Source of the DNA: a virus
Length of the DNA stretch: 39,057 bases
Reading direction: 5' to 3' (one strand)
IMG/VR virus record: IMGVR_UViG_3300035698_018297
Span: 1 to 39,057 of that record
Made by a program: the position numbers and the translations under genes. Below are positions 1-39,057 of the stretch, in pieces (positions within the stretch are counted from its first letter, which is position 1; each line of letters starts with the position of its first letter). The notes under the pieces are model-generated. The model was not told the origin of the DNA and ran no database searches. It saw nothing but the letters and a program-made list of their open reading frames with translations.

Positions 1-315
1 CCCGCTCTCCCGGCGACCGAGCCCGAGCCCGAGCCCGTTGCCGTTCCCGCTGCCAAGCCCGTTCCCGCTGCCAAGCCCGTTCCCGCTGCGGCTGCCCCGG
101 TCGGCGACCCCACCTTCGACCCGGAGAACCTGCCGGTCGAGATGACGACGGCTGCGAAGCTCAAGGACGTCGTGGCGCTCTTCTTCGACGAGGGGATCAC
201 CGATCCCGACCAGATCGCCGCCGAGTGCGCTGTGCTCACGCCGAAGGTGCCCATCCTCCAGCGGTCGCAGCATTTCGAGAAGCGCATCCCCCTGATCTGC
301 CAGCGGCTCAGCTAG
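1..315 (+). CDS. C-terminal part of a Pro/Ala-rich linker protein (partial)
   Basis: The frame is open from the first base to a TAG at 313-315, so the start lies outside the window. The visible part opens with an acidic EPEPEP stretch, then PVPAAK-type repeats (18-bp direct repeats at 55-72 and 73-90), then a compact C-terminal domain of about 65 residues rich in charged and hydrophobic positions. I do not recognise the family. The linker plus small folded tail suggests a multidomain protein with a tethered C-terminal binding module (inference). It lies directly upstream of the DNA polymerase gene but is separated from it by a terminator-like hairpin. Confidence 0.7.
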   Translation, partial: PALPATEPEPEPVAVPAAKPVPAAKPVPAAAAPVGDPTFDPENLPVEMTTAAKLKDVVALFFDEGITDPDQIAAECAVLTPKVPILQRSQHFEKRIPLICQRLS

Positions 316-322
316 TCCTGGC

Positions 323-354
323 GGCAAGGGCGGTCCTACGGGGCCGCCCTTGCC
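323..354 (+). terminator. terminator-like hairpin after the partial gene
   Basis: A perfect 11-bp stem (GGCAAGGGCGG at 323-333 with its complement at 344-354) surrounds a 10-nt loop, starting 8 nt after the stop codon at 313-315. There is no clear T tract, so it may be a weak or factor-assisted terminator, or an mRNA 3'-end stabiliser. Confidence 0.5.
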
Positions 355-382
355 AACCGGGCGCGGCTCCTGTAGGCTGCGC

Positions 383-417
383 CTGCTCGCAAGCGAGCAG
401 CACGATTTTGCGATAAT
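383..417 (+). promoter_or_regulatory. 18-bp palindrome next to a possible -10 box
   Basis: CTGCTCGC (383-390), AA, GCGAGCAG (393-400) is a perfect palindrome, and GATAAT at 412-417 resembles a -10 element just before the polymerase gene. No good -35 is visible. It could be an operator over a weak promoter; with the following TTTT it could alternatively act as a second terminator. Confidence 0.35.
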
Positions 418-429
418 ACGAACTGGATA

Positions 430-3045
430 ATGCCGATGCACCGCGTTCCCCTCTACATGAATCGCCTGTCATTGATTCAGGAGACCGCTCCTGCGTCGAT
501 AACACCCGGCGATTGCTCACTTTGCTCCCGCGCCAACAACTGCCAAATGGTCTGCTCTCCTGCTCGCCTCGAACGCGGCGCATCGGCATCATCTCGCAGT
601 ACTTTGCACGTCGTCACGGGCTCGCCTGACGCCCGCTCAAACCAGCTCGAACGGCCCTACGAAAGCGACGGTGCCCGCTGGCTCCGCAAGTTCATTTCCG
701 CGCGTTGGGCCGGTGACGTCGTGTTCGACTATGCCTTACGCTGTCACAGCACGGGCCGGATCGCCGCGTCCCATTTCGGGCACTGCCGGGCGTTTCTCGC
801 GTCGGTGTTCCAGCAAACGAAACCGTCCGCAGTTCTTCTCATCGGGAACCACGCAGCCAAGGGCTATCTCGGCTACGACCGGGGCGGCTCGTCTCATTGC
901 AATCGGGGCGGGTACCACCTAATCGAGACCGATTGGGGGACCGTGCCTGCGTTCTTCCTGCCCGACCTCAGCTTCGTGAAGGGCAATCGCTTCCGGCGCC
1001 AGCAATTTGAGGAAGACGTCGATTTCGCACTGTCGGGGGTCAAGCTCGCGGCTCCGCCTTACGACGGCTTCGCCCGCGTGCTGGAGCCGACGCTTGCGGA
1101 CGCTGATCTCGTCCACGACTACATGGCCGGCACGGAGTGGGGGGCGTTCGACGTCGAGACCTACGGCGAGATGCACACCGAAGATTTCGGCATCCTGTCG
1201 GTGGCAATGTGCCGGAAGTTTGACGACTCCCCGCTTGTGTGGGACGGGCGCGCTCTGAGAAAAGGAACGCCCACGCGGGAGGCGCTGGAATGGCTGTTAC
1301 AGGAGGGTGGGATTTCAAAAATCGGGCAGAACGTCAAATATGACCAGCAGGCCATGTTCTACGGTCTCGGCGTTGACACTCGCCCGATTATTGGTGACAC
1401 CCGGCTCTGGTACAAGCTGCTCAACGCGGACGGGGACGCCTCTCTGGCCCAGCTCGCTGAGCTGGTCGGCATGGGCGGTCACAAGCAAGAGGCCGAAGCC
1501 TACCTCGTGCCCGAGGTGGCCCGCTTGCGCCGCGAATGGGCGCCGCGAATGGGCGAGCCCGAGTACGCTCATCGGTCGCCCCGCGCTTACGCCTACATCG
1601 CGCTTCCCGACGACGTGATGGCGCGCTACGTCGCCCGTGACGCCCTGACGACGGCCCGGCTCGCCGAGCGGCTGGAGCCGGAGCTGAAGGCCCAGGACGA
1701 CGGCGCGCTCTGGGAGACGTGGGAGCGTACCGTGCGGCCCGCCTCACTGTCGGTCGCCACAGTTGAGAGAAACGGCATTGCGCTCGACCGGCGCGCGGTG
1801 GTGCATCTCTCGACCTATCTGGCCGACAAAAAGGCAGCCGTAGGCGTGCGGCTCGACAAGGCCGGAATCACGAATCCGAACAGTGCGGCGCAGGTCAGCA
1901 CCCTGATCTACACGAAGCTCGGAGCGCCGATTGTGAAGCGCACGGCGACTAAGAAGCCCTCAACGGACGCCAACGTGCTCAAGAAGCTGAGCCCGAAGTT
2001 CCCCATTGTGGCCGACATTCTGGAGTGGCGGCGGCTCGACAAGCTCCGCAGCACATACGCGGCTCCGCTGGTCGGTTGGATTCGAGAGGATGGGCGCGTT
2101 CACCCGTCAATCCTGCTCGACGGGGCCAAATCGGGCCGCACGAGCTGTTGCGACCCTAACCTCCAGAATCAGCCGGTGCGGGGCGGCAAGGACGCCCGGA
2201 TGGTGCGGGATTGCTTCCGCGCTCCGGACGGCCGGCTTCTGCTTCAGGCTGACTATTCGACCCTGGAAGTCCGCGTGGCCGCCATGCTGTCGGGCGATCC
2301 CGTCATGCGCGAGCTTTTGGCGTCAGGCGCAGATTTCCACACGGCCACCGCGATGATGCTGGGGCCGATTATCTGGAAGATGGACCCGGCCGCAGTTGAG
2401 GCGGAAATCCTGGGCGGGGACAAGACCAAGCGCGTCATCTGCAAGACGGTCAACTTCGGGACGCTGTACGGCCAGGGCGCTCCCGCGCTGGCAGCTCAGA
2501 TTGAGGCCATTATCGGGCAGGCGTTCAGTATCGACGCGGCGGAAGCCGCCCAGAAGGCCATTCTGGGCCGCTTCCGTGTGCTCGCCCGGTGGATTCAGAG
2601 CCAGACGGCGTTCGCGCGGCGCAACGGCTTCGTGTGGACCTATTGGAACGGCGAGCTGGCCCGGCGCCGACCGCTGTGGGCCGTCGCCTACTCGGATTTC
2701 ACGCGCAGCGGCACGGCTGAGCGGTCGTCGTACAACACGCCGATTCAAGGCTCTGCGAGTGACTTCTGCCTGATGTCTCTGGTTGCGACTCAGGAGCAGA
2801 TGGCCGACTACGGCATCGACGCCAAGCTCGTGCTCACGGTTCACGATTCGCTCATCTTCGAGGTGCTGGCCCACAGGGGCACAGTGGTTGACGCAGTTCG
2901 TGTCATCCACGAGGTAATGACCGGCTGGCCGAGCGACGGCATCGCCCTTCCGGCAGACTTTGAAGTCGGCAAGTCCTGGGGATCTCTGGTCAAGCTGCCG
3001 GTGGTTGGTGGCGTGATTCAGGATTTTGAAAACGTACCCACCTGA
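430..3045 (+). CDS. polA: family A DNA polymerase with N-terminal UDG-like Fe-S domain
   Basis: This is the replicative DNA polymerase of the phage (871 aa). Residues about 27-200 resemble family 4 uracil-DNA glycosylase: CSLC (C29, C32), then C105-x13-C119 as plausible 4Fe-4S ligands, an LLIGNHAA stretch and a VVTGSPD segment where motif A would lie. The catalytic signatures (GEGPG, HPS) are not conserved, so activity is doubtful. Residues 238-415 are a 3'-5' exonuclease with DVE at 241-243, NVKYD at 301-305 and YVARD near 400-404. The polymerase domain has motif A D608 (DYSTLEVR), motif B R668-K672-F676-Y680 with the spacing of E. coli R754-K758-F762-Y766, and motif C H805-D806. No strong Shine-Dalgarno precedes ATG 430. 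ATG 457 is an alternative that keeps all domains. Confidence 0.93.
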   Translation: MPMHRVPLYMNRLSLIQETAPASITPGDCSLCSRANNCQMVCSPARLERGASASSRSTLHVVTGSPDARSNQLERPYESDGARWLRKFISARWAGDVVFDYALRCHSTGRIAASHFGHCRAFLASVFQQTKPSAVLLIGNHAAKGYLGYDRGGSSHCNRGGYHLIETDWGTVPAFFLPDLSFVKGNRFRRQQFEEDVDFALSGVKLAAPPYDGFARVLEPTLADADLVHDYMAGTEWGAFDVETYGEMHTEDFGILSVAMCRKFDDSPLVWDGRALRKGTPTREALEWLLQEGGISKIGQNVKYDQQAMFYGLGVDTRPIIGDTRLWYKLLNADGDASLAQLAELVGMGGHKQEAEAYLVPEVARLRREWAPRMGEPEYAHRSPRAYAYIALPDDVMARYVARDALTTARLAERLEPELKAQDDGALWETWERTVRPASLSVATVERNGIALDRRAVVHLSTYLADKKAAVGVRLDKAGITNPNSAAQVSTLIYTKLGAPIVKRTATKKPSTDANVLKKLSPKFPIVADILEWRRLDKLRSTYAAPLVGWIREDGRVHPSILLDGAKSGRTSCCDPNLQNQPVRGGKDARMVRDCFRAPDGRLLLQADYSTLEVRVAAMLSGDPVMRELLASGADFHTATAMMLGPIIWKMDPAAVEAEILGGDKTKRVICKTVNFGTLYGQGAPALAAQIEAIIGQAFSIDAAEAAQKAILGRFRVLARWIQSQTAFARRNGFVWTYWNGELARRRPLWAVAYSDFTRSGTAERSSYNTPIQGSASDFCLMSLVATQEQMADYGIDAKLVLTVHDSLIFEVLAHRGTVVDAVRVIHEVMTGWPSDGIALPADFEVGKSWGSLVKLPVVGGVIQDFENVPT

Positions 3046-3057
3046 TCGGAGGAAATG

Positions 3058-3246
3058 ATGGACGCGATCTTCATAGCTGTTTTCCTGGGGTGGAGCGTGC
3101 TTGTGGTCATTGCGGGCGTGATGGTCGGCCTGATTCGCCGTCGCCCGTCGATGGGATTCTTCTTCTCGCTCTTCTTCGGCATCATCGGCGTCCTGATCGT
3201 CGCTGTGCTGCCGACCAAGGCACCTTGGAACGACGACATAGACTGA
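3058..3246 (+). CDS. small two-helix membrane protein
   Basis: This 62-aa protein has a hydrophobic N-terminal segment (about residues 3-24), an RRR turn, and a second hydrophobic segment (about 31-52), ending in an acidic tail. That suggests an inner-membrane hairpin. Two ATGs stand in tandem at 3055 and 3058. The GGAGG at 3048-3052 is only 2 nt from the first but 5 nt from the second, so 3058 is preferred. It sits 12 nt after the polymerase stop and 14 nt before the UvsY-like gene, inside the replication operon. A holin-like or membrane-anchoring role is possible; nothing in the sequence decides it. Confidence 0.7.
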   Translation: MDAIFIAVFLGWSVLVVIAGVMVGLIRRRPSMGFFFSLFFGIIGVLIVAVLPTKAPWNDDID

Positions 3247-3260
3247 CGGAGGAAACGAAA

Positions 3261-3686
3261 ATGGCGCGCGAGACCATGTACCCGACTGACCCGGAAGTCC
3301 GCGAGGCCCTGACCACGGACCCGGATGATTTGAACCGAGAGCTGGCCGACATCGCGCCCGTGCTCGTGTTCTGGTACGGCCAGTGGGCCGTGGCGAAGGC
3401 TGACGCCCGCCGCGCCCGCAAGGCTCGGAATCTCGTCAAAGCGCAGGAGCACGAGCGGCTGCGCGTGGAGCTGACGGCGAAGGGGAAGACGACCGAGGCG
3501 AGCATCGCCAACCACGTCGTCCTTTCGGAAGAGATGATCGATGCAGAAGAGGATCTGACGCTCGCGGAGCTGCGGGCGCAGGACATGCAGGGCACTGTGA
3601 TCGCCTTGCAGCTCAAGGGCGAGACGTTGCGCTCGATGGGCGCCAACAATCGCAGTGAGCTGGACAACTTGCAGGCGACCACGTAG
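3261..3686 (+). CDS. UvsY-like recombination mediator candidate
   Basis: A 141-aa, almost entirely helical protein with a good GGAGGA site 7 nt upstream of ATG 3261. T4 UvsY is 137 aa and loads UvsX onto gp32-coated ssDNA. The resemblance seen here is one of length, helix pattern and composition: an aromatic LVFWYGQW stretch (residues 35-42), a basic helix (46-62), a KGKTTEASIAN loop (74-84) and two further amphipathic helices. The strongest argument is position, immediately upstream of a gp32-like protein and a RecA. I infer a mediator role from this context. A structural prediction compared with UvsY would test it. Otherwise it is a hypothetical coiled-coil protein. Confidence 0.5.
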   Translation: MARETMYPTDPEVREALTTDPDDLNRELADIAPVLVFWYGQWAVAKADARRARKARNLVKAQEHERLRVELTAKGKTTEASIANHVVLSEEMIDAEEDLTLAELRAQDMQGTVIALQLKGETLRSMGANNRSELDNLQATT

Positions 3687-3737
3687 TCGCCGAAACACGA
3701 CCGCACGATTTCGCGGTTCAGGAAAAGGAAGAGAGAA

Positions 3738-4628
3738 ATGGCTGACGAGAACGAGGGAATGGTGGTCTACGAAGAGTGGTCCCCCGAGGCGATGGCGGAG
3801 CAGGCGGGCCGTGTCGGGCGCGAGGCCGGCGGCGAGTTCATGAAGCTCCGCGCGGGCGACAACTATCTGCGCTTCCTGCCCTTGCAGGCAGGTTCGGGCC
3901 GCAAAACGCCGTTCGTGGACGTGTGGCAGCACTACGTCGGCGACGTTCCGGGTCGGGACAAGCCGCTCGTGTTCGTGTGCCCGGCGCGCACGAACCGGGA
4001 GCCCTGCCCGCTGTGCGACCGGATCGCCGAGCTGGAAAAGAGCCGGGACGCCGACGACCGCGAGCTTGCGAAGGATCTGAAGCCGTCGCTGCGCGTGTTC
4101 GCCAACGTGATCGACCTCGACAACCCCGACGCGGGGCCGCAGGTTCTCCCCTTCGGCAAGTCGATTTTCGACCAGCTCATGGCGATTGCCCGGAATCCGC
4201 GTGCGGGCGGCAACTTCACGCACCCCGAGCGTGGATTCCCCATCATCATCGAGAAGACCGGCGAGAAGATGGGCACGCGCTACAAGGTCGTGGCCGCGCT
4301 CGGCGAAGGTGGTGGCCCGGCCCCGCTGGACGACATGGAGTGGATTCTCGACCAGTCCGATCTCGCCACCGTGGCGCGCGATGCGACTGACGAGGATATG
4401 TCCTTGTCGCTGGCGACCACGAACGCGGCGGCGGCTCCGGCGACTGCGTTGCCGACCGGCGCTCGTCCGCGTCTCGGCGGTGGTGCGGCGACCGGACGCA
4501 CGCAGGCGGCGGTCCCGAACCAGGGCGCTCGTCCCGCCCGTTCCGCTCAGGCGGCGGCCCCGGCGGCGAGGCCCTACGCTCCGCGCACGAAGGCGCAGGA
4601 TCAGCTCGACAGCGGCGAAGAATACTAG
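3738..4628 (+). CDS. T4 gp32-like single-stranded DNA-binding protein
   Basis: This 296-aa protein probably coats ssDNA at the replication fork and in recombination. It has the zinc-binding pattern of T4 gp32: H65, C81, C90, C93 here against H64, C77, C87, C90 in T4. The pattern sits after an LRFLPLQ-type beta strand, as in the gp32 OB-fold core. The C-terminal 75 residues are a low-complexity Ala/Pro/Arg/Gln linker ending in DSGEEY, a short acidic tip that would serve as the protein-interaction tail. ATG 3738 follows a GGAAGAGAG ribosome site. It lies between the UvsY-like gene and recA, the order expected of a recombination-dependent replication module. Confidence 0.85.
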   Translation: MADENEGMVVYEEWSPEAMAEQAGRVGREAGGEFMKLRAGDNYLRFLPLQAGSGRKTPFVDVWQHYVGDVPGRDKPLVFVCPARTNREPCPLCDRIAELEKSRDADDRELAKDLKPSLRVFANVIDLDNPDAGPQVLPFGKSIFDQLMAIARNPRAGGNFTHPERGFPIIIEKTGEKMGTRYKVVAALGEGGGPAPLDDMEWILDQSDLATVARDATDEDMSLSLATTNAAAAPATALPTGARPRLGGGAATGRTQAAVPNQGARPARSAQAAAPAARPYAPRTKAQDQLDSGEEY

Positions 4629-4643
4629 CCGGAGGGAATCGAG

Positions 4644-5627
4644 ATGGCCGGCAAGAAATCTAAGCCTAGCGGTCTTCTCGATTCGCTCCGCAAGGAATAC
4701 GGCGACGGCGTTGTCTGGCAGGGAGCCCGTGGGATTGGCAAGGACGTATCTGTCATTCCCACGGGCTCCATCGGACTGGACAAGGCGCTGGGCGTCGGCG
4801 GGTATCCTCGCGGGCGAATCGTGGAAATCTTCGGCCCCGAATCGTCGGGGAAGACAACGCTGGCGCTGCACGCTATCGCTGAGGCGCAGAAGCTCGGCGA
4901 CACGGCAGCGTTCATTGACGCAGAGCACGCGCTGGACATGGACTATGCGCGAGTGCTCGGAGTTGACACTGATAAACTCATCCTCGCGCAGCCTGACTTC
5001 GGTGAGCAGGGCCTTCAGCTCGTGGAGTCGATGGCGAAGTCGGGTGAGGTGAAAATCGTCGTCGTCGATTCTGTGGCGGCGCTTGTGCCCAAGGCGGAGC
5101 TGGAGGGCGAGATTGGCGCCCACCACCCTGGCGCTCAGGCGCGCATGATGTCCCAGACCCTACGCAAGCTGACGATGATACTCGGAAAGACCGACACGCT
5201 TGTCGTCTTTCTCAATCAGCTTCGCATGAAAATCGGGGTCATGTTCGGGAGCCCCGAGACCACGACAGGCGGAAACGCTCTGAAGTTCTACGCGAGCGCC
5301 CGCCTGGACGTTCGCCGGATTGCGGCGCTGAAGCGTGACGAGACGTTCTACGGCAACCGAACGCGCGTCAAGGTGGTGAAAAACAAGCTGGCTCCGCCTT
5401 TCCAAGAGGTTGAGCTTGACTTGGAGTGGGGGCTCGGCTTCCCGCGAGAGCCGCAGTTGTTCGACATCGCGCTGGAGCTGGAGATCATCACGAAATCCGG
5501 CTCGTGGTACTCCATCGGCAGCGACCGGCTTCCGCAGGGGCGCGTGGGCGCCATCCAGCACATTCGCGAGAATGCGGGCGTGGCTGAGCTTCTGGAAGAC
5601 GCGATTCGCGACCAAATGGAAATCTGA
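4644..5627 (+). CDS. recA: RecA-type recombinase
   Basis: This 327-aa strand-exchange ATPase is the bacterial RecA type rather than the divergent T4 UvsX type. Visible motifs are the Walker A GPESSGKT (residues 64-71), the FIDAEHALD segment with the catalytic glutamate, [14 protein letters not shown] (Walker B and beyond), the MSQTLRKLT helix, and loop L2 [19 protein letters not shown]. The C-terminal domain is shorter than in E. coli (about 350 aa). Start ATG 4644 follows CCGGAGGG. It pairs with the gp32-like protein upstream and the SbcCD-like nuclease downstream. It could be a host-derived gene or an old phage lineage of RecA. Confidence 0.95.
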
Positions 5628-5663
5628 AATCCGGCCGGGCCGATCCGGCTGCGGAGGTGAAAA

Positions 5664-6122
5664 ATGACGTGGGCGCTCATGCTGTGCTTGCTCGCCACGG
5701 CGGATTTGCCGACCGGGAAAGCCGTTCGGGCTCTGCCGGTCTGCGAGTCACTGGTTGGGGCGGCGCAGGAAGCCAATCTCGACCCTGTGCTGGTCGTGTC
5801 TATCGCGATGGAGGAGTCGAAAATGGAGCCGGGCGCGCGTAGCTCTTGCGGGGCGCGCGGCCTCCTCCAGCCGATCCCAAAATGGCACTGCCCAGACGGG
5901 AAGGCGGAAGGATGCGATTTCCGGGTGGCTGGCTTCGATGCGATACGGGCGTGGCAGCGGCGCTTTGGCGACGAATTTCTCTGTCACTTCAATTCTGGGA
6001 ATGACTGTAACGGCACGTCGAGGGCCTATGCGCGGCGTGTGAGACGGCGGGCGCTGTCCTGGCAGGCGCGGCTTGGCACGGCCTTTGCGCTGGTGAGCCC
6101 ACCCAACGGAGGCCCCCGATGA
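5664..6122 (+). CDS. exported lytic transglycosylase (SLT fold)
   Basis: A 152-aa protein with a short hydrophobic N-terminus (residues 1-13, probable signal) and the SLT pattern: catalytic glutamate E51 in MEESKM, then GARGLLQ at residues 63-69, and a FNSGND..RAYARRV segment (109-125) matching the family's YN.G....YA..V element. These enzymes cleave the MurNAc-GlcNAc bond of peptidoglycan. Six cysteines in the mature part (27, 62, 76, 84, 107, 115) suggest disulfides and therefore periplasmic folding. GCGGAGG precedes ATG 5664. Its stop overlaps the SbcD start (ATGA). An endolysin or cell-wall entry role fits. Its place within the recombination operon is unusual. Confidence 0.8.
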   Translation: MTWALMLCLLATADLPTGKAVRALPVCESLVGAAQEANLDPVLVVSIAMEESKMEPGARSSCGARGLLQPIPKWHCPDGKAEGCDFRVAGFDAIRAWQRRFGDEFLCHFNSGNDCNGTSRAYARRVRRRALSWQARLGTAFALVSPPNGGPR

Positions 6123-7195
6123 TCGCACTATTCGCTGACGCGCACGTCGGCAACCACAAGCTCCACGGTGGGGACTCGCACGCAGGCGTGAACCGCCGTG
6201 CGGAAATGGCAATCCGCGCAGTGGCGGCTGCGGCCACGAGGGCGAAAGAGCGCGGCTGCACTGCGCTCGTGAGCCTGGGCGACCTGTTCGACACGTCCGA
6301 AACGTCTCCCCAGTTGATAGCAGCTACGATGCGAGCGTTCCGCAAGGGGCCGTTCAAGACGATTCTGTTGCCGGGCAACCACGAGAAGAAGTCGGACACC
6401 CCCGGCGACCATTCGCTGTGCATCTTCGGCGAAGGCTGGACGGCCTACCATGTGCCCGAGAAGGCGTCGATGCACCAAGAGGCCGGCGGGACGCCGTTGC
6501 TGTTCGTGCCGTTCCAGACGGGGCGCGCGTCGGAGTGGTTGCCCGAGGCGGTGGACAAGGCCATGCGGAAGGTCCGCGCTGTGAACCCCTTGCTCTGTGC
6601 TCACGTCGGGATCGAAGACGATCTGACTGAGCCGTGGATGCGCGGGCACCACGACGCGGTTTCAGCCGACACTCTGGCGGCTCTGGTCGAAGACTACGAC
6701 CTTGCCGGCGTGGTCGCCGGGCACTGGCACCAGCGGCGTGTCTGGACGGCCGCCGACAACCGGCCGATTGAGCAGGTTGGCGCGCTCGTGCCGGTGAGCT
6801 GGAAAGATCCGGGGCTGGAGGGCTATGGGACGCTGCTTTTCTGGGATGGCACCACCCTGATCCGCGAGGAAGTCGCTGGCCCACGCTTCATCGAAGTGCG
6901 GAAGTTCGACGAGTTCGATGCAGTCGCCGGCCAGGACAACGTGTTCGTGCGTTTCGTGGTCCCTGCGAGTCAGGTTGAGTTGACACGAACCCGAGTCGAG
7001 AGCGCGAGCCCCATGTGCCACGCCGAAGTGCTGGCCGACAAGGGCTCGACCGAAAAGCACGCACGTTCGGCGGCCGTGGCGGCGCTACAGGCGGCTGACT
7101 CCGGCGAAGCCCTGGCGGCCTACGTTAGCAAGATGGAATTGCCCGAAGGGGTGGCCCCCGGCGTCGTGCTGGAGAAAGTGAGGTCGTACCTATGA
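6119..7195 (+). CDS. sbcD: SbcD/gp47-like Mre11-family nuclease subunit
   Basis: A 358-aa calcineurin-type phosphoesterase. All five metal-binding motifs are visible in order: DAHVG near residues 7-11, GDLFD near 54-58, GNHE near 82-85, a single CAHVG histidine near 160, and GHWHQ near 199-203. With SbcC it forms the Mn2+-dependent end-processing nuclease that resects DNA ends, homologous to T4 gp47. The length matches gp47 (339 aa). ATG 6119 overlaps the transglycosylase stop and its own TGA overlaps the SbcC ATG, so the pair is translationally coupled. Confidence 0.93.
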   Translation: MIALFADAHVGNHKLHGGDSHAGVNRRAEMAIRAVAAAATRAKERGCTALVSLGDLFDTSETSPQLIAATMRAFRKGPFKTILLPGNHEKKSDTPGDHSLCIFGEGWTAYHVPEKASMHQEAGGTPLLFVPFQTGRASEWLPEAVDKAMRKVRAVNPLLCAHVGIEDDLTEPWMRGHHDAVSADTLAALVEDYDLAGVVAGHWHQRRVWTAADNRPIEQVGALVPVSWKDPGLEGYGTLLFWDGTTLIREEVAGPRFIEVRKFDEFDAVAGQDNVFVRFVVPASQVELTRTRVESASPMCHAEVLADKGSTEKHARSAAVAALQAADSGEALAAYVSKMELPEGVAPGVVLEKVRSYL

Positions 7196-8817
7196 ACGTC
7201 CGAGAACTGAGGCTACGGAACTTCATGGTCCACGATGATACGACCGTCGAGCTGCCCGAGACCGGGCTCGTGAGCGTCACGGGCGCAAACGGCTCTGGGA
7301 AGTCGTCGTTTGTCGAGGGCGTGTCCTGGGGCGCGTGGGGGAAGACGCTGCGCGGCACGACGCCCGTTGTCACCGGCCATGAGGCGTTGGTCGAGCTTGT
7401 GACAGACGAGGTGGAAGTCACGCGCAAGGCGAAGTCCCGGTCCACGCTGAGCTGGCTCCGGCCCGGTGGCGAGGCGACCCCGTGGGAGACGGCCACGAAG
7501 GCGCGCGAGGGGCTGGAGGCGGTGATCGGGACGTGGGACGTGTGGCGCCGCACGAGCGTATTCTCTTCGTCGGACGCTGCCCACCTTTCGCGGGCGTCGG
7601 ACGGCGACCGGAAGAAGTTTCTGGAGCGCGTGCTGGGGCTGGAGCGGTATGACGTGGCCTACAAGGCGTGCCGCGCGGACATGAACGCTACGACGGCGCG
7701 CTCGACGGCGCTGGCGGCGAAGGCGGCGGTTCTGAATGAGCGCCTGCTCGGCGTCCTGGCCCGGCTGGAAGACACGAAGGCTGTCAGAGCTGAGTTGACA
7801 CAAAATCCGGAATCCGAGCCCGGTGATCTCAGCCTCGCGGACACGCAGACCTACTTGAGCGATCTGGAGGTGGAAAAGCGGGAGAACCGCGCGGCTGAGT
7901 CGGCGCTCGTGGCCGACGACGCCACCTTACGGGCGAACGTGCAGCACACGCGCGCTGCGAGTCAGGCGATTGCGGACAAATCGACGTGCCCGACGTGCCG
8001 GCAGCCTGTGCCGGACGAGCTGGTCGAAGAGCTGCAAGCTGAGATGCAGGCGGCAGCGGCGGCCCTGTTCGCGCTTCAGCACGACCATGCGGCCACGACG
8101 CGGGCGCTACAGGACGCGCGGACAGCGATTGAGGCGGAGATTCAGGAGACGCGCGCAGTGCTGAGCCGGCTCGCAGGGGCTCAGGTCGCTCAGGAGCGCA
8201 ATGCGGGCGCTGAGGCGCGTGCTGCGGATCTGTGTGACGAGCTTTTGGAGCAGGCGGGCGCAGTCGAGGACGATCTCGACGAGTTGACGGCAACCATGCG
8301 CGAAGTCGAGGCCGACGTCGAAATCGTCACGGCCGCAGCGACCGTCCTGGGGCTCAAAGGCTTCCGGGCGCAAGTCGTGGCGCAGACGCTCGCGGGGCTG
8401 ACTACGGCCGCCAACGCCGTGTTGCAGCATCTCAGCGGTTCGCAGGACATGCGGATCGCGCTCCGCCCGTACACCGACCGCGCCAGTGGCGTCGTGGACG
8501 AGGCGATCTCACTGGCGGTCGAGGGCGCAGGTGGCGGGCACGGCTACGGGGCTGCGTCCGGCGGTGAGCGGCGGCGGATTGACGTGGCCCTGCTTCTCGC
8601 AGTCGCCCAGATGGTCGCCGGCTCTGGTACGCTCTGGTTCGACGAGCCCTTCGATTCGCTGGACGCCGAGGGCTGCACTCGTGTCGGCCAGTTGCTCGGC
8701 CGGATGGCGGAAGATAGGTGCATCGTAGTTATCTCTCACTCGCCGGACCTTCTGTCGGCGCTGCCGACAACGATGGGGATACGGGTCGGGGAAGGTGGCG
8801 CAGAAACCGTTTTTTGA
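7192..8817 (+). CDS. sbcC: SbcC/gp46-like Rad50-family ATPase subunit
   Basis: A 541-aa SMC-type ATPase, close to T4 gp46 (560 aa) and much shorter than bacterial SbcC. Walker A is GANGSGKS (residues 31-38). The zinc hook CPTC lies at 266-269 between two coiled-coil arms. The ABC signature SGGERRR is near 456 and Walker B with D-loop LWFDEPFDSLD near 481-491. It dimerises through the zinc hook and drives the SbcD nuclease. The last codons and TGA overlap a copy of the dispersed junction element (8810-8835). The AGTTGACAC 9-mer occurs inside the gene at 7793 using the rare codons TTG ACA. Confidence 0.95.
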   Translation: MNVRELRLRNFMVHDDTTVELPETGLVSVTGANGSGKSSFVEGVSWGAWGKTLRGTTPVVTGHEALVELVTDEVEVTRKAKSRSTLSWLRPGGEATPWETATKAREGLEAVIGTWDVWRRTSVFSSSDAAHLSRASDGDRKKFLERVLGLERYDVAYKACRADMNATTARSTALAAKAAVLNERLLGVLARLEDTKAVRAELTQNPESEPGDLSLADTQTYLSDLEVEKRENRAAESALVADDATLRANVQHTRAASQAIADKSTCPTCRQPVPDELVEELQAEMQAAAAALFALQHDHAATTRALQDARTAIEAEIQETRAVLSRLAGAQVAQERNAGAEARAADLCDELLEQAGAVEDDLDELTATMREVEADVEIVTAAATVLGLKGFRAQVVAQTLAGLTTAANAVLQHLSGSQDMRIALRPYTDRASGVVDEAISLAVEGAGGGHGYGAASGGERRRIDVALLLAVAQMVAGSGTLWFDEPFDSLDAEGCTRVGQLLGRMAEDRCIVVISHSPDLLSALPTTMGIRVGEGGAETVF

Positions 8818-8835
8818 AATCGCTCCCCCCTGATC
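8810..8835 (-). repeat. dispersed GATC-ATTTCAAAAAA junction element
   Basis: Read on the minus strand this is GATCAGGGGGGAGC followed by GATTTCAAAAAA. It matches copies at 28605-28630 and, more loosely, 28533-28558 and 10212-10237. A 19-nt core recurs inside a coding region at 19746-19764. The element covers the end of sbcC and precedes the promoter at 8910. Confidence 0.6.
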
Positions 8836-8909
8836 CCCCGCGCTTTTCATTAGAATGAATTGCGTGCCCGCGCGTATAGGCGCCCCCGCCCATGTGAGAA
8901 ACTTAAAAC

Positions 8910-8938
8910 TTGACAGTAGTTTTCCCCCGTGGTATCAT
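8910..8938 (+). promoter_or_regulatory. sigma70-type promoter for the AAA+ ATPase gene
   Basis: TTGACA (8910-8915), 17-bp spacer, TATCAT (8933-8938) with an extended -10 (TGG just before it). The region upstream is AT-rich (AACTTAAAAC). The leader carries GTGAG...CTCAC hairpin arms around 8949-8971. The whole segment of about 70 bp resembles the promoter at 29848-29876. The rest of 8836-8909 shows no gene. Confidence 0.8.
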
Positions 8939-9000
8939 GTAGTTGTCAGTGAGGGAAACGGTTTTTCTCACGGCGTAATGGCTGCATGGGAGCAAGCCAA

Positions 9001-10173
9001 ATGTTGAACATCGAGAACATGCAAAACATCTTGCGCGCTGCGCTTTTCACCCCCGGCTATCGTGGCCGCTGGGGACTCACTCTCAACTTCATCGGCGACA
9101 TCGGCACCGGCAAAACGTCCGTCAACGAGGCGCTGATTAACTCGCTCGGTCTCTACTGTGAACCGCTGCTCATGGGGCTGCGCGAGCCGGCTGACTTCCT
9201 GGGCTACGGCGTGCCCGACGCGGACGGTTTCATGCGCTACTTCCCGGCCGACTTCGTGCGCCGCGTGAACGACACGAAGGGCGCCGTGCTGTACCTCGAC
9301 GAAGCGAACTACGCTCCGCCGGCCGTTCAGGGTGCGGCCCAACGCATGGTGCTCGAAGGCGTCGTCGGCGACACGGTGCTCGAAGATCACGTCCGGTTCG
9401 TGTTGACGATGAATCCCATCGAGCAGGCGGCCGGAGCGGGCGGGGCTGACGTGAGCATCGCGCTCGCGAATCGCATGGGCCACCTCGACTGGCCCGATGC
9501 CGGGGTCGATTCGTGGGGAGAATGGCTCATGGGCGCTCACGAAGAGAAAGTGGCGCAGGGCGACCCGATCAAGCTGGAAAAAGACGTGCTGAAACGCTGG
9601 CCGACCCCGTGGGCGAAGGCGCGCGGCAACGTGTTCGGTTTCCTGGGCCGGCGCCCGGAACTTCTCAAGAAGGTTCCCGCGCTCAACACGCCGGCCGCGT
9701 CCGGTGCGTTCCCGACCCCGCGTAGCTGGGAGAACGCGGCTCGCACGCTGGCTTCGTCCGAAGTCCACGGTCTGTCCGGCCCGGAGCGTGACGAGCTGTT
9801 CGGGGCCTTCGTCGGCTCCGAGGTGGCGCTGGAGTTTTTCAACTGGTTTGAGACGGCCGATCTGCCGGAGCCCAAGGATCTGCTCGACGGCAAGGTCACG
9901 TTCGAGTATGACTCCGCGCGGCTCGACCGCACGATGGCGGTGCTGTCTTCCTGCGCGGCGGTCATCGTGCCGGAGAACTGCAACAAGCGGGAAGAGCGCG
10001 CCAAAGCGTTCTGGGAGCTGATCGCCGAGACGGCGACCCGCGCCCCCGACGTCGCCGTGCCGCCCGTTCGGTCGGTCGTCAAGGCGCCGGGTCGGCTGTC
10101 CCAGGTGAGCCCGACCGCCCGCAAGGTGCTCGCGTCGATGCAGCCGGTGCTTCAGGTTGCCCGCGTGCGCTAG
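9001..10173 (+). CDS. MoxR/CobS-like AAA+ ATPase
   Basis: A 390-aa AAA+ ATPase. Walker A is GDIGTGKTS (about residues 33-41) and Walker B is AVLYLDEAN (about 96-104), followed by a sensor-1-type LTMNP and a short C-terminal lid. The DEAN form and the ring-ATPase layout fit the MoxR/CobS group, which remodels targets together with a VWA partner. That partner is the next gene. ATG 9001 is chosen because GGGAG lies 8 nt upstream; an in-frame ATG at 8986 has no ribosome site. Phage genomes often call this pair CobS/CobT-like although there is no cobalt chelation. The phage role is unknown. Confidence 0.88.
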   Translation: MLNIENMQNILRAALFTPGYRGRWGLTLNFIGDIGTGKTSVNEALINSLGLYCEPLLMGLREPADFLGYGVPDADGFMRYFPADFVRRVNDTKGAVLYLDEANYAPPAVQGAAQRMVLEGVVGDTVLEDHVRFVLTMNPIEQAAGAGGADVSIALANRMGHLDWPDAGVDSWGEWLMGAHEEKVAQGDPIKLEKDVLKRWPTPWAKARGNVFGFLGRRPELLKKVPALNTPAASGAFPTPRSWENAARTLASSEVHGLSGPERDELFGAFVGSEVALEFFNWFETADLPEPKDLLDGKVTFEYDSARLDRTMAVLSSCAAVIVPENCNKREERAKAFWELIAETATRAPDVAVPPVRSVVKAPGRLSQVSPTARKVLASMQPVLQVARVR

Positions 10174-10186
10174 TCCTTCTAGCTTG

Positions 10187-10230
10187 CCCCTGGTCGCTCG
10201 CATGTGTGGGCGATCAGGGGGCTCCCTTTT
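10187..10230 (+). terminator. intrinsic terminator after the AAA+ gene
   Basis: CCCCTGGTCGC (10187-10197) pairs with GCGATCAGGGG (10210-10220), an 11-bp stem with one G-U pair, and TTTT follows at 10227-10230. The right arm is part of the GATC...TTTCAAAAAA junction element and leads straight into the next promoter. Confidence 0.6.
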
Positions 10231-10245
10231 CAAAAAACGAAATTC

Positions 10246-10274
10246 TTGACAGTGTGGCTCCCCCGTGCCATACT
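10246..10274 (+). promoter_or_regulatory. sigma70-type promoter for the VWA/metallopeptidase gene
   Basis: TTGACA (10246-10251), 17-bp spacer, CATACT (10269-10274) preceded by TGC (extended -10). An A tract (TTTCAAAAAACGAAATT) lies immediately upstream and may act as an UP element. The transcript starts only about 30 nt before the ribosome site. Confidence 0.75.
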
Positions 10275-10309
10275 GTTTATGGTGGCAGCAAACAACCACG
10301 GAGGAAACG

Positions 10310-11659
10310 ATGCTCACCGTAACTCAAAAACTTGGCGCGGCCCGGCTGGTCGTGTCCCGTGTGTTCCCGTACTTCTCAACTGCAATGCGCTCGCTCATCC
10401 CGCACCCCTTCAAGGGTGTGCCCACGATGGGCGTGACCAAGGACGCCGTGCTCTACTACAATCCCGACTTCGTGGAGTCGCTGGCCGTGGACGAACTGGC
10501 CGCCGTGCTCGCGCACGAGTTGCTTCATATCCTTCGGTCGCACCATCCTCGCGCCGTGAGGCTGGCCGTGGCGAACGAGCAGGACCACCACATTTGGAAC
10601 ATCGCGGCCGACTGCGAAATCAACGACGATCTCAAGACGGCGGGGCTGAGCCTGCCGGGCAAACCCTGCTACGCCGAGGGCTTCGGGCTGGAGTCTGAGG
10701 GACTGGCTGAGACGTACTACCACGAGCTGCGGAAGCAGCAGGACGAGGCGCAGCAGCAGGGCCAGGATGGTCCGGAGCAGCAGGCTGGCGCGGGCGGTGG
10801 CGACGGCGACGGTAATCCCATGCCGGGCGAAGGCCAGTGCGGCTCCGGCGCGGGCGGCTCGGAAGAGGGCGAGCCCGAAACGGGCAAGCCGCCGGCTCCC
10901 GGTGGCGAGGATCAGGCGGGCACGAATCCGAAAAAAGGAACGGGCGCCCCGCAAGGGCGTGGCGAAACGGAGCTGGAGCGAATCCGAAAGCAGGCGGCGC
11001 AGCAAACGGTGCAGGCGCTCGGCAAGAACCCCGGCTCGGTCCCCTACGGCATCGGCATCTGGGCCGGCGAGGCGGTCAAGGCGCCGGTCATCCCGTGGCA
11101 GGTTCAGCTCGCCAGGGCGGTGCGGCGTGGAGCGCGAGACGTCGAGGGCTGCGTGGACTACAAATATGGTCGCCCGAGTCGGCGCCAGGGTGTTCACGGC
11201 TTCGGTGTTGGCTGCGTCGTGCTGCCGAAGATGAGGCGCCCGCTCCCCAAGGTCGCCGTGGTTATCGACACGTCGGGCTCGATGGGCACTGACGACATCG
11301 ACGACGCAATCGGCGAGACGGCCGGCATCCTGCGAGCGCAGCGGTCCGACGTTGAGTTCGTGGCCTGTGACGCAGCGGTTCACAGCTTCAAAACGGTACG
11401 GTCGGTGGCCGAGCTTCGGCCGCTGGTCAAGGGCGGTGGCGGCACGGATTTCCGGCCCGCATTCGACGCACTGTGCGGGACTCGCCCGCCGCGCCAGCGC
11501 CCCGACATCATCGTCTTCCTGACTGACGGCTACGGCCCCGCGCCGGAACGTGAACCGGCCGGCACGCAAGTCATCTGGGTGCTGATCGGTAACATGAGCA
11601 CCCCGCCGGTCGAATGGGGCGAGTGCATCCGGCTGGAAGAGTCGAAGGTTGCCGCATGA
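10310..11659 (+). CDS. CobT-like protein: HExxH metallopeptidase-like domain plus VWA
   Basis: A 449-aa protein. The N-terminal domain has H69-E70-L-L-H73 within AHELLHILRSHH, the zinc-binding motif of predicted metallopeptidase domains found in DUF2201-type proteins. The middle (about residues 150-235) is low-complexity Gln/Gly/Glu/Pro. The C-terminal domain is a von Willebrand A fold with a MIDAS motif DTSGSMG near residues 320-326 and FLTDGYGP further on. AAA+ plus VWA pairs of this kind act as substrate-remodelling machines, so it should work with the upstream ATPase. ATG 10310 follows CCACGGAGGAAACG. Confidence 0.85.
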   Translation: MLTVTQKLGAARLVVSRVFPYFSTAMRSLIPHPFKGVPTMGVTKDAVLYYNPDFVESLAVDELAAVLAHELLHILRSHHPRAVRLAVANEQDHHIWNIAADCEINDDLKTAGLSLPGKPCYAEGFGLESEGLAETYYHELRKQQDEAQQQGQDGPEQQAGAGGGDGDGNPMPGEGQCGSGAGGSEEGEPETGKPPAPGGEDQAGTNPKKGTGAPQGRGETELERIRKQAAQQTVQALGKNPGSVPYGIGIWAGEAVKAPVIPWQVQLARAVRRGARDVEGCVDYKYGRPSRRQGVHGFGVGCVVLPKMRRPLPKVAVVIDTSGSMGTDDIDDAIGETAGILRAQRSDVEFVACDAAVHSFKTVRSVAELRPLVKGGGGTDFRPAFDALCGTRPPRQRPDIIVFLTDGYGPAPEREPAGTQVIWVLIGNMSTPPVEWGECIRLEESKVAA

Positions 11660-12222
11660 AGCCGACTGTCCCCGTCAGACTCCCTGGTGACACCCTCCCC
11701 GTCGATTGGCGGGAGAGGGTGGACCGTTCGGGCGCTTGGGTTTGCCATCTGTGCGGGCGAAAGGTGGAGGCCGGCATCCGAAACCAGGGCGATCTGCACT
11801 GCCTATCCACGGCCGCGCATATCATCCGGGCGCATATCGCCAGCATGACGTGTGAGACCGGCCGGGCCGCGTTCGACCTCCAGCAAGAGGGCTGGGGGAC
11901 GGTCGCCGCAAACTACATGCCGTGGGCCGTGGATATGGATTTCCCGGTTGCGTGTGAAACGATTGTCACCCTAGTTGAGACGAAAACCCTTGTACCCGGC
12001 TGGGCGAAAACCATCATCGAAGCTCGCGAGTCGGGCGGGCTCGTAGCGATTCACGTTCGGAAGTCATGCTTGAAAGCGATAGCTGCGGCTGGTGCGGAGG
12101 CGACCGAAGAGGGGCTCGCGTTGCTCGCCATTTTGGAAATCTCAGGCACTCGTGGGCTACACGAGGCGCTTGGTGGTCGGCGTAAGCGCCGACCGGAGGG
12201 GGACATCGCAGATGAAGCGTAG
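11656..12222 (+). CDS. hypothetical protein with N-terminal zinc-finger-like CxxC...H
   Basis: A 188-aa protein whose ATG overlaps the stop of the VWA gene (ATGA), so it is translationally coupled. Near residues 29-60 it has CHLCG, a later LHCLSTAAH and IRAH, arranged like a CxxC-H-H zinc site. The rest is mixed alpha/beta with a basic GGRRKRRPEG segment near the C-terminus. It does not carry the xxLhAExxLxG helix of the zinc-ribbon family downstream. No family recognised; a DNA or RNA contact is possible from the zinc site and basic tail. Confidence 0.65.
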   Translation: MKPTVPVRLPGDTLPVDWRERVDRSGAWVCHLCGRKVEAGIRNQGDLHCLSTAAHIIRAHIASMTCETGRAAFDLQQEGWGTVAANYMPWAVDMDFPVACETIVTLVETKTLVPGWAKTIIEARESGGLVAIHVRKSCLKAIAAAGAEATEEGLALLAILEISGTRGLHEALGGRRKRRPEGDIADEA

Positions 12223-12400
12223 AAAGCGAGTCATTCGTGAGCAAGTGCTTGAGGCCCGTGCGAAGCGGCAGGCCACGAAGTCATATCGCATGAACGCTGG
12301 GATGCGCCGCCGGGCGCGCTGGCTGGCGGCTGGTATCACGTCCATTTTCGGCGTCCTGCTTCTGCTCGCGATTCTGAGCCACTGCGGCGGGGGAGTCTGA
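12212..12400 (+). CDS. small basic single-pass membrane protein
   Basis: A 62-aa protein with an Arg/Lys-rich N-terminal half (positively charged helix, residues 1-36) and one hydrophobic segment (about 38-56), ending CGGGV. By the positive-inside rule the basic part should face the cytoplasm. ATG 12212 has GGAGGGGG upstream and overlaps the previous gene by 11 nt. Confidence 0.6.
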   Translation: MKRRKRVIREQVLEARAKRQATKSYRMNAGMRRRARWLAAGITSIFGVLLLLAILSHCGGGV

Positions 12401-12402
12401 GC

Positions 12403-12699
12403 ATGATCAGGGGGCTGCGAACTGAGAATCTGTACGATCCGGTCCACAATGACCCGCGCCCGACCTGGGACGCAACCCCGGCCGCGAAGCAGACTGAGTG
12501 GTACCTAAAGGCCCGTTCTACGATGCAGGACCAGGGCGTGCCGCGCGAGCTGCTGCGGAATTTCAAGCCCTACGATGCGGCGGCGCTTGCGCTAGTCGTG
12601 GACGGCGTGCCGCTCGATACGCTGCCGTCGTCGTTGCGCGCGTTCCCTATTCGGCTGTTCGCGTGGGGAATCCGCGAAGGCCGGATCAGCGAGGTGTGA
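12403..12699 (+). CDS. hypothetical protein
   Basis: A 98-aa soluble protein of mixed composition with no motif I recognise. The start is supported by GGGGGAGTCTGAGC directly before ATG, the same ribosome-site cassette seen before the genes at 30636 and 30932. Its stop is next to the start of the nuclease gene. Confidence 0.65.
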   Translation: MIRGLRTENLYDPVHNDPRPTWDATPAAKQTEWYLKARSTMQDQGVPRELLRNFKPYDAAALALVVDGVPLDTLPSSLRAFPIRLFAWGIREGRISEV

Positions 12700-12700
12700 T

Positions 12701-13297
12701 TTGGGAAAATCGAAGTCGGCGCTGGGCCGTATGAGTCGGACCAAAGGCAAAGTCTGGGAGCGCGCGGTAGCCCGCGACCTGCGCGCCATCCTGGGGGCCA
12801 ATGTCCGGCGCGGCTACCAGTCGCGGGACGGGGACGCGGCGGCCGACGTGACCGGCGTGCCCCTGTTCTGGACCGAGTGCAAGCATCACGCGAGCGTCAA
12901 CGTCGTGGCGGCGCTTCGGCAGGCTGGCGGTGACGCTAAGGGCCGAGGCCGCCCGCTGGCGGTGGTCAAGGACGGCCATCACGCACACTGGTCCGACAAG
13001 CGGCTCGCGTGGACGGTGGCGGCGCTGTTCTGGGACGACTGGATTTGGTTTCTGGAGCACTTGGCTGCGCTGGACGTCGAGGTGGCGTTCCACCGGGGAC
13101 CGACATGCTCGCAGGCGACGGCGCGGACGTACCAGAAGGCGCGGGACGTGTCGGAAGACGCGGAAATCCCGGTTGCCGACGTGCGGACGAAGAAAGGCGA
13201 GCACGTTGTCATGCTCGCTTGGGACGATTTCAAGGGGATTCTGGCGAAAATGGTGGCCGGGTATGAGCGGCGGATTGAGGATGAGATTCATGGATAG
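12701..13297 (+). CDS. Hjc/VRR-like PD-(D/E)xK nuclease, probable Holliday junction resolvase
   Basis: A 198-aa protein. The N-terminus reads RTKGKVWERAVARDL, with the early glutamate of the Hjc type, followed by RRGYQSRDGDAAADV and FWTECKHH, matching the motif E...D...ExK of PD-(D/E)xK endonucleases; the helix after it aligns with the resolvase fold. It would cut branched replication or packaging intermediates. The C-terminal half (110-198) is not recognised. The start is TTG 12701 after a weak GAGGTG; ATG 12731 (MSRTKGK) also keeps the domain. Confidence 0.7.
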   Translation: MGKSKSALGRMSRTKGKVWERAVARDLRAILGANVRRGYQSRDGDAAADVTGVPLFWTECKHHASVNVVAALRQAGGDAKGRGRPLAVVKDGHHAHWSDKRLAWTVAALFWDDWIWFLEHLAALDVEVAFHRGPTCSQATARTYQKARDVSEDAEIPVADVRTKKGEHVVMLAWDDFKGILAKMVAGYERRIEDEIHG

Positions 13298-13817
13298 CGC
13301 GAGTCGTGCGTTGCCGAGCTGGCTGTATCTGCGCTGCCAGGAGGCCCTGAAGGGTTCGGCCGTGGGCAAGGTTACGTTTCGGTCGGGCGAAGCTGAGCTA
13401 TCGCCAACTGAGGAAGTTTTGGGCGGCACGCTGGTCGCCGAGTGCCGGAAGTACATGAAGGGCGAGCCCGGCCGGCTGTACTTCGGCGAGGTCGAGCCTC
13501 GCAAGCGCGGGCGCCGGCCGCACCCGTTCCGTGAGCAGGCGCTCCGGCTGGTCAAGCGTGGGCATTCCATCGACGCTGTGGCGCGCGTGCTTGGCGTCCA
13601 CCGCCAGACTATCGTGAACTGGGGCGGTCGGGCCGCTCCTATCTCGGTGGGGCGAACGATCAACAACGAGACGTGCCACGCGGCGGCTGTCGAGCACTTC
13701 GAGGATACGATGGGGCTCGATGGCGGAATGACCGCCATCATGGAAAAGCTCGGAGTTGACACTGACGGCTTCGTGCGCCTGGGCCACGTCGTCATCGCGC
13801 TGCGGGAGGTGGTCTGA
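13290..13817 (+). CDS. HTH DNA-binding protein
   Basis: A 175-aa protein. A basic RKRGRRPHPF segment (about residues 70-79) leads into a resolvase/homeodomain-like helix-turn-helix, AVARVLGVHRQTIVNWG (about 95-111). The C-terminal part is helical with LGVDTDG coded by a copy of the AGTTGACAC 9-mer at 13754. ATG 13290 is 9 nt after GAGG and overlaps the nuclease gene by 8 nt. It may be a regulator or a small accessory DNA-binding factor. No closer family assigned. Confidence 0.65.
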   Translation: MDSASRALPSWLYLRCQEALKGSAVGKVTFRSGEAELSPTEEVLGGTLVAECRKYMKGEPGRLYFGEVEPRKRGRRPHPFREQALRLVKRGHSIDAVARVLGVHRQTIVNWGGRAAPISVGRTINNETCHAAAVEHFEDTMGLDGGMTAIMEKLGVDTDGFVRLGHVVIALREVV

Positions 13818-14098
13818 TGCTCTGGTTTCTGAGTTTGGTCGGGCTGTTCGTCTGGGCTGAGCGTATGCCGGAGAAGATTCGCGAGAAAAACGTGAACAAG
13901 CTCACGGTGTTCGGGGAGTGGTCGAGCAAGGCCGGTCCCGTGATTCTGGTCACGCTGGCCGTGCTGTTCGTGTTCTGGGCCTTCGCGGGCGCGGAGCTGG
14001 CGAGTGTCACGGCTCGCGCCGACGCTTCGGGGATCGCGTTCTGGGGCCACATGACTGAGCTGGCCGGCTGGGGAGTGCTGATCGTCTTCGTCCTGTAA
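13817..14098 (+). CDS. small multi-pass membrane protein
   Basis: A 93-aa protein with hydrophobic segments at about residues 1-14, 40-60 and 77-93. The first could be a signal anchor. The ATG overlaps the preceding stop by one base (TGATG). It is the last gene before the zinc-ribbon array. The number of membrane spans suggests a holin-like or superinfection-exclusion protein, but no signature confirms either. Confidence 0.6.
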   Translation: MLWFLSLVGLFVWAERMPEKIREKNVNKLTVFGEWSSKAGPVILVTLAVLFVFWAFAGAELASVTARADASGIAFWGHMTELAGWGVLIVFVL

Positions 14099-14123
14099 CC
14101 GCTTCGCCACCACGGAGCCCGAA

Positions 14124-14384
14124 ATGAACCTGAAAAATCCTGCGTGGTCCTTGCCTGAGCAGTTCGTGCTCGCGCACTTCGCTGAAAACGCCCTGCGTGG
14201 CTACGGGGTTTTCGTCAGCACATTTGCGTGCTCACACTGTTTGAGCCGCAAAACGGCGGTCCTGTTTATCACGCCTCAGCATGTCGTTCTGGTTGACCGA
14301 AAGGTCAAGTATCGCCACACCCTTACCTCGTGCGGGACGTGCGGCCGAGGGAGCGACTTTGTTTCGGTCGTGACCACGGGCTAA
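14124..14384 (+). CDS. small zinc-ribbon protein R1
   Basis: An 86-aa member of the paralogous family that fills 14.1-24.1 kb. The family helix is at residues 13-27 (QFVLAHFAENALRG). The ribbon is C36-x2-C39 and C70-x2-C73, spaced 31 residues apart. CCACGGAG lies upstream of the ATG. It is separated from the rest of the array by the promoter at 14394, so it can be transcribed from upstream before the array is switched on. Confidence 0.75.
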   Translation: MNLKNPAWSLPEQFVLAHFAENALRGYGVFVSTFACSHCLSRKTAVLFITPQHVVLVDRKVKYRHTLTSCGTCGRGSDFVSVVTTG

Positions 14385-14393
14385 ACATATAAC

Positions 14394-14422
14394 TTGACAG
14401 CTTCAGGCTGAAATAGTATAAT
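14394..14422 (+). promoter_or_regulatory. consensus promoter of the rightward zinc-ribbon array, with spacer palindrome
   Basis: TTGACA (14394-14399), exactly 17 bp, TATAAT (14417-14422): a perfect sigma70 consensus, the only one I found here. The spacer contains the palindrome TTCAG-G-CTGAA (14402-14412), a likely operator placed where a bound repressor would block polymerase. It should drive the run of genes from 14455 to at least 18875. Confidence 0.88.
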
Positions 14423-14454
14423 AGAGTCAGGGAGTTAGGGAAGGAAGGTGCTTT

Positions 14455-14694
14455 ATGAAGGTTGATCCGTGCGTTCGCGAGTTGGTTGCAGAGTGCCTGC
14501 TTCTCGGCTTGCTGTCAGTTTTTAAGAGCGGGACTACAGGCGTGAGTTCTGTCCGGTGTAGCAGGTGTGGTGAGCGCGAGCGGCACTTCTACCGGACGTT
14601 GGACTCTTCAACGATAGGCTCTTTTTGCGATGCTTGCGGGGCGTCAGGGTTGTCTGCTGAGCGCCTTACTGCGGTGGTTGAGAGGGGGCGCTGA
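14455..14694 (+). CDS. small zinc-ribbon protein R2
   Basis: A 79-aa protein, first gene behind the consensus promoter. The helix CVRELVAECLLLGLL spans residues 6-20. Knuckles are C35-x2-C38 and C58-x2-C61, a single ribbon, and a short C-terminal helix follows. In this it is closer to the leftward members than to its multi-knuckle neighbours. GGAAGG precedes the ATG. Confidence 0.75.
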   Translation: MKVDPCVRELVAECLLLGLLSVFKSGTTGVSSVRCSRCGERERHFYRTLDSSTIGSFCDACGASGLSAERLTAVVERGR

Positions 14695-14695
14695 G

Positions 14696-15094
14696 ATGCG
14701 GCGCGTAATGCCAGGACAAGGGGCTTTGGAGCTGCCGCTGCCCGCGCTGCCAGAGAGTCTGGTTGCGGACATGGCGGAAAGCATGATCATCAATGACCAC
14801 GAAGTCCGCGCGGACTTCTGTGCGTGTTGCAGGACGGTAACGACGTTCACGGTGATCACGCTCCACCTTCGCGGGCCGGGCGCGGGTCACACAATGCCGG
14901 TGAAGTTCCGTATGTGCTCCGAGTGTGGCGAGCCGTGGGGCTATCACGAGGCGGGCGGGGAGTGCCCGGTTTGTGCGGCGGGCTGGCTGAAACCGATGTT
15001 CAAGCGCACGGCGGGAAGGGGGGCGGTTTGGTGTAGTGGTTGCGGAATAACTTGGTGGTCCGAGGGATCAGGCGTCTGCGATTCCGAAAAATGA
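14696..15094 (+). CDS. small zinc-ribbon protein R3 (four knuckles)
   Basis: A 132-aa protein. After a Pro-rich lead the helix ESLVADMAESMI covers residues 20-31. Four CxxC knuckles follow at 42/45, 74/77, 90/93 and 113/116, enough for two zinc ribbons. ATG 14696 lies one base after the stop of R2, with GAGAGGGGG upstream. It ends with an ATGA overlap into R4. Confidence 0.75.
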   Translation: MRRVMPGQGALELPLPALPESLVADMAESMIINDHEVRADFCACCRTVTTFTVITLHLRGPGAGHTMPVKFRMCSECGEPWGYHEAGGECPVCAAGWLKPMFKRTAGRGAVWCSGCGITWWSEGSGVCDSEK

Positions 15095-15408
15095 AAGAGG
15101 CCATGAAGGCTGAAATCGTGGAGGCCATGCTCAGCGATGAGGTCGCGAAAGGACAGGGTGGTTCGGTTTGCCAGGAATGCGGTCACGACGAGTACGTCAT
15201 GCTGAAACGACGCTCCGAGCAAGGCGCGCTGGCGAGCGTGTTCGTGTGTGCGGGCTGCTCGGACCTTCAAGTGGCTATCGGGGTGTGTGTCAACTGCCGG
15301 AACAGCGTCCGGCTCAAGAGCTTCTGCAAGCTCACGGGCGAGGGAGTCTGCCCTACCTGCGGAGCCATAGGCCGGTGGCACTTGGAGGGCTGGGACGATG
15401 AAGGCTGA
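15091..15408 (+). CDS. small zinc-ribbon protein R4 (four knuckles)
   Basis: A 105-aa protein with helix MKAEIVEAMLSDEVA (residues 5-19) and knuckles at 27/30, 53/56, 66/69 and 87/90. ATG 15091 overlaps the stop of R3 (ATGA). The bases before it (GGATCAGG...GATTCCGAAAA) resemble the dispersed junction element. The codons for V68-N69 lie in the only minus-strand AGTTGACAC site (15287-15295). Confidence 0.75.
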   Translation: MKEAMKAEIVEAMLSDEVAKGQGGSVCQECGHDEYVMLKRRSEQGALASVFVCAGCSDLQVAIGVCVNCRNSVRLKSFCKLTGEGVCPTCGAIGRWHLEGWDDEG

Positions 15409-15724
15409 CGAGCTTCAGGAGGCGTTTCGGGCCATCGTCACGGAGGCTCTGCTAGAGGGGAGCCCGGTCCTGTTCCCGCTGTCCCGCGCCTGCCCGCACT
15501 GTTTCGGAACGCAGGGCCTTTTGGTCCGGCTGAACGGCAACGCGGCCGACGTGTGCTTGGAGTGCTGCCGGCCGGTAGGTGTCAACGCAGTGTGCAAGGC
15601 GTGCAAAGCACACAGAATCATGATCCCGCTGTTCGATGGCCGCTGGTTGGCCTGCCCGGTGTGTTACGGACGACAGCCGTGGCTGCTTGGGCTGGAAGGG
15701 CTGAGGCTATGCGCGGCAAGTTGA
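15398..15724 (+). CDS. small zinc-ribbon protein R5 (four knuckles)
   Basis: A 108-aa protein, helix FRAIVTEALLEGS (residues 10-22), knuckles at 32/35, 53/56, 66/69 and 86/89. The spacing of the last three pairs is nearly that of R4, so R4 and R5 look like a recent pair. GGAGGG precedes the ATG. It overlaps R4 by 11 nt and R6 by 16 nt. Confidence 0.75.
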   Translation: MKADELQEAFRAIVTEALLEGSPVLFPLSRACPHCFGTQGLLVRLNGNAADVCLECCRPVGVNAVCKACKAHRIMIPLFDGRWLACPVCYGRQPWLLGLEGLRLCAAS

Positions 15725-15978
15725 TAGACCCTGAAGCGATCCGCGCGGATCTGCTCGCGCATTTCGCAGAATTGACGATGGCCGGAGAGTCTTCCGGGGC
15801 GCTCGTTGCTGACCATATGCCGTGCGGGCTCTGCGGCGGCTACACCTTTTCAATCGTTGGGTCGCCGCTCCTGCCCGAAGAGTATTTCGTTTGCCGTAAC
15901 TGTGGCGAGCCCTTGTGGCGCTACAGCGGCGGCACGGCCAAATGCTGGAATGGGATGAGACCTGATGTCGAAGCGTGA
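15709..15978 (+). CDS. small zinc-ribbon protein R6
   Basis: An 89-aa protein, helix IRADLLAHFAELTMAG (residues 11-26), knuckles at 39/42 and 62/65. A lone C79 remains where R4 and R5 have a complete third knuckle, so this looks like a C-terminally shortened four-knuckle type. GGAAGGG and GAGG lie upstream of ATG 15709. Confidence 0.72.
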   Translation: MRGKLIDPEAIRADLLAHFAELTMAGESSGALVADHMPCGLCGGYTFSIVGSPLLPEEYFVCRNCGEPLWRYSGGTAKCWNGMRPDVEA

Positions 15979-16261
15979 GCGACTGGCTTTGTTGGCCGAA
16001 ACGCTACTCAACCCCGACGCGCGGACGTTCGAGCTGGGCCAGGGGTGCTTTTTCTGCCATTCACACGAGGTGGCGCTGTGGATGACGGATCGTTGCCAGG
16101 GCGACGACGTTCACGCGCGCTGTCTCGGCTGCGGGCGCGAGCGAGGGCTCATGCGGTGCTCATACTGCGGCATGATGGCGAAGCATCTGTTCACGGTCTG
16201 GGGCACGGCGAAGTGTACGGCGTGCCGCGATGAGGTCGGTCTACGAGGAACGAGCGTCTGA
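15965..16261 (+). CDS. small zinc-ribbon protein R7 (four knuckles)
   Basis: A 98-aa protein, helix RLALLAETLLNP (residues 6-17), knuckles at 28/31, 53/56, 65/68 and 84/87. It overlaps R6 by 14 nt with GGGATGAGA as ribosome site. The stop is followed within 10 nt by the GTG start of R8. Confidence 0.75.
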   Translation: MSKRERLALLAETLLNPDARTFELGQGCFFCHSHEVALWMTDRCQGDDVHARCLGCGRERGLMRCSYCGMMAKHLFTVWGTAKCTACRDEVGLRGTSV

Positions 16262-16271
16262 GGGGGATCAG

Positions 16272-16567
16272 GTGGACACGATTCGAGAATATGTGCTGGC
16301 CTTCGTCGCCGAAGAGACCCTGCGAGGCTTCAAACCGCCGCCGCAGGAAATCAAGCGGTACCGGCTGCAAGATCCGCTGGTTACGTGCCACCACTGCGGC
16401 GGGGATCAGGTGTTCTACATGGCCTGCGAGTTCGCGTTTGGCAAGGACGTGGCCGTGTGCTCTAGCTGCGGAACGCCGCGCGAGTTCATCGGACTCTGTT
16501 CGAGCACAAGGGCGGAAATCAGTACGCCTGCCGCGTCTGCCACGGCCCGCACACTATCGGCGGCTGA
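16272..16567 (+). pseudogene. zinc-ribbon protein R8, frameshifted near 16490
   Basis: From GTG 16272 (after GAGGGGGATCAG) the frame gives the helix YVLAFVAEETLRG (residues 7-19) and knuckles 39/42 and 63/66. It then drifts into a Ser/Ala-rich tail and would stop only at 16685, deep inside R9. In the frame one base back, codons from about 16496 read LFEHKGGNQYACRVCHGP, with the expected third knuckle, and end at TGA 16565-16567. That is exactly 12 nt before the GTG of R9, the same spacing seen before R8. One base has therefore been lost, or the sequence has an indel error. No slippery heptamer is visible, so programmed frameshifting is less likely. Confidence 0.6.
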
Positions 16568-16578
16568 AGGGGGATCAG

Positions 16579-16938
16579 GTGGACGCGATTCGAGAAAAGC
16601 TGAGCGCCGAAATGGCGGAACGCGCCATCGCCGGGCTGGTCAATGCCAGGGTCGAGACCGGCCGATTCTGTCTCGTCTGTGGTAGCTGGGAGCTGGTTCA
16701 GGTGGTGCTGGTCGGTCACGAGCTGGGACGGGTGCTCGGCGTGAGCACGCTGGCCTGTTCGAGCTGCGGACACCCGAGCGTCTTCTACGCGCGGTGCGAT
16801 TGCACGGCCGGCGTTGGCACAAACTGGCGAGCCAGTAACTCGCACACCTACGAGTGTATGACGTGCGGGAAACGGTCAACAATCCGCGACCTTACAGGGT
16901 ACGACACCGACTCAGTTGACAATAACCGGGAAGGGTAA
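16579..16938 (+). CDS. small zinc-ribbon protein R9 (four knuckles)
   Basis: A 119-aa protein from GTG 16579, preceded by GGGGGATCAG as in R8; the first codons of R8 and R9 are nearly identical at DNA level, a sign of recent duplication. The helix KLSAEMAERAIAG spans residues 7-19, with knuckles at 31/34, 60/63, 73/75 (CDC, one residue short) and 93/96. The stop TAA is one base from the ATG of R10. Confidence 0.75.
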   Translation: MDAIREKLSAEMAERAIAGLVNARVETGRFCLVCGSWELVQVVLVGHELGRVLGVSTLACSSCGHPSVFYARCDCTAGVGTNWRASNSHTYECMTCGKRSTIRDLTGYDTDSVDNNREG

Positions 16939-16939
16939 G

Positions 16940-17317
16940 ATGGGAGTCCGAAAGAGCACAGTTCACGAGCGCAGGCGGGTGCTGGCCTTGATCGCCGAGG
17001 CCACGCTTATCAGGCCGGAAGGGTTGTTCATGCGGCCCACGGCTCGGCGCTGCACTTGCGGCCACATGAGCGCCTACCCGGCTGTGGTGCCCAAGATTCA
17101 GCGTGACCCGAAGCGCAAGCACCGATGGCTGGCGCTCTGCCCGGAGTGCGGGCACTGGTGGCGTCAGCCGTTTGGTCCGTGGGCCGTGTGCCACGACGCC
17201 ATCATGGTGCTCAATCACTCGCCCGTTTCGCGCTTCGCACGGGTACGAGTGGCAGGGGCCGACCCCGCACGGGCTGGCCGGTGGGCCTTGGGGCCGAAGC
17301 AGGGGGCTCCAGAATGA
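16940..17317 (+). CDS. small zinc-ribbon protein R10
   Basis: A 125-aa protein, helix RRVLALIAEATLIRP (residues 12-26). The ribbon is C38-x-C40 (shortened knuckle) and C67-x2-C70. After residue 90 the sequence turns into an Ala/Arg/Val-rich, low-information tail without knuckles, which could itself be the product of an old frameshift. GGGAAGGG precedes ATG 16940, and the stop overlaps the R11 start (ATGA). Confidence 0.7.
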   Translation: MGVRKSTVHERRRVLALIAEATLIRPEGLFMRPTARRCTCGHMSAYPAVVPKIQRDPKRKHRWLALCPECGHWWRQPFGPWAVCHDAIMVLNHSPVSRFARVRVAGADPARAGRWALGPKQGAPE

Positions 17318-17477
17318 GGTCGCCGAGAAAGGTTTTCCTCGACTGGCGCGCTGAGCGCCGGGCAGACGAGGCTAGGTGGCGTGAGTCTACCGCTTTTGCG
17401 AGGGCTGCGGCCAGTACAACGTCGTCGGCCGGAGAACGCGCAATCGCATGAAGTTGCCGCTGGACAGGACGTGGTAA
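17314..17477 (+). pseudogene. zinc-ribbon protein R11, short and frameshifted
   Basis: From ATG 17314 the frame runs 45 codons to a stop at 17451 with no cysteine. One frame over, starting after a TGA at 17382-17384, the DNA encodes VYRFCEGCGQYNVVG and ends at TAA 17475-17477. That TAA overlaps the ATG of R12 by one base, as at intact junctions in this array. The CEGC frame is therefore the likely original C-terminus and an indel lies near 17370-17390. The remnant is shorter than any intact member and lacks a clear first knuckle. Confidence 0.45.
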
Positions 17478-17680
17478 TGGGAGTCTGCCTGACAAAGATT
17501 GCACCTGAGATAGTGGCAGAGGCGAAGGCCAGGGTGGCGGAGGCGTGTCTTTGTGGCAACCCTTGTGTCGTGTCGTCGGCGAATTGTGACTACTGCCACG
17601 CGCGGCAGCGCCTCGCCGAGATTGACGGGAGCATGTACCGCATTTGTGACGGCTGCGGAAACGTGACGTGGTTCGCATGA
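17477..17680 (+). CDS. small zinc-ribbon protein R12
   Basis: A 67-aa protein, the shortest intact member. The helix EIVAEAKARVAEACLCG (residues 11-27) is extended and alanine-rich. Knuckles are at 37/40 and 57/60, and the chain ends soon after. ATG 17477 overlaps the R11 remnant's stop (TAATG); the ribosome site is weak (GGACGTGG). The stop overlaps the ATG of R13. Confidence 0.65.
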   Translation: MGVCLTKIAPEIVAEAKARVAEACLCGNPCVVSSANCDYCHARQRLAEIDGSMYRICDGCGNVTWFA

Positions 17681-17922
17681 CGGCGCAGACGCACACGGTC
17701 AAAGGCGGCTGGTGGATAACGTGGCCGGCTCAGAAGCGGCACAACCTCGCGCTCATAGCTGAGTTGACACTGATTGGCAAGCTCGCGCATTGGATGGACT
17801 GGACGATTCATGCGATGCAGTGTCGGGGCTGCGGACACCGGGGCAAGTTTCCGACCATTCGGGTTCGCGAGGCCCAACAGGAGGCTTGGGTATGCCCGAA
17901 ATGCGGGAAGCGATACTTGTGA
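17677..17922 (+). CDS. small zinc-ribbon protein R13
   Basis: An 81-aa protein with a longer N-terminal lead containing GGWWITW, then the helix HNLALIAELTLIG (residues 22-34). The ribbon is C49/C52 and C73/C76, ending within five residues of the last knuckle. The ELT codons at 17761-17769 contain AGTTGACAC with the rare codons TTG ACA. ATGA overlap with R12. Confidence 0.72.
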   Translation: MTAQTHTVKGGWWITWPAQKRHNLALIAELTLIGKLAHWMDWTIHAMQCRGCGHRGKFPTIRVREAQQEAWVCPKCGKRYL

Positions 17923-17932
17923 GGGGATCAGC

Positions 17933-18289
17933 ATGACGGGATTTCAAGAAACCGTGCTCGCCGGGTTGGCTGAGCTGCGGCTCAAAGGCTTCCTCTCCTC
18001 GCAGGACACGCCCTGGTGCTGTCGTCACTGCTTGGGCGATATGGTGTCGATTCTGGCGGTTGGGCTCGCGGACGACATGGGCAGACAGGTGGAGCTGTTC
18101 GTGTGCGGCACATGCGGCGGGCCGTCTTACGGACGGGCCTACTGCCCGGCCTGCAAGCGCGAGCACATCCTCTCAGTTGACGTAAACGGCACGGCAAGCT
18201 GCCAGACGTGCGGTGAAGAGCTGTATTGGCTGCGTGGTGCGGAAGTGGTGCCGCTTATATCGACGCCTTGGAAGGGATCGGGGTCGTGA
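17933..18289 (+). CDS. small zinc-ribbon protein R14 (four knuckles)
   Basis: A 118-aa protein, helix TVLAGLAELRLKGFL (residues 7-21), knuckles at 30/33, 58/61, 71/74 and 90/93. The spacing of pairs 2-4 matches R15, and the two genes share a near-identical 5' end (GATTTCAAGAAA), so they are sister copies. GAGGGGATCAG precedes the ATG, a version of the junction element. The stop overlaps the GTG of R15. Confidence 0.76.
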   Translation: MTGFQETVLAGLAELRLKGFLSSQDTPWCCRHCLGDMVSILAVGLADDMGRQVELFVCGTCGGPSYGRAYCPACKREHILSVDVNGTASCQTCGEELYWLRGAEVVPLISTPWKGSGS

Positions 18290-18648
18290 GATTTCAAGAA
18301 AAGGTGCTCGCGGCACTGGCCGAGTCACGGTTGTCGGGCGCCACGGACGGTAGGGTGCCGGTGACGTGTTCGGCTTGCCGGGCTAGCTCACAGCTAGTTC
18401 CTGTCGTGTATCAACCGTCCCACGTCGGCGGGGGCCATTCGTTCGTGCTGTATGCGCGCGAGGCTTGCGGGAACGTGAACCATGCAACGGGAGTCTGCCG
18501 AAACTGCGTGACGCGGTATGGAAAGCTGCTCGTGACGGACGGTGGTGTCGTCTACTGTTTCACATGCGGGCAGCCGGTTCCCTGGACGGAAAACGGGGGC
18601 GACGTGGTGCCGCCGCTGAGCGATGCGAAACGAGGGGTGCGGCGATGA
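18286..18648 (+). CDS. small zinc-ribbon protein R15
   Basis: A 120-aa protein from GTG 18286 (GTGA overlap with R14). Helix KVLAALAESRLSG is at residues 6-18. Knuckles are 28/31, 71/74 and 91/94. At the second position only C61 remains (AREACG where R14 has VCGTCG), so one zinc site has probably been lost. The C-terminal tail is basic. Confidence 0.73.
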   Translation: MRFQEKVLAALAESRLSGATDGRVPVTCSACRASSQLVPVVYQPSHVGGGHSFVLYAREACGNVNHATGVCRNCVTRYGKLLVTDGGVVYCFTCGQPVPWTENGGDVVPPLSDAKRGVRR

Positions 18649-18875
18649 TAACGATGCGTGAATTGGCTTGTGCGACCTTGGCGGAAAACGCATTAGGTGG
18701 CAAGGCGTCAGCACACACGGGTATGATGGCAGCGTGTGGGGTGTGTGGCGAGCTGGCTGACATGATTTGGCTGAACGTGGGCGGTAGGGGACGTGGGCGC
18801 TCAGTGCGGTTTTGCGGGGCTTGCGGCTCCGTCACCCCGTCCCACACTCGGTGCGACCAATGTGATTCCCTATAG
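18645..18875 (+). CDS. small zinc-ribbon protein R16
   Basis: A 76-aa protein, helix ACATLAENALGGKA (residues 8-21), knuckles at 31/34, 57/60 and a terminal 70/73. It is the last member of the rightward array and ends three residues after the final knuckle. The ATG overlaps the stop of R15 (ATGA). The next 106 bp contain only a possible promoter. Confidence 0.74.
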   Translation: MITMRELACATLAENALGGKASAHTGMMAACGVCGELADMIWLNVGGRGRGRSVRFCGACGSVTPSHTRCDQCDSL

Positions 18876-18916
18876 GACACGGTACCAGACAACACAGGGG
18901 CTCGCGTATGCCTGGG

Positions 18917-18946
18917 TTGCGGCAAGATTCAAAGATGGTGTATCGT
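18917..18946 (+). promoter_or_regulatory. possible promoter for the HTH protein gene
   Basis: TTGCGG (18917-18922), 18-bp spacer, TATCGT (18941-18946), 35 bp before ATG 18982. Both boxes are imperfect, so this is a weak call; read-through from the array is the alternative. Confidence 0.35.
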
Positions 18947-18981
18947 CGTCATTGAGAAAGCCCACGAAATGGAGCAGCACC

Positions 18982-19875
18982 ATGAAGCCCTACGTGCCAC
19001 GAACGACCGCGATGTCAGAAGACAGGAAGGAAGCGACAAAAGCCAAGGAGAACCGCAAACGTAGACGCCGAACCATGACGTTCACGAAGTACCAGCAGGC
19101 GCTCGACTACTTCAGAGACCTGGGGGACTGTTCGGACGTGAACATATCGGAAGCAAGCCGCGTACTTGGCCTGGAACGGCAGACGGTTTCAAGGGCGCTG
19201 GATCAGGGCTGGATGCAACACAACCCGCCCTGGGTGCCGATAAAGGTTATGATTGCCGACGAACAGAAACGAGCACGAGCAGAAAGGTCGGACTTGCAGC
19301 GGGCACTTGTGAAGGAAGCGGCGAGCATTGCCAAGAAAGCTCAGGAAGACGCTATCAAAGCTCGCGCACAGGAGGGTTTACTGGTCGCAGGAGTGCGTGG
19401 TGCAGCGGGTCGCCTGCTCCAACAGTCCGTTCGGTTGATACAAACTGGCGATGCTCTGGCGAAGGCGATTGAGCCCCGGTTGATACGAATTGCCGAGTTG
19501 GCCGCTCAGGGCGATTCGGCCGAAAACCGTCAATCGGTCGGAGACGTGCTCGCGCTCATGGAACGGTTCCTGGGCTTCGCCAAGGGCTCGACTCAGATGG
19601 TACACGAGGCGATGGTGCTCGAACGCAAGTTCCTGGGCGAAGCTGAGGCCGTTCTGGGGGTCAAGTCGGACATGGACTTGCACGAAGCCATCTCGGAGCT
19701 GGCGGCCGCGCATATCACGCTCGGACGGCACGACGGCGGAAATACGAAATCGCTCCCCCCTGATACCGCTCAGCTCCTAGCCGATGCGGGCGTGCCCCTG
19801 ACCCCTGACCAAATGCCAGTTGACACAAACGCGGATATGGAGCTAGTTGATGCAAACTCCAGCGATATGGATTGA
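18982..19875 (+). CDS. HTH protein with long helical region (possible small terminase or DNA-binding scaffold)
   Basis: A 297-aa protein. The N-terminus is strongly basic (ENRKRRRRTM near residue 27). A helix-turn-helix, ISEASRVLGLERQTVSRAL, occupies about residues 55-73. The rest is a long Ala/Lys/Glu-rich helical region, probably coiled coil, with an acidic C-terminus. This domain order resembles phage small terminase subunits, but the large subunit is 12 kb away at 31773, so I hold that open. The 3' part contains a 19-nt match to the junction element (19746-19764) and AGTTGACAC at 19818. ATG 18982 has GGAG 7 nt upstream. Confidence 0.65.
   Translation: MKPYVPRTTAMSEDRKEATKAKENRKRRRRTMTFTKYQQALDYFRDLGDCSDVNISEASRVLGLERQTVSRALDQGWMQHNPPWVPIKVMIADEQKRARAERSDLQRALVKEAASIAKKAQEDAIKARAQEGLLVAGVRGAAGRLLQQSVRLIQTGDALAKAIEPRLIRIAELAAQGDSAENRQSVGDVLALMERFLGFAKGSTQMVHEAMVLERKFLGEAEAVLGVKSDMDLHEAISELAAAHITLGRHDGGNTKSLPPDTAQLLADAGVPLTPDQMPVDTNADMELVDANSSDMD
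19746..19764 (-). repeat. copy of the dispersed junction element inside a gene
   Basis: The plus strand GAAATCGCTCCCCCCTGAT is identical to bases 8816-8834 at the end of sbcC. Here it encodes the KSLPPD segment of the HTH protein, so the element has entered, or arisen in, a coding region. Confidence 0.5.
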
Positions 19876-20200
19876 ACTCTCAACCTCGCAGCTCCTCGCG
19901 CGCTACCTGCGTGAGCGCACGGGCCAGGACTGGAAGGCCATTGAAGGCAAGCCCAGCGGGCGCTTCACGCGGGTACTCGGTACCGTACAGGCTGAGTACG
20001 AAACGTGCCTGATGGCGAGACAGCCTCCCCACTTCGGCGGTTTCATCGCGTGTGACACTGAGAACACCATAGCGGCTCGTGCTACGGGGGCTACGCCTAT
20101 CGAGGCCCTGCGCGCATGGGGGCTCGTGGTGGTGGAACGCTTCGACATGATCTCGGAGATCGTGGAAGATTTGACGGCCCTGGGGATGATGGGGGGCTGA
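19850..20200 (+). CDS. hypothetical protein
   Basis: A 116-aa soluble alpha/beta protein that overlaps the preceding gene by 26 nt. ATG 19850 has GGAG 7 nt upstream (19839-19842). The centre (FGGFIACDTENTIAARATGATPIEALRAWGL) has the look of a small beta-alpha fold. No family recognised. It is the last rightward gene before the convergent junction. Confidence 0.62.
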   Translation: MQTPAIWIELSTSQLLARYLRERTGQDWKAIEGKPSGRFTRVLGTVQAEYETCLMARQPPHFGGFIACDTENTIAARATGATPIEALRAWGLVVVERFDMISEIVEDLTALGMMGG

Positions 20201-20356
20201 AGGGGGGCGAGCCTAGCTCGCAGACTCCTAGCCTAGCTCGTTCGGTTGAGAAAAACGAAATCATGCGCCCCTGATCGCCCACATGCGCGCACGTTACAGT
20301 TGATAGAAACACGCGCGTAAGGGGGGCGGGGGTAAAACTCCCTAAATGGCCTGGGG

Positions 20357-20380
20357 AAAGGGTGATTAACCATCCTTTTT
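20357..20380 (+). terminator. intrinsic terminator at the convergent junction
   Basis: AAAGGGTG (20357-20364) pairs with the complementary arm at 20371-20378 across a 6-nt loop, with one G-U pair, and a T run (20376-20380). It should stop rightward transcription of the array. The rest of 20201-20356 has no gene, but holds CCTAGCTCG repeats near 20210 and 20230 and a degenerate junction element near 20262-20276. Confidence 0.6.
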
Positions 20381-20390
20381 CGTGCGGACT

Positions 20391-20471
20391 TTTTCGCTTT
20401 CAGCGTAGACAGGCAAACTGTTTACCGTGGCCTTTTCGCTTTCAGCGTAGACAGGCAAACTGTTTACCGTG
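20391..20471. repeat. two 39-bp direct repeats, period 42 bp, each with a 15-bp palindrome
   Basis: Copies at 20391-20429 and 20433-20471 are identical over 39 bp and start 42 bp apart, close to four turns of B-DNA. Each contains GGCAAACTGTTTACC (20412-20426 and 20454-20468), a near-palindrome with 7-bp arms and one mismatched pair. The second copy overlaps the stop codon of zinc-ribbon gene L13. The arrangement suggests cooperative protein binding on one face of the helix, or iterons. Confidence 0.85.
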
Positions 20472-20739
20472 ACGAGGGGGCGAGATTCCGAAAAACGGTG
20501 GCAAGGTCGTTAAAAAAGTCTTCCACAGAAAGGATTGCGCTCCCGCAGCCATCGCAAACGAGGATTTCCGCCGCGAAGGGCCATTCGTCTCGCCCAGAGT
20601 CTATCCGCGAGAAGTATTTGACGCCCGTTCCGTGTCCGCAGGCTTCGCAGCCGTGAATGAAGAAGGTTTTACCCTGGCCCACGAAGTCACGGACCGCCGC
20701 CTCGGCGAGCGCAGCCTTCTGGGATTCAGTCAACTGCAA
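20464..20739 (-). CDS. small zinc-ribbon protein L13
   Basis: A 91-aa protein, last gene of the leftward array. The N-terminus MQLTESQKAALAEAAVRDF carries the family helix. Knuckles are at 31/34 and 62/65, followed by the C-terminal helix DFFNDLATVFRNL typical of leftward members. Its stop codon lies within the second 39-bp repeat. It overlaps L12 by 14 nt. Confidence 0.76.
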   Translation of the reverse strand: MQLTESQKAALAEAAVRDFVGQGKTFFIHGCEACGHGTGVKYFSRIDSGRDEWPFAAEILVCDGCGSAILSVEDFFNDLATVFRNLAPSSR

Positions 20740-21082
20740 CAGGGGCCCCCAGATCAGCGGGTTGGGATTTCATAATTTTTCTCAGCAAGGCTTCCAGCCC
20801 GTCGAAAGTATCGCCGGAAGACATAGCGCAAAGCGCAGTCAGCCACTTCGGGAGTCGGGCGAGCGGTAGCGCCTGATTCCATGTCAGAACGTGCAGCCCT
20901 TCCTCGCAGACTACGAACCAAAGCGTGGGGAGCCCGCCGGAACGGGTGCGGGTAGGGGTCATGTAGGCAGTGGCGAAATAGTGGCCGCACTCCTCGCAGA
21001 CTTTGACGGTCCCCAGCGGCGTGAGTATGTTCTTGAGCAGCAGCTCGGAGATGCAGGCTTGGAGGTCTTTAGTTGTCCGCAA
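20726..21082 (-). CDS. zinc-ribbon protein L12, divergent
   Basis: A 118-aa protein if TTG 21082 is the start; no better start codon was found, and the TTG lies next to the stop of L11. The helix DLQACISELLLKNIL (residues 6-20) and first knuckle C29/C32 fit the family. Only C59 of the second knuckle remains. The middle is read in a different frame from the homologous DNA in L6 (see findings), so this copy has probably shifted frame. The C-terminal helix (GLEALLRKIMK) is intact. Confidence 0.58.
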   Translation of the reverse strand: MRTTKDLQACISELLLKNILTPLGTVKVCEECGHYFATAYMTPTRTRSGGLPTLWFVVCEEGLHVLTWNQALPLARLPKWLTALCAMSSGDTFDGLEALLRKIMKSQPADLGAPVAVD

Positions 21083-21326
21083 CAGTGGTCTTCGATTCCA
21101 AATTATGGCCCAGCAGGTGCCGCAGGCGCGGCCAATACTTGCCCTCTGTCCAGTAGGCTCCACAGCCATCGCAAGCCTTAATCCAGGCGTTCGAGCCACA
21201 CCACGCCGATTCCAGCAGCCCGGCGCAGTCGGGGCAGCGGCCGAGCACTTCGTAAAAGCGCACGAGCCCGCACAGCCCGCCTTCGGCGAGCACTGCACGT
21301 TCGTCGTCGGTCAGGTGTGTCGTCAT
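21069..21326 (-). CDS. small zinc-ribbon protein L11
   Basis: An 85-aa protein, helix DERAVLAEGGLCGLV (residues 8-22), knuckles 31/34 and 52/55, C-terminal helix YWPRLRHLLGHNL. The ATG directly abuts the TAA of L10. Downstream it runs 14 nt into the L12 reading frame. Confidence 0.75.
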   Translation of the reverse strand: MTTHLTDDERAVLAEGGLCGLVRFYEVLGRCPDCAGLLESAWCGSNAWIKACDGCGAYWTEGKYWPRLRHLLGHNLESKTTVADN

Positions 21327-21554
21327 TTAGAAGCTCGTCAGGGCGATTGTCAGGAAGAACTTGTTGATTTCGTCCGTGACTCCCATTTCGCACGCTTCGC
21401 AGAAGGGGAGCATCAGGCTAGATACGCGGTCGTAGTGGCGAATGCGCGTGCAACCGCATTCCTTGCAGGCGAGGGTGGACGGAATAATGTTTAGCCTGCC
21501 AACGAGTGTCTTTTCCGCGATGATGGCGCGCTCAATTTCTGTCATTTTCCGCAT
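21327..21554 (-). CDS. small zinc-ribbon protein L10
   Basis: A 75-aa protein, helix EIERAIIAEKTLVGRL (residues 6-21), knuckles 30/33 (with extra C35) and 52/55, C-terminal helix EINKFFLTIAL. ATG 21554 is chosen because GGAGG lies 7 nt upstream. The in-frame ATG 21545 would instead give the ATGA overlap common in the array. Confidence 0.74.
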   Translation of the reverse strand: MRKMTEIERAIIAEKTLVGRLNIIPSTLACKECGCTRIRHYDRVSSLMLPFCEACEMGVTDEINKFFLTIALTSF

Positions 21555-21814
21555 TCAGACGCCTCCAGTGCTCGTTTCAGTTGAGAGAAAAACACACGCT
21601 CGACCGTTTCGTTGGAGCAGATGGCCCGGCAGTGAGAGCACAGCGACAGGGCGCGGTCTATGTGGTGGAGCTGGTCGAGCACGAACACCCCGCCTGACTG
21701 CGTGCGCCCGCACGAGCACATGGCCCCAAAGAAGCTGTCGGTCGTGGTCGTGACGTCGGCCAGCTCGCCTTCCGTGAGCAGCGCCTCTTGCTCGACTGTC
21801 AGGTAGCGCCTCAT
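21542..21814 (-). CDS. small zinc-ribbon protein L9
   Basis: A 90-aa protein, helix VEQEALLTEGELADV (residues 7-21), knuckles 33/35 (CSC) and 59/62, C-terminal helix VFFSQLKRALEAS. ATGA overlap with L8 and 13-nt overlap with L10. Confidence 0.74.
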   Translation of the reverse strand: MRRYLTVEQEALLTEGELADVTTTTDSFFGAMCSCGRTQSGGVFVLDQLHHIDRALSLCSHCRAICSNETVERVFFSQLKRALEASECGK

Positions 21815-22065
21815 TTTCGGCGCGGCCGATTCAGCAACATACCAACCATCTGCCAGAAGTCGCCGAGCGTCCACGAATCGCCGCAGTGCTTGCACAGCTT
21901 CAGCTCATGGCCCCCGGCGCGGGTGCTGTAAACCGTGAGCTGGACGAAACCCGCCCGGAAGCACCGGAAGCAGTTGCAGGTCGCCATTCGTTGCTCGCTC
22001 AGGTTGACGACCCCCTCAATATCAGCTTCCACGAGCAGGGCTTTCCGTTTTTCAGTCAGCTTCAT
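21811..22065 (-). CDS. small zinc-ribbon protein L8
   Basis: An 84-aa protein, N-terminus MKLTEKRKALLVEADIEG almost identical in DNA to the start of L7 and L6. Cysteines at 30, 32 and 35 form the first site and 58/61 the second. The C-terminal helix is DFWQMVGMLLNR with a basic end (RPRRK). It overlaps L7 by 14 nt. Confidence 0.75.
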   Translation of the reverse strand: MKLTEKRKALLVEADIEGVVNLSEQRMATCNCFRCFRAGFVQLTVYSTRAGGHELKLCKHCGDSWTLGDFWQMVGMLLNRPRRK

Positions 22066-22340
22066 CGGGCGGCCCTATCATCCTGTTTTGTATCTCTTCC
22101 TCGATGCACGAGCAGAGCCCTTGCATCTCCCCTGAGACGCGGGCGCAGCCGTCGCAGACGCGCGCCCAGTGTACGACATCGGCATCCGTTCGGGTGTCAA
22201 GCTGGCTCAGCCGTACCCAGTATTCCAGAACCCCCCTCGCCGCAGTTCGAGCAGGTGTCGCCGGCAAGCTTGCCGGTGTCGATGAAACCGTGCAGCACGC
22301 CTCCTACGAGCAGGGCTTTCTGAGTTTCAGTCAGCTTCAT
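22052..22340 (-). pseudogene. zinc-ribbon protein L7, frameshifted at a six-G run
   Basis: From ATG 22340 the frame gives MKLTETQKALLVGGVLHG, knuckle C30/C33 and then stops early (47 aa, TGA at 22197-22199). Removing one G from the six-G run (C6 on the plus strand, 22231-22236) joins it to VLEYWVRLSQLDT, the second knuckle CDGC, and a C-terminal helix ending at 22052, giving a normal-length protein with a normal 14-nt overlap into L8. Either the sequence has a homopolymer error, or the gene is broken or phase-variable at this tract. Confidence 0.62.
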
Positions 22341-22702
22341 CGCGTCAGCTCCGCCCAGGCCGGCAGGTTGATCCTGGCCTCGTCCAGCAGCTCGGAGACG
22401 GACTGCGGGGCCGCGCCCCGCCGGAACGGGTGTGGGTAGGGAATCATGCCGCCACAGCAGCCACAGCAGCCACAGCAGCCCAGCACGGGCGCGGAGTTGT
22501 GCGAGTAGACCAGTGGGTCCGGAATGTCGCCCGCGCAGTGCCCACAGGCGAGGGTGATCATGCCGCTCTTGCGCGTCCTCCGCCCCGCTCCGTCGCGGCC
22601 ATCCCCCTCCGCAGTGTCAAACGGGCTTCCAGGCCGGATAGTGAAGTAGCCCGCGAGCACACACTCAGCGAGCACGGCTTTTTGTGTTTCAGTCAACTGC
22701 AT
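22337..22702 (-). CDS. small zinc-ribbon protein L6 with expanded second knuckle
   Basis: A 121-aa protein, N-terminus MQLTETQKAVLAECVLAG, a long basic loop (residues 27-48), knuckle C53/C56, then GCCGCCGCCGG (residues 75-85) created by three copies of a 9-bp repeat (22452-22478). The C-terminal helix VSELLDEARINL closes the chain. The ATG overlaps the L5 stop by one base (TGATG). Confidence 0.73.
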   Translation of the reverse strand: MQLTETQKAVLAECVLAGYFTIRPGSPFDTAEGDGRDGAGRRTRKSGMITLACGHCAGDIPDPLVYSHNSAPVLGCCGCCGCCGGMIPYPHPFRRGAAPQSVSELLDEARINLPAWAELTR

Positions 22703-23064
22703 CAGGGGGCTCCGATTCCAGAATCTTGGACAGGGTTTCGGTTGCAGGCGATTTCTACCTCGCTCCGCAGTGCCTTGAAGAATCCCTCCCCGGCCGACCC
22801 GTACAGCAAAATGCCGCAGGCGGCGCAGTAGGGCAGAACGCAGTACATCGAATTCAGGCAGTCCCAGACTCTCAGCTCGACGGTTGCGTGGACGCTGCAA
22901 TACGGACAGAACCGCGTTCTACGGGTCTCGGTCAGCAGGTTTAGCAGCTCGCCCTCAGCGATGGCGGCGCGTTGCTCATTGGCGGTCGTGGCCCACTCCG
23001 TGAGTACGTGGCGCAGCCGGGCCTCTGCGAGCAGAGCTTGTTCGCGCTCGTCAAACTCAATCAT
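22702..23064 (-). CDS. small zinc-ribbon protein L5 with duplicated N-terminal helix
   Basis: A 120-aa protein. The family helix occurs twice: EREQALLAEARLRHVL (residues 6-21) and NEQRAAIAEGELLNLL (29-44), as if one gene start had fused onto another. Knuckles are 53/56 and 80/83, with extra cysteines at 69, 75 and 107. The C-terminal helix is GFFKALRSEVE. The leader is a version of the junction element (GATC...GATCTCAAAAATG). Confidence 0.74.
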   Translation of the reverse strand: MIEFDEREQALLAEARLRHVLTEWATTANEQRAAIAEGELLNLLTETRRTRFCPYCSVHATVELRVWDCLNSMYCVLPYCAACGILLYGSAGEGFFKALRSEVEIACNRNPVQDSGIGAP

Positions 23065-23303
23065 TTTTGAGATCCCCTCCCGCTGATCCGCAGCGTTTGC
23101 CAGAACGTGCTTCGGTGGCGCGCGGCCCCGCAGCCCTCGCAGATGTACAGCCAGTCGAGCCCGGTAGCGACAACCCAGTATTCGGCGCGCGGGTGTGTCT
23201 GACGACACTTTGTGCAGAAATCTTCGACGCTTTGGTGCAGCGCGAGCCGCCCATCGAGCAGTCCCTCAGCCAGCTCAGCCCGCTGCCGGTCGGACAGCTT
23301 CAT
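23061..23303 (-). CDS. small zinc-ribbon protein L4
   Basis: An 80-aa protein, N-terminus MKLSDRQRAELAEGLLDGRL, knuckles 30/33 and 55/58, C-terminal helix TFWQTLRIS. ATGA overlaps at both ends. It is the most compact example of the leftward architecture and a good reference for it. Confidence 0.76.
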   Translation of the reverse strand: MKLSDRQRAELAEGLLDGRLALHQSVEDFCTKCRQTHPRAEYWVVATGLDWLYICEGCGAARHRSTFWQTLRISGRGSQK

Positions 23304-23566
23304 TTTGGGCTTCCCGACAGCCGTTGCTTGAGCAGAGCGAAGAAGTCTCGGTCGCCCCAGAAGTTGCAGCAGTTGTCACAAACTGTGAGTTGCTGCCAGG
23401 GCCACCGGCCCTTTCTGGCTGTCCCGGCTTGAATCTCGGTGACTCGCTTGGGGTCCATCACCCCGTACTCGGTCATTGTGACTTCGACGGCGCCCCGGCA
23501 GGAGCAGACGCGGCCTTCGTTGGTGCGGGCCTTCAGCGCGCCGGCCAACACGCCCTCGACCAGCAT
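23300..23566 (-). CDS. small zinc-ribbon protein L3, start codon possibly lost
   Basis: An 88-aa protein from ATG 23566 (MLVEGVLAGAL). The upstream in-frame codons read RVSDTNRA, which align with the first residues of the other members, but no ATG, GTG or TTG precedes them. The original start has probably been lost, leaving a shortened helix. Knuckles are 21/23 (CSC) and 63/66, with the C-terminal helix DFFALLKQRL. A weak ribosome site (TAGGG) is present. Confidence 0.65.
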   Translation of the reverse strand: MLVEGVLAGALKARTNEGRVCSCRGAVEVTMTEYGVMDPKRVTEIQAGTARKGRWPWQQLTVCDNCCNFWGDRDFFALLKQRLSGSPK

Positions 23567-23570
23567 GGCC

Positions 23571-23837
23571 CTATTCGTGTCGGAGACTCGTAAGCAGCGC
23601 CATCCTTTCCGTCGCCCAGCGAAGGGCGCTGCCTAGGTGTCGAGGCTTGTCCGGCATGTCTCCGCACAGCGGGCAGTACCGGACGTGGTACGGGTTTCGG
23701 TTCCGCCGTATTTCAGCGAACAGATGAGTCTGATCGCAGTCCGCGCATTTCGTGCCAACGGCCGGCACAAAAACCGAAATCGCGCCCGCCAGATCCGCTT
23801 CGGCCAGGGTCGCCCGCTGTTCGATGGTCAGGTTCAT
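23571..23837 (-). CDS. small zinc-ribbon protein L2
   Basis: An 88-aa protein, N-terminus MNLTIEQRATLAEADLAG, knuckles 31/34 and 55/58, C-terminal helix LGSALRWATERMALL. ATGA overlap with L1. The stop TAG lies 4 nt before the ATG of L3. Confidence 0.75.
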   Translation of the reverse strand: MNLTIEQRATLAEADLAGAISVFVPAVGTKCADCDQTHLFAEIRRNRNPYHVRYCPLCGDMPDKPRHLGSALRWATERMALLTSLRHE

Positions 23838-24091
23838 GCGCCCTTCCGCCCTATGAGCGCCAGCGACCGGCGTATCTGCTGGAAGAACAGGTCTGCGCTG
23901 ACCCGCAAGGGCCGCCCACACTCACACAGGCGGGCGGTGATAAAGCTCGGCCGGTGCGTCATGTATTCGTTGTAGAGGCTCGAACCACAGCTCGGGCAAG
24001 GTGCGGACCCCTTTTTCTGAACGTGGATCAGGACCACTTCGGCCAGCACAGCCTCCGCCAGCATGTCGGATTCCTGCTCGCTGAACTGCAT
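23834..24091 (-). CDS. small zinc-ribbon protein L1
   Basis: An 85-aa protein and the first zinc-ribbon gene of the leftward transcript. N-terminus MQFSEQESDMLAEAVLAEVV, knuckles 32/35 and 56/58 (CEC), C-terminal helix DLFFQQIRRSLAL. Its ATG overlaps the stop of the leader gene at 24091-24351 (ATGA). Confidence 0.75.
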   Translation of the reverse strand: MQFSEQESDMLAEAVLAEVVLIHVQKKGSAPCPSCGSSLYNEYMTHRPSFITARLCECGRPLRVSADLFFQQIRRSLALIGRKGA

Positions 24092-24351
24092 CAGTTGGCC
24101 CTGCTGCCTTTGCTGTCGAGCGTGGCAACCAGGGCCGACACCGTGGCGACCACACGCGCGTTCACGTCAGGCGCTCCGCAGAGCAGGATGAAGCCGTAGT
24201 CAATGCCCCCGTCCTTACTGTCCTGAAGCCCGGAGATCATCGCGTTGTTGTCGAGCCCGTCGTCGTGGGTGCTCGCAGTCAACGCCAGCGTCGCGTGGGA
24301 TTTTCTCAGCATCGCCAGCGAGGCCAGGATGCGTTTTCCAGTTGACATCAT
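24091..24351 (-). CDS. hypothetical leader gene of the leftward array
   Basis: An 86-aa protein without cysteine knuckles, so not a zinc-ribbon member. It contains GGIDYGFILLCGAPDVNARVVATVSALVATL, an alpha/beta-looking C-terminal half. GGAGGG lies 7 nt before ATG 24351 (a second ATG follows at 24348). As first gene behind the leftward promoter it is a candidate regulator or partner of the array. I recognise no family. Confidence 0.65.
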   Translation of the reverse strand: MMSTGKRILASLAMLRKSHATLALTASTHDDGLDNNAMISGLQDSKDGGIDYGFILLCGAPDVNARVVATVSALVATLDSKGSRAN

Positions 24352-24373
24352 CTAGGAACCCTCCGTGAGAAAG

Positions 24374-24420
24374 CAGAATCGTACACCCCCGATTCTGTCA
24401 GGTGTCGCGCTGCCGGTCAA
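24374..24420 (-). promoter_or_regulatory. leftward promoter with operator hairpin over the -10
   Basis: On the minus strand: TTGACC (24420-24415), 17-bp spacer, CAGAAT (24397-24392). The -10 lies inside one arm of a perfect 8-bp inverted repeat, CAGAATCG (24374-24381) and its complement (24390-24397). This is a plausible repressor site for the leftward zinc-ribbon array, or an attenuator stem in the leader. Confidence 0.5.
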
Positions 24421-24444
24421 GTTTTGGGTTTAGGTTTACAGTAA

Positions 24445-24891
24445 CTAGGGAAGCTCGGCCGGAAGCTCGGTCTGCGCGGCAACTAGGGCCGCCTCGCGGA
24501 TAGCTGCGTTGCTCAGTCGAGCGCCCGACTTTGGCTTCGGCTCGGGCTCAGACTCGTCATCGCGTGACAGTGGTGCCGGAGGCTCAGGCGGTGGCGGGGC
24601 CGACGCCACGAGAACGTGCTCGGGCCAGCCGCTCGGCCGGGCCAGCCGCTCGGCCGGGCTCGTCATCGCATCGACCTTTTTGGGCGTCGGGCGCGTAGGC
24701 TCGTCCACGCCCGATGCGTAGCTCAGCACGGCGACTTGGACACGAAGCTGGACGACTTGCTCGCGGAGCATTGTGTACGCCGTGTCCGCGTCCTTGTTGA
24801 GCCAGTTTCCGTTACCGGCGATGGCCGTGAGCATGGTCAGCACGAGGGCCACGAGCTGTGCCCGCGTGCTGAGCGGTTTCTTCTCTGCCAT
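24445..24891 (-). CDS. membrane-anchored Pro-rich protein (spanin- or holin-like)
   Basis: A 148-aa protein: short basic N-terminus, one transmembrane segment (about residues 12-28), a short coiled region (about 40-58) and a long Pro/Glu/Lys/Ala-rich tail. An inner-membrane spanin or an anchored envelope protein would look like this, but no partner gene is evident. A 17-bp tandem duplication (24621-24637, 24638-24654) lies in the tail and shifts frame within itself. GGGAGGAACGTC precedes the ATG. Confidence 0.65.
   Translation of the reverse strand: MAEKKPLSTRAQLVALVLTMLTAIAGNGNWLNKDADTAYTMLREQVVQLRVQVAVLSYASGVDEPTRPTPKKVDAMTSPAERLARPSGWPEHVLVASAPPPPEPPAPLSRDDESEPEPKPKSGARLSNAAIREAALVAAQTELPAELP
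24621..24654. repeat. 17-bp tandem duplication
   Basis: Two exact copies of CGGGCCAGCCGCTCGGC lie head to tail within the gene at 24445-24891. Because 17 is not a multiple of three, the two copies are read in different frames. Confidence 0.8.
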
Positions 24892-24904
24892 GACGTTCCT
24901 CCCT

Positions 24905-24930
24905 TTTTTGGAATCGCTGGGGGCCGATCC
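24905..24930 (-). repeat. junction element, variant
   Basis: On the minus strand GGATCGGCCCCCAGC is followed by GATTCCAAAAAAG and the ribosome site of the gene at 24445-24891. It matches the GATC...ATTTCAAAAAA pattern with one change. Confidence 0.5.
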
Positions 24931-24946
24931 TGGGAGTCTAACCCGG

Positions 24947-25198
24947 CTACTGGAAGTAGTCGAACACGCGCCCGGTCATGATGGCGTCCGTGAAGTTGCG
25001 CGCGACCCGCGCGCGGTCGTTTTCGTCGTCGAGTGAGCAGCCGTGAAGCTCGCGCTCCAGCATTTCGGACACCGCGTCGTACACGCGGGCGTCTTTCCAG
25101 TCGGTGTGCATGACGGCGAAGGCCGGCTCGTCACAGTCGATCCAGTAGTGGCGCAGAAGTAGTCTGAGCGAGCGAAGCGAAGCGTGGATCAGACTCAT
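24947..25198 (-). CDS. hypothetical acidic protein
   Basis: An 83-aa protein with several acidic patches (WIDCDEPAF, SLDDENDRARVARNF) and a helical pattern. No family recognised. CCACGGAGAAAACGAT precedes ATG 25198, the CCACGGAG leader box shared with several other genes. Confidence 0.62.
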   Translation of the reverse strand: MSLIHASLRSLRLLLRHYWIDCDEPAFAVMHTDWKDARVYDAVSEMLERELHGCSLDDENDRARVARNFTDAIMTGRVFDYFQ

Positions 25199-25224
25199 AT
25201 CGTTTTCTCCGTGGTGAAGGGAGC

Positions 25225-25263
25225 GGGCCAGGGGGAGCGAGCGGTAACACGTCCCCCCGGCCC
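25225..25263 (-). terminator. terminator-like hairpin
   Basis: GGGCC-A-GGGGGA (25225-25236) pairs with TCCCCC-C-GGCCC (25252-25263), one mismatch. It lies downstream of the leftward gene at 25316-25519; no T tract follows. Confidence 0.45.
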
Positions 25264-25277
25264 TCAGCAGAGCAGCC

Positions 25278-25307
25278 AGCGTATGTCGCCGGCCGCCAGC
25301 GTGTCAA
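25278..25307 (-). promoter_or_regulatory. possible leftward promoter
   Basis: On the minus strand TTGACA (25307-25302), 18 bp, TACGCT (25283-25278). The -35 is perfect, the -10 poor. It would serve the gene at 24947-25198. Confidence 0.35.
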
Positions 25308-25315
25308 GATTCCGG

Positions 25316-25519
25316 CTATTCCGGGTCGGACGGCGTGCAGCGGTCCACAAGCTCGGAGTCGTTGAACTCGAAGCTCAGTTCCAGCACGTCGTGTGTCTCG
25401 CGCGTCTGGTCCGCGCGCTGCCGCGCGTCGTCGAAGGCTTCGAGATAGTTGTCGTAGATTCGACGCGATTCACCCAGGCTTTCAGACGCCTTGACGACGG
25501 CCCAGCGTTCGATGGTCAT
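25316..25519 (-). CDS. hypothetical small acidic helical protein
   Basis: A 67-aa protein, predicted mostly helical with a charged middle (DNYLEAFDDARQRADQTRE). AAGGAACGG precedes the ATG. No family recognised. Confidence 0.6.
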   Translation of the reverse strand: MTIERWAVVKASESLGESRRIYDNYLEAFDDARQRADQTRETHDVLELSFEFNDSELVDRCTPSDPE

Positions 25520-25539
25520 TGGTCCGTTCCTTCCCCGCG

Positions 25540-25815
25540 CTACTGCGCGGACACAACCGGGTTGGGGGAGTCGAGCTGGTAGCGCCAGTTGATCTCACCG
25601 CCCATGTCGGGGAGCTTTTGCGGTGGCTCGACGAGCGTGCAGCCGGGGCCGCACTTCAGGAATTTCAGGCGGCCGATCTCCGGGTGCCCCAGGTCGGCGT
25701 TGCGGTAAGCATACCAGTCACCGCCACGCTCGCGCATGGTGGCGAGGGCTTCCGGGTCAATTTCGGCCACGATGGCGGCAGTCTTCTGCCGCCCGGTCAC
25801 GGTTTTGTCGCTCAT
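25540..25815 (-). CDS. hypothetical protein with a CGPGC motif
   Basis: A 91-aa protein with a basic start, a central WYAYRN segment and a single CGPGC. It lacks the family helix and a second knuckle, so I do not count it as a zinc-ribbon member. GAGGAATTGAA precedes ATG 25815, which overlaps the stop of the next upstream gene (ATGA). Confidence 0.62.
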   Translation of the reverse strand: MSDKTVTGRQKTAAIVAEIDPEALATMRERGGDWYAYRNADLGHPEIGRLKFLKCGPGCTLVEPPQKLPDMGGEINWRYQLDSPNPVVSAQ

Positions 25816-26087
25816 TTCAATTCCTCTTTCAGTCGCTCGGCGAAGCGAGCGGGGTTGTACGGTTCTGCGATGCGCCCGCACTTGCAGAGCGCGATCACGT
25901 TATCGTTGCAGTCCCAGCGCCAGTTTTGAAGGTCTCCGACGACGTGGCTCCGATAGTCTCGCCGGCAGGGCCAGCAGTAGTAAGGATTGACCAGTTGGTT
26001 CAGTTGTTTGACCTTGCCGGTCAGGAGCCCTTCGGCGACCAGCCCGGCAAGCTCCGTGCCGGGTTTGACTGTCTTCTGTAGTCCCAC
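25812..26087 (-). CDS. isolated zinc-ribbon protein S1
   Basis: A 91-aa family member away from the main arrays. The helix ELAGLVAEGLLTGKV spans residues 12-26, knuckles are 38/41 and 68/70 (CKC), and the C-terminal helix RFAERLKEELK matches the leftward type. It starts at GTG 26087 behind GGAGTCTGAGC, directly after the 50-bp junction element at 26089-26139. Confidence 0.72.
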   Translation of the reverse strand: MGLQKTVKPGTELAGLVAEGLLTGKVKQLNQLVNPYYCWPCRRDYRSHVVGDLQNWRWDCNDNVIALCKCGRIAEPYNPARFAERLKEELK

Positions 26088-26088
26088 G

Positions 26089-26139
26089 CTCAGACTCCTT
26101 TTTGAAAACCCACGCCCCCGATCCTCACGGGGGCGCGGG
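26089..26139 (-). repeat. 50-bp gene-junction element (stem-loop, A-tract, ribosome site)
   Basis: Minus-strand order: GCGCCCCCG stem and loop, GATCGGGGGCG, then TTTTCAAAAAAGGAGTCTGAGC and the start of S1. It is about 96% identical by eye, in opposite orientation, to the element at 30586-30635. Confidence 0.75.
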
Positions 26140-26147
26140 TTCCTTTT

Positions 26148-26669
26148 CTACGTGTGGAGGCTCCAGCCGTCCTGCGGCGTCAGGCAGACCGAAAGGGTCG
26201 GCATTCCACCGTCACCGCCGCCGTCGTGCTGCCCGTGGAAGATAAGCCCGCCCTGCATGGTGAAGGACTGGCGATCCTCCGGGTCGGGACCGACCAGCTC
26301 CAGCGGCGCCCCGCAGGCGGGGCAGGCGGGGCAGGCGTGCGGCGGGGCGATGCCGGGGACCGGGTAGGAGTTGGTCCACCAGCAGCCGGGGTTGTCGCCG
26401 TCATAGGGCTCGCCCGTGTGCGTACAGTTCGCCGTGCAGGTTGCCTTGATCGTGTTGCGTGGGTAGTACGATTCAATGAGCACGCCGAAGCTCAGGGGCG
26501 CGAAGTCCCAGCCGAGATGCGCGCGGCTCTTGCGCCCATCGTTTTCGCCGTAGCCGTTGAGGTATTCCAGCTCAGCCAGGAAGCCCGGCCAGTAGCTCGG
26601 ATTCTCGTTACAGAAGTTGACACACTCGCGCAGACGTTCTGAGCTTTGTTCGTTGAGGATGATTGCCAT
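26148..26669 (-). CDS. hypothetical Cys-rich protein with triple knuckle
   Basis: A 173-aa protein. The N-terminal half is helical; the middle has CTANC and a Gly/Trp-rich stretch. CPACPACG near residues 121-128 arises from a 9-bp tandem repeat (26313-26337). The C-terminal part looks like beta strands. It may bind zinc, but lacks the family helix. CCACGGAGTCTGAAA precedes ATG 26669. The AGTTGACAC 9-mer lies antisense within it at 26615. Confidence 0.66.
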   Translation of the reverse strand: MAIILNEQSSERLRECVNFCNENPSYWPGFLAELEYLNGYGENDGRKSRAHLGWDFAPLSFGVLIESYYPRNTIKATCTANCTHTGEPYDGDNPGCWWTNSYPVPGIAPPHACPACPACGAPLELVGPDPEDRQSFTMQGGLIFHGQHDGGGDGGMPTLSVCLTPQDGWSLHT

Positions 26670-26720
26670 TTTCAGACTCCGTGGTTGACGTGAACTATTT
26701 TGAAATCTCAAGCGCCCGAT

Positions 26721-26746
26721 CCGGGCGGGGCACATGCCCCGCCCGG
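26721..26746 (-). terminator. strong stem-loop between leftward genes
   Basis: A perfect 12-bp stem, CCGGGCGGGGCA with its complement, and a 2-nt loop. It follows the stop of the gene at 26757-27095 and is the stem-loop part of a junction element that continues with GATC, GATTTCAAAA and CCACGGAG before the next gene. Confidence 0.65.
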
Positions 26747-26756
26747 TTCAGACTAT

Positions 26757-27095
26757 CTAGTCCGAGAAGGCGATTTTGCTCCACCGGGAGCTAATCTCGG
26801 CCTTGTTGCTGCCGGTCGGAACGACTCCAATCTGGTTGTCGTCCCAGCCGATGGTGATTCGTGTGTAGCCGCCGTCGCTCAGGTAGAGGACAGTCTCGAA
26901 GGCTTCGATGCGGGCTTCGTCACCGCCGCCCTCGTCCCGGCACTGCGACCGGCCGGTCAAAGCGAGGTCGAGCACGCGAAGGGCGCTCGTCATGTCGGCC
27001 AGGAGCCCGCCGCCGAAGGGCTCATCCCGGCCGGCTTGTACGCGGGTGTTTACTTTAGTGATCGCGTCGTGAAGCATGTTGATTACGCTCGGCAT
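26757..27095 (-). CDS. hypothetical protein
   Basis: A 112-aa protein: helical N-terminus (VINMLHDAITKVNTRV) and a beta-rich C-terminus (TVLYLSDGGYTRITIGWDD). No family recognised. The leader CCACGGAGTCTGAAA-ATG is identical to that of the neighbouring gene at 26669. Confidence 0.64.
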   Translation of the reverse strand: MPSVINMLHDAITKVNTRVQAGRDEPFGGGLLADMTSALRVLDLALTGRSQCRDEGGGDEARIEAFETVLYLSDGGYTRITIGWDDNQIGVVPTGSNKAEISSRWSKIAFSD

Positions 27096-27149
27096 TTTCA
27101 GACTCCGTGGTTGACGTGAACTGGTTTTTTGAAATCGCACACCCCTGAT

Positions 27150-27175
27150 CCGGGCGGGACTCGCGCCCCGCCCGG
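27150..27175 (-). terminator. stem-loop between leftward genes
   Basis: CCGGGCGGG (27150-27158) pairs with CCCGCCCGG (27167-27175). It lies 7 nt after the stop of the gene at 27183-27650 and forms the stem-loop of another junction element. Confidence 0.6.
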
Positions 27176-27182
27176 TGAGATG

Positions 27183-27650
27183 CTACGCATTGGCGGCCGA
27201 CTGGACCGCCGCTTTGACGGCCTTGCTGATCGACGTGGACTCGATGACTGCGCCGACGCAGCCGAAAACCTCGTCACTCAGGGTGATGCTCGGGTAGAAC
27301 TTCGCATAGGCGTGGTGGACCTTGCCTTCGGTCTGGACGAAGACGGCGACCCTATCCACGCACGGCGTATTCAGCGACGTGCGGACCTTCGCGGCGTAGC
27401 ACACATAGGTTCCGCCGTTCGCCATGACTCCCAGATCCTCGGCCACGAAACTGCGCTGGCAGGTTTCGGTTGAGACTGGAATCGGCGTCGTGATCGAGCG
27501 CAACACTTCCGGCACGGCCAGCGGCTTCGGGCGGGCCTTGCGGGCTTTCGCCTTGCGGCTGATCGTGCGGCCCGCTTTGGCGTGGGCGGCTTTGCGTTTG
27601 CGGTCGGTTGCTTTCTTGCTCGGGTTGCGCTTCGTGTTTGCTGCGGTCAT
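27183..27650 (-). CDS. hypothetical protein with histone-like basic N-terminus
   Basis: A 155-aa protein. Residues 6-43 are Lys/Arg/Ala-rich (KKATDRKRKAAHAKAG and onwards), like histone H1 tails. The remaining 110 residues form a mixed fold with hydrophobic strands. Nucleic-acid or ribosome binding through the basic tail is likely (inference). GGGAGAGAGCAA precedes the ATG, the same leader as at 28368 and 29939. Confidence 0.66.
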   Translation of the reverse strand: MTAANTKRNPSKKATDRKRKAAHAKAGRTISRKAKARKARPKPLAVPEVLRSITTPIPVSTETCQRSFVAEDLGVMANGGTYVCYAAKVRTSLNTPCVDRVAVFVQTEGKVHHAYAKFYPSITLSDEVFGCVGAVIESTSISKAVKAAVQSAANA

Positions 27651-27705
27651 TTGCTCTCTCCCTTCGGCCCGTGGTTTTGTCTGCGCTCAACTTGAACGCA
27701 AGATG

Positions 27706-27735
27706 ATAGTAACACGAATCAAAAACAGAAGTCAA
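27706..27735 (-). promoter_or_regulatory. leftward promoter
   Basis: On the minus strand TTGACT (27735-27730), 18 bp, TACTAT (27711-27706), in an AT-rich stretch. It should drive the basic-tail protein gene at 27183-27650 and genes downstream. Confidence 0.65.
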
Positions 27736-27764
27736 GAAAAAAGTTTACATATAGGGGATAGGGT

Positions 27765-28106
27765 TTAGAGCAGGCCGTAGTTTCGGGCCAGCGCCACGGC
27801 CGCCTCGCGGACATGCTTCGCGCCGAGCGCGTTGGCGCAGCACTGAAGCTCGACCTTGCCGACGACGTGGCGACTGGCGAGCGCCTGAATTTCGACCGTC
27901 AGGAACAGGCCCCGCGCGGGGCGCGTTGCCAGGATGCGGACGCGCTGACCGTCGCCGAGCGCCGAGAAGGCAATCACGGTGCGCTCGCGGCGGGGGCTAA
28001 CTTTCGCGGTCCGGCTCCCGGCGAAGTCGAGCACGCGGCCGGTGCGTATGTCTTCAATGTTACTGGCGACGAGGCTGCCGAAGTTTCTGAAGTCTTTGGT
28101 GTTCAT
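27765..28106 (-). CDS. hypothetical protein
   Basis: A 113-aa protein with SPRRERTVIAFSALGDGQRVRILA and a strand-rich centre. No family recognised. GGACGGCAGCA precedes the ATG. It follows the gene at 28117-28368 with a 10-nt gap. Confidence 0.63.
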   Translation of the reverse strand: MNTKDFRNFGSLVASNIEDIRTGRVLDFAGSRTAKVSPRRERTVIAFSALGDGQRVRILATRPARGLFLTVEIQALASRHVVGKVELQCCANALGAKHVREAAVALARNYGLL

Positions 28107-28116
28107 TGCTGCCGTC

Positions 28117-28368
28117 CTATCCGACCAAGCCGGTTGCGTATGCGTTGGTGACGTCTACCGTGCGGACGAGTTTCCGGCCGCTGTAGAATTCGACGATGAT
28201 GGTTGTGCCGCAGAGGGCGACGAAGGCGCGGCACGCCTTGTATCCGGGTGACGACTGGCGGGCTATGCGGATAGCCTCGCGATTTGTTATGCCGTAGCGA
28301 GCGGCAATCTGCTTCGTGCGGACTGTCTTCGTTTTCGGCGTCGTCGTCTTTTTCGTTTTCACTCTCAT
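28117..28368 (-). CDS. small basic protein, possible HTH
   Basis: An 83-aa protein: Lys/Thr-rich N-terminus, then IAARYGITNREAIRIARQ (residues 21-38), which has the spacing of a helix-turn-helix, then a strand-rich end. It is the first gene behind the leftward promoter at 28425-28454, a natural place for a regulator (inference). GGGAGAGAGCAA precedes the ATG. Confidence 0.65.
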   Translation of the reverse strand: MRVKTKKTTTPKTKTVRTKQIAARYGITNREAIRIARQSSPGYKACRAFVALCGTTIIVEFYSGRKLVRTVDVTNAYATGLVG

Positions 28369-28424
28369 TTGCTCTCTCCCTTTTTCGCACCGTGGTTTTC
28401 TGTCAGGCCCCTTGGCCTAACTAT

Positions 28425-28454
28425 ATTGTAGCACACTTGAAAAAACGATGTCAA
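28425..28454 (-). promoter_or_regulatory. leftward promoter of the divergent control region
   Basis: On the minus strand TTGACA (28454-28449), 18 bp including a T6 run, TACAAT (28430-28425). It is the strongest leftward promoter seen and starts the transcript that begins with the gene at 28117-28368. Confidence 0.75.
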
Positions 28455-28468
28455 GTTAAAAGTTTTAC

Positions 28469-28523
28469 TTATTTTTATTCTCTACGAGAATAAAAATAAT
28501 ATGCGCGTGAGGCACGCGCATAT
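28469..28523. repeat. two abutting palindromes, one AT-rich and one GC-rich
   Basis: A 14-bp perfect stem of A/T with one GAG/CTC block (28469-28482 and 28486-28499, 3-nt loop) is followed at once by an 11-bp stem, ATATGCGCGTG (28499-28509) with its complement (28513-28523). Both are perfect. They lie between the leftward promoter and rightward genes. A terminator for a leftward antisense transcript, an operator, or an origin element are all possible. Confidence 0.8.
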
Positions 28524-28532
28524 GTGAGGCTG

Positions 28533-28630
28533 GATCGGGGGTCTCGGATTTCAAAAAACCGTTTTGCGCGCCAGCTCGTTGTGCGTTCCTTCTTTATTGG
28601 CCGGGATCAGGGGGGAGTGATTTCAAAAAA
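28533..28630 (+). repeat. two direct copies of the junction element
   Basis: GATCGGGGG...GATTTCAAAAAACC at 28533-28559 and GATCAGGGGGG...GATTTCAAAAAACG at 28605-28632 lie 72 bp apart. The second leads into the promoter at 28639. There is no gene in 28369-28712. Confidence 0.65.
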
Positions 28631-28638
28631 CGTGTTTC

Positions 28639-28667
28639 TTGACTCTGGCAGCAAGCTGATCTACCAT
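28639..28667 (+). promoter_or_regulatory. rightward promoter
   Basis: TTGACT (28639-28644), 17 bp, TACCAT (28662-28667), with an A tract just upstream. It should transcribe the small genes from 28713. Confidence 0.65.
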
Positions 28668-28712
28668 CGTTGTCGGAGGACAGAAGCCTGTCGCCACCAC
28701 TGGAGGGAAAGC

Positions 28713-28916
28713 ATGAAGATTCCGCAGAGCGTGAAGCAGAAGAATGGGAAGTTCTACGTCGTCGGCCCCGAGTGGGAGCGCACGCGCAAGGCGCTGGCGT
28801 CCTGCGGGTCGCTCCCGAAGGCCATAGCCGCCGTCAAGCCCCTGGACACGCAGGGGATCGCGGTTGTGGGCGTCGTCCACGTCACCGACAGGCCCGCGCG
28901 GCTGGTCTGGTCGTAG
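28713..28916 (+). CDS. hypothetical small protein
   Basis: A 67-aa protein with a basic N-terminus (MKIPQSVKQKNGKFYVVG) and beta-strand-like segments. GGAGGGAAAGC precedes the ATG. No family recognised. The next 137 bp hold an 8-bp inverted repeat (29010-29017 and 29028-29035) and only a doubtful short Arg-rich frame. Confidence 0.6.
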   Translation: MKIPQSVKQKNGKFYVVGPEWERTRKALASCGSLPKAIAAVKPLDTQGIAVVGVVHVTDRPARLVWS

Positions 28917-29053
28917 AATGTGGCTGATTCGCGAAAAAGCCGCCGGCCTGTTCAGGGACCGCCTCAGACTCTTTCGGCGACTTTCTAGTTCGTATCAGCG
29001 AGAAAACAGGTTTCGCGTCCCGCATAGCGCGAAACACCACCACAGGAGCCATT

Positions 29054-29458
29054 ATGCGCGAGAAACGCCTTGAGATGACGCGGGCGGGAGCCTGCAACTT
29101 CTTCCACCACGTTCGCGAAGCCTTCGCACAGCTTCAGGAGCGCGAAATTTCCGAAAAGACGCCCCCAGAGGGCCGAAAATCCCGCACAACGCTCGCCTAC
29201 GACATCATGGGCGAGTTTGGGGGCCTTTTGTCGCCTTCGACGGTCGTTCGCTGGTTCACGGCCGACGAGCCGTCCGCGCCGTTGCCCATGTGGGCCTGTT
29301 TGCGCGGGAAGCCTACGCGGGCGCTGGCGAAGGATCGCCGCCTCTCGGTCGAGGCATTCCTGAAGCGCGTTTCCGAGGGCCTGTGGCGGCACGCGAAGTA
29401 CCAGATCGCGCCCCATGAGCTTCTGGAGGCCCCGCCGCGCTACCACGGGAGGTTCTAG
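29054..29458 (+). CDS. hypothetical protein, possible HTH
   Basis: A 134-aa basic protein. The segment GGLLSPSTVVRWFTAD (about residues 56-71) could be the recognition part of a helix-turn-helix. The flanking regions are helical and rich in Arg/Lys. AGGAGCC precedes ATG 29054. Its stop TAG abuts the TTG start of the next gene. Confidence 0.62.
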   Translation: MREKRLEMTRAGACNFFHHVREAFAQLQEREISEKTPPEGRKSRTTLAYDIMGEFGGLLSPSTVVRWFTADEPSAPLPMWACLRGKPTRALAKDRRLSVEAFLKRVSEGLWRHAKYQIAPHELLEAPPRYHGRF

Positions 29459-29776
29459 TTGACGCTGACGATCACAAGGGACGGCGTTCGGGCGGAGATC
29501 GTGGAGGCGCAGCTTCGAGATCGTGCGAGGCTCACTCAGCTCCGCCTGAACCCGTGCCCAGGCTGCGAGCGCGTCTCGGACGTCGGTGGACTCTCGATCT
29601 CGAAAGCTCGCTATGGGCAGTTGACACTAAATCCGAACAAACCAGAGTGGAAGTGTGGCCGGCTGGTCGCCTGTGATTGCGGCTGGGCCGGCTGGGTTCC
29701 GCGAATCGTTCAGCAGGCGTCCCATCGTCCGCGCTGGCCGAAGACTTGGGTTTCGGCCGCTCCCGACCGCCCATAG
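29459..29776 (+). CDS. isolated zinc-ribbon protein S2
   Basis: A 105-aa family member outside the arrays, starting at TTG 29459 right after the previous stop. The helix VRAEIVEAQLRD spans residues 10-21, with knuckles C33/C36 and C72/C74 (CDC). QLTLNP is encoded through the AGTTGACAC 9-mer at 29619. The tail after residue 80 is basic and unstructured-looking. Confidence 0.66.
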   Translation: MTLTITRDGVRAEIVEAQLRDRARLTQLRLNPCPGCERVSDVGGLSISKARYGQLTLNPNKPEWKCGRLVACDCGWAGWVPRIVQQASHRPRWPKTWVSAAPDRP

Positions 29777-29847
29777 CCTTTTCCCAAATCCTGCACCCCC
29801 GATCCGCACCCTCTCACGCACACCCCTACACATGAGAAACTTTTTTC

Positions 29848-29876
29848 TTGACAAGGGGTTTTCCCTGTGATACCAT
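29848..29876 (+). promoter_or_regulatory. sigma70-type promoter, twin of the one at 8910
   Basis: TTGACA (29848-29853), 17 bp, TACCAT (29871-29876) with TGA before it (extended -10). The flanks resemble those of 8891-8960, including CATG...GAGAAACTT upstream and ATGTAGTTG..AGTGAGG downstream. The leader has a GGGGAA/TTCCCC hairpin at 29891-29907. Confidence 0.8.
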
Positions 29877-29938
29877 GTAGTTGAGAGTGAGGGGAAGCAG
29901 TTTCCCCGAAAACAACCACGGGACACGGGAGAGAGCAA

Positions 29939-30571
29939 ATGGCAACCACGTACTATGACACGAAAGGCATTCTGGAGCTGGCAGCGCATGTCGTCCGGCA
30001 GCAGGGCTTCGTGAGCCGGGCCGTTGTCGAAGCGGGACACGCTGGCGAGTCCACGGCCGACGCCGTGAAAGACATTCTTTACACGATGCACAAGCCTACG
30101 GCCGCCGAGCGACGCCTCGTCCGCGAGACGGTGGAGTGGGTACGCAACCTGCCCGGCGTGAACGATTACGAAAACAAGCTGAAACTCGCGATACTCGCGA
30201 ACAGCAAGATCACCGACAAGTTCGAGGCCCGCGAATTCGGTCTCGTGGTTTCAGCAGTCGGCGTCTTTCACACCCGGCAGAAGCGGGACCGGGCGCAGGC
30301 CAAGGCCGCCGCGAAAGTCGGGCCGCACATTGGGGCCATTGGCGAGCGGCTGGAACTGGCCGTGCGCGTGGTTGAGACTCGCTACGTCGAGCGGTTCGAC
30401 CTCTTCGCCTACGCCTTCGAGACGCCCAAGAAATCCCGCCTCGTGTGGCTCACTCGCGAGCAGGACGGGATCAAGAAGGGCTCGAAAGTCACGCTCACCG
30501 GGACCGTCAAGGCGCACGCCGCTTTCCAGGGTGTGCCCGAGACCCGCGTGAACCGCTGCATCGTCCAGTAG
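29939..30571 (+). CDS. hypothetical protein, early-type gene
   Basis: A 210-aa protein. The N-terminal 110 residues are helical; the C-terminal 60 residues (FAYAFETPKKSRLVWLT...GSKVTLTGTVKAHAAFQGV) look like an OB-type beta barrel, suggesting nucleic-acid binding (inference). It is the only gene directly behind a strong promoter and is followed by a stem-loop. CCACGGGACACGGGAGAGAGCAA precedes the ATG, combining two leader boxes. Confidence 0.68.
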   Translation: MATTYYDTKGILELAAHVVRQQGFVSRAVVEAGHAGESTADAVKDILYTMHKPTAAERRLVRETVEWVRNLPGVNDYENKLKLAILANSKITDKFEAREFGLVVSAVGVFHTRQKRDRAQAKAAAKVGPHIGAIGERLELAVRVVETRYVERFDLFAYAFETPKKSRLVWLTREQDGIKKGSKVTLTGTVKAHAAFQGVPETRVNRCIVQ

Positions 30572-30585
30572 CTATCAACCACCCT

Positions 30586-30635
30586 GCGCCCCCGTGAGGA
30601 TCGGGGGCGCGGGATTTCAAAAAAGGAGTCTGAGC
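30586..30635 (+). repeat. 50-bp gene-junction element
   Basis: Stem GCGCCCCCG (30586-30594), 7-nt loop, CGGGGGCGC (30602-30610), then GGGATTTCAAAAAAGGAGTC and TGAGC up to ATG 30636. It works as terminator of the upstream gene and ribosome site of the next. An inverted near-copy lies at 26089-26139. Confidence 0.78.
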
Positions 30636-30875
30636 ATGTGTGAAGCAACGAAGATTGAAAAGGTCATGGACGTGTACGAGGCAACGATGATCGCCGGAGG
30701 CGTCCACGACGCCGACGATGATCGGCAGCTCGAAGCGTGGCAGTACCTCATCGACACGGGCGTCTGTTGGACGCTCCAAGGCCGCTTCGGGCACATGGCG
30801 ACGAACCTGATCGACATGGGCCTGTGCGAGCCCGCGCAGCCCCCGATCTCCGCGCAGCCCCGAATCACTAAATAG
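30636..30875 (+). CDS. small conserved-type phage protein (IDTG..W.LQG motif)
   Basis: A 79-aa protein. IEKVMDVYEATMIAGG followed by YLIDTGVCWTLQGRFGHMA and NLIDMGLC matches a pattern I know from short early phage proteins (E..m.yE....f..LidTG..w.LQG.yg..a..Li..G). Its function is not known. It is flanked on both sides by junction elements, like an exchangeable cassette. Confidence 0.72.
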   Translation: MCEATKIEKVMDVYEATMIAGGVHDADDDRQLEAWQYLIDTGVCWTLQGRFGHMATNLIDMGLCEPAQPPISAQPRITK

Positions 30876-30881
30876 CGAACG

Positions 30882-30931
30882 CCTGCCCCCGCGAGATCGG
30901 GGGCAGGGGATTTCAAAAAAGGAGTCTGAGC
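30882..30931 (+). repeat. gene-junction element, second tandem copy
   Basis: CCTGCCCCCG (30882-30891) pairs with CGGGGGCAGG (30898-30907), then GGATTTCAAAAAAGGAGTC and TGAGC up to ATG 30932. The part from GATCGGGGGC onwards is nearly identical to the copy at 30586. Confidence 0.75.
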
Positions 30932-31396
30932 ATGGCACGCGGACAGATGAGGATGGAACTCGCCCCTGGCGACTGCTCCATTCCGGCAGCAGCCGAGCAC
31001 AGTCGGTGCGGCGGGTCGAATGACGTGAGCAACAAGGCGGCCGAGGCCATGATGGGCGGCCGGAGATTCAAACGAGCTGGCAACGGCGCAACCGAAGTGC
31101 TGGAAGAGGGGGAATTTTGGGCGCTGCGACTTCACGGCAACGCGATTGCAAGGCACAATCAGGCGACGGGGCTGATCGAGGTTCGCACGACCGGCTGGGA
31201 AACGCCGACCACGCGAAGTCTCGGCTCTGCGTTGCCGGGGATCGCGGGAATTTACTCGCACAAGTCACAGTGGTACGTCAACAACGTGAGATGGCCGACC
31301 GACGACGGGCACCAGTGGGTGCCTCTGTTCGCCTCGCGGGAGGCGTACCGAGCCTGGGAGGCCGAGAGTCGGATTCGGGAGAGCAGCACACAGTGA
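30932..31396 (+). CDS. hypothetical protein
   Basis: A 154-aa protein. After a Gly/Arg/Met-rich start, residues 60-140 look like a compact beta-rich domain with several aromatic residues (GIYSHKSQWYVNNVRW). No family recognised, although small domains of this look are common in tailed-phage early regions. The stop overlaps the GTG of the next gene. Confidence 0.65.
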   Translation: MARGQMRMELAPGDCSIPAAAEHSRCGGSNDVSNKAAEAMMGGRRFKRAGNGATEVLEEGEFWALRLHGNAIARHNQATGLIEVRTTGWETPTTRSLGSALPGIAGIYSHKSQWYVNNVRWPTDDGHQWVPLFASREAYRAWEAESRIRESSTQ

Positions 31397-31746
31397 ATTG
31401 GCGGCGCGTGAAATGCCCGCACTGCGGGCTTCGATACCGGGCGTTTCGCGCCGCCGGCCAGCTTTCGTGGTCGGACACCTACCTTGCACTCCGCCTCGCC
31501 CATGACGTGCGCGTGGCGGAGTCTGGGGACTACTCGAAGCCGCCCAACCGGCGCGGGAGCATTCTGGGGCTCATGCACCAGCACAAGCGCGCCGGTTGGG
31601 AGTACCATCTGACCGAGTGCGAAGAGCACACCCGGCTCGAAGAGTCTGAGCGCGCCGAGCGCGAAGACGTTGCTACCCGAGACCTCGCAGACTCCCTCGC
31701 AGACCTGCCCCCGAGCCCCGCCACCGACCACGACATTCCCTTTTGA
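31393..31746 (+). CDS. hypothetical protein with zinc-finger-like start
   Basis: A 117-aa protein from GTG 31393 (GTGA overlap). CPHCGLRYRAF near residues 8-18 and H..ECEEH further on could coordinate a metal. The tail is acidic and Arg-rich and ends DHDIPF. It lacks the zinc-ribbon family helix. It lies just before the terminase gene. Confidence 0.62.
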   Translation: MNWRRVKCPHCGLRYRAFRAAGQLSWSDTYLALRLAHDVRVAESGDYSKPPNRRGSILGLMHQHKRAGWEYHLTECEEHTRLEESERAEREDVATRDLADSLADLPPSPATDHDIPF

Positions 31747-31772
31747 GAGTCTGACGTGCTACCCTCCGCGTG

Positions 31773-33425
31773 ATGGAGGGGTTGGATTTTGAAAACCTGA
31801 CACCCGCGCAGCAGCGAGTCGTGATTGAGCACGTCACGAAGGGAATGTCAGCAGAGCAGGTGCTTGAAACTGCGGCGGCGCAGCGGGTTGCCCGTGCGCG
31901 CATCGCCCGCGATGACGTCAACACCTTCATTCCGTTCATCCTCCGAGACGAAGAGACCGGCGACCCGATCTCGCAAGCCCCCTACCACGTCGAGCTTCAG
32001 GACATGATCTCAACTGGAAGCCGCACGGTAGCGTGGGGCCACGTTGAGATGGGCAAAACGCAGCAGGTTTCGGTCGGGCGCCCCATCTGGGAGCTGGGCA
32101 ACAACCACGACATACGCATTGTCATTGTCCAGGCGACTCAGACTCAGGCGACGAAGATTGTCCGCACCATCGGCGACCACATTGTTCGGAACAAGTGGGT
32201 TGAGATGGTGTTTCCCGATCTGAAGCAGGGTGAGCCGTGGACCAGCTTCCAGCTCACCGTGCAGCGGTCGGGCGGTATCGTTCAGCCATCTGTGCAGGCC
32301 ATCGGCGTCCACGGGAACATTCTTGGCGCTCGTATCGACCTGCTCATCCTCGACGACATTCTGACGCAGGAAAACACCCGCACGCAGCACGGCCGCGAAG
32401 ACGTCTTCCAGTGGATTAAGTCAACTCTGCTCGGACGCCTGACGCCCGACGCCCGCGTCGTGTTCTTGGGGAATGCGTGGCATCCTGACGATTCCATGCA
32501 CAGGCTCGCGCGTGAGGGCACAAAGCCCTGGCCGCACCGACGATTCCCCGTTCGCCGTCCGGACGGCGGCACAAACTGGCCTTCGCGCTGGCCCATGACC
32601 AGAATCGAAGCGAAAGCGGCTGAATTTGGCCCCTTGGAGGCCGCCCGGCAGCTCGACTGTCAGGCGCGCTCCGAAGACGCCGCGCGCTTCAAGCGCGAGT
32701 GGGTGGACATCTCGCTCAAGCGCGGCGTGGGCCGGAAGCCGACCTATAAGCTCAAACAGCTCCCGCCGGGCTGCTTCACGTTCACAGGGGTCGATCTGGG
32801 CATCAAAAAGGGTGTGCACAACGATCAGACTGTCCTTTTTACCGGCATGGTCCACCCGAACGAGGACATCGAAGTCCTGATGGTCGAGGCCGGGCGCTGG
32901 TCGGGGCCGGAGATTATCGACCGGATTTTCGATGCGAACGCCCGGTATCACTCCCGCGTGCTCGTCGAGGACAATCAGGCGCAGGATTTTATCATTCAGT
33001 TCGCCCGACATCGGGATTTCCGTGTGCCGGTGTTCCCGTTCAACACTCGTGGGCGCGGCAAGATTGCAAACAAGCATCATCCTCAATATGGCGTGGAAGG
33101 CATCGGCGCTGAGATGGCATCCGGTCGCTGGATCATTCCGTGCGACGATCAGAGGGTTCCGGTTCCGGAAATTCAGCACTGGATTCAGGAGATGCTGTAT
33201 TACGACCCGCTCGGCCACACAGGGGACAGGCTCATGGCTTCGTGGTTTATGCGTGAGGGCGGGCGCCGCCGGTTCACGCACAGAATCAGCACGGCGACTT
33301 CCCCCTATCGCGTCGAAGACGAGAGTTTGGGCGGGCTTTTGCCGCCCAAACCCAAGCCGGTCAGTCGGCGGCAGCTTCGGGATGCGTCCGTGAAAGCTGT
33401 TTGGGACAACTTGCCCTTCGATTGA
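31773..33425 (+). CDS. terL: terminase large subunit
   Basis: A 550-aa DNA-packaging motor. The ATPase domain has a variant Walker A, WGHVEMGKTQ (near residue 88), and Walker B IDLLILDDI (near 188-196), then VFLGNAWH as the coupling motif. The nuclease domain has the RNase H-fold GVDLGIKKG with a following D (near 340), VEDNQAQDF (near 405) and GDRLMASWF as the third acidic site. It cuts concatemeric DNA and pumps it into procapsids. A GTG at 31770 directly precedes ATG 31773. No clear ribosome site is visible, so either could be used. Confidence 0.93.
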   Translation: MEGLDFENLTPAQQRVVIEHVTKGMSAEQVLETAAAQRVARARIARDDVNTFIPFILRDEETGDPISQAPYHVELQDMISTGSRTVAWGHVEMGKTQQVSVGRPIWELGNNHDIRIVIVQATQTQATKIVRTIGDHIVRNKWVEMVFPDLKQGEPWTSFQLTVQRSGGIVQPSVQAIGVHGNILGARIDLLILDDILTQENTRTQHGREDVFQWIKSTLLGRLTPDARVVFLGNAWHPDDSMHRLAREGTKPWPHRRFPVRRPDGGTNWPSRWPMTRIEAKAAEFGPLEAARQLDCQARSEDAARFKREWVDISLKRGVGRKPTYKLKQLPPGCFTFTGVDLGIKKGVHNDQTVLFTGMVHPNEDIEVLMVEAGRWSGPEIIDRIFDANARYHSRVLVEDNQAQDFIIQFARHRDFRVPVFPFNTRGRGKIANKHHPQYGVEGIGAEMASGRWIIPCDDQRVPVPEIQHWIQEMLYYDPLGHTGDRLMASWFMREGGRRRFTHRISTATSPYRVEDESLGGLLPPKPKPVSRRQLRDASVKAVWDNLPFD

Positions 33426-33482
33426 CCAGTTGCTATCATCCGGCAGTTAGGCGAGCATTCCCCTACGCGGCGGAGAGTCACA

Positions 33483-33800
33483 ATGGATGAGTTCCTGTTC
33501 AAAGATTACGCTGCTCTGGCCCAGCCTTCCAACGATACAATCATCGTCAGCAAACACGAGCTGGACGGCACAGACCCCGGAACCGTGGACCTTCTGTTCG
33601 AGGGCGCGGAGATGGGTGGTGTCAACACGATCACAGTGTCCGCGCAGCTCCCATCCGGCGCGTGGATTGCGCTGGGCTCGGCCGCAGATGGTGCTATCGT
33701 GACCAGCACCTCGCAGTTCTACCGCCTGTTCCGCGTTGTCTTCTCGGACGCGGGCGCTGACGGCAAGCTCTACTTGCGGAGCGTTCGGCGCTTCGCGTAG
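33483..33800 (+). CDS. probable small structural protein
   Basis: A 105-aa protein with a beta-sandwich pattern of alternating hydrophobic strands (TIIVSKHELDGTD, NTITVSAQL, FYRLFRVVFS). Position directly after terL suggests a virion or head protein, but no family is recognised. GGAGAG precedes the ATG. Confidence 0.62.
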   Translation: MDEFLFKDYAALAQPSNDTIIVSKHELDGTDPGTVDLLFEGAEMGGVNTITVSAQLPSGAWIALGSAADGAIVTSTSQFYRLFRVVFSDAGADGKLYLRSVRRFA

Positions 33801-33809
33801 GAGGCCCCT

Positions 33810-34481
33810 GTGGCGAATACCCGACGCACGCTGGCGGCTGACGCTGTGACAGAGGGCGCTGGCGCAGCCAGCGTTTCCTTCCCAGACGGGCTCAAATCCG
33901 ACGATATCAACGAAGTCACGGGCGCGCACGGAGTTGAGATAGATTCCGTGCTCCTGAAGGACAACGAAGTCACCGGGCGCCAAATCAACGCGGCCTACAA
34001 AATGGTCGGCTTCGGTCTGGTCACGGGGCGGGCCTACAAGATCGTCCACACCGATCTGACCGGCCCTGGTTCGAGCGTCGTGATTGAGCTGTCCATCGAC
34101 GACGGCGCAGACGTGGTGATTCTGGGTGCGCTCACGCGAGTCTCGACCGTGTTCGCGGCCCCTGGGATCTCCGCGATGACGTGGAAGCTCGGCTGGAACG
34201 ACGGCACGGCAGATCCGGCCGGCATCGCCGAAGACGACGACGGGATTCTTCTCGTGGGGGACTCGAACGGGCTCACTGACGGCGACTATCAGAAGCTCGC
34301 GGCCCACAAGGGCGTGGCGCTCGACGGGACCGGCGACCAGATCGTGCCGGGCGAGCACAACAACTTGGAGTTGACTGCAACCATCGTTGGGGACACCCTC
34401 GACGACCTCGTCGCCGGCTTGCTGTACGTCTACGTCTGGTATTTGACGCTGGGCAAGGATAGCAGCGAAGTTCCGGCCTGA
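33810..34481 (+). CDS. probable structural protein
   Basis: A 223-aa beta-rich, acidic protein, low in Cys and His, with repeated GTG/DGT/DDD turns, typical of virion decoration or tail proteins. GTG 33810 follows GGAGG by 6 nt. It is coupled to the preceding gene (9-nt gap). No family recognised. Confidence 0.65.
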   Translation: MANTRRTLAADAVTEGAGAASVSFPDGLKSDDINEVTGAHGVEIDSVLLKDNEVTGRQINAAYKMVGFGLVTGRAYKIVHTDLTGPGSSVVIELSIDDGADVVILGALTRVSTVFAAPGISAMTWKLGWNDGTADPAGIAEDDDGILLVGDSNGLTDGDYQKLAAHKGVALDGTGDQIVPGEHNNLELTATIVGDTLDDLVAGLLYVYVWYLTLGKDSSEVPA

Positions 34482-34496
34482 TCAGGAAGGTGCGAT

Positions 34497-34697
34497 ATGA
34501 GAAAAGTGCGCGCGGCTCTTTTCATGCTCGTGTTTCTCGCCGGCTGTACTAAGGTGCAGCTCACCGCTGAGCGTTCCGTGAAGTTCGCCGTCGAGGAAGA
34601 CCCCTGTGCGGTCCAAATCTACGTCGATGACGAGCTGGCGTTCGACCTCGACTCCGAGCCCGGCGTGACCTGCCCGGTGCCGCGTAGGGGGGACTGA
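34497..34697 (+). CDS. small lipoprotein
   Basis: A 66-aa protein with a basic start, hydrophobic segment and the lipobox LAGC (cleavage before C17), so it should be exported and lipid-anchored. The mature part has one more cysteine pair. It could be an outer-membrane spanin or a superinfection-exclusion lipoprotein (inference). GGAAGG precedes the ATG. The stop overlaps the next ATG by one base. Confidence 0.72.
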   Translation: MRKVRAALFMLVFLAGCTKVQLTAERSVKFAVEEDPCAVQIYVDDELAFDLDSEPGVTCPVPRRGD

Positions 34698-34996
34698 TGG
34701 AGGGGCTGAACGACCTGCTTCGCCTGCTCGTCGGCGCGGGCGTGCTCACCATCAAGAACGGACCCTCCGAGGAGCTGGCCGAGGCCCTGCTCAACCTGGG
34801 CGTAGACGCCGGGCTCGCGGAGATCCCCAACCCGCTGACGGTCGGTGGCGTCGAAATCCCGGTTGCTGAGCTGGCGAATGTGCTTCGTCCGCTCATCGGC
34901 AAGGGTATCGAGGAGCTGATCAAGGCGCTCGCGCCGGACAAGCTGGAAGTGCTCGCGAAGTCCGGTGTCGAGGTTACGTGGTCCATCAAGCCATAG
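34697..34996 (+). CDS. hypothetical helical protein
   Basis: A 99-aa Leu/Ala/Glu-rich protein of amphipathic helices with a short strand region (PLTVGGVEIPV). No cysteine. TGATG overlap with the lipoprotein gene. No family recognised. Confidence 0.62.
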   Translation: MEGLNDLLRLLVGAGVLTIKNGPSEELAEALLNLGVDAGLAEIPNPLTVGGVEIPVAELANVLRPLIGKGIEELIKALAPDKLEVLAKSGVEVTWSIKP

Positions 34997-35005
34997 GACC
35001 GCATC

Positions 35006-36082
35006 ATGCCAAATCCTGAACCTCCCTACATTCTCCCTGGTCTTCACCCGCTGTGCGTGCCCATCGACACGGTGATTCCAGACCCCGACAACGCAAACCG
35101 ACACCCTGAGAGTCAGATTCAGCAGCTCATGGCGTCCCTTTTCGAGTTCGGCCAGCACCGGCCGCTCGTGGGGCAGCGCAAGGGCGACGACATTCTCTGT
35201 CGTATCGGCAACGGGACGCTGGAGGCCGCTCAGCGACTCGGCTGGGACGTAATCGCCGTCCTACAGGTGAGCGAAGACGACACGCGAGCAATGGCTCGCG
35301 GGATTCGGGACAACACGGCGTCCTGGGGCTCGCATTTCGACGAAGGGACGCTCAGGAGCCTCCTGGCCGGCATCGACGAGGTTGAGCCGGATCTGACGGG
35401 CGTGCTCGGCTGGAATGCTGACGAGCTGGCGCAGCTCTTAGGGACCGACGAGACCGTGATCGACCCGACGCTGACCAACCCGGCCGCCCGAGTTGAGACA
35501 ACCGAGCAGATCGGGGAGCCGGGATCTCAGAAAACTGTGCTCGAAGTGCTGAAGTCGTCCGACTCGAATGAGTGGTACACCCCGGCCAAAATCACCGACG
35601 CGGCGCGGAAGGTCATGGGCGGCATCGACCTCGATCCGGCGTCGTCGGAGCAGGCCAACAGCATCGTGCGCGCAGGGCGGTTCTTTTCCGAGGATGACGA
35701 CGGCTTCGACCAAGATTGGACCGGAAACGTGTGGCTGAACCCGCCCTACGGCAAGGACGAAGATCACAAAAGCAATGCCGCTCGGTGGGCTCACAGACTC
35801 ATCGAGCAGTACGAAGACGGGGCCGCTCAGCAGGCGTGCCTGCTCGTGAACGGCTCGTTTGGCTACAAGTGGTTCCGGCCGCTGTGGCAATTCCCGATCT
35901 GCTTCTTCTACGACCGAATCGCCTTCGACTGCCCAGTTGACTCTGAAAACCAAAATCGGCCGACGCATTCAAACGTGGTAGTCTACATGGGCGACAACGT
36001 AGAGGGCTTTGTCGAAGCCTTCCAAGAGTTCGGCCGGGTTGTCGTGCCCGCTGGCCGACTGGCGGAAGCCGTTTCGGTGTGA
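35006..36082 (+). CDS. ParB-like domain fused to phage-type DNA adenine methyltransferase
   Basis: A 358-aa fusion. Residues about 1-110 have the ParB/Srx nuclease-fold pattern (VIPDPDNANRHPESQIQQL, IGNGTLEAAQRLG, VSEDDTRAMARGIRDN). Residues about 188-350 match the phage Dam-type N6-adenine methyltransferase family: EWYTPAKITDAARKVMGGID, LDPAS, and the catalytic NPPY at about 245-248. It would modify adenines in phage DNA, possibly against restriction. The target site cannot be read from sequence. A central linker (155-185) joins the two domains. Confidence 0.85.
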   Translation: MPNPEPPYILPGLHPLCVPIDTVIPDPDNANRHPESQIQQLMASLFEFGQHRPLVGQRKGDDILCRIGNGTLEAAQRLGWDVIAVLQVSEDDTRAMARGIRDNTASWGSHFDEGTLRSLLAGIDEVEPDLTGVLGWNADELAQLLGTDETVIDPTLTNPAARVETTEQIGEPGSQKTVLEVLKSSDSNEWYTPAKITDAARKVMGGIDLDPASSEQANSIVRAGRFFSEDDDGFDQDWTGNVWLNPPYGKDEDHKSNAARWAHRLIEQYEDGAAQQACLLVNGSFGYKWFRPLWQFPICFFYDRIAFDCPVDSENQNRPTHSNVVVYMGDNVEGFVEAFQEFGRVVVPAGRLAEAVSV

Positions 36083-36118
36083 TATTCCCTTCTGTGTTGA
36101 TACGAACGGAGTTTCGGC

Positions 36119-39057
36119 ATGGTAGGCCCCTACATCGGCCCCAAGGGCGGCAAATGGGCAGATCCCGCCCATACGATTCCCTGGAAACCCTCAAAAGCCC
36201 GCGTCAAAGCCAAGATTAGGCCCCAGGGCGGCCCACGAACGCTGAGCCGGCCCGAGCTGAAGCAGCTTCTCAAAACGGGGACGTTCTCAATCGTCTCTGC
36301 CGGCCGGAACCCCGAAGATTCCGCTGAAAAGAAGCTCCCCGAGGACGCCCCGAAGTTCAAGGCCCGTCACGAGAAGCTGCGGGCCGATCTGGAGGCCGCC
36401 GGCCACAAGTACACCGAAGTTGACGGGCACTACGACGGGCACGAGCGCAGCTTCGTCGTGTTCCACAACACGCCTGCGGTGTGGGGCGGTACCCCGAACT
36501 TCATGGTTCACCACGACAGTCCGTCCGAGTTTGCAGCCATGCGGGCGCTAGGCAAGAAGTACAATCAAGACAGCATCATTCACGCGCACAAGGGCGTGAA
36601 TGAGATGCACTACACGACCGGGCACAGCGGCCACGAGGGGATGCACGAGAAGGGTAGCGGCCACGAGTTCAAGCGCAACCCCGACAACTATTACACCGAC
36701 GTCCGGCACCCCCAAGGCAACGTGTCAAAATTTGCTCTCAACTTCCTTTTCGGCAAATTCCATGCTGGCAAGGACGCTGTGCTAAAGGCAGGAATCATGA
36801 AGAAAGCCCGCATTCTCCGCCGGATTCCGGCTCGTGGCACCGTCGAAAAAGCCAAAACAGGGGGGGCGAATTTCGGAAAAGGTCTGCCGGAGTTTGACAC
36901 TCAGAAGAGTGTCCACCTCTACTGGACGCACGACTCGGATGGCCGGGCCATCGTGGACGACGCGCTCAAGCAGATGGCGGGCCTCGATGACGGCGTGAAA
37001 AAGAGCTTCTTCTACCGTGACGGCCACCTTTTCTTCAAGGCGGCCAAGGGCGAGCGTGTGGCTGGTGCGAAGTACCTGATGCGGATTCCGAAGCCGGGCG
37101 GCGGCTACAAGTACATCTACCACCTCCCGACTGCCATGAAGCACCTCAACGACGACAAGCACCTCGTCGCCGGGGCGGTGCTCGATGAGAAGGGTGAGCA
37201 CGGTGTCGGCCACGTTGAGATTCACGGCCGCACCGAAGACGGCAAGCTCGATGTCACGCACCACAAAACGGGCGAGCGGTCGGAAATCTCGGCCGAAGAC
37301 CTCCTGGCCGACGTGAAGACCAAGCTGCGCGGCAAGATCGAGGCGCACCGTAAGCGGTTGCTCTCAACTATCAAAGAGGCGAAGCAGTACGGCTCGGCGA
37401 AACAGATCGACCGCCTCATGGACCAGTACGAGCGTTTCGGCACGTTCGCCAGCGGCATGTATACCGACTGGAAGCCCTACCCGCCGACCGAGACGTGGAC
37501 CCCGCCGCCTGACGTGGCGAAGCTCATGCACGAAGACGTGCTGCCCGACATCGACCTGAGCTACATGCCGAAAAACGACGTTCTCGTTTTCGAGAACCCG
37601 ACCGAAGACATGCCCGACAACGCGGGCCTGTACCGCCATCAAGCGGAGAACACCGCGCGGATCTTGCAGTCCTGGGACGAGCGGGACGGCTTCTGCCTCA
37701 TGGATGAGGCTGGCCTGGGCAAGACGATGACCGCCCTGGCGGCCATCAAGGCGCGCGGAACCAAGCGAAACCTGATCGTTCTCCCCGTTTCCGGCAAGGC
37801 CAACCTCGCGAGCCAGTGGCAGGAAGACGGCAACGTCATGGGCCTGGAGGTTACGGCGGGCGCCGGCACGGGCGACGGGAACTTCGTCGTGTCCTACGAC
37901 GACCTCTACAACGTGCGCGGCAAGCTGCCGGACCATCTCGAAGACCCCGGCCTGTCCACCGCGCAGCTTCAGGCGCTCGCTGACATTTCTGGAGATCGGG
38001 CTGTCGGCGACCGGGCTGCTGCCCTGAAAAAGATGTTCCCGGCGATTTCGTCGGGCGAGGCGTGGGCCATCGCCAAGGACTTCGAGACCTACGCGGAGCT
38101 GAAGCCCGAGTTCAAGGGCTTCGACACCATCGTTTTCGACGAATCGCACTCGATGTCGAATCCCAAGTCCTACATGAGTCAGGCAGGCGTTCAGCTCCAG
38201 CTCCAGTCGGCCGACGCGAAGGCGCTCTACATGAGCGCCACCCCGTTCACGAATCTGACCGACATGCAGTACATGCGGAAGATGGGCTGGTTTGGGACGG
38301 GCGCGGAGTTCACAGCTTGGGCTGAGAAGGCCGGAGCTACGATCAACCGAAAACAGAGCGGCGGCGGCGACCTTCCGTTCGGAATCTCAGATCCCACCAC
38401 CTCGATCCCGGCGACAATCGTGTCGGCGCAGATGCACGTCGAGGGCTCCGGGCTCAAGCAAGAGCCGCGCATGGACGGCAAGTACAAGCTCGGAACGCAT
38501 TTCAGCAAAACGAGCGTGCGCGAGCCGCACCACCGGCAGATGTTCAACGACGCCAAGCGCGTGGCTGAGCTTCTGACGGCCAGCGAAACGCAGTTCGGAA
38601 TCCCGCCCTTCCAGGCTGGCGGTGCCATGACGCTGTGGCACAAACAGGCGTGGGAGATGGTCAAGATGGGCGATGCTGTCGAGTACGCCAAAAAGGAACT
38701 GCGTTTCGCCGGCCGACAGGTGCTTCTGTTCACCGAGTACACCTCGCACGACCACGGCTCGCTGCGCGGCATGGTGGACAACATGAAGCGCCAGATCGCG
38801 TCGGAGGCGAAGGCCAAGGGGCCGGATCACCCGCATATCCGTGACGCGGAGAAGCGCGTGGCCGAGGCGGAGCGCCTGATCGGCGGGATGCACGCTGAAA
38901 ACGTCCCCGAGGCTATGGCGAAGGCTCTGAGCGACCATCTCGGCGGAGACCATCATATCGCCCAGATTCACGGGCAGGCCACTGACAGCGAAGGCAAGCT
39001 GGTCGGACGAGGCAAGAACGACAACTCGAAGGCGGAAAAAGACGCCTACCAGAGCGG
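36119..39057 (+). CDS. large polyvalent protein with DUF3293-like and SNF2 helicase domains (partial, 3' end missing)
   Basis: The frame is open for 979 codons to the window edge. I checked it codon by codon and saw no stop. Residues about 40-150 resemble DUF3293 (SIVSAGRNP, LRADLEAAGHKYTE, MRALGKKYNQDSII). Residues about 280-500 include basic and His-rich linkers. A SNF2/DEAD-type helicase follows: DEAGLGKT at 529-536, FDESHSM at 673-679, MSATPF at 705-710, and LLFTEYT later. Large proteins joining such domains are known as phage polyvalent proteins and are thought to enter the cell with the DNA. ATG 36119 follows GGAG. Confidence 0.85.
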   Translation, partial: MVGPYIGPKGGKWADPAHTIPWKPSKARVKAKIRPQGGPRTLSRPELKQLLKTGTFSIVSAGRNPEDSAEKKLPEDAPKFKARHEKLRADLEAAGHKYTEVDGHYDGHERSFVVFHNTPAVWGGTPNFMVHHDSPSEFAAMRALGKKYNQDSIIHAHKGVNEMHYTTGHSGHEGMHEKGSGHEFKRNPDNYYTDVRHPQGNVSKFALNFLFGKFHAGKDAVLKAGIMKKARILRRIPARGTVEKAKTGGANFGKGLPEFDTQKSVHLYWTHDSDGRAIVDDALKQMAGLDDGVKKSFFYRDGHLFFKAAKGERVAGAKYLMRIPKPGGGYKYIYHLPTAMKHLNDDKHLVAGAVLDEKGEHGVGHVEIHGRTEDGKLDVTHHKTGERSEISAEDLLADVKTKLRGKIEAHRKRLLSTIKEAKQYGSAKQIDRLMDQYERFGTFASGMYTDWKPYPPTETWTPPPDVAKLMHEDVLPDIDLSYMPKNDVLVFENPTEDMPDNAGLYRHQAENTARILQSWDERDGFCLMDEAGLGKTMTALAAIKARGTKRNLIVLPVSGKANLASQWQEDGNVMGLEVTAGAGTGDGNFVVSYDDLYNVRGKLPDHLEDPGLSTAQLQALADISGDRAVGDRAAALKKMFPAISSGEAWAIAKDFETYAELKPEFKGFDTIVFDESHSMSNPKSYMSQAGVQLQLQSADAKALYMSATPFTNLTDMQYMRKMGWFGTGAEFTAWAEKAGATINRKQSGGGDLPFGISDPTTSIPATIVSAQMHVEGSGLKQEPRMDGKYKLGTHFSKTSVREPHHRQMFNDAKRVAELLTASETQFGIPPFQAGGAMTLWHKQAWEMVKMGDAVEYAKKELRFAGRQVLLFTEYTSHDHGSLRGMVDNMKRQIASEAKAKGPDHPHIRDAEKRVAEAERLIGGMHAENVPEAMAKALSDHLGGDHHIAQIHGQATDSEGKLVGRGKNDNSKAEKDAYQS

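Follow-up and report, generated by a model that had tools for sequence, protein, structure and literature searches.

The locus raises the question of why a phage genome should carry two long operons of tiny cysteine-rich genes, and whether these genes are versions of one protein. The window, that is the whole stretch of DNA analysed, is a 39,057-base virus record in which the arrays lie between 14.1 and 24.1 kb. The two operons are convergent, one running rightward (14124-18875) and one leftward (24091-20464), and two single copies lie outside them, all exactly where a first-pass annotation had located them. Two unrelated genes (18982-20200) separate the arrays, and another unrelated gene heads the leftward operon (Table 1). 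A count of 16 rightward and 13 leftward genes had been claimed. The 13 leftward genes were recovered, one of them frameshifted, but the rightward array holds 15 family members, the sixteenth being broken and doubtful. Approximately 27 members are intact. The family occupies 8.4 kb, or 9.0 kb including the single copies, rather than the "about 10 kb" reported earlier. The genes are indeed tightly fused, with overlaps or gaps of ≤10 nt at nearly all junctions. Knuckle number in the rightward set, described as mostly three or four, varies from 2 to 4. Three frameshifts were inferred: a 1-nt loss in R8 (around 16,500), one in the R10/R11 stretch (17,200-17,470), and one in L7 at a G6 run near 22,236. 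They could be genuine decay or assembly errors alike.

Table 1. Genes of the two arrays (R, rightward; L, leftward), single copies (S) and promoter sites, with positions in the window
Feature	Position	Strand	Description	Evidence
R1	14124..14384	+	helix and 2 knuckles; 5' of array promoter	leave-one-out E 7.8e-7
Promoter	14394..14422	+	sigma70-like, TTGACA-17-TATAAT, with TTCAGgCTGAA in spacer	12/12 consensus match
R2	14455..14694	+		leave-one-out profile
R3	14696..15094	+	4 knuckles	leave-one-out profile
R4	15091..15408	+	4 knuckles	leave-one-out profile
R5	15398..15724	+	4 knuckles	leave-one-out profile
R6	15709..15978	+		leave-one-out profile
R7	15965..16261	+	4 knuckles	leave-one-out profile, weak, E 7e-4
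R8	16272..16577	+	GTG start; putative 1-nt frameshift, last knuckle in other frame	leave-one-out profile
R9	16579..16938	+	GTG start	leave-one-out profile
R10	16940..17317	+	tail probably frameshifted	leave-one-out profile
R11?	17314..17478	+	broken, doubtful member	three-frame reading only
R12	17477..17680	+		leave-one-out profile
R13	17677..17922	+		leave-one-out profile
R14	17933..18289	+	4 knuckles	leave-one-out profile, structure model (pLDDT 84.6)
R15	18286..18648	+	GTG start	leave-one-out profile
R16	18645..18875	+		leave-one-out profile
L13	20464..20739	-	TTG start	leave-one-out profile
L12	20726..21082	-	TTG start	leave-one-out profile, weak, E 2e-4
L11	21069..21326	-		leave-one-out profile
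L10	21327..21554	-		leave-one-out profile
L9	21542..21814	-		leave-one-out profile
L8	21811..22065	-		leave-one-out profile, structure model (pLDDT 91.8)
L7	22052..22340	-	putative frameshift at G6 run	profile match, three-frame reading
L6	22337..22702	-		leave-one-out profile, weak, E 2e-4
L5	22702..23064	-	two helix-like repeats	leave-one-out profile
L4	23061..23303	-		leave-one-out profile
L3	23300..23566	-	helix short at its start	leave-one-out profile
L2	23571..23837	-		leave-one-out profile
L1	23834..24091	-		leave-one-out profile
Unrelated gene	24091..24351	-	first gene of leftward operon; stop/start overlap with L1	
Promoter-like site	24392..24420	-	TTGACC-17-CAGAAT	9/12 sigma70 match
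S1	25812..26087	-	single copy, leftward type	leave-one-out E 1e-4
S2	29459..29776	+	single copy	leave-one-out E 7e-6, helix block

Family membership was assessed with leave-one-out profiles, which recovered all 29 members tested with scores of 13.6-43.8 bits, compared with ≤11.5 bits for composition-matched shuffles. The genes are thus one paralogous family, as had been proposed. The family architecture is a helix (xxLxAExxLxG) at the N-terminus followed by one or two zinc ribbons; when aligned, the leftward and rightward sets have in common this helix, in which a Glu is invariant, and a pair of CxxC knuckles. Profile-profile comparison of the two sets gave a probability of 96% (E 1.9e-9). The leftward profile, built without any rightward member, picked up rightward genes from E 4e-6; in the reverse search, leftward genes matched the rightward profile from E 6e-7. 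The same leftward profile found none of 36 zinc-ribbon matches in Bacillus phage G, so shared cysteines alone do not account for the matches within the family. The helix is detectable across the arrays on its own: an ungapped leftward helix block matched 10 of the 15 rightward members and both single copies at shuffle p < 0.05, the remaining five rightward members being individually not significant.

Structure models agree with a shared N-terminal helix. The AlphaFold2 model of L8, built on the family's own alignment, is a confident helix-ribbon-helix, with helix 5-16, a beta ribbon holding the knuckles and helix 70-78; the R14 model has helix 4-17 followed by the strands of two ribbons. The C-terminal helix is predicted as an extra feature of the leftward members. 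Fold searches gave no significant match, only weak generic ones with Z below 4, among them Elf1, RPB9, the ATCase regulatory chain and ribosomal zinc ribbons. The best description from the models is a zinc ribbon extended by helices, for which these searches offered no informative match. Phage G gp445 and gp446 were among the non-significant Foldseek matches, but contain no CxxC knuckle.

The family is strongly diverged. Pairwise amino-acid identity averages 34-40% in the helix, 94-100% at the cysteines and approximately 12% elsewhere: the helix and cysteines have been kept by protein-level selection while the remainder drifted. The 5' ends of the genes had been described as more alike in DNA than the rest. 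The higher similarity is real, but where residues are identical their third bases do not show it (identity 0.38-0.45 in the helix and 0.40-0.51 in the rest), so that it reflects amino-acid conservation and not recent gene conversion. The exceptions are a few junctions with a 27-bp repeat that recurs throughout the genome. Neighbouring genes, which tandem duplication would make more alike, showed no such signal in the arrays; similarity was independent of gene order, and the duplications are therefore old or have been reshuffled.

Relatives of the family were sought in Pfam, PHROGs, NCBIfam, PADLOC and isolated phages, and none was found within the reach of these searches. Library matches were weak and scattered over many families, for example TIGR03655 (Lar; E 0.014, one member, in an NCBIfam run covering the rightward set only) and PHROG 6422 (E 0.066, one member). 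The Lar restriction-alleviation proteins, the YgiT finger, Zn_ribbon_3 and DZR are likewise small zinc ribbons and gave weak profile matches to single members, but no family is common to most members, and the arrays are not an assortment of unrelated known families. Scans with DNA patterns from the 5' ends, covering IMG/VR for both arrays and genome contigs for the leftward one, returned only chance loci when checked with the profiles, and tblastn of R14 and L11 against phages, read up to E 10, brought up no credible match. A profile search of approximately 1,400 bacterial genomes from four phylum-level groups yielded one match; this is a weak negative, since 13-18 candidates were scored per genome. 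The match reads as a ribosomal L24-like protein and was discarded. The record itself, used as positive control, gave 23 matches. No member resembled a known anti-defence or RNA-polymerase-binding protein.

In the literature on other phage paralog arrays, a remark on Bacillus phage G alone turned up. Comparing jumbo phages, Iyer et al. (2021, PMC7824862) reported an expansion to approximately 35 zinc ribbons in this phage and proposed them to be 'specific TFs' or 'structural DNA-binding proteins'. Our phage G profile search gave 36 matches, 28 of which form one tandem array, gp444-gp474, with further copies at gp32, gp34, gp35, gp37, gp46 and others. Both phages thus carry dozens of small, closely packed and mostly tandem zinc-ribbon paralogs, and the phage G proteins, too, conserve a terminal helix while the rest of the sequence varies. 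However, the phage G array spans 18 kb on the same strand, whereas two orientations are used here, and its members are approximately 200 aa long with an added N-terminal region. Their single ribbon has CxxC and CxxxC knuckles in place of the two CxxC knuckles in our alignments, which also lack the conserved C-terminal YWKENDRYL stretch. Phage G infects Bacillus megaterium and has a 497-kb genome. Alignment with hhalign gave probabilities of 2.5 and 2.3, with just one knuckle aligned. Judged by profile comparison, the two families are unrelated, and the arrays are a second, independent case of lineage-specific tandem zinc-ribbon expansion in a phage. The locus had been called exceptional. It is unusual for a compact phage genome to hold a large tandem repertoire of a single tiny protein, but phage G has a larger array of its own.

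Each array had been assigned its own promoter with an operator-like palindrome. Both were found for both operons, but the rightward promoter falls after the first gene. At the leftward promoter-like site, CAGAATCG-N8-CGATTCTG spans and passes the -10 element. Promoters that could be read by a host sigma70, together with translational coupling within the operons, suggest early expression by the host polymerase.

The 27-bp element GGATCRGGGGNNNNNGATTTCAAAAAA is dispersed over approximately 34 sites in both orientations, for example at 8810-8836(-), 15065-15091(+), 23063-23089(-), 27125-27151(-), 28532-28558(+) and 30598-30624(+). Thirteen copies have ≤3 mismatches (0 expected), and with approximate gene models 26 of 32 sites lie at gene boundaries or are intergenic (7.9 expected). 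Several array junctions hold the element, and several intergenic copies carry GC-rich hairpins. No exact match was found in IMG/VR. Cluster K mycobacteriophages (PMC3203893) and cluster EF Microbacterium phages (PMC7302621) have start-associated sequences that are likewise short and numerous in each genome; these mark the starts of genes and are frequently preceded by inverted repeats. The present element differs from them in sequence, in occurring in both orientations and in marking gene ends as well as starts.

What the proteins do can be approached by weighing several readings. They may be phage transcription factors or other sequence-specific nucleic-acid binders, with the 27-bp boundary repeat as a possible recognition site. 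Zinc ribbons occur widely in transcription, the profile searches gave weak matches to RPB9/RPA12 and GATA and the fold searches weak ones to Elf1 and RPB9, the boundary repeats supply many possible targets, and the same proposal is in print for the phage G family (PMC7824862). Yet such generic zinc-ribbon matches are unspecific (Z below 4), and approximately 30 diverged readers of one repeated motif are hard to explain. The net charge of intact members ranges from about -5 to +8 and is often negative; this mixture argues against one uniform nucleic-acid role, and we regard the nucleic-acid-binding reading as unlikely. The first-pass annotation suggested one common partner for the shared helix. 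In this reading the partner could be RNA polymerase, the ribosome, a chaperone or a protease, and the variable ribbons would act as adaptors. The helix, with its invariant Glu, is the best-conserved stretch besides the cysteines, but the same conservation, including that of hydrophobic residues, is equally expected of a packing core. The leftward model predicts the helix with high confidence, and the leftward and rightward helices differ in detail. From the models, the helix may be the core of the fold rather than a common docking site, and a single shared partner seems quite improbable.

A further reading is that recombination at the repeated boundary element has amplified the genes in a mostly neutral or selfish way and that they do little. 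This would be in keeping with the repeat at several array junctions, with three broken-looking members and with the RecA, SSB and SbcCD-like proteins encoded by the phage. Against it, divergence has reached saturation and third bases vary, yet the helix and cysteines persist, and most frames are open and tightly coupled. We therefore consider this reading very unlikely.

The explanation we tentatively prefer, while giving it somewhat less than an even chance, is that one small zinc-ribbon family underwent a lineage-specific expansion into an early battery in which each member binds a different host target. The host RNA polymerase would transcribe the array genes early, and each paralog would be a small binder that contacts its own target through the variable surface of its ribbon, candidates being host defence, transcription or replication proteins. 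The gene set would turn over through duplication, divergence and loss, like a host-takeover or counter-defence battery. Variable net charge and ribbon number are expected if partners are diverse, the three frameshifted members fit birth and death, and the orphan status fits fast host-directed evolution. The unity of the family, its predicted fold, the conserved scaffold with variable heads, the early-type promoters, the coupled operons, the non-structural location and the parallel array in phage G count in favour of a host-target battery. Gene order that does not track similarity, frameshifts that are possibly assembly errors, the lack of resemblance to known anti-defence or RNA-polymerase-binding proteins and the failure to find relatives in which copy number could be compared count against it. 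That a second case exists, and an unrelated one, points to zinc-ribbon scaffolds being favoured for repertoires of this kind. It is conceivable, though doubtful, that phages have repeatedly and independently made a zinc ribbon plus helix into a modular binding scaffold, a tandem repertoire in which each host defence target has its own inhibitor or adaptor; the present arrays and phage G would then be two unrelated examples. The approximately 27 intact small proteins are on offer for one-by-one testing against host targets.

The first 25 kb of the record gave no near DNA match among 50,697 phage records, and no relatives of the virus were found in IMG/VR via SbcD, MoxR, PolA or terminase. The record encodes PolA, a gp32-like SSB, RecA, an SLT-domain protein, SbcD- and SbcC-like ORFs, a MoxR-like AAA protein with a DUF2201/VWA partner, and a terminase. 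The arrays sit in the non-structural region, beside the SSB, RecA, PolA, SbcCD-like and MoxR/VWA genes. In PolA (430-3045), the N-terminal stretch ahead of the 3'-5' exonuclease domain has a weak uracil-DNA glycosylase match (E 1.5e-4, under the Pfam cut-off). At 35006-36082, a single protein combines a ParB-like domain and a DNA methyltransferase (PHROGs). Directly after the leftward array, a 42-bp unit with AAACaGTTT is perfectly duplicated in tandem (20391-20471). Finally, two 79-bp stretches (8880-8958 and 29818-29896) are 72% alike, each with a TTGACA-type promoter sequence.

Follow-up and report, generated by a model that had tools for sequence, protein, structure and literature searches.

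A 42-bp tandem duplication at the convergent gene junction of an unclassified tailed phage

In an unclassified tailed phage, a 42-bp segment is duplicated head to tail in the gap between two converging sets of genes. We tentatively place this duplication in the transcription-end zone of a long rightward operon, where each copy of the non-coding segment would form a stem-loop in the rightward RNA.

The duplicated segment and its surroundings

The window, by which we mean the whole stretch of DNA analyzed, is a 39,057-bp IMG/VR record, a linear contig without terminal repeats. It encodes a set of replication and recombination proteins (DNA polymerase I, a gp32-type SSB, RecA/UvsX, SbcD, SbcC and RusA), an AAA ATPase with a VWA/metallopeptidase-like partner, and the terminase large subunit (TerL). 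Rightward genes extend to 20200, a leftward set occupies 20464 to about 28.4 kb, and the remaining genes up to the end are again rightward. The repeats sit in the 3'-3' gap at 20201-20463, 3' to both converging genes, and the gene orientations thus bear out the convergent placement given by an earlier, sequence-only reading of this DNA. Copy 2 extends into the 3'-terminal codons of the leftward gene, stop included, an overlap which that reading had also described correctly. The features of the junction are as follows:

18982-19875, + strand: TerS-like gene (N-terminal HTH, long helices), whose homologues adjoin terminase large subunit genes
19847-20200, + strand: 117-aa ORF without a family match, the last rightward one before the junction
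20388-20471, + strand: two 42-bp units, 40/42 identical, with ACT versus GCC at the 5' edge
20391-20429, + strand: copy 1 of the 39-bp repeat, identical to copy 2
20433-20471, + strand: copy 2 of the 39-bp repeat, containing the TAA stop (20464-20466) of the leftward gene
20464-20739, - strand: small zinc-ribbon-like gene (91 aa) with copy 2 at its 3' end

Two arrays of small paralogous CxxC (zinc-ribbon-like) proteins also face each other in the window, at 14124-18875 (+) and 20464-24091 (-), and have a common N-terminal 'LAE..L' motif. The array proteins that were scanned gave no significant Pfam or PHROG family match; for the protein of 20464-20739 in particular there was no Pfam match and the PHROG matches were all insignificant. 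The repeats had been described as lying between these two arrays. This holds for their right neighbor, but on the left side the 117-aa ORF and the TerS-like gene intervene.

Direct comparison of the copies confirms two identical 39-bp repeats with a period of 42 bp. The unit, TTTTCGCTTTCAGCGTAGACAGGCAAACTGTTTACCGTG, matches at 39/39 positions, and 3 bp separate the copies. When they are compared as 42-mers (20388-20429 versus 20430-20471), 40/42 positions are the same, and the two differences are both transitions within the first three bases. No other exact short-range direct repeat in the window is as long as the 39-bp pair; next comes a 31-bp overlap that belongs to an 18-bp tandem at 41-89. 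Chance convergence of the two copies is excluded and one head-to-tail duplication explains them, tandem duplication being the simplest origin of the pair.

Could the duplication be neutral? A recent slippage event that left neither copy functional is, in our judgment, rather unlikely, although it has several points in its favor. The segment is non-coding, and slippage duplications do arise in this genome, since perfect tandems occur elsewhere in it (18-bp at 41-89 and 17-bp at 24621-24659). Against neutrality, the differences between the copies are confined to one edge. Both would fall within that 3-bp edge in about 0.3% of cases by chance, or in twice as many if either edge is allowed. Such confinement could mean that the 39 bp are under selection, or that just 39 bp were duplicated and filler was added.

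The period of 42 is also divisible by three, and a - strand frame of 47 codons (20366-20509, reading ...TVNSLPVYAESEKATVNSLPVYAESEK...) stays open through both copies, which would make the repeat an in-frame duplication of 14 residues. We set this coding reading aside as barely credible: the frame lacks an ATG start, is one of several that stay open across the repeat, and follows a zinc-ribbon gene of ordinary length without being in frame with it.

Predicted RNA folding of the junction

Three hairpins are predicted in the rightward RNA of the junction:

20354-20381, + strand: intrinsic-terminator-like hairpin GGGAAAGGGTG-ATTAAC-CATCCTTTTTC, from sequence and fold, for rightward transcripts
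20405-20425, + strand: stem-loop of copy 1, GUAGACAG-GCAAA-CUGUUUAC, 8 pairs including one G-U
20447-20467, + strand: stem-loop of copy 2, same as that of copy 1, from the fold

We regard as an intrinsic terminator a stable G+C-containing hairpin with a U run directly after it. The hairpin just upstream of copy 1 has a T run, part of which pairs into the stem. Strict terminator scans did not list the junction, this hairpin included, probably owing to that pairing. The stem-loops of the repeats have no canonical U-tract: in copy 1 the stem is followed by CGUGGCC before UUUU, and in copy 2 there is no U run.

The computed folding differs between the strands. As + strand RNA, the region 20345-20475 reaches -47.4 kcal/mol (z -3.83), with 0/200 shuffles as good; as - strand RNA its z is -1.56, with 14/200 shuffles as good. 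For a single unit the values are -10.8 kcal/mol and z -2.53 on the + strand (1/200 shuffles as good) and z -0.59 on the - strand (51/200). The asymmetry arises because the stems are complete only with G-U pairs on the + strand. In the DNA, the inverted repeat GTAGACAG-GCAAA-CTGTTTAC at 20405-20425 and 20447-20467 has 7/8 Watson-Crick pairs in its arms, which become 8/8 with a G-U pair on the + strand. A double-stranded DNA operator would have no need of such pairs. The asymmetry would be more in keeping with an RNA element carried by the rightward transcript than with a symmetric DNA operator, and the significance of the + strand fold also speaks against neutral slippage.

Since the stem-loops of the copies directly follow a terminator-like hairpin, the transcription-end zone is the likeliest location for this segment. 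We infer that rightward transcripts end at the junction and that the stem-loops contribute, perhaps as extra 3'-end structures or as a backup terminator for the rightward operon. The second copy would probably be redundant.

Binding sites, relatives and the packaging question

The sequence-only reading had instead favored a protein-binding site. The near-palindromes on which it drew are indeed present in each copy (GGCAAACTGTTTACC, 15 bp, at 20412-20426 and 20454-20468), with 6/7 arm positions matching. We consider it unlikely that the copies are paired DNA sites (operators or iterons) bound by a regulator or replication protein of the phage. This reading is consistent with the 15-bp (6/7) and 21-bp (7/8) near-palindromes in each copy, with two identical sites in register, and with the private intergenic repeats of relatives such as L024 and L031. 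However, inverted repeats this good are not rare in 39 bp, and the location is a 3'-3' junction where no sigma-70 promoter match was found in the repeats. The helical-turn argument of the same reading, which took the 42-bp spacing as placing the sites on one face of the helix, is not evidence either, because a spacing near whole turns arises by chance in roughly 3/10 cases.

Exact matches to the 15-bp near-palindrome in the window are limited to the repeat pair, and when up to 3 mismatches are allowed there are 4 matches against 3.39 expected. For the 39-bp unit, too, the rest of the window yields no convincing partial copy. A repressor operator set was rejected, because the dyad does not recur at any of the window's promoters. 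For an origin or terminus at the junction, the four-fold-site coding-strand skew in successive blocks (+0.066, +0.214, +0.088, -0.141, +0.079) has no consistent replication-type switch there; with two copies only, an origin with iterons was also rejected. A parS-type partition site was discarded, since by inspection the repeat is unlike canonical parS, TGTTTCACGTGAAACA. A ParB-like gene was found at 35006-36082 only, and its matches include DNA methyltransferase as well as ParB-like families. With a palindrome that is neither dispersed nor conserved and with no skew switch, the protein-binding proposal is unsupported, and none of the tests made here points to a protein bound at the repeats.

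A near-perfect 25-bp inverted repeat, ATATGCGCGTG-CCT-CACGCGCATAT, lies at 28499-28523 in the A+T-rich divergent promoter region. It is a candidate for an operator or terminator, and a more natural one than the 39-bp repeats.

The repeat appears to be private to this phage. Exact-pattern scans gave no match in IMG/VR or in 84,980 genomes, blastn against phages and plasmids returned only insignificant matches, and Rfam only sub-threshold chance matches. Scans of viral contigs with single proteins recovered no relatives; scans with degenerate alignments did, yielding 80 loci through the VWA protein and 66 through the terminase large subunit (146 in total), all related at the family level, with no close relative found. 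One of them (L027) keeps the gene order polA-ssb-recA-sbcD-sbcC-ATPase-VWA-rusA, and another (L024) has ATPase-VWA-rusA-TerS-TerL. The 39-mer is absent from all 146 loci, and the palindrome is conserved neither in these family-level relatives nor in the databases. Judged by the lack of conservation, which the sequence-only reading had itself named as counting against its proposal, a recent private duplication is favored, as neutral slippage would also have it. Against neutral slippage, perfect non-coding duplications are uncommon in related DNA, because 1.38 Mb of the VWA-set loci contains a single non-coding tandem duplication of period 25-80, at 93%, and no perfect one. The duplication is thus unusual, yet looks private.

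The relatives carry intergenic repeats of their own, unrelated to the 39-mer. At L024:3631-4066 there are four copies of CCTCAATGATCACGCCGAGTTA (24-bp core) within a region of roughly 1 kb that is poor in long ORFs; a cluster of short-tag repeats upstream of terS in the same locus resembles an inverted repeat next to a small gene, is unrelated to the 39-mer, and was rejected. Between 5897 and 11414, L031 has an operator-like palindrome, AGTATAGCCATTGGCTA, at about seven sites, with none expected by chance. Near its TerS gene, L122 has two perfect canonical bacterial parS sites 144 bp apart (L122:1784-1944; G017:C1:782-797, 926-941), and 3' of that gene a roughly 700-bp non-coding region (L122:2590-3000) with many copies of GACTAGCTCGT and CGATATCGAAACG, which is a candidate packaging or origin region.

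Could the repeats instead be part of a pac or cos packaging site, recognized by the product of 18982-19875? The sequence-only reading had listed this gene among the HTH genes. The HTH is present, and the family turns out to be TerS-like by neighborhood: in about 30 related loci (including L024, L096, L113 and L122) its members adjoin the gene for the terminase large subunit, usually directly upstream of it. We call it TerS-like from this neighborhood and its architecture; the family is unnamed in Pfam and PHROGs, and no family model or structure match confirms the assignment. We keep the packaging reading under consideration because this HTH gene belongs to a TerS-like family, and as a weaker rival because a gene of a terminase-adjoining family lies about 0.5 kb upstream of the repeats. 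Overall we regard it as very unlikely. The TerL gene of the window is 12 kb away, and a search with the TerS-like fold, predicted at low confidence (mean pLDDT 65), gave no meaningful match and is uninformative.

Three sets of direct repeats surround the start of the small terminase gene in the pac region of SPP1 (PMC4737164), and we therefore counted non-coding direct repeats near TerS genes in the relatives. They occur within 1.5 kb of TerS in 3/27 loci (the window, L113 and L122). The two relatives speak for packaging, but the count is not clearly above that elsewhere, and the three repeat sequences are unrelated. In 4 of the 27 loci such repeats lie further from TerS. As near regions make up 18% of the non-coding DNA, the estimated probability of 3/7 near TerS is about 0.1 when the window is counted and about 0.3 when it is left out, which is not significant. 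Moreover, the TerS of SF6 showed little specificity for the pac repeats (PMC4737164). A more specific version, in which the dyad is the phage-specific recognition site of the separated TerS-like protein and this phage group moved its packaging site along with terS to a convergent junction, 12 kb from terL, we hold to be highly improbable.

The window also contains a dispersed, asymmetric 28-bp element (consensus GGATCRGGGGGNNGCGATTTCAAAAAAC) in both orientations, with 40 sites above the cut-off of the PWM refinement, compared with 1-4 in Markov simulations at a laxer cut-off. Examples are 8809-8836 (-), 27124-27151 (-), 28604-28631 (+) and 30598-30625 (+). Of the 40 sites, 18 are at most 45 bp from a gene start (5.8 expected), and those at 10211 and 28604 are just upstream of a TTGACA-like -35 box. 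Two copies lie at the junction:

20250-20277, - strand: copy of the 28-bp element in the same convergent gap, PWM score 20.6
20469-20496, + strand: degenerate copy of the 28-bp element that shares 3 bases with the end of copy 2, PWM score 20

There was no exact match to the element in viral or genome collections. It is comparable in kind to the stoperators of L5 (PMC9283540) and to the start-associated sequences of cluster K phages (PMC3203893), a sequence relation to either not being established.

By itself, a tandem duplication that is private to one phage and lies in an intergenic gap carries little weight, and we judge the dispersed 28-bp element to be more interesting than the duplication. 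How convergent phage operons end could be tested at this defined place. Should the junction prove to be a packaging site, the sequence recognized by a TerS-like family, linked here to terminase through gene neighborhood, would thereby be marked.

Comparison with known systems

Phage iterons and paired operators are direct repeats with embedded dyads. The repeats described here share this organization, but there are two copies only, with no promoter match, adjacent replication gene or further sites. The likeness to the SPP1 pac region is the presence of non-coding direct repeats near a TerS-like gene (PMC4737164). In SPP1, however, the repeats span the terS promoters and start (PMC4737164), whereas here they lie 0.5 kb beyond the 3' end of the TerS-like gene, with an ORF between and TerL 12 kb away. 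In Pseudomonas phage tf, a rho-independent bidirectional terminator is predicted between convergent transcription units (PMC3517423). Predicted hairpins in the gap between two convergent transcription units are common to both phages. The arrangement differs in that tf has one predicted terminator, whereas at this junction a terminator-like hairpin acting in one direction would be followed by a duplicated stem-loop without a canonical U-tract.
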